From positions 1 to 40,079 of the forward strand of contig DUPO01000053.1 of NCBI GenBank assembly GCA_012838275.1: 40,079 nt of DNA, written 5' to 3'. Both the position numbers and the translations under genes were made by a program. Source of the stretch: Spirochaetales bacterium. Lineage in GTDB: Bacteria; Spirochaetota; Spirochaetia; Sphaerochaetales; Sphaerochaetaceae. The notes beneath the pieces are model-generated. The model saw only the letters and a program-made list of their open reading frames with translations. It was not told the origin of the DNA and made no database searches. Within the stretch, counting starts at the first letter, position 1. Each line of letters opens with the position of its first letter. Positions 1 through 40,079 of the stretch are shown here, one piece after another.

Positions 1-595
1 GCATCTCCCTGTTGGAGAGGTGCGGCAGAGTAAAAAGCAGGGCAGTGAAGAGGCTTACCCAAAGGATGCCCTTTGTTGTCGTGACTAGCTTTCCTTTCCT
101 GAAAAGCCTGGAGGGTATTGCACGCATCAGAAACTCTTCGCTGGTGGTCTGTATCGGTGTGATGATCAGGACGAGGGGAACCATCCTTAGGAAATCCTTT
201 GTATTCCCACTGAAGAGTTGAAACTGCTCTGGTTGCAACAAGGCATGCCCAAGGGTGAAGAGCAGGGCGACCGCCATATAAGCGCTTCCACTTTGTAGCA
301 TAAGAAGCCAATCAATCTTTTTCTTATCGGTTATGACGTGTTTGACACTGGTTCGCATGAGAAAGCGTAAGGATAAAAAGAGACCGAAGACCAATGCAAA
401 GAAGGGTATGTTTGCAACCAGGTAGGCTTTGATGACATCATCCTCAAGGGTGACCATCGTGAATTGGTAGGCGAGTATTGGACCGAGGTTCATCCAGATA
501 TAGACACTCAGCAAGATAGAGAGGGCTCCGGCAAGCGGGGGGAATCGGCCTGTCCTTGTTTGTAAGGGTTTTTCACCTTGATCTGGCATAAGCAT
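1..595 (-). CDS. CPBP-family intramembrane metalloprotease (partial)
   Basis: The gene runs leftward and is cut by the window edge, so only the first ~198 residues are visible. Translating the reverse strand gives a hydrophobic protein with several membrane segments (about residues 20-40, 55-80, 100-120, 137-150 and 175-191). It carries the CPBP (CAAX protease and bacteriocin-processing) signature: EEFLMR gives the paired glutamates E153-E154 and R158, and FTLPH gives the second-motif histidine H192. Family members are membrane glutamic or metal proteases, and their bacterial substrates are mostly unknown. Two in-frame ATGs (595 and 589) are possible starts and neither has a clear ribosome binding site. 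The remaining C-terminal motif lies outside the window. Confidence 0.8.
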   Translation of the reverse strand, partial: MLMPDQGEKPLQTRTGRFPPLAGALSILLSVYIWMNLGPILAYQFTMVTLEDDVIKAYLVANIPFFALVFGLFLSLRFLMRTSVKHVITDKKKIDWLLMLQSGSAYMAVALLFTLGHALLQPEQFQLFSGNTKDFLRMVPLVLIITPIQTTSEEFLMRAIPSRLFRKGKLVTTTKGILWVSLFTALLFTLPHLSNREM

Positions 596-616
596 GAGTA
601 ATGGTACACACAATCA

Positions 617-625
617 TGGTATACT
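617..625 (+). promoter_or_regulatory. Extended -10 promoter candidate for addB
   Basis: TGGTATACT fits an extended -10 element (TGnTATAAT-like). No good -35 is visible. Transcription would start near 632-633, which coincides with the likely addB ATG at 633 and suggests a leaderless message. Confidence 0.45.
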
Positions 626-632
626 GCAATCT

Positions 633-3257
633 ATGAGAGAGACAAAACGAACCTATGTACATACCGCCTTTGATGAAGGGTACATCTGTGTATTTCCCAC
701 AGAGGTGGCTGCCAGAAGCTATTTGGTGGACTATGCCCTTCATGGAAGGGATAAGGCTATCCTTGGAGAAAGAGCCATCTCCTTCGATCTGTTCCGCTCC
801 CAGTACCTGCCCAAGCATGCCGGCGAACAACCTGCGAATACCCTGATACGGCAACTGTTTGCCAGGACGCTGCTCGAAAAGGATCATGGGCTCTCCTATT
901 TTATAAACCCCGCCTATCCGGAGGCAAACAGTCGTTTCGGCAAATATCTTGCCTCCTTGCTCCCTCAGCTGGGAGAGGCACTGGATGAGGAGATCCTCGC
1001 TCTCATGAGCCCTGAGATGCAAAAGGATGTGAAGATACTCTACCAGGAGTATGCATCCTTCCTTGCCTCCCATCAGCTTTTCGAACCGGGATACGAGAGG
1101 CCCTCCTTGGAGTTTGCAGGGGAGCAGGCAGGTACCAAGCGGTACTGCATCCTTTTCCCATCCCTCATCCCGGGCTTGGATAACCTTATAGGGAGTTTGG
1201 GGTACCCTTCCTGGATAACCCTGAAACCCTTTCCAAACTCCCTGTCCGGTCCTGTTCAGCTTGAACTTTTTGAAAACCACATAGAAGAGATACGTACCAC
1301 TTTGCGCAGGATACGGCATCTGCTAGATGGGGGTGTCGCCACCAGGGATATCCTTATCGGATGTGCGAACCCAACAAGCATGCTCCCTGCCCTTGAGCAG
1401 GAGGCATGGCTGTATGACATCCCCCTGGTCCTGCGTCAGGGGAAATCTCCCTTGCTCTATCCCAGTGGAAGGTTCTTCTCCCGCCTCAAGGGAGTCTATG
1501 AGGAAAGTTTCAGTCTGGAGAGCATGAAGGCCTTGCTTTTGGACATCGGCTTTCCATGGAGAGACCTAAAGACTCAGCGTAAGCTCCTTGCCGCCGCTGT
1601 TGACAGGGCAGTGGTCCAAGGCTCCTTGTGGGGATCCGACCAGTGGACAGAACAACTCAGGGATTTTGAATTGATTGCTTTTTATCGGGATTTCAAGGAG
1701 AGCGTTGTAGGTATATGTAAGGCCTCTGATATCGAAGAACTGAGAAAAAAACTCAACCATTTCCAGGATACCTATTTCATTGAAACGCAGTGGAAAGGTA
1801 CGCAAGGGGAGGATGTCTACTCTTTCTGCCTTGATGCCATGGAGAACATCAAGGCAGCGATGGCTGCGGTCTCGATAGATTCGCACTCCTCTCTTTTCAG
1901 CTTCTTCCTCGATTTCCTGGATACCAAACTCTATGTTCCTCAGATGCATGAGGAAGGGATACAGGTCTATCCATGGCCACTGACGGCTCCTTTGGAAGCT
2001 AAGCACCATTTTATCCTTTCCCTTGACCACAGTGGCAGTTCTTGTCTGTCGCAACCCCTTGCCCTGTTGCCACAGACAGTAGAGACCAAGGACCGCAGGG
2101 AAGAGGATACGACTGCAGCTACCTTGCACGCCGCTTTGCTCGCAGAAGGGGAGCTTTACCTCTCCTACCATACCACCAGCTATGAGGGGGAATCCCTGCC
2201 CCCAACATTTTTCTTGGAAGGGGACCTGGTAGCAGAGGGACGGAAAGATATCCCAGAAGCACATGATCCCTTCTTGGGTGAGGGCCTTCTTTGGCGAGGA
2301 GAACCCCCTCTCTCCCTTGCAACAAATAGGCAACAGTGGTGGTTTGCCAATGCAATACACACATCCCTCTCTCCCAAACGAAGGGATTTTGCCCGTAATC
2401 CCCTTCCTCTCGAATGGGTGCCGTTGCTAAAACACGAGGTTGGCGGGAAACATCTCATCCATCTCTCACCAACGGGCCTCGATACTTTCGTCCGCTGTCC
2501 TTATGCCTGGTTATGCAAATACCTGTTTGAAGTGGACCAGGTGGATTACCAAGTGCTGAACGTGGATCATCGTCTCATCGGATCGTTCCTGCATGCAGTC
2601 TATGAGGCATTTTTCCGGAAGATAGAGTATTTCTCCCCTATAAGAATTGAGGAGTACCGTACGCTTCTGCTTGGCCTTTTTGATGAGAAGCTTATCGAAT
2701 ACTTCGGGGAAGGGGGGCCCAACCCTCCAACCCGAGCCTGGATAATCTACGAGTTCAGGGAGAGATGCACCTGGATACTTGAGGCTGAAGAGAAGCTTTT
2801 TTCCCATGCCCGCTCAATTTTCTTTGAGGAAAAACTCTCCTTTGTCAACGACCTGTTCTCCCTCGAGGGAAGGATAGACCGTATCATCTCCCTCGATCCC
2901 CCGGAAGGGAAGCTCTATGCAGTCATCGACTACAAGAAGGGTAAGGTTCCCTTTACGAAGATCAAGGAGAAGATACCTTCATTCCAGCTCCCCTTGTATA
3001 GGAAGCTGGTAGGTGAGAGCCTGGGGGCAGAAGTGGTGAATGCTTCGTACTTCAGCATAAAGGATGGGCGATATAGTGCCATTTGGGATAGGGAGCAGAC
3101 GCCTCTGATGGAGTTTTGTGACAAGGCCCTTGAGGAGGTTCTCCAGAAAGTCGCCACAGCCATTGAAGGGGGACATCTTGAGGCTACCCCGTCTAAAGAG
3201 AGCTGCAAGGGGTGCATATACCGCCCGATTTGCAGGAGGAGGTTTGCAACCCGATGA
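633..3257 (+). CDS. addB: AddB-like PD-(D/E)XK nuclease subunit with Fe-S staple
   Basis: This is the second nuclease/helicase-like subunit of an AddAB (RexAB) complex that processes double-strand breaks for RecA-dependent repair. The C-terminal nuclease is visible: GRIDRI and VIDYKKG supply the acidic residues and lysine, and SFQLPLYRKL is the trailing QxxxY-type helix. A four-cysteine iron-sulfur staple is present: one Cys in RCPYAW before the nuclease core, and a C-x2-C-x5-C cluster (CKGCIYRPIC) at the C terminus. The N-terminal half looks like an inactivated helicase fold, and I see no Walker A motif. The protein has 874 residues from the ATG at 633. An in-frame ATG at 594 would add 13 residues but overlaps the divergent start. 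The stop overlaps the addA start (ATGA). The family is clear, but the gene symbol rests on pairing with addA. Confidence 0.85.
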   Translation: MRETKRTYVHTAFDEGYICVFPTEVAARSYLVDYALHGRDKAILGERAISFDLFRSQYLPKHAGEQPANTLIRQLFARTLLEKDHGLSYFINPAYPEANSRFGKYLASLLPQLGEALDEEILALMSPEMQKDVKILYQEYASFLASHQLFEPGYERPSLEFAGEQAGTKRYCILFPSLIPGLDNLIGSLGYPSWITLKPFPNSLSGPVQLELFENHIEEIRTTLRRIRHLLDGGVATRDILIGCANPTSMLPALEQEAWLYDIPLVLRQGKSPLLYPSGRFFSRLKGVYEESFSLESMKALLLDIGFPWRDLKTQRKLLAAAVDRAVVQGSLWGSDQWTEQLRDFELIAFYRDFKESVVGICKASDIEELRKKLNHFQDTYFIETQWKGTQGEDVYSFCLDAMENIKAAMAAVSIDSHSSLFSFFLDFLDTKLYVPQMHEEGIQVYPWPLTAPLEAKHHFILSLDHSGSSCLSQPLALLPQTVETKDRREEDTTAATLHAALLAEGELYLSYHTTSYEGESLPPTFFLEGDLVAEGRKDIPEAHDPFLGEGLLWRGEPPLSLATNRQQWWFANAIHTSLSPKRRDFARNPLPLEWVPLLKHEVGGKHLIHLSPTGLDTFVRCPYAWLCKYLFEVDQVDYQVLNVDHRLIGSFLHAVYEAFFRKIEYFSPIRIEEYRTLLLGLFDEKLIEYFGEGGPNPPTRAWIIYEFRERCTWILEAEEKLFSHARSIFFEEKLSFVNDLFSLEGRIDRIISLDPPEGKLYAVIDYKKGKVPFTKIKEKIPSFQLPLYRKLVGESLGAEVVNASYFSIKDGRYSAIWDREQTPLMEFCDKALEEVLQKVATAIEGGHLEATPSKESCKGCIYRPICRRRFATR

Positions 3258-6200
3258 TCAGCTTTGAAGAAGTGATGAAACAGAGTCCCAGACAGCTGGA
3301 CAAGAACCAGCTTGAGGCAGTATTTTGCGATAGGAACTGCGTGGTATCCGCAGGAGCGGGTTCGGGTAAGACCACTGTCCTCTCGTACCGGTTTTTGAGG
3401 CTTGTCCTGGAACAGAAGGCTGACTGCGACCAGATACTTACCCTCACCTTCACTCGAAAGGCGGCGCGTGAGATGCGTGAACGCATCCACCGGCAGTTGC
3501 TTACCTTCTCCTCTGATCCTCACATTGGGATGCAACTGACCAAATTCCCCGATGCGACCATTGCGACCTTGGACAGTTTTTGTTCCACGATACTCAGGTG
3601 CGACAGCACCTCTTACGGTATTGCCGGTGATTTCGCCATCGATGATGAAGAGAACAAGAAAAGTGCCATCCGATGTGCCAATGCACTTTTGGAGGAACGC
3701 AGTTTCAGCGAAGGGGCAAAGATCCTCTCGGAACTCTACAGCCCCGATAATCTGGTGGAGAACATGCTTGTCAGGCTTGTATCCCAGCACTACTATCTAC
3801 CCAAGAAAGTCGAAGCGAATCTCAGTGACCGCCTTGTCGCATCTGTTCGTGAGCAGTTCTATGATCTGCTGGGCAGCTTCACAAGCCTGTTGGAACGCTA
3901 TGCTGCATTCGCTTCCGCTCCCAAGACGCTCTTATCGGTCCGTACCATAGCCCAGACGCTCCTTGAAAAGATTGGCGAAGGCCTGAACGATAAGGAGATG
4001 TTTGAACTGCTGAGCAGCAATTATCTCATTTTCAGGAAGCCAGGAGCGGGGAAGGGGGAAGATTTTGAATTCCTTCGTGAAACAACCGATGAGTACCGGA
4101 CTCTCAGAAGCAAGCTCTGCGTAGCCTTATCAGTAGTGTTGCACCAGGACAGGCTGGCCAGTGTGATCGGCTTCGTCCGTGAATATGTTGAGGCATACCA
4201 GGCTGAAAAGAGAAAGACCGGCATACTCACCTTCAGTGATGTCTCCTCCCTTGCTGTGGAGATATTGAAAGAGAACCTCCCCCTGCGTGCATACTTCAAG
4301 AGCAAGTACCGTTACATCATGATCGACGAGTTCCAGGACAATAATGAGCAGCAGAAAGAGCTGCTCTACCTGCTTGCCGAGAGGGAGGACCTCAACAGTG
4401 ACGGTATCCCCGACTCCTCTTCGCTCAAGGCCGACAAGCTCTTCTTTGTCGGTGATGAGAAGCAGTCCATCTACCGGTTCCGGGGTGCGGATGTGCGTGT
4501 GTTCAAGCATCTGAGCCAAGAGCTCGAATCAGTCGGAGGGAAGGCGTTGAGCCTGGACACAAACTACCGTAGCGAGCCCGCCCTCATAGAGTTGTTCAAC
4601 CGGATGTTTCCCTCTGTGATGCAAAACGAAGGGGAGCCCTACGAGGCTGACTTCACCTCTTTGGGCTTTAGAGACCCGACTGAGGGTATAACGCCAACAC
4701 TCTCGATGCTGGTCAAACCTTTCAAGAAGGATGATCCGTCCAACAGTCAGGGGGGAGATGAGGACAAGGATGATGAAGAGGAGGAGAATGCGGCAGCTGC
4801 TGATGCGGAAGCCATCGCAGTAGCCCGCCTGATGGTACGGATGCTTACGACCGATGAGTATCTCATACCCTCAAAAGATGGCCCCAGAAGGCCCAAGCCT
4901 AGTGATATGGCGCTTCTCATGCGCACGACAGGCAACCAATTGAGCTTTGAGAAGGCTTTTAGAAAATACTCCATACCCTATACCTTGCAGGCGGCACGTT
5001 CGCTCATGTTGGAGGCTCCGGCCAATGATCTGTATGCGATGTTGCAGCTTACCCTCTATCCCAACGACAAGCTCTCCTATATGAGCGCCCTGCGTTCTCC
5101 TTTCTGTAACATCTCCGATGAGGGGGTGTACTCGGCACTTGTCCATTATGACGGTTGTCTGCAGCCTTTTACGGAGGGTCCTGAATTGGATGAGGAAGAT
5201 ACGCTCCGCTACAGGGGGTGCTGTTCTTTCTTCGGGCACTTGTGCAAAAAAGTAGAGACAGGAAAACTCAGTGAGATTGTACAGTTCCTCTGGTACGAAA
5301 GTGGCTACTATCTTTCGTTGGTTTCCAAACCGGAGTATCAGATGTATCTGGAGCATTTTAGTTTCTTGCACCGCTTGGCCCAGATCAAGGAAGAGCAGGC
5401 TATGAGCCTCAGCCAATTCCTCGATTTTATCCGCGACAATCTTGGACAGAATGAGCGCCTTGATGACCTGGATGTCCTGAAGGAACAGGGGGAAGGGGTT
5501 CAGATAATGACGGTTCATAAATCCAAAGGGCTGGAGTTTCCTATCGTATTCCTCGGAAACAGCGGTAGTGTTGGAAGGGGGCATGGCAACAGCATCTCTG
5601 TGTTTGCCGGGGAGATGCTGCCTTCATTCATGTCCAGCTCCTATTATGCCACTGCCACCAAGATCGAAGAGATCCAAAATGCCGCACTGCTGTTTGAGGA
5701 GGATGATGAAAAGCTGTTTGAGCTGGCTGAGCTGAAGCGTTTGCTCTACGTAGCCCTTACACGGGCAGAGACTCACCTGGTGGTGAGCGGATACTTTACC
5801 AGCACGAATCGTAATGTATCTGGGGACAAGCCCGATAACAACCTGCTGCTTCTCTGTTGCCGGGCTCTGGGCATTGATATCAATGAGCCCGAGCTGGAGG
5901 AGGGGATGGTTCGTTCCTTTTGCATTGAAGACATAGAGGAGCGTTCTCTCTACAGCTCGATGACTTCCGATGCAAGCACTGCCATGACTGAGGCGGCACG
6001 TTGGTATGGAAGCCCTGCAAAGGATCCCGATTTGAGGCCGCTCCGCTATGCGGCTACCTCTCTCTATGATGAGGAGGGGAACCAGGCGGAGTCAGGCTTT
6101 GCCGAGCAGTTGCCCCTCTTTGCCAGTGACAGTCTGCTTGAAGAGGTTAAACAGGAAACTTTTTCTGTCACTGCCGACTTCGGCACCTTTGTCCATGGGC

Positions 6201-6661
6201 TCTGTGAGGCGATGGTACTGAAACAGCAGGTTGAGGATGAGTTTGCCTTTATGACCCAACGATTGTATCATCTGCTTACGGCCAAACAGCGAAAAGTGCT
6301 TCTTGCTGATGCCCTTGTGCTGTGCGCTAACTTTCTGGAGAGTGATATCTACAAGCACCATGTAGAGCCCAACCACCCTCGTTGTGAAGTGAAGTTTTTC
6401 TCAGCCGCACTGCATGAGGGGAGGGAAGTGGTCGTGGAAGGTTCCATAGACCTTCTGGTTGAGACAGATGATGAACTGCTCATCATAGATTTCAAGACTG
6501 ATCGGTACCGTGCTCCTGAGAGGCACAGGGCCCAGCTGGATCTTTACATGCAGGCGGTGGAAAGGATGTATGCAAAGCCTGTTCGCAGTTGTGTGACCTA
6601 TCTTCGTTCCTGTGGGGGGGAAGTGTGGTGGGACAGCAGGAAAAAATACACATATAAATAA
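3254..6661 (+). CDS. addA: AddA-type UvrD/RecB-like helicase-nuclease
   Basis: This is an ATP-dependent superfamily 1A helicase fused to a C-terminal nuclease, partner of the upstream AddB. Walker A is AGAGSGKTT (residues 33-41), Walker B is IDEFQD, motif III region is FVGDEKQSIYRFRGAD, motif V is TVHKSKGLEFPIVF, and motif VI is LLYVALTRAETHL. The C-terminal PD-(D/E)XK nuclease shows GSIDLL and IIDFKTDR (about residues 1065-1083) followed by the QLDLYMQAV helix. The ATG at 3254 overlaps the addB stop and lies downstream of the AGGAGGAGG ribosome site near 3236, so it is preferred over an in-frame ATG at 3212. The length of 1135 aa is normal for the family. An acidic low-complexity stretch (residues ~495-515, rich in D and E) interrupts the helicase core and is probably a surface loop. 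Confidence 0.93.
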   Translation: MISFEEVMKQSPRQLDKNQLEAVFCDRNCVVSAGAGSGKTTVLSYRFLRLVLEQKADCDQILTLTFTRKAAREMRERIHRQLLTFSSDPHIGMQLTKFPDATIATLDSFCSTILRCDSTSYGIAGDFAIDDEENKKSAIRCANALLEERSFSEGAKILSELYSPDNLVENMLVRLVSQHYYLPKKVEANLSDRLVASVREQFYDLLGSFTSLLERYAAFASAPKTLLSVRTIAQTLLEKIGEGLNDKEMFELLSSNYLIFRKPGAGKGEDFEFLRETTDEYRTLRSKLCVALSVVLHQDRLASVIGFVREYVEAYQAEKRKTGILTFSDVSSLAVEILKENLPLRAYFKSKYRYIMIDEFQDNNEQQKELLYLLAEREDLNSDGIPDSSSLKADKLFFVGDEKQSIYRFRGADVRVFKHLSQELESVGGKALSLDTNYRSEPALIELFNRMFPSVMQNEGEPYEADFTSLGFRDPTEGITPTLSMLVKPFKKDDPSNSQGGDEDKDDEEEENAAAADAEAIAVARLMVRMLTTDEYLIPSKDGPRRPKPSDMALLMRTTGNQLSFEKAFRKYSIPYTLQAARSLMLEAPANDLYAMLQLTLYPNDKLSYMSALRSPFCNISDEGVYSALVHYDGCLQPFTEGPELDEEDTLRYRGCCSFFGHLCKKVETGKLSEIVQFLWYESGYYLSLVSKPEYQMYLEHFSFLHRLAQIKEEQAMSLSQFLDFIRDNLGQNERLDDLDVLKEQGEGVQIMTVHKSKGLEFPIVFLGNSGSVGRGHGNSISVFAGEMLPSFMSSSYYATATKIEEIQNAALLFEEDDEKLFELAELKRLLYVALTRAETHLVVSGYFTSTNRNVSGDKPDNNLLLLCCRALGIDINEPELEEGMVRSFCIEDIEERSLYSSMTSDASTAMTEAARWYGSPAKDPDLRPLRYAATSLYDEEGNQAESGFAEQLPLFASDSLLEEVKQETFSVTADFGTFVHGLCEAMVLKQQVEDEFAFMTQRLYHLLTAKQRKVLLADALVLCANFLESDIYKHHVEPNHPRCEVKFFSAALHEGREVVVEGSIDLLVETDDELLIIDFKTDRYRAPERHRAQLDLYMQAVERMYAKPVRSCVTYLRSCGGEVWWDSRKKYTYK

Positions 6662-6680
6662 GCTAAGGAGAGAGGTAAGT

Positions 6681-7676
6681 ATGAGAGTTGCATATGAGGA
6701 TATGATAAAGCGGTTTGAAAAGGTTCTCCTGTCACGGGGCATGGATGGCGCTTCGGCAAAACTTTCTGCAACTATGATTGCCGAGACTTCGCTGGAAGGG
6801 GTCTATACCCATGGAGCAAACCGATTCTACTCCTATGTGAAGAACATAGATGACAAGATAGTGGATGTATCTGCCAGGGCTACCCCTGTAGCCAGGTTTG
6901 GAGCTTTGGAACGTTGGGACGGGAAGATGGGGCCGGGAAATCTCAATGCACACCTTTGCATGAAGCGAGCCATCGAGCTTGCAAAAGAGAGCACGATAGC
7001 CTGTGTTGCCCTTGCCAACAACTCGCACTGGATGCGACCTGGCACCTATGGCCTTATGGCTGCAAAGGAGGACTGCATTGGTATCCTCTGGACAAATACC
7101 CTTCCCCTGATGCCCGCTTGGGGAGGTAAGGATGCCAAGGTTGGCAACAACCCCCTCGTCCTGGCAATACCAGGTAAGGACGGACCGGTGCTCGTTGATG
7201 CGGCGATGTCCCAATTCAGTTATGGGAAGATGGAGACGTATAAGAGAGAGGGACGCCCTCTTCCCTTTGACGGTGGCTTCGATGGTGAGGGAAATCCCTC
7301 TCGGGATGCTGCGGCCATCATGGAGAGCAAGAGGCCGATGCCCATGGGATTCTGGAAGGGTACCTCCCTTGCCTTGGCCCTGGACCTCATCGCCTCAGCC
7401 CTCTCCGGAGGGAGGACCACCCACTCCATAGGAAGTGAGCTTGAGAAGGAAGTCTCGCAGGTATTCATTGCCATCTCTCTCTCCGATCTTCCCGATCGCG
7501 CTGCTATAGAAGAGAAGATCTCTGCTTCCTTGGCCGATCTGAAGGATTCGGTTCCTATGGATCCTGACAATCCGGTACGATTTCCTGGAGAGAAACGCAA
7601 GAGCCTACGTGAGGAGAATTTGCGGGATGGAATTCCTGTGGATGAGAAGGTATGGGAGAAGATCTGCTCGTTGTAA
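6681..7676 (+). CDS. dlgD: 2,3-diketo-L-gulonate reductase-like (Ldh2/YiaK family)
   Basis: This is a 331-aa NAD(P)H-dependent reductase of the malate/lactate/sulfolactate (Ldh2) family, closest in motifs and length to YiaK/DlgD, which reduces 2,3-diketo-L-gulonate to 3-keto-L-gulonate. Recognisable stretches include ETSLEGVYTHGANRF near the N terminus, the ALANNSHWMRPGTYG loop carrying the family's catalytic histidine, and the Rossmann-unlike core SFWKG/FWKGTSLALALDL. The start at 6681 follows an AAGGAGAGAGG ribosome site. The gene begins 19 bases after addA and could ride on the same transcript, although the functions are unrelated. None of the usual L-xylulose/ascorbate partners (yiaL, yiaMNO, lyxK, ulaD-like genes) is beside it, so the true substrate could be another 2-oxo or 2-hydroxy acid. 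Confidence 0.8.
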   Translation: MRVAYEDMIKRFEKVLLSRGMDGASAKLSATMIAETSLEGVYTHGANRFYSYVKNIDDKIVDVSARATPVARFGALERWDGKMGPGNLNAHLCMKRAIELAKESTIACVALANNSHWMRPGTYGLMAAKEDCIGILWTNTLPLMPAWGGKDAKVGNNPLVLAIPGKDGPVLVDAAMSQFSYGKMETYKREGRPLPFDGGFDGEGNPSRDAAAIMESKRPMPMGFWKGTSLALALDLIASALSGGRTTHSIGSELEKEVSQVFIAISLSDLPDRAAIEEKISASLADLKDSVPMDPDNPVRFPGEKRKSLREENLRDGIPVDEKVWEKICSL

Positions 7677-7773
7677 GGTGCGTGCAATAGGGCAAGGTTT
7701 TGAAGGGAGTGCTTTGTTTATTGCCAGATCATGGTAGCTGCGTGATGGAAACAGTACGTATGGGTGCATAGTG

Positions 7774-7806
7774 AAGAGGAGCTGACCATCTTGGTCAGCT
7801 CCTCTT
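7774..7806. terminator. Strong hairpin between convergent dlgD and fucI
   Basis: Perfect 14-bp arms (AAGAGGAGCTGACC at 7774-7787 and its complement at 7793-7806) enclose a 5-nt loop. It lies between two convergent genes and probably terminates both transcripts. Neither side has a long U-tract; the forward side continues GCGTTTG. Confidence 0.75.
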
Positions 7807-7852
7807 GCGTTTGTACAGTGAATTTTACTTCGCTGTCCTGTTACTTCTTCGC

Positions 7853-9679
7853 TCAGTACTTGCCGTACAGAGGTCCGAAGTTCTCACAAGCTCTGAAGTC
7901 AGCTCCTTCCTTGTCCATACCCAACATTGTCCAGGCACTAGGACGGTAGATCTTCTCCTCAGGAACGTTGTGCATGCAAACAGGTATGCGTAACATTGAG
8001 CAGAGGGTGATCATGTCCGCACCGAAGTGACCGTATCCGAGGGCACCGTGGTTGGCTCCCCAGTTAGCCATGACAGAGTAGACATCCTTGAACGGACCTT
8101 CCTTGCCGTCAATCCTTGGGACAAACCATGTGGTAGGCCAAGTCTGGTCAGTCCGCTTGTTGATGATGTCAAAGACCTTCTCGGGCACTTCACAGGTCCA
8201 GCCCTCTGCGATCTGCATCACAGGGCCCACACCCTTCACCAGGTTCAGCCTGACCATGGTCAGAGGCATGTCACCTTCACTGAGGAAGGTTGAACTGAAT
8301 CCGCCTCCTCGGAAATATCCACAGTTGGCAACGCTGAAACGAGTATTTTCCAGAACGTTCTTCACATCTTCATCAGTGATGTCCCAGTACTGCTTCATCT
8401 CGCTCTTGCCTTCCTTGTTCTTCATCTGCCCATTGGCATCAAGGGTGGTGGCACCACTGTTGATGAGGTGGATGAAACCGTCCTTTGCAAGACCTTCCGG
8501 CTTCCAGCCTGTGACCCGCTCGATGGAGTCAGGGCTCCAATAGGTTCTCACGTCACTGAAAATCGAGGCCCTGTTGGTCAGGTGCTTGCTGAAAAGCATT
8601 CCCAAACCGTTGAGGTAGTCATTCTCAGTTGCCATGATGAAGGGCTCGCGAATACCATTCCAGTCAAAGGATGTGGTAAGCATGGTCTCCATGAAGTCTC
8701 CGTTTGGCCAGTGGTCAGTCCACTGTCTCTGGCCTTGGAAACCTGCTGCGATCGCGTTGTGCCCTAGTGCTTCCTCACCAAAACCCGCCTTGGCTAGTTT
8801 CGGATTCCCTATCATCAGGTCGCGACCTACCATGACCATCTTGGTGCAGTACTCCCAATCCTTCTCCAGTTGCTCTTTGCTTCTGCGGTACTCTGGGGTG
8901 TTGACGGTATCTTCAGCCTGGATACAGTTCTCACGTACCCATTTGATAGCTATCTCATACTCTTTCTTGTCGTAGATGCCTTCGGCGATCCTGCGTTCGA
9001 TCTCACACATGTCTATGGCTTCTGTCCTCATTCCGAGGAAGTCCTGGAGGAAATCCTGGTCGACAATGGAGCCTGCAATACCCATGGCGCATCCGCCGAT
9101 GGAGAGGTAGCTCTTGCCACGGATTGTCGCCACAACGAGGGCAGCGCGTGCAAAGCGGAGGATTTTCTCAGATACATCACTTGGGATGGAGGTGTCATCA
9201 CTATCCTGGACATCCCTGCCGTAGATTCCGAAAGCAGGCAGGCCCTTCTGTGTGTGGGCTGCGAGGACCGCTGCAAGGTATACTGCCCCCGGTCTCTCTG
9301 TGCCGTTGAAGCCCCATACAGCCTTTACGGTAAGAGGATCGAAATCGAAGGTTTCAGTCCCATAACACCAGCAGGGAGTGACTGTCAGGGTAATGGATAC
9401 TCCCTCTCTGGCAAATTTTTCAGCGCAATCGGCACTTTCACGTACTCCGCCGATGGTGGAATCAGCTATGACGCACTCAACCGGCTCTCCAGTGCTGTGC
9501 CTTACATTGTCGCTGATAAGCTTTGCCGCTGATCTCGCCATGTTCATGGTCTGCTCTTCCAGTGACTCCCGGACACCTCTCTGTCTTCCGTCAATTGCAG
9601 GTCTTATTCCTATTTTGGGAAGTGCCCCTGCATAGCGTTTTTCCGCTTTGATCATTTTATTATCAGAAACATTTGCCAT
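7853..9679 (-). CDS. fucI: L-fucose isomerase
   Basis: This enzyme converts L-fucose to L-fuculose (and usually D-arabinose to D-ribulose) in the cytoplasm. The 608-aa protein matches FucI end to end, including the metal-binding and catalytic residues equivalent to E. coli E337, D361 and H528. Here these are E352 (ATEND), D376 (DVRTYWSP) and H544 (GANHG). The conserved HLINSG, EYFRGGG-like (GYFRGGG), TWPTTWF and RIPVCMHNV blocks are also present. The N terminus is ~15 residues longer than the E. coli enzyme. The start follows an AAGGAGGATC ribosome site. The gene is divergent from fucU, and the 105-bp spacer carries a promoter and a LacI-type operator. No fuculokinase or fuculose-1-phosphate aldolase gene is adjacent. 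Confidence 0.97.
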
Positions 9680-9707
9680 ATGATCCTCCTTGGTATATCA
9701 TGAGAAA

Positions 9708-9721
9708 TGTAATCGTTTACA
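9708..9721. promoter_or_regulatory. LacI-family operator candidate at fucI
   Basis: TGTAATCGTTTACA is a near-palindrome with the central CG typical of LacI/GalR-family operators (consensus near TGTAAACGTTTACA). It sits just downstream of the predicted fucI transcription start, a position suited to repression. The LacI protein at 29964 is the obvious candidate ligand, by inference. Confidence 0.55.
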
Positions 9722-9729
9722 TCACTTGC

Positions 9730-9758
9730 AGTATCGCATGAGATCGGCTTTATTGCAA
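9730..9758 (-). promoter_or_regulatory. fucI promoter candidate
   Basis: Read on the reverse strand, TTGCAA (9753-9758), a 17-bp spacer and GATACT (9730-9735) form a sigma-70-type promoter for fucI. The -35 is the centre of a perfect 14-bp palindrome, TTTATTGCAATAAA (9749-9762), which may itself be a regulator site shared with the divergent fucU. Confidence 0.55.
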
Positions 9759-9784
9759 TAAAAGATTTTTTCAAGGAGTCTGTC

Positions 9785-10210
9785 ATGCTAAAAAACATTC
9801 CGTCAATTCTGAGTCCTGAGCTTTTGAAGGTCCTCATGGAAATGGGTCATGGGGATGAGTTGGTCATAGGAGATGGGAACTTCCCAGCCGCTTCCATGAA
9901 TGAGCGCGTCATCCGTCTCGATGGGCATGATGTCCCATCGATTCTTGAAGCCATCCTCAAACTGTTCCCCCTTGATACGTATGCCGAAAACGCCGTGCTT
10001 ATGGAAAAGGCTCCTGGCGATAGTGTCGAGACACCCATCTGGGCAGAGTACGATAAGATTGCCAAGAAAGGGGACCCTGCTTTCAAGGGCTTTACCTTCA
10101 TCGATAGGTTTGCCTTCTATGAGCGGTCACAAAAGGCCTATGCCATCGTGGCTACCGGCGAAAAAGCCCTATACGCCAATGTATTGCTGAAGAAAGGGGT
10201 GGTGGTCTAA
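9785..10210 (+). CDS. fucU: L-fucose mutarotase (RbsD/FucU family)
   Basis: This is a 141-aa RbsD/FucU-family mutarotase that speeds interconversion of alpha- and beta-L-fucose so that the isomerase receives its preferred anomer. The family core MGHGDELVIGDGNFPA is present, with catalytic H22 at the same position as in E. coli FucU, and the C-terminal GEKALYANVLLKKGV strand matches the family. The start is preceded by a CAAGGAG ribosome site. It is divergent from fucI and convergent with the AraC-type regulator, with only 2 bases between the two stop codons and no terminator there. Ribose pyranase (RbsD) is the alternative family assignment; the fucI context favours FucU. Confidence 0.9.
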   Translation: MLKNIPSILSPELLKVLMEMGHGDELVIGDGNFPAASMNERVIRLDGHDVPSILEAILKLFPLDTYAENAVLMEKAPGDSVETPIWAEYDKIAKKGDPAFKGFTFIDRFAFYERSQKAYAIVATGEKALYANVLLKKGVVV

Positions 10211-10212
10211 AG

Positions 10213-11076
10213 TCACTGTCCTGTCCATAGCTTCTTGTATTGCTTGGGACTCATATGCATATGGGAGCGGAACTGACGCGAAAAGTAGTTTCCGTCAGAG
10301 AAACCGGAAGCTTCGGACAACTCCTCAACGCTCATATCAGCCTTGAGGATGAGTGAACATGCGTAGGCTATTCTCCTGTGGATGTGAAATGCCACAGGAG
10401 ACCAGCCTGTATACGCCTTGAACTGCCTGTTCAAGGTGCTGGCACTCATATTGGCTACACTGACCAACTCTTCGAGTGTCAGGGACCTGTCCAGGTTCTG
10501 TTCGATGAAGAGCATGATAGGATCGAGTCTCTCTGCAGTGGACCGTGTGGAACCCTGTAGCTTTGGGGTATGAATCCGGGCGATCTTGATGACCAGCTGC
10601 AAGAGTTTTGCATATGCCATTGCCGCAGAGCCCATTGCGAATCCCACACGCTCACTCTCTGCCTTTATCTCCTTCAGCAGGAAAATCGTTTCAGTAAGCT
10701 GATAGTTATTCAGTTTGAAAATGGGAATATTCTCTTCTGAATACAGAAAGAAAGTTTTGAATCCTGGCATTTCTGACAGGTCTGATATCTCCTTGGAAAA
10801 TACATCGCTTCCAATTAAGATGTTATATAACCTGAGGTTGTCTAGCTTGCCGTACCCATGTTGCACCCCAGGCCTTACGAAGAGGACAGAACCTTCGCCA
10901 ATCGGTGTTTCTGCACCTAGTGTAAGGTGTGACCCTCTACCCGAAACTACTACTACCAGTTCATAAAAATCGTGGCTATGTAAGGAATAGGGTATCTCCG
11001 GATCACGAAACATGATCTTTACTTTTAGGCTGTTTTCCTTGAAAAACACCCCTTCTTGGAGTATTTGGTATGACAT
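10213..11076 (-). CDS. AraC-family sugar-responsive regulator (RhaS/RhaR-like)
   Basis: This 287-aa regulator has an N-terminal cupin sensor (HSHDFYELVVVVSGRG, about residues 33-48, then the VRPGVQHGY strand). Its C-terminal AraC DNA-binding domain (about 190-285) contains two helix-turn-helix units: LTLEELVSVANMSASTLNRQF and MSVEELSEASGFSDGNYFSRQF. It is divergent from rhaA, across an 82-bp spacer that holds an extended -10 promoter and an inverted repeat. A role in L-rhamnose-dependent activation of the rhaA operon is the simplest reading. A perfect reverse-strand TTGACA (11106-11111) could be its own -35, though the matching -10 is weak. No good ribosome site precedes the ATG. Confidence 0.88.
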   Translation of the reverse strand: MSYQILQEGVFFKENSLKVKIMFRDPEIPYSLHSHDFYELVVVVSGRGSHLTLGAETPIGEGSVLFVRPGVQHGYGKLDNLRLYNILIGSDVFSKEISDLSEMPGFKTFFLYSEENIPIFKLNNYQLTETIFLLKEIKAESERVGFAMGSAAMAYAKLLQLVIKIARIHTPKLQGSTRSTAERLDPIMLFIEQNLDRSLTLEELVSVANMSASTLNRQFKAYTGWSPVAFHIHRRIAYACSLILKADMSVEELSEASGFSDGNYFSRQFRSHMHMSPKQYKKLWTGQ

Positions 11077-11086
11077 GATAAAATCG

Positions 11087-11111
11087 TGCTATAATTTGAC
11101 TATTCTGTCAA
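11087..11111 (+). promoter_or_regulatory. rhaA operon promoter and inverted-repeat operator
   Basis: TGCTATAAT (11087-11095) is a perfect extended -10. Directly after it, TTGAC-N6-GTCAA (11096-11111) forms an inverted repeat overlapping the predicted start near 11102. The lack of a good -35 fits an activator-dependent promoter, but the repeat lies where a repressor would act. Confidence 0.55.
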
Positions 11112-11158
11112 GGCGGATTTTCCAAAAGGTGTCAGACTTGTATATAGGAGATACAACC

Positions 11159-12409
11159 ATGACCACCTATGAGATTGCAAAGGAAGCCTACGCCAGGTTT
11201 GGCGTTGATACAGAAACCATACTAGAGGAATTGGCCTCCGTTCCCATTGCCATCCACTGCTGGCAAGGTGATGATGTCGGTGGTTTTGAAAAACCTGACG
11301 CCACCTTGGGAGGTGGCGGTATCCAGGCCACTGGCAATCATCCGGGCAAAGCCAGGGATGTAACCGAGCTTCGCCGTGACCTTGAGAAGGTGCTTTCCCT
11401 GGTTCCTGGGAAACATCGCCTTAACCTCCATGCGAGTTATGGTGAGTTCGGTTCTACCTTTGTAGATCGTGACCAGATAGAGGAAAAGCACTATCAGGGG
11501 TGGTTGGACTGGGCGAAAAAAAATGATGTCCATATAGATTTCAACGGGACTTTTTTCAGCCATCCTCTCGCTGATGACGGTTACACCCTTGCTAGCAAGG
11601 ATGAGGAGATACGGAGATTCTGGATCGAACATGAGAAGCGTTGTCGGAAAATTGCCGCTTGGATCGGTCGTGAGCAGAAGAGCCCGTGCATACTTAATAC
11701 CTGGATTCCCGATGGGGCGAAGGACCTTACTGTCGATAAGTTTGGCTACCGTTCCATTCTCAAGGAGTCCCTCGATGAGATTTTCGCCATAGAGTATCCC
11801 GAAGAAGAGATGATCGATGCTTTGGAGACCAAATTGTTCGGCATAGGCAGTGAGGCCTTCGTGGTAGGTTCCCATGAGTTTTACATGAACTACGCCAGTA
11901 GGAACAAGAAGATGCTCTGCATTGATATGGGCCATTTCCATCCTGAAGAGGACATTTCCGATAAACTATCCGCAATCTTGCTTTTTGATGATGAGATGCT
12001 TCTGCATATCAGCCGCCCCATGCGCTGGGACAGTGACCATGTGGTCCTTTTCAATGACAAAGTTAAAATGGTAGCTGAGGAGCTGGTGCGAAGCGGCAAG
12101 CTTGCCACCACCCACATAGGCCTTGATTTTTTCGATGCCTCCATCAATCGTGTTGGGGCATGGGTCACCGGTGCGAGATCGATGAGAAAAGCGTTGCTTT
12201 TTGCCATGCTCCAACCTTTGAACCTCTTGATCCGCTATGAGGAGACGGGGAATGGCTACGCCAAGATGGCGCTGCTCGAGCAACAGAGTATCATGCCCTT
12301 TGGATTTGTCTGGGATGAGTTCTGCCGAAGAAACAATATCGCCTTGGATGGAGATCTCATCAAGATAGTCGGCGAGTATGAGCGAACCATATTAGGAGAG
12401 AGAGAATGA
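11159..12409 (+). CDS. rhaA: L-rhamnose isomerase
   Basis: This enzyme converts L-rhamnose to L-rhamnulose, a Mn/Zn-dependent TIM-barrel reaction. The 416-aa protein aligns along its whole length with E. coli RhaA (419 aa). Shared blocks include HCWQGDDVGGFE, GGIQATGNHPGKAR, FFSHPLADDGYTL, TWIPDGAKDLTVD, METKLFGIG-like LETKLFGIGSEAF, DMGHFHPEE, ISRPMRWDSDHVV and HIGLDFFDASINR, the last carrying the metal-site aspartates. I chose the ATG at 11159 because it follows TAGGAGAT; the frame is open further upstream but overlaps the regulator gene. It heads an operon with the aldolase (4-base ATGA overlap), the ABC importer genes and rhaM. Confidence 0.97.
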   Translation: MTTYEIAKEAYARFGVDTETILEELASVPIAIHCWQGDDVGGFEKPDATLGGGGIQATGNHPGKARDVTELRRDLEKVLSLVPGKHRLNLHASYGEFGSTFVDRDQIEEKHYQGWLDWAKKNDVHIDFNGTFFSHPLADDGYTLASKDEEIRRFWIEHEKRCRKIAAWIGREQKSPCILNTWIPDGAKDLTVDKFGYRSILKESLDEIFAIEYPEEEMIDALETKLFGIGSEAFVVGSHEFYMNYASRNKKMLCIDMGHFHPEEDISDKLSAILLFDDEMLLHISRPMRWDSDHVVLFNDKVKMVAEELVRSGKLATTHIGLDFFDASINRVGAWVTGARSMRKALLFAMLQPLNLLIRYEETGNGYAKMALLEQQSIMPFGFVWDEFCRRNNIALDGDLIKIVGEYERTILGERE

Positions 12410-13485
12410 GCATTGATACCCTGCTCTCTGAATCACAGAGGTATGGAAGCGATGAACGCTTCGTCTTGCTGGGTGGAGGGAATACCTCCTATAAGAAGGA
12501 TGGGGTCCTCTATGTAAAGGCTTCTGGCAGCGAGTTGGCAAGTATAGGCCCCAAGGGCTTTGTGAAAATGGATCTCGCCCGTATGGATTCCATATGGGCT
12601 AACACCTACAGCTCTGATGACGATGAGCGTGAAGAAGAGGTGCTTAAGGATATGATGGCCTGTCGCCTAAAGGGAGAGGGTTCCCGTCCGTCGGTGGAGG
12701 CTTTGCTGCATGCACTTCTGCCTTTCTCCTATGTGGTGCATCTCCATCCGGCCCTGGTGAATGGGATAACCTGTTCTGTCGAAGGGAAGCGAGCCATTGG
12801 ACGACTGTTCCCCGATGCCCTGTGGATAGAGCTGGTCAAACCGGGCTTTATCCTTGCAAAGATAGTCAGGCAGCGCCTGGCCGAGCAAAAAGAGCTGAGC
12901 GGCAAGATTTCCTCTGTGATATTCCTCCAGAACCATGGGGTGTTCGTAGGTGCTGAGAGCCTCGAGGAGATCGCAACCCAATACGATGAGATTCTCAAAA
13001 GGATTGATGCGCAACTGGTCCGTAGGCCTGACTTCACCCCGATGGGCATTGAGGAAAAGAGGCGGGTGGCTATTGTTGCTAGTTTGGAAAAGCTCACAGG
13101 GGAGAAAGTTGTCTCTGCCATGAATCGTGAGTTCTCCCGTTATCTTGCCACTGTTGATGCTTTCGCCCCTGTTGCGTCCTCATTTACTCCCGACCACATT
13201 GTCTACAGCGGATTCAAGCCGCTTTGGGTGGGAGAGGGGGAGTCCGTGGATGAGGCTTTTGCTGAGTATGAGAAGCTCTACGGCACTGAACCGAAGATCG
13301 TCGGTGTGCAGGACACCGGGGTTTTCTCGATAGGGGAGAAACCTCTGCCGTTATTCTTCGATACCGTAAGGGTCAGTGTCTATACCGAGAGTTTTGGTGG
13401 CCCGTTATTCATGGATGAGGATATGATCCAGTTTATCCGGAATTGGGAAGTTGAGAAGTATCGGGCTTCCCTGCCAAAGGCCTGA
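12406..13485 (+). CDS. Class II aldolase, rhamnulose-1-phosphate type (RhaE-like)
   Basis: This is a 359-aa class II aldolase/adducin-family protein, predicted to cleave L-rhamnulose-1-phosphate (and perhaps L-fuculose-1-phosphate) to dihydroxyacetone phosphate and L-lactaldehyde. The zinc-site histidines are H112 and H114 (VHLHP) with H177 (QNHG), E98 lies in SVEALLH, and the phosphate-binding GGGNTS lies near residue 23. It resembles the aldolase half of the large aldolase/short-chain dehydrogenase fusion proteins (YuxG/RhaEW type, ~700 aa) rather than the ~275-aa E. coli RhaD. It ends at the equivalent of the domain junction (FIRNWEVEKYR), without the dehydrogenase domain. A separate SDR occurs at 25904. 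Confidence 0.87.
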   Translation: MSIDTLLSESQRYGSDERFVLLGGGNTSYKKDGVLYVKASGSELASIGPKGFVKMDLARMDSIWANTYSSDDDEREEEVLKDMMACRLKGEGSRPSVEALLHALLPFSYVVHLHPALVNGITCSVEGKRAIGRLFPDALWIELVKPGFILAKIVRQRLAEQKELSGKISSVIFLQNHGVFVGAESLEEIATQYDEILKRIDAQLVRRPDFTPMGIEEKRRVAIVASLEKLTGEKVVSAMNREFSRYLATVDAFAPVASSFTPDHIVYSGFKPLWVGEGESVDEAFAEYEKLYGTEPKIVGVQDTGVFSIGEKPLPLFFDTVRVSVYTESFGGPLFMDEDMIQFIRNWEVEKYRASLPKA

Positions 13486-13495
13486 GCTATCTGAT

Positions 13496-13536
13496 CCGGG
13501 TTTCCCGGTTACATATAGATTTCGGATTTTCCGAAA
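13496..13536 (+). promoter_or_regulatory. Two small hairpins upstream of the binding-protein gene
   Basis: CCGGG-TTT-CCCGG (13496-13508) and TTTCGGA-TTT-TCCGAAA (13520-13536) lie in the 73-bp gap before the ABC binding-protein gene. They could protect the 5' end of a processed message or tune translation. I see no convincing separate promoter here. Confidence 0.4.
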
Positions 13537-13558
13537 AGAAGAAAAAAGGAGAGTTTGT

Positions 13559-14575
13559 ATGAAGAAAACACTGTTGGTCGTTTTGATCATTGCCATTGCA
13601 ATGGGAACCGTGTTTGCACAGGGCGCTAAAGAAGACGCTTCAGCAAAAGGGACAAAAGAGATCGTCATTCTTGGAAAGAGCATGGGAAACGGATTCTTTG
13701 ATGCTTGTTTCAAGGGAAGTGAAGAGGCAGCAACTGAAATCGGTGGCATAAAGACCACGTATATGGCGCCTCCACAGGCAACTGCCGAGGGTCAGATTGA
13801 AATTATCGAGACTCTTATCGCACAGCGTGTCGATGGTATTGCAATATCCGCCAACGACTCAGATGCTCTCATCTCCGTTGCCAAGAAAGCGATGGCTGCT
13901 GGTGTGAAGGTGATTTCCTTTGATTCAGGGATCAACGTAGGCGGACGCATCGTCGATCTTCTGCCAAGTAATGCCGAACTTATCGGTCGCCAGCAGATTC
14001 AGCTTGCGGCAGAACTTACAGACTATGCCGGTGAAGTGGCTGTCCTCTCAGCTTCCGCCCAGGCAACAAACCAGAACCTCTGGATTGACTGGATGAAAGA
14101 AGAGATCAAGGATCCCAAGTACTCAAAGATGAAGCTTGTTGAAGTTGTCTATGGTGATGATGCCCCGGACAAGAGCTATCGTGAAGCTGTCTCCTTGATG
14201 CAGAAGTATCCCAAGCTCCAAGCCATCATTTGCCCGACCACTGTTGGTCTGCTTGCAACAGCCCAGGCTGTGAAGGATGCTGGTAAGGTTGGTGTTGTGG
14301 AAGTTACCGGTCTTGGCCTTCCTTCAGAAATGAAGGGATACATCCTTGATGGCACCTGCCGTCAGATGGCTCTGTGGAACCCCATCGATCTTGGGTATAC
14401 CTCCACCTACATCCTCAATGCACTCATTGAAGGTACCACCAAAGCCAATGTTGGTGACGTGATTCCTGCAGGACGCATGGACTCTGTAAAGGTTGAAAAA
14501 GATGGTCTGATCTACATGAGCACTCCTTATGTATTCAACAAGGACAACATCGAGCAGTACGCTGCAATTTTCTAA
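13559..14575 (+). CDS. rhaS: Sugar ABC transporter substrate-binding protein (rhamnose, RhaS type)
   Basis: This 338-aa exported protein belongs to the periplasmic-binding-protein family 4 (ribose/rhamnose type). Residues 1-20 are a signal peptide (MKK start, hydrophobic core, cleavage likely after VFA). No lipobox cysteine is present, so it should be free in the periplasm. The mature protein starts QGAKED and shows the family's first-lobe strand KEIVILGKSMGNGFFDACFKG and the hinge-region stretch IDGIAIS-like (VDGIAISANDSDAL). The ATG at 13559 follows AAAAGGAGAG. Its place between rhaA/aldolase and the rest of the importer supports L-rhamnose as ligand, with L-fucose possible. The strong hairpin after it fits higher expression of the binding protein than of the membrane components. 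Confidence 0.88.
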   Translation: MKKTLLVVLIIAIAMGTVFAQGAKEDASAKGTKEIVILGKSMGNGFFDACFKGSEEAATEIGGIKTTYMAPPQATAEGQIEIIETLIAQRVDGIAISANDSDALISVAKKAMAAGVKVISFDSGINVGGRIVDLLPSNAELIGRQQIQLAAELTDYAGEVAVLSASAQATNQNLWIDWMKEEIKDPKYSKMKLVEVVYGDDAPDKSYREAVSLMQKYPKLQAIICPTTVGLLATAQAVKDAGKVGVVEVTGLGLPSEMKGYILDGTCRQMALWNPIDLGYTSTYILNALIEGTTKANVGDVIPAGRMDSVKVEKDGLIYMSTPYVFNKDNIEQYAAIF

Positions 14576-14587
14576 AATGGTCCTCTC

Positions 14588-14624
14588 TTGCTCCCGCCTT
14601 TTATGGGCGGGAGCAATTTCTCTT
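14588..14624 (+). terminator. Intra-operon terminator/attenuator after the binding-protein gene
   Basis: Perfect 11-bp arms (14588-14598 and 14606-14616, core GCTCCCGCC/GGCGGGAGC) enclose a 7-nt loop and are followed by a T-rich run (TTTCTCTT). It probably causes partial termination and stabilises the upstream mRNA, giving excess binding protein. Confidence 0.8.
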
Positions 14625-14655
14625 GTGATCAAGCGTATCGGCTGAAGGAGGGGCA

Positions 14656-16170
14656 ATGCAAAAGGCATTGTTGGAAGTACAAAATCTAACGAAGATATTC
14701 CCTGGCATTCGTGCACTGGACGATGTTCATCTGTCGATTCGCAGTGGAGAGGTGCATGCGCTCATCGGCGAGAATGGTGCGGGCAAATCAACTCTTGTAA
14801 AAATTCTCACTGGGGTGTATTTCCCAACCAGTGGGGTGATTGAGCTGGAGGGAAAACCCATCTCATTCAAAAATGCGATCGAAGCCCAGGAGGCCGGCAT
14901 TGTAGCCATCCATCAGGAAGCCTCGATGTTCCCTGAACTAAGTGTTACTGAGAACATCTACATGGGACACCACATTCGTAATGAAAAGACACGCAAGCTG
15001 GATTGGAAAGCGATGACCGAACACACCAGAGTCCTGCTTTCTCAAATGAAGCTCGATATCAATCCCGATACTCTGGTAAAGAATCTCAGCGTTGCACAGC
15101 GACATATGGTTGAGATCAGTAAGGCCCTCTCTCTGGATGCAAGGCTGGTCATCATGGATGAGCCGACTTCAGCTTTGACAGGCAGGGAGGTAGAAGACCT
15201 TTTCAGGATAGTGAGGGAGCTACGGGATAGCGGTAAGGCGATCCTGTTCATCTCACATAAGTTCGCTGAAATATTTGAAATTTGTGACTATTTCACGGTT
15301 TTGCGTGATGGTCAGTATATAGGTGAAGGGGAAGTCAGAAAGAGTAGTGAAGACGACATCATTCAGATGATGATCGGACGCAGCGTCGATCAGATGTACC
15401 CAGAGCACACTACCCATACAGGAGAGAAGATACTTGAGGTCAGGGGCCTTTCTCAGTTGGGAGCATTCAAGGACATCAGTTTTGATCTGCACCGTGGTGA
15501 GATTTTGGGATTGTTCGGACTGGTGGGGGCCGGACGTACCGAAGTGGTTCGTACCATCTTTGGCATAGATAAGGCTGATGGCGGCTCAATGAGCATCGAA
15601 GGCAAACCCTACAATCCTCGGAACCCTCAGGACGCCATGCGTAGGGGCATTGCCCTGGTTCCGGAAGACCGCCAGAAGCAGGGCTTGGTCCTGCAGATGT
15701 CTCTTACCCACAACATATCCCTTCCCATGCTCACCAAGCTCTGTTGGAAGGGGCTGGTTACCAAGGGCAAGAGCGAGAAGACCTATGTGGAAAAGCAAGG
15801 CAATGAGATGGAGATCAAGGCCGCTGGCTATCATGTCGATGCCGAGACCCTCTCCGGTGGAAACCAGCAGAAGGTTGTGTTGGCAAAGTGGATAGGAACT
15901 GACCCGAAGATTCTCATTCTGGATGAACCGACTAAAGGTATCGATGTGGCGACCAAAGCCGCTGTGCATGAATTCGTATGTGAGATGGCCAGCCGGGGGG
16001 TTGCCGTTATCCTCATATCGTCTGAGCTCCCTGAAGTGATTGGAATGGCTGACCGCGTCATGGTTATGCACGAGGGCATTCAGACAGGATTTATAGACCG
16101 TAAGGATCTCAGTGCAGAACTGGTGATGCGCTATGCTATCAAAGAAGTAAAGGAGGTCACCCATGCCTGA
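14656..16170 (+). CDS. rhaT: Sugar ABC transporter double ATP-binding protein (RhaT type)
   Basis: This 504-aa protein has two ABC domains, as in RbsA, XylG and RhaT. Domain 1 has Walker A GENGAGKST (residues 38-46), signature LSVAQRHMVEI and Walker B LVIMDEPTSAL. Domain 2 has the usual degenerate Walker A (GLVGAGRTE), a full LSGGNQQKVVLAKW signature and LILDEPTKGID. It powers import through the two permeases that follow. The start follows GAAGGAGG. The last 8 bases overlap the first permease gene, indicating translational coupling. Assignment to rhamnose rests on operon context. Confidence 0.9.
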   Translation: MQKALLEVQNLTKIFPGIRALDDVHLSIRSGEVHALIGENGAGKSTLVKILTGVYFPTSGVIELEGKPISFKNAIEAQEAGIVAIHQEASMFPELSVTENIYMGHHIRNEKTRKLDWKAMTEHTRVLLSQMKLDINPDTLVKNLSVAQRHMVEISKALSLDARLVIMDEPTSALTGREVEDLFRIVRELRDSGKAILFISHKFAEIFEICDYFTVLRDGQYIGEGEVRKSSEDDIIQMMIGRSVDQMYPEHTTHTGEKILEVRGLSQLGAFKDISFDLHRGEILGLFGLVGAGRTEVVRTIFGIDKADGGSMSIEGKPYNPRNPQDAMRRGIALVPEDRQKQGLVLQMSLTHNISLPMLTKLCWKGLVTKGKSEKTYVEKQGNEMEIKAAGYHVDAETLSGGNQQKVVLAKWIGTDPKILILDEPTKGIDVATKAAVHEFVCEMASRGVAVILISSELPEVIGMADRVMVMHEGIQTGFIDRKDLSAELVMRYAIKEVKEVTHA

Positions 16171-17164
16171 CAATAGCTTTTCCCAATTTGTACGACGGAC
16201 TTTTGCCAGGCGAGAGGCGACTCTCATGGTCCTGCTTGTGGTCCTGCTGGTTCCCATAACCGTTCGCTCTCCGCAATTTCTCTCTCCCAAGAATATAAGT
16301 ACCATTCTCAATGATATGGCGATTCTCGTCATTGTGGCTATTGGGCAGTTTTACGTGATACTTTCAAATGGTATCGACCTTTCAGTCGGATCGGTCATAG
16401 CCTTCACCGGTATGGCCTGCGGGATGATAAACGAGAGCTTTCCCCAGGTGCCTGTCGGGCTGTTGCTGCTTGTCGGTATGGGTATTGGCGCCGGTTTGGG
16501 CCTGGTCAATGGAGTCCTGGTTGCCTACGGCAAGATACCCCCGATTATCACTACGCTTGGGACGATGAGTATCTTCAGGGGGATGACCTTCCTTCTGAGT
16601 AAAGGGACGTGGGTTACTGCCCATGAGATGACTGATTCCTACATTGCCCTGCCTCGTACCACCTTTCTGGGTATTTCGTACCTGTTATGGATAGCTCTGT
16701 TCGTTATAGTCCTGTTCTACTACTTCAGTCGGAATACCCGCACTGGACGTGAGATTTACGCTATCGGTGGAAATCCCACTGCAGCCAAGTTTGTCGGTGT
16801 CAGTGAGAGCAGGATCCGCCTGGTGGTGTTCCTGATTTCAGGAACACTCTGTGGCCTTGCCGGGTCCTTGTGGACCGCCCGCTACGCCTCCGCGGTCAAT
16901 GAGATGGCTACAGGCTTTGAGATGCAGGCAGTCGCTGCCTGCGTGCTTGGCGGGGTGAACTTCTCCGGTGGAGCGGGTGGTATCATCGGGGTTGCTTTGG
17001 GCACGCTCTTCTTGGGTGTGGTCACCAATGCTTTGCCGGTAATCTATCTCTCGGTGTTTTGGCAGACTTTCGTACAGGGCCTGATAGTACTGATGGCCTT
17101 GGCCCTGAACACGATCAGTGACCAGAGGAAAACCAGGAAATTGCTAGAACAGAGGAGAGGGTAG
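16163..17164 (+). CDS. rhaP: Sugar ABC transporter permease 1 (RhaP type)
   Basis: This 333-aa inner-membrane permease is of the ribose/xylose/rhamnose type (BPD_transp_2), with about 8-10 hydrophobic segments. Family signatures visible are LSNGIDLSVGSVIAFTGM near residue 70, YAIGGNPTAAKFVGV near 205, and the C-terminal LGGVNFSGGAGGIIGVALG. It overlaps the ATPase gene by 8 bases and is 4 bases from the next permease, with which it presumably forms a heterodimeric channel. Confidence 0.92.
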   Translation: MPDNSFSQFVRRTFARREATLMVLLVVLLVPITVRSPQFLSPKNISTILNDMAILVIVAIGQFYVILSNGIDLSVGSVIAFTGMACGMINESFPQVPVGLLLLVGMGIGAGLGLVNGVLVAYGKIPPIITTLGTMSIFRGMTFLLSKGTWVTAHEMTDSYIALPRTTFLGISYLLWIALFVIVLFYYFSRNTRTGREIYAIGGNPTAAKFVGVSESRIRLVVFLISGTLCGLAGSLWTARYASAVNEMATGFEMQAVAACVLGGVNFSGGAGGIIGVALGTLFLGVVTNALPVIYLSVFWQTFVQGLIVLMALALNTISDQRKTRKLLEQRRG

Positions 17165-17168
17165 AGCT

Positions 17169-18209
17169 ATGAGTGAGAAAAAACAATTTGTGGCTCAAGG
17201 CCGCCTGATCGATGAGATGTCCCTGAAGAACCGACTTGTAGAACTCTTCACCAAATGGGAGGTTATCCTATCCTTCCTCTTTGTGGTTGTTTTCATATTC
17301 TTTACCAACATGTCCCCTTATTTCCTGGATTGGTTCAATCTGATGAATGCGACGTTCCAGTTTTCGGAGAAGGCCATCCTGGCTCTCCCTATGATCTTCA
17401 TCATCATGTGTGGGGACATTGATATTTCCATCGCCTCCATAATAGCCCTGTGTGCTTACGTGATAGGCATCTCAGCCGAGGCAGGGGCGAGCATCCCTAC
17501 GCTTATCGTTCTCTCGCTTCTTGTAGGCAGTGCAGCTGGCTTGGTAAACGGATTGCTCATTACCGGCTTGAACATGCCGGCAATCGCCGTGACTCTGGCA
17601 ACCCAGAACATCTACCGTGGAATAGCCACCGGGATGCTTGGTGAGCATGCCTGTACTAAATATCCCCAGGGTTTCGGTTTCTTCGGCCAGGAATTCATTC
17701 CTGGAACCATCATACCCTTTGCCTTTGTGCTCTATCTGGCCCTGATGCTGGTATTTTTCTTTGTGCTTCATAAGACAGCCTATGGAAGGCGTCTCTATGC
17801 AATTGGCAACAGTGCCGAGACGGCAAGGTTTTCTGGTATCAACGTTCGTAGGACAAGAATTATCAACTACACGCTTACCGGATTCTTTTGTGGAATTTCT
17901 GCAGTATTGCTTGCCAGCCGAATCCTTTCTGTCAGGTCGAACATTGCTACCGGATGGGATCTGGAAGTCATCACGCTTGTAGTGCTGGGTGGTGTCTCCA
18001 TCTCCGGAGGAAGGGGTACTGTATTTGGGGTCTTTATCAGTTCCCTGCTGGTAGGGTACTTGAAATTCGGCATGGGCCTGCTTAAGTTCTCAGGCACTGT
18101 GATGACCATTGTCATCGGGTCACTGTTGATCATTGCTGTCCTGCTTCCGAGACTGCTGGATATCTATAAGGCCAACCGTAAGCTAAAGATACAACAAGGA
18201 GGGCTCTGA
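17169..18209 (+). CDS. rhaQ: Sugar ABC transporter permease 2 (RhaQ type)
   Basis: This is the second 346-aa BPD_transp_2 permease. It has the same signatures in variant form: MCGDIDISIASIIALCAY near residue 80, YAIGNSAETARFSGINVRR near 210, and LGGVSISGGRGTVFGVF near 280, with hydrophobic segments throughout. The N-terminal ~30 residues are polar and cytoplasmic. The first permease is its likely partner. The rhaM start follows one base after the stop, behind a CAAGGAGGG ribosome site that lies inside this gene. Confidence 0.91.
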   Translation: MSEKKQFVAQGRLIDEMSLKNRLVELFTKWEVILSFLFVVVFIFFTNMSPYFLDWFNLMNATFQFSEKAILALPMIFIIMCGDIDISIASIIALCAYVIGISAEAGASIPTLIVLSLLVGSAAGLVNGLLITGLNMPAIAVTLATQNIYRGIATGMLGEHACTKYPQGFGFFGQEFIPGTIIPFAFVLYLALMLVFFFVLHKTAYGRRLYAIGNSAETARFSGINVRRTRIINYTLTGFFCGISAVLLASRILSVRSNIATGWDLEVITLVVLGGVSISGGRGTVFGVFISSLLVGYLKFGMGLLKFSGTVMTIVIGSLLIIAVLLPRLLDIYKANRKLKIQQGGL

Positions 18210-18210
18210 T

Positions 18211-18528
18211 ATGGATAACAGAGAGGCGTTTGTCATGAAGCTGAAAGAGGGCTGCAAGCAGGAGTACCAGAAGCGTCATGCCGAAATATGGCCAGAGCTT
18301 AAGGCACTGCTTTCTGAAAGTGGGGTCTATGACTACTCCATATATTTTGATGAGGGTACCAATCTCCTGTTTGCATTCCAGAGGACACGCTCTGGGGGCG
18401 GGTCCCAAAGTCTGGGGGAAAATCCCATAGTAAAAAAATGGTGGGAGTATATGGCCCCCCTTATGGAGACCCATGAGGACAACAGCCCGGTATCCACTCC
18501 CTTGGAGGAAGTGTTTCACATGGATTGA
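18211..18528 (+). CDS. rhaM: L-rhamnose mutarotase
   Basis: This 105-aa ferredoxin-fold mutarotase interconverts the anomers of L-rhamnose, supplying the isomerase. It has nearly the same length as E. coli RhaM (104 aa). The key residues are in register: Y19 and H23 in YQKRHAEIWPEL match the E. coli active-site Tyr18 and His22, and the paired tryptophans WWEYM and the C-terminal LEEVFHMD are typical. It is the last gene of the rhaA-led operon before a new promoter at 18549. Confidence 0.96.
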   Translation: MDNREAFVMKLKEGCKQEYQKRHAEIWPELKALLSESGVYDYSIYFDEGTNLLFAFQRTRSGGGSQSLGENPIVKKWWEYMAPLMETHEDNSPVSTPLEEVFHMD

Positions 18529-18548
18529 AAAGTTCCTTTCATATTCTC

Positions 18549-18594
18549 TTGATATTGTTGTCGATTAGTAATACAATCGAAAGTGATACGAAAG
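18549..18594 (+). promoter_or_regulatory. deoR promoter with inverted and direct repeats
   Basis: TTGATA (18549-18554), a 17-bp spacer and TACAAT (18572-18577) make a good sigma-70 promoter. Overlapping it, TCGATT-N8-AATCGA (18561-18580) is a perfect inverted repeat, and CGAAAG occurs twice, 11 bases apart (18578-18583 and 18589-18594), one helical turn. These are plausible DeoR autoregulatory sites. Confidence 0.65.
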
Positions 18595-18617
18595 GAATTT
18601 GAAAGAGGAGTGAAGTA

Positions 18618-19373
18618 ATGGTGGGAATTTCTCCCAGAGAAGCCAAAATCCTTGAACTGCTTCGTAGTGGTAAGGAATATCCTGTGAAAAAGCTCAGTGA
18701 AGAGCTCGGTGTCTCAGCTGTTACCATTCGTGGGGACCTGCGCGACCTTGATTTCAAAGGTCTTGTTGTCCGTTCACATGGGAGGGTGGTAGCGGCATCC
18801 TCCCCACAATCACTCCTTCGGAATTCATCCAACACTCCCCAGAAGGAACTTATCGCCAAAGCGGCCGCCACCCTCGTTTCAGATGGTGACTTCATTATGA
18901 TTTCAAACGGTTCCACCTGTTCGCTCATTGCAAGGCACTTGTATGGGCTCAAGAGCATTAAGGTGGTGACCAACTCAACACTCCTGCTCCCTTACGGAAG
19001 GGCCAACCCCATGTTGGACATAACCCTTGTAGGAGGGGAGTACCGCCCCCAGGCAGAAGCTCTGGTAGGGCCTGTAGCCATCAGCCAGATAGAGAGCTAC
19101 CATGTTTCAACGGCCTTTTTCGGTACCGACGGCATCACGCTGGAACATGGCCTTACCACCTCCCTGATAGAGAACGCCCAGGTGTTGCAGCGCATGTGCG
19201 CCCAGGCAACAAGGCGTGTCCTCTGTGTCGACTCATCCAAAGTCGGCAAGAGGGGCTTCGTCAAGATAATGAGAGCACAAGATATAGATACCATTGTCAC
19301 AGACAGTGGTTTTCCCCAAGACCTGGTAGTCCAGCTCGAGGAGCTGGGCGTAGAGGTCATCATAGCCCGATAG
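18618..19373 (+). CDS. DeoR-family transcriptional repressor
   Basis: This 251-aa DeoR/GlpR-type regulator has an N-terminal winged helix (about residues 5-57; REAKILELLRSGKEY, then the recognition region LGVSAVTIRGDLRDLD). The C-terminal sugar-phosphate sensor domain contains ISNGSTCSLIARHL, TLVGGEYRPQAEALVG, FFGTDGI and CVDSSKVGKRGF. Family members respond to phosphorylated sugars, so rhamnulose-1-phosphate or a product of the downstream enzymes could be the inducer. The gene has its own promoter and leads the E2-E3-E1-PHP-SDR-ADH-rhaB block; the E2 start lies only 15 bases after its stop, suggesting co-transcription. The recognition helix has VTIRGDL where most members have VTIRRDL. Confidence 0.92.
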   Translation: MVGISPREAKILELLRSGKEYPVKKLSEELGVSAVTIRGDLRDLDFKGLVVRSHGRVVAASSPQSLLRNSSNTPQKELIAKAAATLVSDGDFIMISNGSTCSLIARHLYGLKSIKVVTNSTLLLPYGRANPMLDITLVGGEYRPQAEALVGPVAISQIESYHVSTAFFGTDGITLEHGLTTSLIENAQVLQRMCAQATRRVLCVDSSKVGKRGFVKIMRAQDIDTIVTDSGFPQDLVVQLEELGVEVIIAR

Positions 19374-19388
19374 AGGAGAAGAGAGAGT

Positions 19389-20708
19389 ATGGCGCAACAA
19401 GTTGTAATGCCCAAACAAGGAAACACGGTAGAGTCATGTATTATTGTTGAATGGAATGTGAAAGTCGGTGACCAGGTGGCCATCGGCGATATCCTCTGTT
19501 CGGCTGAGACAGATAAATCTACCATCGATGTCGAGTCGACAGCCGATGGCACCATTTTGGCCCTGTTGTACGAAGAGGGGGATGAAGCCCCTGTCATGGA
19601 AGCCATCGCAGTCGTTGGGGAGAAAGGGGAGAAGGTTGAAATTGCCACCTCTTCCAAAAAATCCGCCTCCGACGCAACGGTTGCCAAAGAGGAGACAAGT
19701 GAGCCTGTAGTTCCTGTCTCAACAACAGCCCAGACGGCTCAAGGTTCGAGCCCGAGGGCGAGGAACCTTGCCTCCTCACTTGGGATCCCTCTTGCATCCC
19801 TTTCGGCGACAGGTCCGAAAGGCAGGGTAATCGAGCGGGATGTGCTCAGCGCATCTTCACAACCCCTTACCCCTGCGGCAAGACAGGCTGCACTCAAAGA
19901 TGGCATCCTCGCTCCTAAGGAAGGAAGCGGCATAGGTGGGCGAGTCCTCGCTTCTGATCTTCAGAAAGGGCAGCCAGTCGCAACTTCCCTGCCAGTTGCC
20001 CCTGTTGAAGGAACGGTTACCGAGATTCCTGTGAAGGGTGTGAGAAAGGTCACCGCCCGCAGGATGATGGAGTCTATTCATGGGACGTGTCAGCTGACGC
20101 TGCACGCCTTTGCCGATGCAACGGCCCTGAAGCGCCTGCGTGCAGGGTTCAAGGGTAGTAAGGAAGATCTCGGACTCTCTGGTGTCACTATCAATGACCT
20201 CATGCTCTTTGCTGTCTCTAGGACCCTTACCCAGTTCCCAGCTTTTAACGCACATTTCCTTGGGGACAAGATTCTCCAGTTCTCCTCGGTCCATCTGGGT
20301 ATGGCAACGGATGCGCCGCGAGGCCTGTTGGTCCCTGTCATCCGAGACAGCCAGGCATTGAGCTTGAAAGCCATCTCCGTTGAAGTGAAACGTCTGGTAG
20401 CCAAATGTTTTGATGGAAGTGCCACCCCTGACGAACTCAGCGGCAGTACCTTTACGGTAAGCAATGTCGGTTCCTTCGGCATCGAGGCTTTCACTCCGGT
20501 GCTTAACGTGCCTGAAGTTGCAATCCTCGGGGTGGGGACCATTGTTCCCAAGCCTGTCGAGGCAAAGGACGGATCAGTCTCCTTTGTCCCGCATATCGGG
20601 CTCTCCCTTACCATGGACCACCAGGCAGTGGACGGTGCTGATGCAGCTCGCTTCTTGAAAGCCCTGATGGATAACATCGCTTCGATCGACCTTTTGTTGG
20701 CATTGTAG
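19389..20708 (+). CDS. 2-oxoacid dehydrogenase E2 (dihydrolipoyl acyltransferase)
   Basis: This 439-aa acyltransferase core of a 2-oxoacid dehydrogenase complex carries one lipoyl domain (about residues 1-78) with lipoyl-lysine K43 in AETDKST. A linker follows, then a peripheral-subunit-binding domain (SSPRARNLASSLGIP... GRVIERDV, ~119-156) and a second similar segment (LTPAARQAALKDG... GRVLASDL, ~160-195). The catalytic domain ends with HQAVDG (H411, D415). The acyl substrate (pyruvate, acetoin-derived or branched-chain) cannot be read from these motifs. It is followed after 9 bases by E3 and then by the fused E1, so a full complex is encoded. Two E3/E1-binding-like segments in one chain are unusual. 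Confidence 0.9.
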   Translation: MAQQVVMPKQGNTVESCIIVEWNVKVGDQVAIGDILCSAETDKSTIDVESTADGTILALLYEEGDEAPVMEAIAVVGEKGEKVEIATSSKKSASDATVAKEETSEPVVPVSTTAQTAQGSSPRARNLASSLGIPLASLSATGPKGRVIERDVLSASSQPLTPAARQAALKDGILAPKEGSGIGGRVLASDLQKGQPVATSLPVAPVEGTVTEIPVKGVRKVTARRMMESIHGTCQLTLHAFADATALKRLRAGFKGSKEDLGLSGVTINDLMLFAVSRTLTQFPAFNAHFLGDKILQFSSVHLGMATDAPRGLLVPVIRDSQALSLKAISVEVKRLVAKCFDGSATPDELSGSTFTVSNVGSFGIEAFTPVLNVPEVAILGVGTIVPKPVEAKDGSVSFVPHIGLSLTMDHQAVDGADAARFLKALMDNIASIDLLLAL

Positions 20709-20717
20709 GAGTATCTG

Positions 20718-22070
20718 ATGGAAACATATGATCTTATAGTAGTAGGCTCGGGCCCGGGCGGATATGTAGCCGCAGAGCGTGCTGGAGCCTTGGGAAAAAA
20801 GGTCCTCCTCATCGAGAAGGGCTTCCTGGGTGGGGTTTGCACCAACTTGGGATGTATCCCTACCAAAAGTCTCTTGCATGGGGCCAAGCAGTATAAGCAT
20901 GCCCTCGAAGGGGAAAAAATCGGCCTTGAGACAAAAGAGGTAACGTACAACCTTGAGAAAGCCATGGCCTGGAAACAGGATACCGTGGAGACCCTGCGGG
21001 GTGGTATCGGATTTCTGATGAAATCGAACAAGGTGGAGACCGTCTTTGGCGAAGCCGAGTTTGTTGATGCGCACACGGTACAGGTAGGAGAGACAACCTA
21101 CAAGGGTGACTATCTGATAGTCGCTACCGGCTCTTCTCCGTTTGTGCCTCCCATTCCTGGCAGCAACCTTCCGCATGTGCTCACCAGTGATGCGATACTC
21201 GCTGTTGAGAAGATTCCCGAAACCCTTACCGTTATCGGAGGGGGAGTTATTGGGGTTGAGTTTGCCTCCTATTTCTCCATGATAGGCACGAAAGTGACCG
21301 TCATTGAGATGATGGAAGAGATCCTTCCCATGATGGACGGGGACTTTGCCAAGATGATGCGTCGCGAGATGAAAGGTGTCGATTTCAGGCTTGGCTGCAA
21401 GGTTGAAGAGGTCACCTCTGAAGGGGTTGCCTACACCGATGCCAAGGGCAAGAAGCAGACTCTCGCTTCAGAGCTTGTGCTGATGAGTGTCGGTCGCAAG
21501 CCAAATGTTGCGGGTCTGGAGAACCTCAAGCTTGATATTGCTAGAGGTGGAGTGCTCGTCAATGACCGGCTGCAGACCAACGTTGCCAATGTCTATGCTA
21601 TCGGGGATGTTAACGGAAAATCCCTCTTGGCCCATAGCGCCTCAAGGATGGCCGAGGTAGCCATTGCCAATATTTTTGGCACGACAAAGCAGCGGATGCG
21701 TTACAACGCGATCCCTTGGGCTGTCTACTCTTCACCGGAAGCCGCAGGATGTGGCCTTACCGAGACCGAAGCAGCGAATCAAGGCATTTCGATCAAGAGT
21801 GAAACCGTACAGATGCGTTCCAACGGCAGGTTTCTTGCTGAACATGGGAAGCGCGCCGGAGGGTTGGTGAAAGTCATTGCCAGCACCGAGACAAACGTCA
21901 TATTGGGCGTCCATCTGCTGGGACCCTACAGCAGCGAGATGATCTGGGGAGCGGCGGCCATCATAGAGGCCGAACTGCGCATCCAGGATGTCAAGGAAAT
22001 TGTATTCCCTCACCCCAGTGTGTCCGAGCTCATTAAGGATGCTTGTTTCGCACTTGATCACACACTATAG
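20718..22070 (+). CDS. lpdA: Dihydrolipoamide dehydrogenase (E3)
   Basis: This 450-aa FAD flavoprotein reoxidises dihydrolipoamide on E2 and passes electrons to NAD. It has the FAD-binding GSGPGGYVAAERAG near residue 10, the redox-active disulfide C41-C46 (GGVCTNLGCIPTK), the NAD-binding GGGVIGVEFASYF near 175, the second FAD motif YAIGDVNG, and the C-terminal HPSVSE (catalytic His-Glu pair). It has no extra lipoyl domain. The gene lies between E2 and E1, and the AGGAG ribosome site overlaps the E2 stop. Confidence 0.95.
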   Translation: METYDLIVVGSGPGGYVAAERAGALGKKVLLIEKGFLGGVCTNLGCIPTKSLLHGAKQYKHALEGEKIGLETKEVTYNLEKAMAWKQDTVETLRGGIGFLMKSNKVETVFGEAEFVDAHTVQVGETTYKGDYLIVATGSSPFVPPIPGSNLPHVLTSDAILAVEKIPETLTVIGGGVIGVEFASYFSMIGTKVTVIEMMEEILPMMDGDFAKMMRREMKGVDFRLGCKVEEVTSEGVAYTDAKGKKQTLASELVLMSVGRKPNVAGLENLKLDIARGGVLVNDRLQTNVANVYAIGDVNGKSLLAHSASRMAEVAIANIFGTTKQRMRYNAIPWAVYSSPEAAGCGLTETEAANQGISIKSETVQMRSNGRFLAEHGKRAGGLVKVIASTETNVILGVHLLGPYSSEMIWGAAAIIEAELRIQDVKEIVFPHPSVSELIKDACFALDHTL

Positions 22071-22095
22071 GAACAACTATAAGGAGTTTATCCAC

Positions 22096-24552
22096 ATGGC
22101 CAGAAAATTACCATTCGACCCAAAGCAATTAAGAGAAAAACAGACGATCAAGATCCCTTCCATTCCAGTCAACCAGTACCAGAGTGATTTCAAGAAGGAA
22201 CTCAAGCTATACGGCAAGGACCGCCTTATCCGCGCCTACTACGATATGCTGTTGATACGCAAATTTGAGACGATGCTCGATACCATCAAGAAAGAGGGTG
22301 TGTATCAGGGCATCAAGTATAACCACAAGGGACCTGCCCACCTCTCTGCCGGTCAGGAAAGTGCCGCAGTAGGCCAGTCCATGGTCCTCGGCCCTGAAGA
22401 CCAGATTTTCGGTTCCCACCGAAGCCATGGTGAGATCTTGGCAAAGAGCCTCTCCGCCATCTGGAAGATGGATGAGAAGGAACTCCTCTCGGTTATGGAA
22501 GATTTCATGGATGGCGATACCTATAAGGTAGTCAAGGAACATTTCGCAGGTAAGGACACCCGTGACCTTGCTGAGAACTTTGTCCTCTATGGGGCTCTTG
22601 CTGAAATCTATGCGAAGAAGACCGGATTTTCAGCTGGCCTTGGTGGTTCGATGCATACCTTCTTCAAGCCTTTTGGCAGTATGCCCAACAACGCCATCGT
22701 CGGTGGTTCAGCCACTATAGCAGTCGGAGCATCTCTCTATAAGAAAATTAACCGCAAGAAGGGTATTGTCATTGCCAACATTGGTGATGGGGCTCTCGCC
22801 CGTGGTCCTGTCTGGGAAGGTCTGGTGCTCTCCTCAATGGATCAGTACAAGACGCTTTGGGATGACAATCCCGGTTATCCTCCCTTCATGCTTAATACTT
22901 TTAACAACCTCTACGCCATGGGCGGACAGCCTTCAGGAGAGACCATGGGCTATGGTGTAGCCGCACGGATGGGAGCTGGGGTCAATCCGAACTCCATGCA
23001 CACCGAACGTGTGGATGGTTTCAATCCTCTTGCAGTCGCTGATGCTACGGCAAGAAAGAAGGAGATTCTTCTCAAGGGAGAAGGACCTGCTTTCATGGAT
23101 ACCATCACCTACCGCTACAGTGGTCACAGCCCCTCAGATGCGATGACCTACCGCAGTAAGGAAGAGCTTGATGCATTCAAGGCGCAAGATCCCATCGAAG
23201 CCTATGGGGCGTACCTGATCGAGAACGAGCTGGTAACACAGAAGGAACTTGATGCCTTCGACGCCACTCTCGAAGCCAAGATGAAAAGGACGTTGGAGAT
23301 CACAGTCGATCCTGTCCTCAGTCCTATGGTCGATGCCGCCTTTGTCGAGTCTGTCATGTTCTCCAACGGAAACGTCGAGAAAATGGATGATACTAAGCCT
23401 GTACTGCTTGAAAAGCTTGAGGACAATGCCCGTGTCCAGCAAATCGCAAGACGTAATCGCTATGCGTTTGACGAAAACGGCAAGGAGTATCCTGCAGCTC
23501 GTCAGTACCAGTATCGAGATGCGGTATTTGAGGCGATGGCACACCGATTTGCCATTGACCCGACGATGATCGCTTATGGTGAGGACCATCGGGATTGGGG
23601 CGGAGCCTTTGCCTGTTATCGTGGTCTCACCGAACTGCTTCCTCCCTCAAGGTTCTTCAACTCCCCGATTTCAGAATCTGCAATCGTCGGTAGTGGAGTA
23701 GGGTATGCCATGGCAGGGGGAAGAGCGGTAGTAGAACTTATGTACTGTGACTTCCTCGGCTGTGCTGGAGATGAGGTCTTTAACCAGATGCCCAAATGGC
23801 AGGCGATGAGTGCAGGGGTCCTGACGATGCCGCTTGTCCTGCGAGTGTCTGTCGGAAACAAGTATGGTGCCCAGCACTCCCAGGAGTGGACGAGTATGGT
23901 TGCTTCGGTTCCAGGCCTGAAGGCAATGTATCCTGCGACCCCCTATGATGTGAAGGGTATGCTCAACTACGCTTTGCGTGGTACTGATCCTGTGGTATTC
24001 TTTGAGAGCCAGAAGCTGTATGGAATCGGAGAGCAGTTCGTCAAGGAAGGTGTTCCTGAGGGATACTATGAGATTCCCGAAGGGGAGCCTGCGATCAAGA
24101 GGGAAGGCGATGCCGTTACCCTTGTGACGTTGGGACCTTCACTTTACACCGCGCTGGACGCTGCTGACAGATTGGAAAAAGAGTTCGGCATGAAGGCGGA
24201 GGTCATCGACCTGAGGTGGATCAATCCCCTCAAGTACGAGACCCTCATCGAGAGTGTGAAGAAGACCGGCCGTTGTGTGATGGTCACAGACAGTGCCGAG
24301 AGGGGAAGCTACCTGCATACGGTTGCCTCCAATCTCACCCGTCTGGCCTTTGAGTATCTTGATGCTCCCATAGTAGTGGTGGGGTCCAAGAACTGGATCA
24401 CTCCTCCTGCTGAGATGGAAGAGTACTACTTTGCCCAGGCATCATCCGTTCTGGATGCTATTCACGAACAGATACTCCCTCTCCCTTCCTATGTCCCTGT
24501 CTATAACTACACCGATGGTGAGTTTTATCGCACAAGCCGTGAAGGCGTATAA
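22096..24552 (+). CDS. Fused E1 alpha/beta 2-oxoacid dehydrogenase with insertions
   Basis: This 818-aa thiamine-diphosphate enzyme joins an E1-alpha half (about residues 1-465) and an E1-beta half (about 469-818). The alpha half has HLSAGQESAAVG, GLGGSMH and the TPP/Mg motif: G230-D231-G232 and N271-x-Y273. The D-to-N distance is 40 residues, against 29 in human PDH E1-alpha, so about 11 residues are inserted (YKTLWDDNPGYPPF region). A further insertion of roughly 45 residues lies between SHRSHGEIL and GGSMH. The beta half has YGEDHRDWGGAFACYRGL, NSPISESAIVGSGVGYAMAG and the QHSQEW histidine motif. I chose the ATG at 22096, behind AAGGAG. The substrate is uncertain: pyruvate, a branched-chain oxoacid or an acetoin-like compound are all possible. 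Confidence 0.88.
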   Translation: MARKLPFDPKQLREKQTIKIPSIPVNQYQSDFKKELKLYGKDRLIRAYYDMLLIRKFETMLDTIKKEGVYQGIKYNHKGPAHLSAGQESAAVGQSMVLGPEDQIFGSHRSHGEILAKSLSAIWKMDEKELLSVMEDFMDGDTYKVVKEHFAGKDTRDLAENFVLYGALAEIYAKKTGFSAGLGGSMHTFFKPFGSMPNNAIVGGSATIAVGASLYKKINRKKGIVIANIGDGALARGPVWEGLVLSSMDQYKTLWDDNPGYPPFMLNTFNNLYAMGGQPSGETMGYGVAARMGAGVNPNSMHTERVDGFNPLAVADATARKKEILLKGEGPAFMDTITYRYSGHSPSDAMTYRSKEELDAFKAQDPIEAYGAYLIENELVTQKELDAFDATLEAKMKRTLEITVDPVLSPMVDAAFVESVMFSNGNVEKMDDTKPVLLEKLEDNARVQQIARRNRYAFDENGKEYPAARQYQYRDAVFEAMAHRFAIDPTMIAYGEDHRDWGGAFACYRGLTELLPPSRFFNSPISESAIVGSGVGYAMAGGRAVVELMYCDFLGCAGDEVFNQMPKWQAMSAGVLTMPLVLRVSVGNKYGAQHSQEWTSMVASVPGLKAMYPATPYDVKGMLNYALRGTDPVVFFESQKLYGIGEQFVKEGVPEGYYEIPEGEPAIKREGDAVTLVTLGPSLYTALDAADRLEKEFGMKAEVIDLRWINPLKYETLIESVKKTGRCVMVTDSAERGSYLHTVASNLTRLAFEYLDAPIVVVGSKNWITPPAEMEEYYFAQASSVLDAIHEQILPLPSYVPVYNYTDGEFYRTSREGV

Positions 24553-24572
24553 ATACAACTGACGAGGTGCCC

Positions 24573-25889
24573 ATGGATTTGCAACAACTGGAATTGGCAA
24601 TAAATAGTCCTGAGAAACCGGTTCGCCTGGAGGCGAGCCGGTCCCTCGGCTCTATGATAGAAAGCGGCTCGCTGAGGCGAAAAGCCCTGGAGGAAGTGAA
24701 TAACCACGTGCACACCACATGGTCCTTCAGTCCTTATGAGCCCTCAGCGGCTGCCTATGCCGCCTGGAAGGCAGGACTGGGGATTGTCGGGAGCATTGAC
24801 CACGACAGTATCGGAGCGGCTGAAGAGCTGCTCCAGGCAGCAAGGAACATAGGCATTGCAAGTACTGTCGGTTTTGAGATGCGGGTGAGTTTTCTGGACA
24901 CCCCTCTCGCTGAGAGGAAGATCAACAACCCCGACTCCCCTGGAATTGTCTATATGTGCACTCATGGGGTGCCTCATCAGAAGATTGACGAGGTTGCAGC
25001 TTTCCTCAAGCCTGTGAACAAACAGCGCAACTTGCGCAACAAGGCTCAGGTGGAGGCGTTGCAATCCCTGGTCGGCCGCTATGGATTTGACCTTGATTTT
25101 GAACGCGATGTGGTCCCTCTCTCTCGCTTTGCCGAGGGAGGTTCCATCACCGAACGCCATATCCTCTATGCTATGTCCAGGCAGTGCATAGCCATGTTCG
25201 GCAAGGGTGAAAAACTGCTCAGGTTCCTGGAAAAGGAGTTGAAGGTTGCCCTTTCCCCACAAGTGAACTCCCTCTTGCTCGATCCTTTAAACCCTCATTA
25301 CGCGTATGACCTGTTGGGAGTGTTCAAGAGTAACTTCCTTCCCCGTTTCTTTATCCAGCCGGCAAAGGCCGAGTGTCCCGATGTACGGGACGTGGTTGCA
25401 TTTGGCAACAGCATCGGAGGCATACCGGCGTATGCATACCTGGGTGATGTCGCACAGAGTGTCACCGGTGACAAGAAGGCTGAAAAGTTTGAGGATGACT
25501 TTCTGGTTGAGCTGATGGACCTGCTGGTCGATATCGGCTATCCGGCTATCACGTACATGCCCCCGAGGAATACCCTTGAGCAGATGCACAGGTTGCAGAG
25601 CCTTGCCAAGGAACGCAATCTTATGGAGATCAGCGGCGTTGATATCAACAGTTCCAGACAAAGCATGAACTGCCCTGAATTGTTGCAACCCTCCTGCAGG
25701 CATCTTGTCGATTCGGCATGGGCTCTTGTTGCTCATGAGAAGCTGGCGACAGTGGATGCCGAACTCGGGCTGTTTCACCCTGACAATCCGCATGCAGGGA
25801 AAAGTCTCGATGAGAGACTTGCCCTGTACGCAAGCCTTGGGAGGAAGATGGATAGCCATCACCCCTTGGATCTCATAAAATTATTTTGA
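24573..25889 (+). CDS. PHP-domain protein, predicted metal-dependent phosphoesterase
   Basis: This 438-aa protein has a PHP (polymerase and histidinol phosphatase) metal site: H45 and H47 (NNHVHTTWSFSP), D76-H77 (SIDHDS), E102 (GFEMRV) and H131 (CTHGVPH). The central part is helical, and later stretches (GIPAYAYLGD about residue 288, MEISGVDINSSRQ about 352) probably complete the metal-binding barrel. PHP enzymes usually hydrolyse phosphate esters. The length is much greater than that of histidinol phosphatases, and no nucleic-acid domain is seen. It sits between E1 and the SDR in one tight operon, so a sugar-phosphate or acyl-related substrate is likely. The exact function is not recognised. 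The ATG at 24573 fits the GACGAGG site better than the GTG at 24567. Confidence 0.75.
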   Translation: MDLQQLELAINSPEKPVRLEASRSLGSMIESGSLRRKALEEVNNHVHTTWSFSPYEPSAAAYAAWKAGLGIVGSIDHDSIGAAEELLQAARNIGIASTVGFEMRVSFLDTPLAERKINNPDSPGIVYMCTHGVPHQKIDEVAAFLKPVNKQRNLRNKAQVEALQSLVGRYGFDLDFERDVVPLSRFAEGGSITERHILYAMSRQCIAMFGKGEKLLRFLEKELKVALSPQVNSLLLDPLNPHYAYDLLGVFKSNFLPRFFIQPAKAECPDVRDVVAFGNSIGGIPAYAYLGDVAQSVTGDKKAEKFEDDFLVELMDLLVDIGYPAITYMPPRNTLEQMHRLQSLAKERNLMEISGVDINSSRQSMNCPELLQPSCRHLVDSAWALVAHEKLATVDAELGLFHPDNPHAGKSLDERLALYASLGRKMDSHHPLDLIKLF

Positions 25890-25903
25890 CGTAGGAGTAA
25901 GGT

Positions 25904-27064
25904 ATGGTCCGTTTTACAGAAAAGATACTTGAAGAGCTGCCCTCGGTCATCAGGGGACTTACCTTTGATGGGGAAAAAGGCTTGTTCATACACACAACTC
26001 AGGGCAAAAAGCCCTCGTTGACCCTTTCTGCTGTTGAAGATGGCGCTGAAGTGTTGCGAACAACCGCCCGATGGATGGTTGAATTCACTGAGTATTGTGG
26101 CAAGAAGAACCTTTATCCTGCAGTAATCGGCATCGAGGGTAGAGAGATACAGTTTGGCCTTGGTACCAACTACGATGAGGCTGTCAGGGGTGAAGGGGTC
26201 TCTTCGATAGTCTCCCTGCCTCCCTCGACAAACCGCAATGACGTAGTCAGGGACAAGATAGTCCTGGTCACCGGCGGCGCCCAAGGCTTTGGAGAGGGGA
26301 TGGTCCGCTCACTAAGTGAGATGGGTGCATTTGTCTATATCGCCGATATGAACCGACAGGGTGCGGAGGACCTCGCTTCAAGTCTCAACTATGTCGCATG
26401 TATCACCGTTGCCAAGGCCCTGTATGTGAATGTGACGGATGAGGCATCGGTTGAGGCGATGATGGATGAGGTCGCCCGACAGACCGGAGGGTTGGATCTG
26501 TTTGTGAGCAATGCCGGAGTGCTTCGTGCAGGATCTGTGAAGCAGATGAAATTGAAGGACTTTCAGTTTGTCACCGATGTCGACTATACCGGATTTTTCC
26601 TTTGCAGCAAGCACGCCTCAATCATGATGGCCCTGCAAAACACCGCTTCGGGAAGTTACTTCACAGATTTGATAACGATCAGCAGCAAATCCGGTTTGGA
26701 GGGGTCCAACAAGAATGCAGCTTACGCTGGAGCCAAATTCGGCACCATCGGGCTTACCCAGAGTTTCGCCCTCGAGCTTGTCGAGGACAACATAAAGGTC
26801 AATGCGATCTGTCCGGGAAATTTCCTCGACGGTCCGCTTTGGTCCGATCCTGAAAAGGGTTTGTTCGTTCAGTATCTCAAGACAGGAAAAGTTCCGGGTG
26901 CCGAGACTGTAAAGGATGTTAGAAAGTTCTATGAAGCGAAAGTCCCTATGAACCGCGGTTGTCAGACCGAGGATGTCGTACGGGCTATTTGTTACATTGT
27001 CGAACAAAAATATGAGACAGGTCAGGCAGTGCCGGTTACCGGTGGCCAGGTCATGCTCAACTAG
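25904..27064 (+). CDS. Short-chain dehydrogenase with unknown N-terminal domain (SorD-like)
   Basis: This 386-aa protein has a classical SDR domain from about residue 117: TGGAQGFG (123-130) binds the cofactor, D148 after the second strand favours NAD, NAG occurs in SNAGVL, and the catalytic residues are S261, Y274 and K278 (YAGAK). The C-terminal VPVTGGQVMLN is typical. Residues 1-116 form an extra domain of unknown function (IRGLTFDGEKGLFIHTTQGK, then a Thr/Arg-rich helix) not found in ordinary ~250-aa SDRs. Sorbitol-6-phosphate 2-dehydrogenase is a reasonable guess because a SorE-like gene follows 9 bases later. The dehydrogenase half of a YuxG/RhaEW-type aldolase fusion is an alternative, which would then act on lactaldehyde. 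Confidence 0.82.
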   Translation: MVRFTEKILEELPSVIRGLTFDGEKGLFIHTTQGKKPSLTLSAVEDGAEVLRTTARWMVEFTEYCGKKNLYPAVIGIEGREIQFGLGTNYDEAVRGEGVSSIVSLPPSTNRNDVVRDKIVLVTGGAQGFGEGMVRSLSEMGAFVYIADMNRQGAEDLASSLNYVACITVAKALYVNVTDEASVEAMMDEVARQTGGLDLFVSNAGVLRAGSVKQMKLKDFQFVTDVDYTGFFLCSKHASIMMALQNTASGSYFTDLITISSKSGLEGSNKNAAYAGAKFGTIGLTQSFALELVEDNIKVNAICPGNFLDGPLWSDPEKGLFVQYLKTGKVPGAETVKDVRKFYEAKVPMNRGCQTEDVVRAICYIVEQKYETGQAVPVTGGQVMLN

Positions 27065-27073
27065 GAGAGATGT

Positions 27074-28336
27074 ATGAAAACACGTGCAGCAAGACTTTAT
27101 GGAGTCAATGATATTCGAGTTGAAGAGTTTGAACTTCCCGCCATCAAGGATGATGAGATCCTGGCCAAGGTAGTTACCAACAGCATTTGTATGAGCGATC
27201 ACAAGGCAGCGGACCAAGGCGGAAGCCACAAGAGAGTCCCTGATGATGTTGCTACGAACCCGATCATCATCGGACACGAGTTCTGTGGTGAGATCGTCGA
27301 GGTAGGTAAAAAGTATAAGGACAAGTTCAAAGCCGGGTCAAAATTCACGATTCAGCCGGCCTTGAACTATAAGGGGACTCTTGATGCCCCCGGTTACTCC
27401 TTTCCCCACATCGGAGGCAATGCCACGTATGTGATCATCCCTCACCAGGTGATGGATATGGATTGCCTGCTCACCTATGACGGGGATTCATATTTCCTCG
27501 GGGGCCTTGCCGAACCTGTCTCCTGTGTTGTCGGGACATTTCATGCGATGTACCATACCAAAGGTGGCTCCTACAAGCACCATATGGAAATTGTAGAAGG
27601 TGGAAACCTCGCTATTCTTGCAGGTGTCGGTCCTATGGGCCTGTGCGCCATCGACTATGCCATCCATCGCGATTTGAGACCGGGCAGACTGGTAGTCACC
27701 GATATTGATGATGCGAGGCTCGAGCGTGCGGCTAGCCTCTACACCGTGGAAGATGCAAAAAAACACGGGGTCGAACTTGTATATCTGAACACCAAGTCCG
27801 TTGAGGATCCCGTAGCGAAGCTCATGGAACTTACCAATGGTGAAGGGTATAACGATGTTATCGTGATGGCTCCGGTGAGAGCCTTGATCGAGCAGGCGGA
27901 CAGCATCCTAGGCAAGGATGGATGTCTCAACTTCTTCGCAGGCCCCGAACGCACTGATTTTAAAGCCTCCCTGAACTTCTACAATGTCCACTATGCATCC
28001 ACACATATTGTTGGAACCAGTGGTGGAAATACTGAAGATATGCGCGAGTCTTTGGAAATGATGGGCCATGGGAAAATCAATCCTGCAGGGCTGGTCACCC
28101 ATATCGGAGGCTTGAATGCCGTTCCTGAGACTGTGATAAATCTTCCTTCAATCCCAGGAGGAAAGAAGATCATCTACACCCATTTGGATTTCCCTCTGAC
28201 TGCCCTTGATGACTTTGCAGAGGTAGGGAAGACCAAGCCGCTCTTTGCAGAGCTTGATAAGATTGTCAAGAAGCACAATGGACTATGGTCAGCAGAAGCT
28301 GAAGCATATCTCATGGCTAACTGCAAGGAGAAGTGA
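27074..28336 (+). CDS. Zinc-type dehydrogenase, L-sorbose-1-phosphate reductase (SorE)-like
   Basis: This 420-aa medium-chain dehydrogenase has a catalytic zinc site (C39, H68, E69 in GHEF) and a Rossmann fold (LAGVGPMGLCAIDYA about residue 178, then TDIDD, favouring NAD). The four-cysteine structural zinc loop of ordinary alcohol dehydrogenases is absent, and inserts around residues 95-135 and the long C terminus resemble SorE, which reduces L-sorbose-1-phosphate to D-glucitol-6-phosphate. Together with the SorD-like SDR upstream it could form a two-step redox isomerisation of a sugar phosphate. No sorbose PTS is present, so the natural substrate may differ. The stop overlaps the rhaB ATG by one base. 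Confidence 0.8.
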   Translation: MKTRAARLYGVNDIRVEEFELPAIKDDEILAKVVTNSICMSDHKAADQGGSHKRVPDDVATNPIIIGHEFCGEIVEVGKKYKDKFKAGSKFTIQPALNYKGTLDAPGYSFPHIGGNATYVIIPHQVMDMDCLLTYDGDSYFLGGLAEPVSCVVGTFHAMYHTKGGSYKHHMEIVEGGNLAILAGVGPMGLCAIDYAIHRDLRPGRLVVTDIDDARLERAASLYTVEDAKKHGVELVYLNTKSVEDPVAKLMELTNGEGYNDVIVMAPVRALIEQADSILGKDGCLNFFAGPERTDFKASLNFYNVHYASTHIVGTSGGNTEDMRESLEMMGHGKINPAGLVTHIGGLNAVPETVINLPSIPGGKKIIYTHLDFPLTALDDFAEVGKTKPLFAELDKIVKKHNGLWSAEAEAYLMANCKEK

Positions 28337-29760
28337 TGAAGAAGCATATCGCTGTAGACCTGGGTGCCTCCAATGGTCGGGTACTTGTGGGAGATCTTAC
28401 GAATTTTGAGGTGGTACACCGGTTCGTAACCCACAATGACCAGATCCTAGGGGAGTTTTATTGGAATCTGCTCGGCCTGTTCTCTGAGATCAAGATCGGG
28501 TTGAAGAAGGCTTTCGCCAAGTATGGTGATGAGATCAGTTCGATTGGCATCGATACATGGGGAGTCGACTATCTCCTCCTTGACGAGAAAGGTTCTGCTG
28601 TCTCGTTATGCTATCACTATCGTGATAACAGGACCGATGGCATGATCGATGAGGTGACAGCGAAACTTGGGGGGAAGATGCGGGTCTTTGAAAGGACCGG
28701 CATCGCCTTCCAACCGTTCAACACCCTCTATCAGCTTGCAGCGATGCAGAAGGACCGACCTGCAACCCTCTCGGCTGCACGTCACTACCTCTCTGTTCCC
28801 GATCTCTTGGCCTATTGGCTGACAGGGGTCATGAAAAACGAGAGAACCCATGCCTCAACGACACAGCTTTATGATCCTTTCGCCAAGACATGGGCTTGGG
28901 ATATCATAGATGAAATGGGTTTTGACAAGGCCCTTTTCGGCGAGATCGTCGATAGCGGTACTGTCGTCGGTCCCCTCACTGCTGCAGTCCGCCATGAAGT
29001 GGGGGCCCCTTCTTCAGCGCTTGTCATTGCAAGCGCTGCACACGATACAGCGAGCGCTGTTTCGGCAGTTCCCGTAGCTAAGGGTGAAGTTCCTCTCTAC
29101 ATCTCCAGTGGGACCTGGTCTCTCTTGGGTGTGGAGATCGAGGAGCCGATCACAACTGCCTTGGCTCTGGAGAGCGGATTCACCAATGAGATAGCAGCAA
29201 ATGGAAATGTCCGCTTTCTGAAGAATATCATGGGCATGTGGATCCAGCAGGAGTGTGTTCGTCATTGGGAGAGCCTGGGAGAGAGTATCTCGTGGAAGGA
29301 TTTGGATGAAGAGACCCTTGCCTGCTCCTCCTACAAGGGATTTGTGGATCCTGCTGACCAACGTTTCCTCAAGCCCAATACCTATGACAATCTTATGGTA
29401 GACCGCATCAGGGATTGGTGTATCGAACACGGTCAGGTACCCCCGTCCACCCATGGGGAGTTCATGGTTGCAATCTATAGGGGACTTGCCAAGGCATACG
29501 CCCTTTCGATCAGGCAACTGCAGGAAATAACTGGGAAAACCTTCACCTCCCTCTACATTATTGGTGGTGGGTGCAAGAATGAGATCCTGGACCAGTGGAC
29601 TGCCACTGAGACCGGGCTCACTGTCTATGCAGGTCCTGTGGAGGCGACAGCCTTGGGCAATACCCTAATACAGATGTATGCAACTGGAGATATTGCAACC
29701 CTGCAAGAGGGGCGGGACATGATCAAGCGGGAACAGAAGGTGAGGGTCTTCAAACCCTAA
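28336..29760 (+). CDS. rhaB: Rhamnulokinase (FGGY family)
   Basis: This 474-aa FGGY sugar kinase phosphorylates L-rhamnulose at O1 with ATP. It matches E. coli RhaB throughout: AVDLGASNGRVLVG at the N terminus, SIGIDTWGVDYLLLD about residue 70, AFQPFNTLYQL, ASHDTASAV-like ASAAHDTASAV, SSGTWSLLGVE, FLKNIMGMWIQQ, and IIGGGCKNEILDQ with GPVEATALGN near the C terminus. The ATG at 28336 follows AAGGAG; a GTG one codon earlier is less likely. It is unusual that the kinase lies ~15 kb from the isomerase and aldolase, at the end of the DeoR-led block. With no fucK in the window it may also phosphorylate L-fuculose. Confidence 0.95.
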   Translation: MKKHIAVDLGASNGRVLVGDLTNFEVVHRFVTHNDQILGEFYWNLLGLFSEIKIGLKKAFAKYGDEISSIGIDTWGVDYLLLDEKGSAVSLCYHYRDNRTDGMIDEVTAKLGGKMRVFERTGIAFQPFNTLYQLAAMQKDRPATLSAARHYLSVPDLLAYWLTGVMKNERTHASTTQLYDPFAKTWAWDIIDEMGFDKALFGEIVDSGTVVGPLTAAVRHEVGAPSSALVIASAAHDTASAVSAVPVAKGEVPLYISSGTWSLLGVEIEEPITTALALESGFTNEIAANGNVRFLKNIMGMWIQQECVRHWESLGESISWKDLDEETLACSSYKGFVDPADQRFLKPNTYDNLMVDRIRDWCIEHGQVPPSTHGEFMVAIYRGLAKAYALSIRQLQEITGKTFTSLYIIGGGCKNEILDQWTATETGLTVYAGPVEATALGNTLIQMYATGDIATLQEGRDMIKREQKVRVFKP

Positions 29761-29780
29761 TGACCTGTGAGGCCTCATCA

Positions 29781-29837
29781 TGCCCTAGAGAGTGACCCCG
29801 CCGTTGCCTTGCAATTGCGGGGTCTCTCTCTAGGGCA
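29781..29837 (+). terminator. Very long hairpin after rhaB, no U-tract
   Basis: Arms of 21 bp (29781-29801 and 29817-29837) pair with a single mismatch, joined by a 15-nt loop. GGGGTC/GACCCC and CTAGGGC/GCCCTAG blocks make it very stable. The sequence after it (CGGTGGCGC) has no T-run, so it may act as an mRNA 3' stabiliser or a factor-dependent or U-less terminator. Confidence 0.65.
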
Positions 29838-29902
29838 CGGTGGCGCTATTACTATCGACGGTATCTCCCTGAATAGGCATCTGTTTGTAATGCAAGATTG
29901 CC

Positions 29903-29940
29903 TGTTGGTTTTTATTGCGGCTTTCACTACAATACCAACA
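29903..29940 (+). promoter_or_regulatory. lacI-type gene promoter framed by an inverted repeat
   Basis: TTGGTT (29905-29910), a 17-bp spacer and TACAAT (29928-29933) form a good promoter. TGTTGGT (29903-29909) and ACCAACA (29934-29940) are exact inverted repeats framing both elements, so a bound dimer could silence it. Confidence 0.55.
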
Positions 29941-29963
29941 CTACGAATTGAAAGGTCAGGGAA

Positions 29964-31043
29964 ATGCAAAAAAACGAACAAGCTACTATCAAGGATGTCG
30001 CCAAAGAGGCAGGAGTATCCATTGCGACTGTCAGCAGGGTTCTGAACAACCTCGGGGTAGTCAATGCTGTCACAGAGGCGAAAGTGCTGGAAGCTGTCAA
30101 AACACTTCATTACCAACGCAACGCTGTCGCCCGCTCGCTGAAGATGAGGAAGACCAAGAGTATCGGCATTATAGTTCCCGAGATTTCCAATACCTTTTTT
30201 ACTGAGTTCGTTGAGCATCTCGAGCGGTTGCTTGGCCCTTCCGGATATGCCTTGCTGCTCTGTTCTTCTGAAAATAGTGTGGAGGAGGAGAAGAGGAAGC
30301 TCTCCTTGCTGCTGGAACGCAATGTTGATGCTTTGGTGGTGGTCCCTGCAAGCAATGTAGGAACACATTTCACCCTTCCTGCCGCCCAGTCCACCCCCAT
30401 GGTCATGCTCGACAGGGAAATTGCCGGCCTTGTCTGTGATGTAGTTCTTGTAGACAACAGGAAAGGAGCGTATGACGGTACGTGCGCCCTTATCCGCGAA
30501 GGGCATACTCGAATAGGTTTCCTTGGCGGGGAGCCGACAGTCCATACTTCAATAGAGCGCCTACGCGGATATCTGGATGCTATGGTGCAGTACAACCTTC
30601 CTGTTGAGGAGGAGTTCGTGATGCAGGGCGGCATGAACCAGAGGGCCGGTCATGCTTTGATGAAGAAAGCGCTTGCACAGGAGAACTGTCCCAGTGCTTT
30701 CTTCATTGTCAATGATATGGTGCATATCGGGGCAACCAGCTGCCTTGCTGCTGAAGGTGGGGAAAGGGACTGCTCGAGGATGGTCTTTTCCGCCTTCGAC
30801 CACCAGTACTACGCCCCTCTTCTCCGATTCTGCCACTATGCGGTGGCCCAGCCACTTGCCAAGATCGGTCAGAGCGTTGCGGATATCCTGATCCGGAGGA
30901 TGGAAGGGGATAATAATGACTATCCCACTAAGGTGATGCTTACCCCATCCATCCATGTGATGAAAGAGAACGGCGGCATCGCTTCTGCCCTGCTAGGGGC
31001 AGATGACCCTGCCACCGACTCCCTTGCTAGTGGTATTTGCTGA
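29964..31043 (+). CDS. LacI/GalR-family transcriptional regulator
   Basis: This 359-aa regulator has an N-terminal LacI helix-turn-helix (ATIKDVAKEAGVSIATVSRV, about residues 7-26, with hinge helix NAVARSLKMRKT near 53). The periplasmic-binding-like effector domain contains SIGIIVPEISNTFF, RNVDALVVVPA, MVMLDREI, IGFLGGEPTVHTS and FFIVNDMVHIG. Its own promoter lies 30-60 bases upstream. The fucI operator candidate at 9708 has the CG-centred half-sites that the TVSRVLN recognition helix usually binds, which makes fucI a possible target, although the gene is 20 kb away. It is convergent with the next gene, with one base between stop codons and no terminator. Confidence 0.92.
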   Translation: MQKNEQATIKDVAKEAGVSIATVSRVLNNLGVVNAVTEAKVLEAVKTLHYQRNAVARSLKMRKTKSIGIIVPEISNTFFTEFVEHLERLLGPSGYALLLCSSENSVEEEKRKLSLLLERNVDALVVVPASNVGTHFTLPAAQSTPMVMLDREIAGLVCDVVLVDNRKGAYDGTCALIREGHTRIGFLGGEPTVHTSIERLRGYLDAMVQYNLPVEEEFVMQGGMNQRAGHALMKKALAQENCPSAFFIVNDMVHIGATSCLAAEGGERDCSRMVFSAFDHQYYAPLLRFCHYAVAQPLAKIGQSVADILIRRMEGDNNDYPTKVMLTPSIHVMKENGGIASALLGADDPATDSLASGIC

Positions 31044-31044
31044 T

Positions 31045-32109
31045 CTATTTCAACTCTTCATCAAAACAGACCGCTACCTTCCCTGATGTTCCGTTCGCCA
31101 TGAGTGCATAGGCCTCATCAGCCTTCTCCAAGGGGAAGCGGTGCGTGATGAGGTCTTCAGGATGGATGTTCCATCTGACTAGGTGTTCCACCAGGTCCTC
31201 CATCTTCCAGATGCTGGTCACCCAGCTCCCGTAGATCGTCTTCTGGTCATGCAGCATGTCCGGACTCGGATTGAAGTGCACGCTTCCACCCTCACCGACA
31301 AAGGCTATCTTGCCCCACTTTCGTGCTGCCCTTATGGCGGTTGCACGTCCTGCGTCACTGGCACTGCAATCAAAGGAGCGCTCAACACCGTGCCCACCTG
31401 TAACGGCCTTCACCTTTTCGACGATGTCATCGCTGGGAGTGAATGCATGGTCTACCAGCCCTAGGCTCTTGGCCAATTCGATCCGGGAGGGTTCTGTCTC
31501 GATACCGATGAGTTTGGTCGCTCCCATAGCCTTTGCAAGCATCAGTGCAGCCAGCCCCACAGGCCCCAATCCGACAACCAGGACAGCATCATTTCCACTG
31601 ACTCCCACTTTTTCAATCGCCTCGTAGACAGTACCGAAACCACAGGCCACCTGAGCTCCGTCTGCATAGGTCAGCTCGTCAGGGAGCAGGACCAGATCCT
31701 TCTCATCACACAAGATGTACTCTGCCATACCACCGTCGCGCTGCCAGCCGTAGGCGGCACGCTTGTCGCTGGTGCAGCTTATCATGAAGCCCTGGCGGCA
31801 CTCATGGCAGACTCCGCAACCACTGATGTGATAAACGATGACCCTGTCGCCTTTCTTGAATCGTTTCAGGCCCGGACCTTCTTCAACTATCTGGCCACAG
31901 GGTTCATGGCCTGCGATCACATTCTGATACCCTTCAGGACCCTTTCCCAGGTGTTCGCGGTAAATAGCCCTGATGTCGCTGCCGCAGATGGTGGAACATT
32001 TGGTCTTGAGCAGTACCTGTCCATAACCCGGCTTGGGTATGTCGAACGTATCAAATGCAACGGTGCTGTTCCCAGGAAGCTTTGCTCCCAACATTGTCTT
32101 TTTTTCCAT
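31045..32109 (-). CDS. Zinc-dependent alcohol/polyol dehydrogenase
   Basis: This 354-aa medium-chain dehydrogenase has both zinc sites: the catalytic site C42, H68 and E69 (AGHEP), and a structural site at C98, C101, C104 and C112. A Rossmann motif (VVGLGPVGLAALMLA about residue 179) is followed by an acidic residue (GIETE), favouring NAD. The family includes threonine, sorbitol and xylitol dehydrogenases, and sequence alone does not choose between them. The start follows AAGGAGAG. It lies 19 bases downstream of the aldo/keto reductase gene and should be co-transcribed with it. Paired AKR and zinc dehydrogenase genes next to a XylR-like regulator suggest a polyol/aldose oxidoreductive step, or reduction of lactaldehyde. 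Confidence 0.88.
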   Translation of the reverse strand: MEKKTMLGAKLPGNSTVAFDTFDIPKPGYGQVLLKTKCSTICGSDIRAIYREHLGKGPEGYQNVIAGHEPCGQIVEEGPGLKRFKKGDRVIVYHISGCGVCHECRQGFMISCTSDKRAAYGWQRDGGMAEYILCDEKDLVLLPDELTYADGAQVACGFGTVYEAIEKVGVSGNDAVLVVGLGPVGLAALMLAKAMGATKLIGIETEPSRIELAKSLGLVDHAFTPSDDIVEKVKAVTGGHGVERSFDCSASDAGRATAIRAARKWGKIAFVGEGGSVHFNPSPDMLHDQKTIYGSWVTSIWKMEDLVEHLVRWNIHPEDLITHRFPLEKADEAYALMANGTSGKVAVCFDEELK

Positions 32110-32128
32110 GGTCTCTCTCCTTGAAAGG

Positions 32129-33130
32129 TTATTTTCTATAGTGATCAGGTACGCGGATTATCCCGTCTTCATCCCACAGGTCAGTCCAATTTTCAGCTTC
32201 CGGCCAGAGGAAGACCTGGCCCTTGATAAGACGGCTGTTGCAGTCGATCTTTTCGAGCATTGCGACCTCTTGCGGTGTGAGGGGATCACTGACAACGCTT
32301 TCAAGGTTGCTTCTGAGATTCCTCTCTTTGGTCGACTGGGGAATGGGCACTATGCCGTTAGCCTGTGCCCACTTGAGGCAGATGGCCGCAGGGTGGACGT
32401 TGTGAGCCTTCGCTATGGCGACGACAACCGGATGCTCCATATCTACGGCATCGTCCTCTGTGGTATCCCTATCCGGCCTGTTGGGCGATCCTAGGGGAGA
32501 GAACCCGATTGGTATGATCCCTTCTTTCTTCATATAGCCAAGAAGTTCTTGCTGCTGGAAGCAAGGGTGAAGTTCCATCTGATTAGCCACCGGACGAATA
32601 CGGCAATCAGAGAGGAGCAGAGCCATCTTCGCCTTACTCATGTTACTGGTTCCAATGTGTCTGACCAGGCCTTGGTCTACCAGGGATTCCATGGCACGCC
32701 AGGTCTCCATGAACTCCTCATGGATGTATGGTCTTGCATTTGGGTTCCTGGCACTAACATCGCATTTTGGTGGGTGGAAGTTGGGGAATGGCCAGTGCAC
32801 AAGGAAGAGGTCGAGATAATCGAGTTGCAGGTCGGCAAGTGTTGCTCTTACCGAGATCCCGACGTTTTTCTCTCCATGCATGTCATTCCAGAGTTTGCTG
32901 GTGATCCAAAGGTCCTCTCTCTTGATGGAGGATGCCTTGAGAATTTTCCCGATCTCCTTCTCATTGTCATAGACACGGGCGCAGTCTATGTTCCGATAGC
33001 CGACCTTGAGGGCTAGCTTTACAGAATTGGCCATTTCAATACTGTCAATCCGGTCGCTCCCGAAGGTGCCGACCCCTATTGCAGGCATTTTTGCTCCTGT
33101 CTGTTTAATGGTGATATAAGGTATGTTCAT
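32129..33130 (-). CDS. Aldo/keto reductase
   Basis: This 333-aa TIM-barrel NAD(P)H oxidoreductase has the complete AKR tetrad: D49, Y54 (DCARVYDNE), K79 (ITSKLW) and H112 (LVHWPF). Family signatures GTSNMSKAKM and IPQSTKERNLRSNLE (cofactor-binding) are also present. It resembles aldose/xylose-reductase-like AKRs. A ~20-residue extension at the C terminus (WPEAENWTDLWDEDG) is typical of members that close over the substrate. The start follows an AAGGAGATTG ribosome site. A good promoter lies at 33152-33180. It is divergent from the XylR-like regulator, which probably controls it. Confidence 0.92.
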   Translation of the reverse strand: MNIPYITIKQTGAKMPAIGVGTFGSDRIDSIEMANSVKLALKVGYRNIDCARVYDNEKEIGKILKASSIKREDLWITSKLWNDMHGEKNVGISVRATLADLQLDYLDLFLVHWPFPNFHPPKCDVSARNPNARPYIHEEFMETWRAMESLVDQGLVRHIGTSNMSKAKMALLLSDCRIRPVANQMELHPCFQQQELLGYMKKEGIIPIGFSPLGSPNRPDRDTTEDDAVDMEHPVVVAIAKAHNVHPAAICLKWAQANGIVPIPQSTKERNLRSNLESVVSDPLTPQEVAMLEKIDCNSRLIKGQVFLWPEAENWTDLWDEDGIIRVPDHYRK

Positions 33131-33151
33131 AGCAATCTCCTTGTCATACCT

Positions 33152-33180
33152 AGTATACCTTGCAATTTTTGCGCTTGCAA
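33152..33180 (-). promoter_or_regulatory. Promoter for the aldo/keto reductase-dehydrogenase pair
   Basis: Read on the reverse strand, TTGCAA (33175-33180), a 17-bp spacer and TATACT (33152-33157) form a strong promoter candidate. A second TTGCAA (33160-33165) lies 15 bases away inside the spacer. The same TTGCAA-17-(T/G)ATACT layout occurs at fucI. Confidence 0.65.
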
Positions 33181-33208
33181 TGCTCTATGTGCGTATAAAC
33201 TATAGTGT

Positions 33209-33233
33209 TTTGCGCAAAGTTGGAGTATACTCC
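33209..33233. promoter_or_regulatory. Two palindromes upstream of the XylR-like gene
   Basis: TTTGCGCAAA (33209-33218) and GGAGTATACTCC (33222-33233) are perfect palindromes. The second contains the only ribosome-site candidate (GGAG) for the regulator gene, so it could sequester it or serve as an autoregulatory operator. Confidence 0.5.
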
Positions 33234-33237
33234 TCAT

Positions 33238-34380
33238 ATGTTACAGATAGGTTTGAAACTCCATTTTCAGGATGGGTATGATATGGCGGTAGCCAACGGG
33301 GTCGTCCGCTATGCAAAGAAAAAAAGCGGATGGCAGCTGAGGGGGCAGGGACCTTGGTTTTTTCCGTTGGACAGCGATGCCCTCTCAAACTGTGATGCCC
33401 TCATTGCTAGGATTGAAAATGATGAGGAGGCCCTTGCTTGCTCAGAGTTGGGTATTCCTGTTGTTGATATTGCAGGAGCCTCTTCGCTGAAACTTTTCAG
33501 CCAGGTGCGCAATGATGATTATGAGACAGGGGTCCGGGCAGGAAGGTACCTGCACGCATTGGGGAACAAGCAGTTCGGCTGGTGTGGCATCGACGATGTG
33601 CACTGGGCCAGGGAGCGGCTAGTGGGGTATGCCTCTGCGATAGGCAAAAGACCTGAGCAGATACTGTACTTTTCTCGTCCTCTGCCTTGGTGGCGAACAA
33701 TCTATGATGTATCTCCAGAGCTGGAGAGCTGGCTTATCTCCTTGCCGAAACCCATCTCCCTGTTCTGCGGCAATGACCTCTCTGCAATGAAGGTGGAGGT
33801 TGCGTGCCAGAGACTGGGAATCCACATACCCACCGAACTGACTGTCCTCGGTGTCGATAATGAGACCCTGTTATGCGAACTTGCAACCCCTTCAATTTCA
33901 AGCATCCAACCCAATTGCGAAATGATAGGGTATAGGGCGGCGGCCATGATTGATTCGTTGCTTGATAGTGGGAGCAAGACCATTACGATTCAACGCATAC
34001 CATCCGGTACAGTGACCGAACGTGAAAGTACCGCCCTGATCATCGAAGAGGATCCTGTAGTGGCACGAGCCTTGAGGATCATCAGGGATCATGCATCCGA
34101 GGGGATCAGTGTCGGGGATGTGGTGGAGCGTTCGGAGGTCTCCAGGAGAAGTTTGGAGGTGCGTTTCAAGGGTGCCAGGGGAAAAACCCTCTGGGAGGAG
34201 ATTTGTGACCAACGCCTGATCCTGGCAACCCTAGCCCTGCGGCACAGCCGATCCACCATTACGGACATAGCCAAGGATTGTGGCTTTGGCTCGGTACACC
34301 GGTTCTATACGCTGTTCAAGAGAAAATACGGAACCACTCCTAGTCTCTGGCGGAAACAGAAGCAAGCAAGGGATAGGTAG
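33238..34380 (+). CDS. XylR-like regulator: substrate-binding domain plus AraC HTH
   Basis: This 380-aa protein combines a LacI-like effector domain with a C-terminal AraC DNA-binding domain, the architecture of E. coli XylR (392 aa). The effector part shows RVGRYLHALG-like RAGRYLHALGNKQFGWCGI, then LFCGNDLSAMKVEVACQRLG, PTELTVLGVDNETLLCELATPSISSIQPN and IGYRAAAMID, all characteristic. The HTH region (about residues 278-375) has ISVGDVVERSEVSRRSLEVRFK and TITDIAKDCGFGSVHRFYTLFKRKYG. I prefer the ATG at 33238 to an upstream GTG at 33205 that has no ribosome site and falls in palindromic promoter DNA. It probably controls the divergent AKR/dehydrogenase pair. A pentose such as D-xylose is a guess for the effector. 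Confidence 0.9.
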   Translation: MLQIGLKLHFQDGYDMAVANGVVRYAKKKSGWQLRGQGPWFFPLDSDALSNCDALIARIENDEEALACSELGIPVVDIAGASSLKLFSQVRNDDYETGVRAGRYLHALGNKQFGWCGIDDVHWARERLVGYASAIGKRPEQILYFSRPLPWWRTIYDVSPELESWLISLPKPISLFCGNDLSAMKVEVACQRLGIHIPTELTVLGVDNETLLCELATPSISSIQPNCEMIGYRAAAMIDSLLDSGSKTITIQRIPSGTVTERESTALIIEEDPVVARALRIIRDHASEGISVGDVVERSEVSRRSLEVRFKGARGKTLWEEICDQRLILATLALRHSRSTITDIAKDCGFGSVHRFYTLFKRKYGTTPSLWRKQKQARDR

Positions 34381-34753
34381 CTTGCGAAGGGTTGCCTTGC
34401 TTGAGAAACTCGTCGTACCTCAAGAAAGCACAGGGCCATACAGGTAGAACATATGAACGGGCCTAGCCTGATATGTAAGATTGGATCTGTAGACATCGGA
34501 GCCTTGATACCTGCCTTCCGGACCCGTTGGAAAAGAGGATTTCCAGGTCTTTCTGCAGGATTAGGATCTCATGAAGATGCTCTGTAAAGTTCCCGGTAGA
34601 GCCATTTCATATCGATACATTGCCGACACCTCATCCAAGGACGGTACGGACCATGAGGATTCTTGAGCAAATACCCTTGCAACTTGGGCACGGACCCTGT
34701 CGCCCCTTCACCTCCTTTCCTTTCTGTGGCATCATGATACAAGAGGAAACAAT
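34381..34753. other. 373-bp spacer without a convincing gene
   Basis: This is the longest non-coding gap in the window. It holds a weak inverted repeat (CTTGAG/CTCAAG near 34400-34423) and a 44-codon open frame (34453-34587) with no ribosome site and no recognisable product. I see no tRNA-like fold, no strong terminator for the regulator gene and no clear promoter for the transaldolase. It may contain degenerate coding DNA or a small RNA. Confidence 0.4.
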
Positions 34754-35431
34754 ATGGAACTAATGCTTGATACGGCGAATCTGAAGGAAATCGAGAGAGG
34801 GATCGCTCTATACCCTATAAGCGGTGTCACCACCAACCCTTCCATCATCAAGGAGGAGAAGGCAGAGGATTTCTTTGGCCATATGAGGAGTATCCGTGCC
34901 TTGATCGGCCATGGAAGAAGCTTGCATGTCCAGGTTGTCGCCGATACGAGCGAATCGATAATCGCTGAAGCTGAGAAGATTCTCTCTGTTCTAGGTGAAG
35001 AGACCTTCATTAAGATTCCTGTGACTGAGGATGGGCTTAAAGCTATCCGAATTCTGTCCGAACGTGGGGTAAGTGTGACAGCAACTGCTGTCTACACCAC
35101 CATTCAAGGGATCTTGGCAATGCTAAGCGGAGCACGCTACATAGCTGCCTACTACAACAGGATGCTGAATATCGACATCGACGCGCCCAAGGTCATCAAG
35201 GAGTTGAGCAGCCTGCTCTGGTCCAATTCCGGCTGTTGTCAGGTCCTTGCCGCCAGTTTCAAGAATGTAACTGAAATAACTACAGCGTATGCAAACGGGG
35301 CAAGCTGCTGTACGGTTTCCCCTTCCTTGTTGTCTACGGGGTTGCATATGCCCTCGATAGCAAAGGCCGTTGATGATTTCCATGCAAGCTGGAAACAGGT
35401 GTATGGCGACATGACCATCCTGGATCTGTAG
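34754..35431 (+). CDS. fsa: Fructose-6-phosphate aldolase / transaldolase-like protein
   Basis: This is a 225-aa single-domain member of the FSA/TalC branch of transaldolases (E. coli FsaA is 220 aa). The Schiff-base lysine is K87 (FIKIPVT). D6 (LDTAN), the TTNPS block with T26 and N28, the Y in TATAVYTTIQG and the LAASFKN stretch match FSA in order. FSA proteins cleave fructose 6-phosphate to dihydroxyacetone and glyceraldehyde 3-phosphate or use related ketoses, while some homologues are true transaldolases. The start follows AGAGGAAA. The next gene begins 2 bases after its stop, so the two are likely co-transcribed. Confidence 0.9.
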   Translation: MELMLDTANLKEIERGIALYPISGVTTNPSIIKEEKAEDFFGHMRSIRALIGHGRSLHVQVVADTSESIIAEAEKILSVLGEETFIKIPVTEDGLKAIRILSERGVSVTATAVYTTIQGILAMLSGARYIAAYYNRMLNIDIDAPKVIKELSSLLWSNSGCCQVLAASFKNVTEITTAYANGASCCTVSPSLLSTGLHMPSIAKAVDDFHASWKQVYGDMTILDL

Positions 35432-35433
35432 CG

Positions 35434-36441
35434 ATGGATATCAAACCTTATATCCACAACACCCTATCGGTCTTTCAAGATAAGGATGGGTACTTCCATT
35501 TGCGGCGGTTTACCGATGAACAGCGTAGAAGCATAGGGAGTCATGCTCTCTATAGGGCGATGAGCAAGACCTCCAGTGGGTGCTCCATCCGGTTTATGAC
35601 ACGGGCAAGCTCCCTCTCTTTCAGATGCAAGAGATTCAACCAGTCACTTCTCAGGAAAGAGGGAGACATTGAGTTTGATTTTCCCCAGCTATATGGTCGA
35701 AAAATGGATATGCGAGACTATTTCGATGTTGTAGTTGATGGCGAGCTGGTGGAATCCATCGGACTGCGTACCGGTGTGATACAAGCGGCATGGGAAAACG
35801 TCAAAAAAAGCCTGGTGGAAGTGGAACTGTTTTTCCCCCTGACCCATCAGGTGGGTATCAAGGAGTTCGCTTGTGATGAGCCCATCAAGGCCCTAGAGCG
35901 GCCGCTCTCCTCAATTCTGGTACTGGGGGACTCTATAGTGCAGGGAGTGGGCTCTGAGAGCCCCTCGGTGGCTTTGAGCCCTCGCCTGGCGGCACTGTCA
36001 GGCTTAGATGTCATCAATCAAGGTCTTATGGGCTCCCTCTTCAATCCTGATGTAGCGCAGGAGCTTGACGCGGAACTTCCCATTTCAAAGATTATCGTGG
36101 GATATGGAACCAATGACTGGGTTCTCAGGTCTTCCCTTTCAGAGCTGGAGGAAGTCGTACAGACTCTGTTGGGGAGGCTGTTTGAACTCTATCCCACAAC
36201 AGAGATACTTCTGCTTTCACCGCTTTGGCGTACGGACTGGGAGGTGGAACGGGCGATGGGGAGTTTTACGCAGATGAGCCTGGCTATAGAGAAGGTATCC
36301 AAGGGTTTCCCCTTGGTTACCTTCATCGACTGCATGTCGTGTGTCGAGCACGATGAAAAGGTGTTTGCTGATGGATTCCTCCATCCGAACAAGAGAGGCT
36401 TCACTCTCTATGCCCGTTCCCTCGAACCCTACCTGATGTAG
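35434..36441 (+). CDS. SGNH/GDSL-family esterase with N-terminal beta domain
   Basis: This is a 335-aa serine esterase. Residues ~155-335 form the SGNH domain: S167 in LGDSIVQG (block I), a glycine in NQGLMG (block II), YGTNDW with N (block III), and D313-x3-H317 in DGFLHPNKRG (block V). Residues ~1-150 look like a beta-sandwich (YRAMSKTSSGCSIRFMT, DYFDVVVDGELVE), the layout of carbohydrate acetyl esterases of the CE2 kind. No signal peptide is visible, so it should act in the cytoplasm, perhaps deacetylating imported oligosaccharides. It overlaps the 3' end of the convergent MalY-type gene by 13 bases. Confidence 0.82.
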   Translation: MDIKPYIHNTLSVFQDKDGYFHLRRFTDEQRRSIGSHALYRAMSKTSSGCSIRFMTRASSLSFRCKRFNQSLLRKEGDIEFDFPQLYGRKMDMRDYFDVVVDGELVESIGLRTGVIQAAWENVKKSLVEVELFFPLTHQVGIKEFACDEPIKALERPLSSILVLGDSIVQGVGSESPSVALSPRLAALSGLDVINQGLMGSLFNPDVAQELDAELPISKIIVGYGTNDWVLRSSLSELEEVVQTLLGRLFELYPTTEILLLSPLWRTDWEVERAMGSFTQMSLAIEKVSKGFPLVTFIDCMSCVEHDEKVFADGFLHPNKRGFTLYARSLEPYLM

Positions 36442-37682
36442 GTCTTTTCCAAGAACTTGATGGCATCCTCCATCCTCATCAGTGCAGCAGCTATCCTCTC
36501 CTTGTTGGTCCCGTAATTGAACCTTACGAAAGAACGATATGCATCCCCTCCGAACCAGGTCCCGTCATTGAGGGCCACTTTCGCCCTCAAGCCAAAGAAG
36601 CGGGAGAGCAATCCTCCGTTGGGACTCTTTTTAGGATCATAGAGCTGTGGATTCGCCAGTGCATCCTGCTCCACCAAGCCCATGATGTCGGCACAGTCAA
36701 TGAAGCCGATGAAAGAAGCCTCAGGTTTGATGAAGGTAAGGGAGGGTAGTCTCTCCTTGAAGAAAGAAGCCATGAAGGAGATGTTCCCTTGCAGATAAGC
36801 GATGAGGTCTTTCAACCAAGGCTCTCCCTTTTCATATGCAACCAGGGCGAGGGTTGTTGAAAAAAAGGAGTTTCCTCCCAAGTAGAGCTGGTCCAGCCTT
36901 CGCATGAAAGCGAGTCTGAGCTTGTCATCACTGAAGATGGAGACTGAAAAATGTTCACCGGCAATGTTGAAGGTCTTTGAAGGGGCCATGCAGGTGACAG
37001 CCGTACAGCCGACTTCTGTTGCTAGGGGAAGCAGGGGGTGATGTTCCCTGAAAGTGAGGTCGGCATGTATCTCATCACTGATGATTGCAACGTGATGTTT
37101 TTTTGCGATGAGCGCAACCTTCCTGAGTTCGTCTTCTGAGAACACCATACCGCTTGGGTTGTGCGGTGAGCAGAAGATCAGAAGCTTTGCCCGTGAGCAG
37201 AGTTCCTCAAACGTATCCCAGTCGAGTGAGAACTGATGGGCCTCTTTATTGTAGAGCATGGGCCAGGGGATCAGTGTGCGATTGAGATTGCGCACTATCC
37301 TGAGAAAGGGCTGGTAGGCGGGGAGGGGAACGATCACCCCGTCGCCTTCGCTGCTGAGCATCTCTGTAAGCAGGGCTATGCTGGTGAGCATACCCGGGCA
37401 GATCACCACGTTCTTGCGTGCTAGCTTCCAGTTGTGACGCCTCTGAAGCCATGAGCTTATAAAAGCCTCCTTATCCTCAACATACGGGTAGCCGTAGACT
37501 CCGCTTTTAGCAGTATCAACAGCAGCCTGCACCACTTCCTCAGGTGCCAGGAAGTCCATATCGGCAACCCAGAAAGGTTCTGCTTCCTCGTTTCCCGTAA
37601 TGCCCTTGATGGCTTGGGGGTTCCATTTGACCGACAGGGTCCCTTTCCGATTCACCTCTTGAGAAAAATAGTCTTGTCTCAT
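36429..37682 (-). CDS. MalY/PatB-family PLP-dependent C-S lyase / aminotransferase
   Basis: This is a 417-aa fold-type I PLP enzyme of the MalY/PatB group (cystathionine beta-lyase activity, class I/II aminotransferase fold). The PLP lysine is K236 in APSKTFNIAG. FWVADMDF near residue 37, CSPHNPSGMVF (171-181) and ISDEIHADL (201-209) are family hallmarks, and the C-terminal RFNYGTNKERI carries the substrate-carboxylate arginine. It is the last gene of a tight three-gene operon with threonine aldolase and the EFR1-type protein; its start overlaps the preceding stop by one base. The operon suggests amino-acid beta-elimination or cleavage linked to a ferredoxin-like electron carrier, by inference. 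Confidence 0.9.
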   Translation of the reverse strand: MRQDYFSQEVNRKGTLSVKWNPQAIKGITGNEEAEPFWVADMDFLAPEEVVQAAVDTAKSGVYGYPYVEDKEAFISSWLQRRHNWKLARKNVVICPGMLTSIALLTEMLSSEGDGVIVPLPAYQPFLRIVRNLNRTLIPWPMLYNKEAHQFSLDWDTFEELCSRAKLLIFCSPHNPSGMVFSEDELRKVALIAKKHHVAIISDEIHADLTFREHHPLLPLATEVGCTAVTCMAPSKTFNIAGEHFSVSIFSDDKLRLAFMRRLDQLYLGGNSFFSTTLALVAYEKGEPWLKDLIAYLQGNISFMASFFKERLPSLTFIKPEASFIGFIDCADIMGLVEQDALANPQLYDPKKSPNGGLLSRFFGLRAKVALNDGTWFGGDAYRSFVRFNYGTNKERIAAALMRMEDAIKFLEKTYIR

Positions 37683-38467
37683 CAGATTCTATACTCCATG
37701 TTGTAGCCGGAACGCTTGTTCCTGTAGCGCCCTTCATGCGCTCTTGTTGTCAGTTGGATAGCGTCTTCAGGACAGCGATGATAACAGCCCAGGCAACCTT
37801 CACAATTGTCCCCGAAGACCGGTTTCCCTTCAACCATTGTGATGTTCGCCGAAGGGCACATCCTGTAACAGATCTTACAGGATGTGCAGGCATCGGTAAC
37901 GGTGAACTTCCTTGCAAAGAGTTTGCTGGAGCTATGGATGAATCCCATAAGGTAGTTCAGGGCCAGACGGCTGAAAGGTCGCTTGCCTGCAAGCTTGATA
38001 GTCTCGTTTTGGATGTCCTCAACTATAAGCCGAATACTCCGGTCTGCCTGGGCATAGAGCTCACTCTCCTTCTCCTCAGTAGGTACTGGGACAAGCGGTA
38101 CATATCCGTCAGGCATCACAATATGGTTGGCGTAGCTGTGGGCACATCCCGCTTCCCGCAGGAGGACCTCCATGGCTACCATGCTGTAAGCTTGGAACTT
38201 GTATCGCGTGGTAATCATGAAGAGGTACCTGATTGGCTCTAGGTCCTGTTTGGAAAAGACTTCCTGAATGAAATCCTTCATCTGGTTGGGAGGGAAGCCC
38301 TTGTATGTAGGAAACAGGAAACCAACCCGTTCGGTCATCTCTATATTCTCTGCATCAAGCAGGGAAGATGTCATACGCACGGTGGTATCACCGAGCTGCT
38401 CAGCAATGGCAGTGGCTGCATAATAGCTGTTACCAGTGCCAGAGAAGCAGAAAATGGTTGTTTTCAT
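37682..38467 (-). CDS. EFR1-type flavodoxin-ferredoxin fusion
   Basis: This 261-aa redox protein has an N-terminal flavodoxin-like FMN domain (FCFSGTGNSYYAA at residues 6-18, then FLFPTYKGFPPN) and, from about residue 190, two 4Fe-4S clusters: CTSCKICYRMCP and CEGCLGCYHRCP. The architecture is that of EFR1-family proteins common in anaerobes. It has no signal or membrane segment, so it is a cytoplasmic electron carrier or reductase. It overlaps both neighbours by single bases (TGATG junctions), implying tight coupling to the threonine aldolase and MalY-type enzymes. Its redox partner is not apparent. Confidence 0.9.
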   Translation of the reverse strand: MKTTIFCFSGTGNSYYAATAIAEQLGDTTVRMTSSLLDAENIEMTERVGFLFPTYKGFPPNQMKDFIQEVFSKQDLEPIRYLFMITTRYKFQAYSMVAMEVLLREAGCAHSYANHIVMPDGYVPLVPVPTEEKESELYAQADRSIRLIVEDIQNETIKLAGKRPFSRLALNYLMGFIHSSSKLFARKFTVTDACTSCKICYRMCPSANITMVEGKPVFGDNCEGCLGCYHRCPEDAIQLTTRAHEGRYRNKRSGYNMEYRI

Positions 38468-39489
38468 CAGTTTTTCCTAGGTTTGAAGGCTTTCAGGATG
38501 GAACAGATTTCAACTGTGTCCTGTTCGCTGATATCAAGATTGGTTACCAGGCGCACTACAGGACCTTCATTGTTTGCAAGAATTCCCACCTGAGCCAGTT
38601 GGCTGATGATCTCATTGGCATTGAAACCTGGGGCAGTGAAGAAGATCACGTTGGTCTGTACACCTTCCATATCTACTTGGGCCCAGGAACACTCCTTTAG
38701 GGCTTTTGCTATGGTCTTCGCCCTGCGATGGTCATCATTGAGACGAAGTACGTTATGCTCCAGTGCATAGAGACCGGCAGCTGCGAGGATACCTGTCTGC
38801 CTCATTCCACCCCCTAGGATCTTCCTGACAGTCAGAGCCTTGTTGATGAACTCTTCCGAACCACAGAGCAGGCTTCCAATCGGACAGCCCAAACCCTTAG
38901 AGAGGCAGAAGGTGAGGGTGTCTGCATATTTTGCATAGGTCTTGATAGGAATATCCATAGCTTGTTGGGCATTGAAAATTCTCGCTCCATCCATATGGAC
39001 CTTGAGGCCATGGGTATCTGCGAAATCACGGATACCCTCGAGGTTTTCTAGAGGGTAGCAGTACCCTCCGATGGTGTTTTCCACAGAGACGAGAGTGGTG
39101 GTTGCCATGTCATAAGCGCCACTCTTTACTTTTCCCTGTAGCTGGGACGCTGAAAGGATCCCTCTTGGGGCTTCTATTGAGATAGGCAGGACCCCTGCGA
39201 TAGAAGCTATGGAACCAACCTCATGATGGATGATGTGGCTGTTTGATGAAGTGAGGACTTCATTGGACCGTCCCCCGTTGAGATAGAGGGAGATGAGGTT
39301 TCCCATCGAGCCTGATGAGATGAAGAGCGCCTTCTCCTTTCCGCTCAGATGGGCCGCAAGCTCCTCGAGTCTGGTAGTCGTCGGATCTTCCCTATATACA
39401 TCATCACCGACTTCGGCTTGATACATAGCCTTTCTCATCTCTTCGGTGGGTTTTGTAATAGTATCGCTTCTGAGGTCATATCGTTTCAT
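38467..39489 (-). CDS. ltaE: Low-specificity L-threonine aldolase
   Basis: This 340-aa PLP enzyme cleaves L-threonine or allo-threonine to glycine and acetaldehyde. Features are the N-terminal DLRSDTITKPTEEMRKAM, the VGDDVYREDPT loop, SVENTIGGYCYPLENL, HMDGARIFNA (PLP-ring aspartate), and PLP lysine K198 in FCLSKGLGCPIGS followed by KILGGGMRQTG. It starts the reverse-strand operon behind a CAGGAGAG ribosome site. It may also act in other beta-hydroxy amino-acid cleavages. Confidence 0.93.
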   Translation of the reverse strand: MKRYDLRSDTITKPTEEMRKAMYQAEVGDDVYREDPTTTRLEELAAHLSGKEKALFISSGSMGNLISLYLNGGRSNEVLTSSNSHIIHHEVGSIASIAGVLPISIEAPRGILSASQLQGKVKSGAYDMATTTLVSVENTIGGYCYPLENLEGIRDFADTHGLKVHMDGARIFNAQQAMDIPIKTYAKYADTLTFCLSKGLGCPIGSLLCGSEEFINKALTVRKILGGGMRQTGILAAAGLYALEHNVLRLNDDHRRAKTIAKALKECSWAQVDMEGVQTNVIFFTAPGFNANEIISQLAQVGILANNEGPVVRLVTNLDISEQDTVEICSILKAFKPRKN

Positions 39490-39545
39490 TGCTCTCTCCT
39501 GTTTGGTTTCAAGTCAACTATAGCCAAGTTATGAAGTTCAGTCTA

Positions 39546-39577
39546 CAAAAAAGGTCCCCGAGAAATCTCGGGGACCT
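39546..39577 (-). terminator. Intrinsic terminator of the oligopeptide-binding gene
   Basis: Perfect 12-bp arms (AGGTCCCCGAGA at 39552-39563 and its complement at 39566-39577) with a run of As on the plus strand (39546-39552) make a classic hairpin plus U-tract for leftward transcription. Confidence 0.92.
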
Positions 39578-39596
39578 GATAAACTGATTAGCTAAT

Positions 39597-40079
39597 CTAC
39601 TTTTTGAGGTAGATGTTCTTGGGTGGATGGTAATCCATGATGTTGTTATGCCAACCGCCCCACCTGTTTGTGTCTATCATGTTCATTGAAACATAGTAGT
39701 ACAAGGGGATCATGCCTTGATCCTGGTTGATGAAAATGTCTTCTGCAGTGCGGAGTGTACCCATGCGATCTGGGCCAGCATCCATTCTTGCAGATTCATT
39801 GATCAGCAGGTCATAGACTTCGTTGGAATAGCGTCCACCGTTCATTCCTCCACCGGTGATAAACATATCAAGGAAGGTGTTAGGATCGGCATAGTCACCA
39901 ACCCAACCAGCACGTGCAACTACGAAGTTGCCCTGGTTTCTGTTGGAGAGATAGGTCTGCCACTCCTGGTTTTCAAGTGTTACGTTGATACCGAGATTGT
40001 TTCTCCACTCCTGCTGAATGAACTCTGCAATCTGCTTGTGACCTTCATCGGTGTTGTACAGGATGCTGAAAGTTGGGAA
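39597..40079 (-). CDS. Oligopeptide ABC transporter substrate-binding protein (partial, C-terminal)
   Basis: This is the C-terminal ~160 residues of an OppA/DppA-type (SBP_bac_5) binding protein; the N terminus lies beyond the right edge. Visible family features include the SILYNTDEGHKQIAEFIQQ helix, the GINVTLENQEWQTYL strand (the lobe-joining region), ARAGWVGDYADPNTFLDMF, and the final IPLYYYVSMNMIDTNRWGGW stretch that closes over the ligand. The gene ends just before the terminator at 39546-39577, so it is the last gene of its transcript. Peptides are the family's usual ligand, although some members bind sugars or nickel. Confidence 0.92.
   Translation of the reverse strand, partial: FPTFSILYNTDEGHKQIAEFIQQEWRNNLGINVTLENQEWQTYLSNRNQGNFVVARAGWVGDYADPNTFLDMFITGGGMNGGRYSNEVYDLLINESARMDAGPDRMGTLRTAEDIFINQDQGMIPLYYYVSMNMIDTNRWGGWHNNIMDYHPPKNIYLKK

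Follow-up and report, generated by a model that had tools for sequence, protein, structure and literature searches.

The polysaccharides of algae and plants, and mucin as well, contain L-fucose and L-rhamnose as major sugars. To our knowledge, all described routes for these sugars make lactaldehyde, or pyruvate plus lactate; the classical pathways comprise an isomerase, a kinase, a class II aldolase, and lactaldehyde reductase, and RhaEW includes a lactaldehyde dehydrogenase. PHP-fold proteins have nine metal-ligand positions, for which the consensus H, H, D/H, H, E, H, C/H, D/N, H is tabulated (PMC3666897, Table 1). Here we analyze a 40,079-nucleotide contig of a Spirochaetales bacterium related to Sphaerochaeta (hereafter, the window, meaning the whole stretch), in which a variant PHP-fold protein is encoded in a deoxyhexose operon. 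This variant is real and well conserved and, as far as our literature search shows, undescribed; no published description of the operon or the protein was found among the CC-licensed PMC papers searched. The larger find is the operon itself.

The PHP gene and its operon

A preliminary description of the locus had placed a frame of about 438 aa between the genes of an E1 component and a short-chain dehydrogenase (SDR), in agreement with the coordinates in Table 1. The gene lies 20 bp downstream of the E1 stop and 14 bp upstream of the SDR gene, and the kinase and zinc alcohol dehydrogenase (ADH) genes overlap by 4 bp; this spacing suggests that the E1, PHP, SDR, ADH, and kinase genes form one transcription unit. 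Among the remaining genes of the window, one at 6612-7676, ahead of the region with the fucose isomerase, encodes a 3-dehydro-L-gulonate 2-dehydrogenase-like protein (NF009750 above cut-off). On the minus strand, 31045-32109 and 32129-33130 encode a further zinc ADH (IolM-like, E 7e-47) and an aldo-keto reductase, near a fructose-6-phosphate aldolase-like protein (34754-35431, above cut-off); these genes perhaps belong to another sugar operon.

Table 1. Features of the window (positions in nucleotides; cut-offs are curated ones)
Feature	Position	Strand	Remark
L-Fucose isomerase	7853..9679	-	TIGR01089 above cut-off
L-Fucose mutarotase FucU	9785..10210	+	NF011949 above cut-off
L-Rhamnose isomerase	11150..12409	+	NF002203 above cut-off; frame open from 11012 upstream
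RhaE-like class II aldolase-fold protein, 359 aa	12406..13485	+	Proposed aldolase or 4-epimerase
Rhamnose-type ABC transporter: RhaS, ATPase, two permeases	13451..18209	+	RhaS above cut-off
DeoR-family regulator	18618..19373	+	
E2 lipoyl acyltransferase	19389..20708	+	
E3 dihydrolipoyl dehydrogenase	20718..22070	+	TIGR01350 above cut-off
E1, fused alpha/beta thiamine-diphosphate dehydrogenase component, 818 aa	22096..24552	+	From ATG 22096
Shine-Dalgarno-like GAGG	24564..24567	+	Ahead of ATG 24573
PHP-fold protein, 438 aa, variant metal site	24573..25889	+	Open frame, ATG 24573, stop 25889; H45, H47, H77, E102, D357 kept; F52, Y289, N359 in ligand places
SDR, sorbitol-6-phosphate dehydrogenase-like	25904..27064	+	N-terminal extension of 115 aa
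Zinc ADH, scyllo-inosose 3-dehydrogenase/ketose reductase-like	27074..28336	+	
FGGY sugar kinase, rhamnulokinase-like	28333..29760	+	

Homologues of the PHP protein are present in 37 of 60 relatives searched, and 18 sequences align at 47-87% identity, on which grounds a chance open reading frame was rejected. The gene was found in 70 of the 198 genomes of the host's class. A scan of GTDB contigs yielded 307 confirmed relatives, and the best 80 (L051-L130), which serve for the locus counts, come from Spirochaetes (Sphaerochaeta, Treponema, Alkalispirochaeta, Marispirochaeta, and others), Kiritimatiellales/Pontiellaceae, other Verrucomicrobia, Atribacterota, and two other bacteria; the Verrucomicrobia relatives include one MAG filed as Akkermansia muciniphila. 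The plasmid collection contained no match to P0001. Two PHP homologues (G204:C233:16489-17733 and G137:C128:40199-41419) each contain one in-frame TGA, which may be due either to decay or to assembly error.

The order DeoR-E2-E3-E1-PHP-SDR-ADH-sugar kinase recurs in Spirochaetes, Kiritimatiellota/Verrucomicrobia, and Atribacterota. Within the best 80 of the 307 loci, E1 is directly upstream of PHP in 57 of the 77 that extend 600 bp or more to that side, and SDR is directly downstream in 61 of the 73 that extend 1,500 bp or more to the other. Where 4 kb of downstream sequence is available, 44 of 54 loci contain the ADH, and 39 of all 80 contain an FGGY kinase. PHP is still beside SDR in L143 and L144, though the E1 of genome G166 lies in L145; since this adjacency is kept where E1 is elsewhere, the PHP protein probably handles the product or substrate of SDR. 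PHP homologues with neither E1 nor SDR nearby occur in L094, L105, L108, L112, L116, and L117 and belong to Treponema (L094 and L108), Verrucomicrobia, and other bacteria; in L094 and L108, a kinase belonging to one cluster adjoins PHP (FGGY_C_2 type in L094).

Association with L-fucose and L-rhamnose isomerases

The sugars of the operon, L-fucose and L-rhamnose, had not been named in the preliminary description. Across the 198 class genomes, L-fucose isomerase (fucI, leaving out one weak match in G064) is encoded in 66 of 70 PHP-positive versus 21 of 128 PHP-negative genomes, L-rhamnose isomerase (rhaA) is encoded in 61 of 70 versus 12 of 128, and either isomerase is encoded in 69 of 70 versus 29 of 128 (Fisher P 1.5e-28, a value that ignores shared ancestry and is a guide only). 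The sole PHP-positive genome without either isomerase, G160, is 68% complete, with a partial match. For the follow-up, 40 of the 70 PHP-positive genomes were hand-picked among those at least 90% complete (not all such genomes) and set against all 29 PHP-negative genomes with either isomerase. In this comparison, E1 is present in 40/40 versus 12/29, ADH in 35/40 versus 8/29, and the RhaE-like aldolase-fold protein in 36/40 versus 5/29. The assignment of the PHP protein to a specific role in this pathway is well supported.

Among the scanned neighbors of E1 in PHP-negative genomes, no common substitute gene takes the place of PHP; these neighbors encode radical SAM/LAM, ATP-grasp, MFS, PLP enzyme, JAB, spondin-N, and lyase_1 proteins, and the same scan also returned one protein without a match and, next to E1 in the PHP-positive G166, VTT and glyoxalase proteins. 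Three PHP-negative genomes of one family, all with L-fucose isomerase, carry a DeoR-E2-E1 operon without PHP, SDR, or ADH (L131-L133 in G063, G100, and G136), and the complex in these loci may serve another substrate.

Fold and metal site of the PHP protein

Pfam gave a single match, to PHP (PF02811; E 0.034, 14.9 bits, below the gathering cut-off of 26.4), and found no second domain of any known PHP protein in the 438 residues, as the preliminary description had anticipated. The sole NCBIfam match is to NF041577 (3',5'-nucleoside bisphosphate phosphatase; E 1.7e-5, residues 41-109 only), with 24.1 bits against a curated cut-off of 400. The AlphaFold model, built with a 66-sequence alignment, has a pLDDT of 94.4, and the best solved structures listed by VIA-align are 3o0f (Z 25.7), 3e0f (25.6), 2yb1 (23.9), and RNase AM 9etk (23.9). 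Eight PHP paralogues encoded in other genomes of the class served for comparison; hhalign matched the family to them at 98.9% over residues 42-358, and both this value and the Z scores of 25.7-23.9 identify a PHP barrel. The paralogues keep the canonical HxH, SDG, DHD, E, H, AHP, and GSDxH motifs. A housekeeping role (polymerase, HisK, or RNase AM) was rejected, because same-class genomes own these separate canonical paralogues and no Pfam or NCBIfam cut-off of a characterized PHP subfamily is reached. Judged from the model, the protein has the fold of the RNase AM/3',5'-bisphosphatase branch in variant form. The least certain stretch of the model, 297-299, lies inside a strongly conserved loop (YLGDV..TGDKKAEKFED), which would suit closure over a substrate.

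Ligand positions were assigned by hhalign and HMMER alignments; position 9, one residue past the hhalign block, was read from the contiguous GVDIN/GSDxH motif, a pairing that also appears in the phmmer alignment to 3e0f (weak second stretch). Positions 1, 2, 4, 5, and 8 are H45, H47, H77, E102, and D357, invariant in 66/66 sequences. Position 3 is F52 (Phe in 64/66 and Tyr in 2/66; consensus D/H), and positions 7 and 9 are Y289 and N359 instead of His in 66/66, so that the nine-ligand set is broken at these three positions in every sequence. At position 6, hhalign puts a gap; H131 (His in 58/66, Gln in 8/66) may not be a ligand, because the invariant Y127 shares its strand. The residues singled out in the preliminary description (H45, H47, D76-H77, E102, and H131) do stand at those positions, but its statement that all the first metal ligands are visible fails at F52 and is doubtful at H131, and the later ligands that it omitted are changed too. 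Structure prediction, which it had proposed as a check of ligand completeness, bore out the PHP fold, and the alignments showed the ligand set to be incomplete.

We take the ligands of YcdX to be grouped into three sites, of which one consists of H, H, E, and D. Under this grouping, only the H45/H47/E102/D357 site is complete, so that, as far as the alignments tell, one of three metal sites looks intact, and the protein founds a variant PHP subfamily, probably with one catalytic metal. Given a single site that looks complete, we would not choose a standard PHP phosphatase as the first reading. Of the earlier proposal of a specific phosphatase or hydrolase step, the specific step is borne out by the conserved operon, the isomerase co-occurrence, and scores below the cut-offs of every characterized PHP subfamily, while the assigned chemistry finds no support in the reduced site. 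A sugar-phosphate phosphatase of the same operon that uses fewer metals and trims a phosphorylated intermediate or a dead-end phosphate is possible, and we consider it unlikely rather than favored: its nearest structures are phosphoesterases, the only NCBIfam match is to a phosphatase, and a helix with an R-x-x-R motif is common to the PHP protein and 3e0f (weak second stretch), but the three canonical ligands are replaced throughout the family, the phosphatase score falls far below its cut-off, and, by reasoning, a phosphatase would in part undo the work of the kinase encoded in its own operon.

The degenerate metal site would also suit a noncatalytic protein that assists the E1-E2-E3 complex in a structural or regulatory way, and the frequent E1 adjacency points the same way; there is a precedent in the PHP domain of E. 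coli Pol III, for which such a role has been proposed (PMC3666897). Against such a partner, the aligned sequences all retain one complete metal site along with many charged residues, and in G166, the PHP gene sits with RhaI and a kinase while E1 is elsewhere (L144, L145), which leaves this reading very improbable.

The E1-E2-E3 complex and the two dehydrogenases

In the PDB, E1 comes closest to the E1 beta chains of pyruvate and 2-oxoisovalerate enzymes, but its scores fall short of the curated cut-offs for pyruvate E1 alpha and beta (TIGR03182, 183.6 versus 393.85; NF006667, 232.3 versus 321). Pyruvate:ferredoxin oxidoreductase was found in 10 of 11 tested genomes, including that of the window; it is missing in G135, whose E1 could therefore be a pyruvate enzyme. 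A generic pyruvate dehydrogenase was rejected on these two grounds, and the E1 of the operon is probably not a pyruvate enzyme, a point absent from the preliminary description. In the plasmid collection, its nearest relatives are the fused E1s of the alphaproteobacteria Rhizobium, Pleomorphomonas, and Agrobacterium (49-50% identity), and the separate E1 chains of Clostridioides and Shinella show 31-38% identity. In L151 (Rhizobium pRL8), L152 (Pleomorphomonas), and L153 (Agrobacterium pAt), the gene of the fused E1 precedes separate genes for a lipoyl protein and for an alpha/beta hydrolase; the best NCBIfam match of the hydrolase is to acetoin dehydrogenase acetyltransferase (AcoC-type), below cut-off. 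Sugar ABC transporters and a sugar kinase lie near E1 in all three loci, and a psicose 3-epimerase-like protein lies in one; by gene content, these plasmid loci probably encode an acetoin-like sugar-cleaving complex that is not annotated as such. A second fused E1 paralogue, 47-50% identical and with its own E2, occurs in L148 (G084), L149 (G125), and L150 (G066) and appears to form a sister complex.

The SDR resembles sorbitol-6-phosphate dehydrogenase (5o3z, E 4.5e-45). The ADH matches NF041097 (scyllo-inosose 3-dehydrogenase) over most of its length (E 1.5e-25), with 89.7 bits against a cut-off of 450. The SDR and the ketose-reductase-like ADH seem suited to the redox steps proposed below.

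Aldolase and lactaldehyde reductase

Thirty-five selected loci were examined for aldolases; those without PHP or isomerase were not counted in the PHP-positive classes, L042 was excluded because it duplicates L071, and L141, which has both isomerases and one RhaE-like protein next to RhaI, was left out. A RhaE-like protein was found in 9/9 rhamnose-type PHP loci (L062, L070, L071, L106, L107, L125, L130, L143, and L144), and a RhaE-like, FucA, or RhaD relative was found at E 1e-6 in 0/9 fucose-type PHP loci (L034, L088, L090, L091, L096, L109, L129, L142, and L171). The PHP-negative L166 and L167 have the classical layout, with FucI, a kinase, and FucA together. Genome-wide, G135 (93% complete) has no Aldolase_II match, and the fucose-only genomes G056, G057, and G161 each have 2-3 unlinked class II aldolases. 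In L082, L143, and L144, an aldolase-fold protein and an SDR are fused (about 655-700 aa) and adjoin PHP; in the window, some 12 kb separates their genes, and the SDR retains its N-terminal extension of 115 aa.

Lactaldehyde reductase scores above cut-off in 1/40 PHP-positive versus 8/29 PHP-negative genomes (P 0.003, for hand-picked PHP-positive genomes and ignoring shared ancestry) and, within the family of the window, in 0/5 versus 7/8 (P 0.005); no FucO above cut-off was found in the genome of the window. At E 1e-100 without the cut-off, the counts are 5/40 versus 9/29, so that the contrast rests on the curated score.

These data bear on the classical course, in which rhamnulose- or fuculose-1-phosphate would be cleaved to DHAP and L-lactaldehyde, and SDR, ADH, PHP, and E1-E2-E3 would turn lactaldehyde into acetyl-CoA via lactate/pyruvate or hydroxyacetone. 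The RhaE-like protein in 36/40 hand-picked PHP-positive genomes and in every rhamnose-type locus speaks for it, as do the bifunctional aldolase/SDR fusions beside PHP; the fucose-type loci without aldolase, G135 without Aldolase_II, the near absence of lactaldehyde reductase, and an SDR of sorbitol-6-phosphate dehydrogenase type speak against it, and we regard it as distinctly unlikely.

Proposed route

From the operon and its distribution, we infer, tentatively and at somewhat less than an even chance, that the PHP protein is a dedicated variant enzyme in a lactaldehyde-free route from L-fucose and L-rhamnose to acetyl-CoA. The isomerase and kinase would yield a ketose-1-phosphate. In the rhamnose branch, the aldolase-fold protein would feed substrate in, perhaps by acting as a 4-epimerase, since rhamnulose and fuculose are C4 epimers that have no other difference; AraD is an epimerase with a class II aldolase fold. 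It is just as possible that the RhaE-like protein is an ordinary aldolase. The SDR and zinc ADH would then bring a carbonyl to C5, so that a methyl ketone comes to stand beside CHOH (CH3-CO-CHOH, the acetoin motif), and E1-E2-E3 would cleave this acetoin-like end to acetyl-CoA (C5-C6), NADH, and a four-carbon sugar phosphate, which would pass to transketolase. The PHP protein would act with a single metal on a phosphorylated intermediate, before or after the E1-E2-E3 cleavage; we rank an isomerase- or epimerase-type role that keeps the phosphate first, dephosphorylation second, and a noncatalytic role last. In favor of the lactaldehyde-free route, a transketolase gene follows the module in 7 of the best 80 of 307 loci (three Pontiellaceae, one Kiritimatiellales, and three Spirochaetes). 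On the other side, an aldolase could be encoded elsewhere, as the unlinked class II aldolases of G056, G057, and G161 illustrate; ADH is missing in 5/40 PHP-positive genomes, so that the two-dehydrogenase scheme is not universal; and E1 is kept in 12/29 PHP-negative genomes, in some as DeoR-E2-E1 alone.

Pontiella strains grow on fucose and rhamnose, and their description states that fucK was identified in neither strain and aldA was not identified in F1; on fucose, F1 formed acetate, H2, ethanol, and lactate, and the products of F21 include 1,2-propanediol (PMC7356697). Pontiella sulfatireligans F21 carries the operon (L104), with a rhamnulokinase-like FGGY kinase (472 versus 528 bits). Its 1,2-propanediol suggests that lactaldehyde is formed in F21 as well, and this speaks against the new route being the sole one there.

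If true, the acetyl-CoA route would explain how fermenters make acetate, H2, and ethanol from fucose without the known genes, and the PHP protein would be one that has left phosphoester chemistry. A bolder form, possible but doubtful, would be a third 6-deoxyhexose route, in which a C5 carbonyl shift and a lipoyl complex give acetyl-CoA and tetrose phosphate without aldolase, lactaldehyde, or microcompartment, and in which the PHP fold, in this single-metal protein, would for the first time serve to rearrange a sugar phosphate rather than to hydrolyze an ester. Sphaerochaeta halotolerans (L061), Alkalispirochaeta alkalica (L091), and Pontiella sulfatireligans (L104) are cultured organisms at hand for tests.

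Comparison with described systems

The PHP protein shares with the 3',5'-nucleoside bisphosphate phosphatase/RNase AM branch (2yb1, 9etk, and 3o0f; Z 23.9-25.7) the PHP barrel with a helical insertion, the HxH first motif, DHD, the Glu, and the Asp of the last motif. Unlike that branch, it is about 150 residues longer, has ligand positions 3, 7, and 9 replaced, contains a conserved loop (293-308) that is mostly missing in the paralogue alignment, and sits in a sugar operon. The zinc ADH resembles IolM scyllo-inosose 3-dehydrogenase through NF041097, but its score is below the cut-off, and there are no inositol genes among those scanned in the window; an IolM/IolN-like inositol route was rejected, the resemblance being limited to the ADH and the literature search giving nothing useful.

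With the classical L-fucose/L-rhamnose pathways, the window has the isomerases, mutarotase, kinase, and RhaS transporter in common, whereas the fucose-type PHP loci are without aldolase and lactaldehyde reductase is nearly absent from PHP-positive genomes. The RhaEW bifunctional aldolase/short-chain dehydrogenase has its counterpart in the aldolase-fold protein and SDR, fused in three loci; in the window, however, the pair is split, the SDR scores best as sorbitol-6-phosphate dehydrogenase, and PHP and E1 are added. The acetoin dehydrogenase complex (Aco) is approached through relatives of the operon's E1 that neighbor AcoC-type acyltransferase domains; in contrast to Aco, the window combines a fused alpha/beta E1 and an E2 of the canonical PF00198 type, and their deoxyhexose operon also encodes the kinase, SDR, ADH, and PHP proteins.
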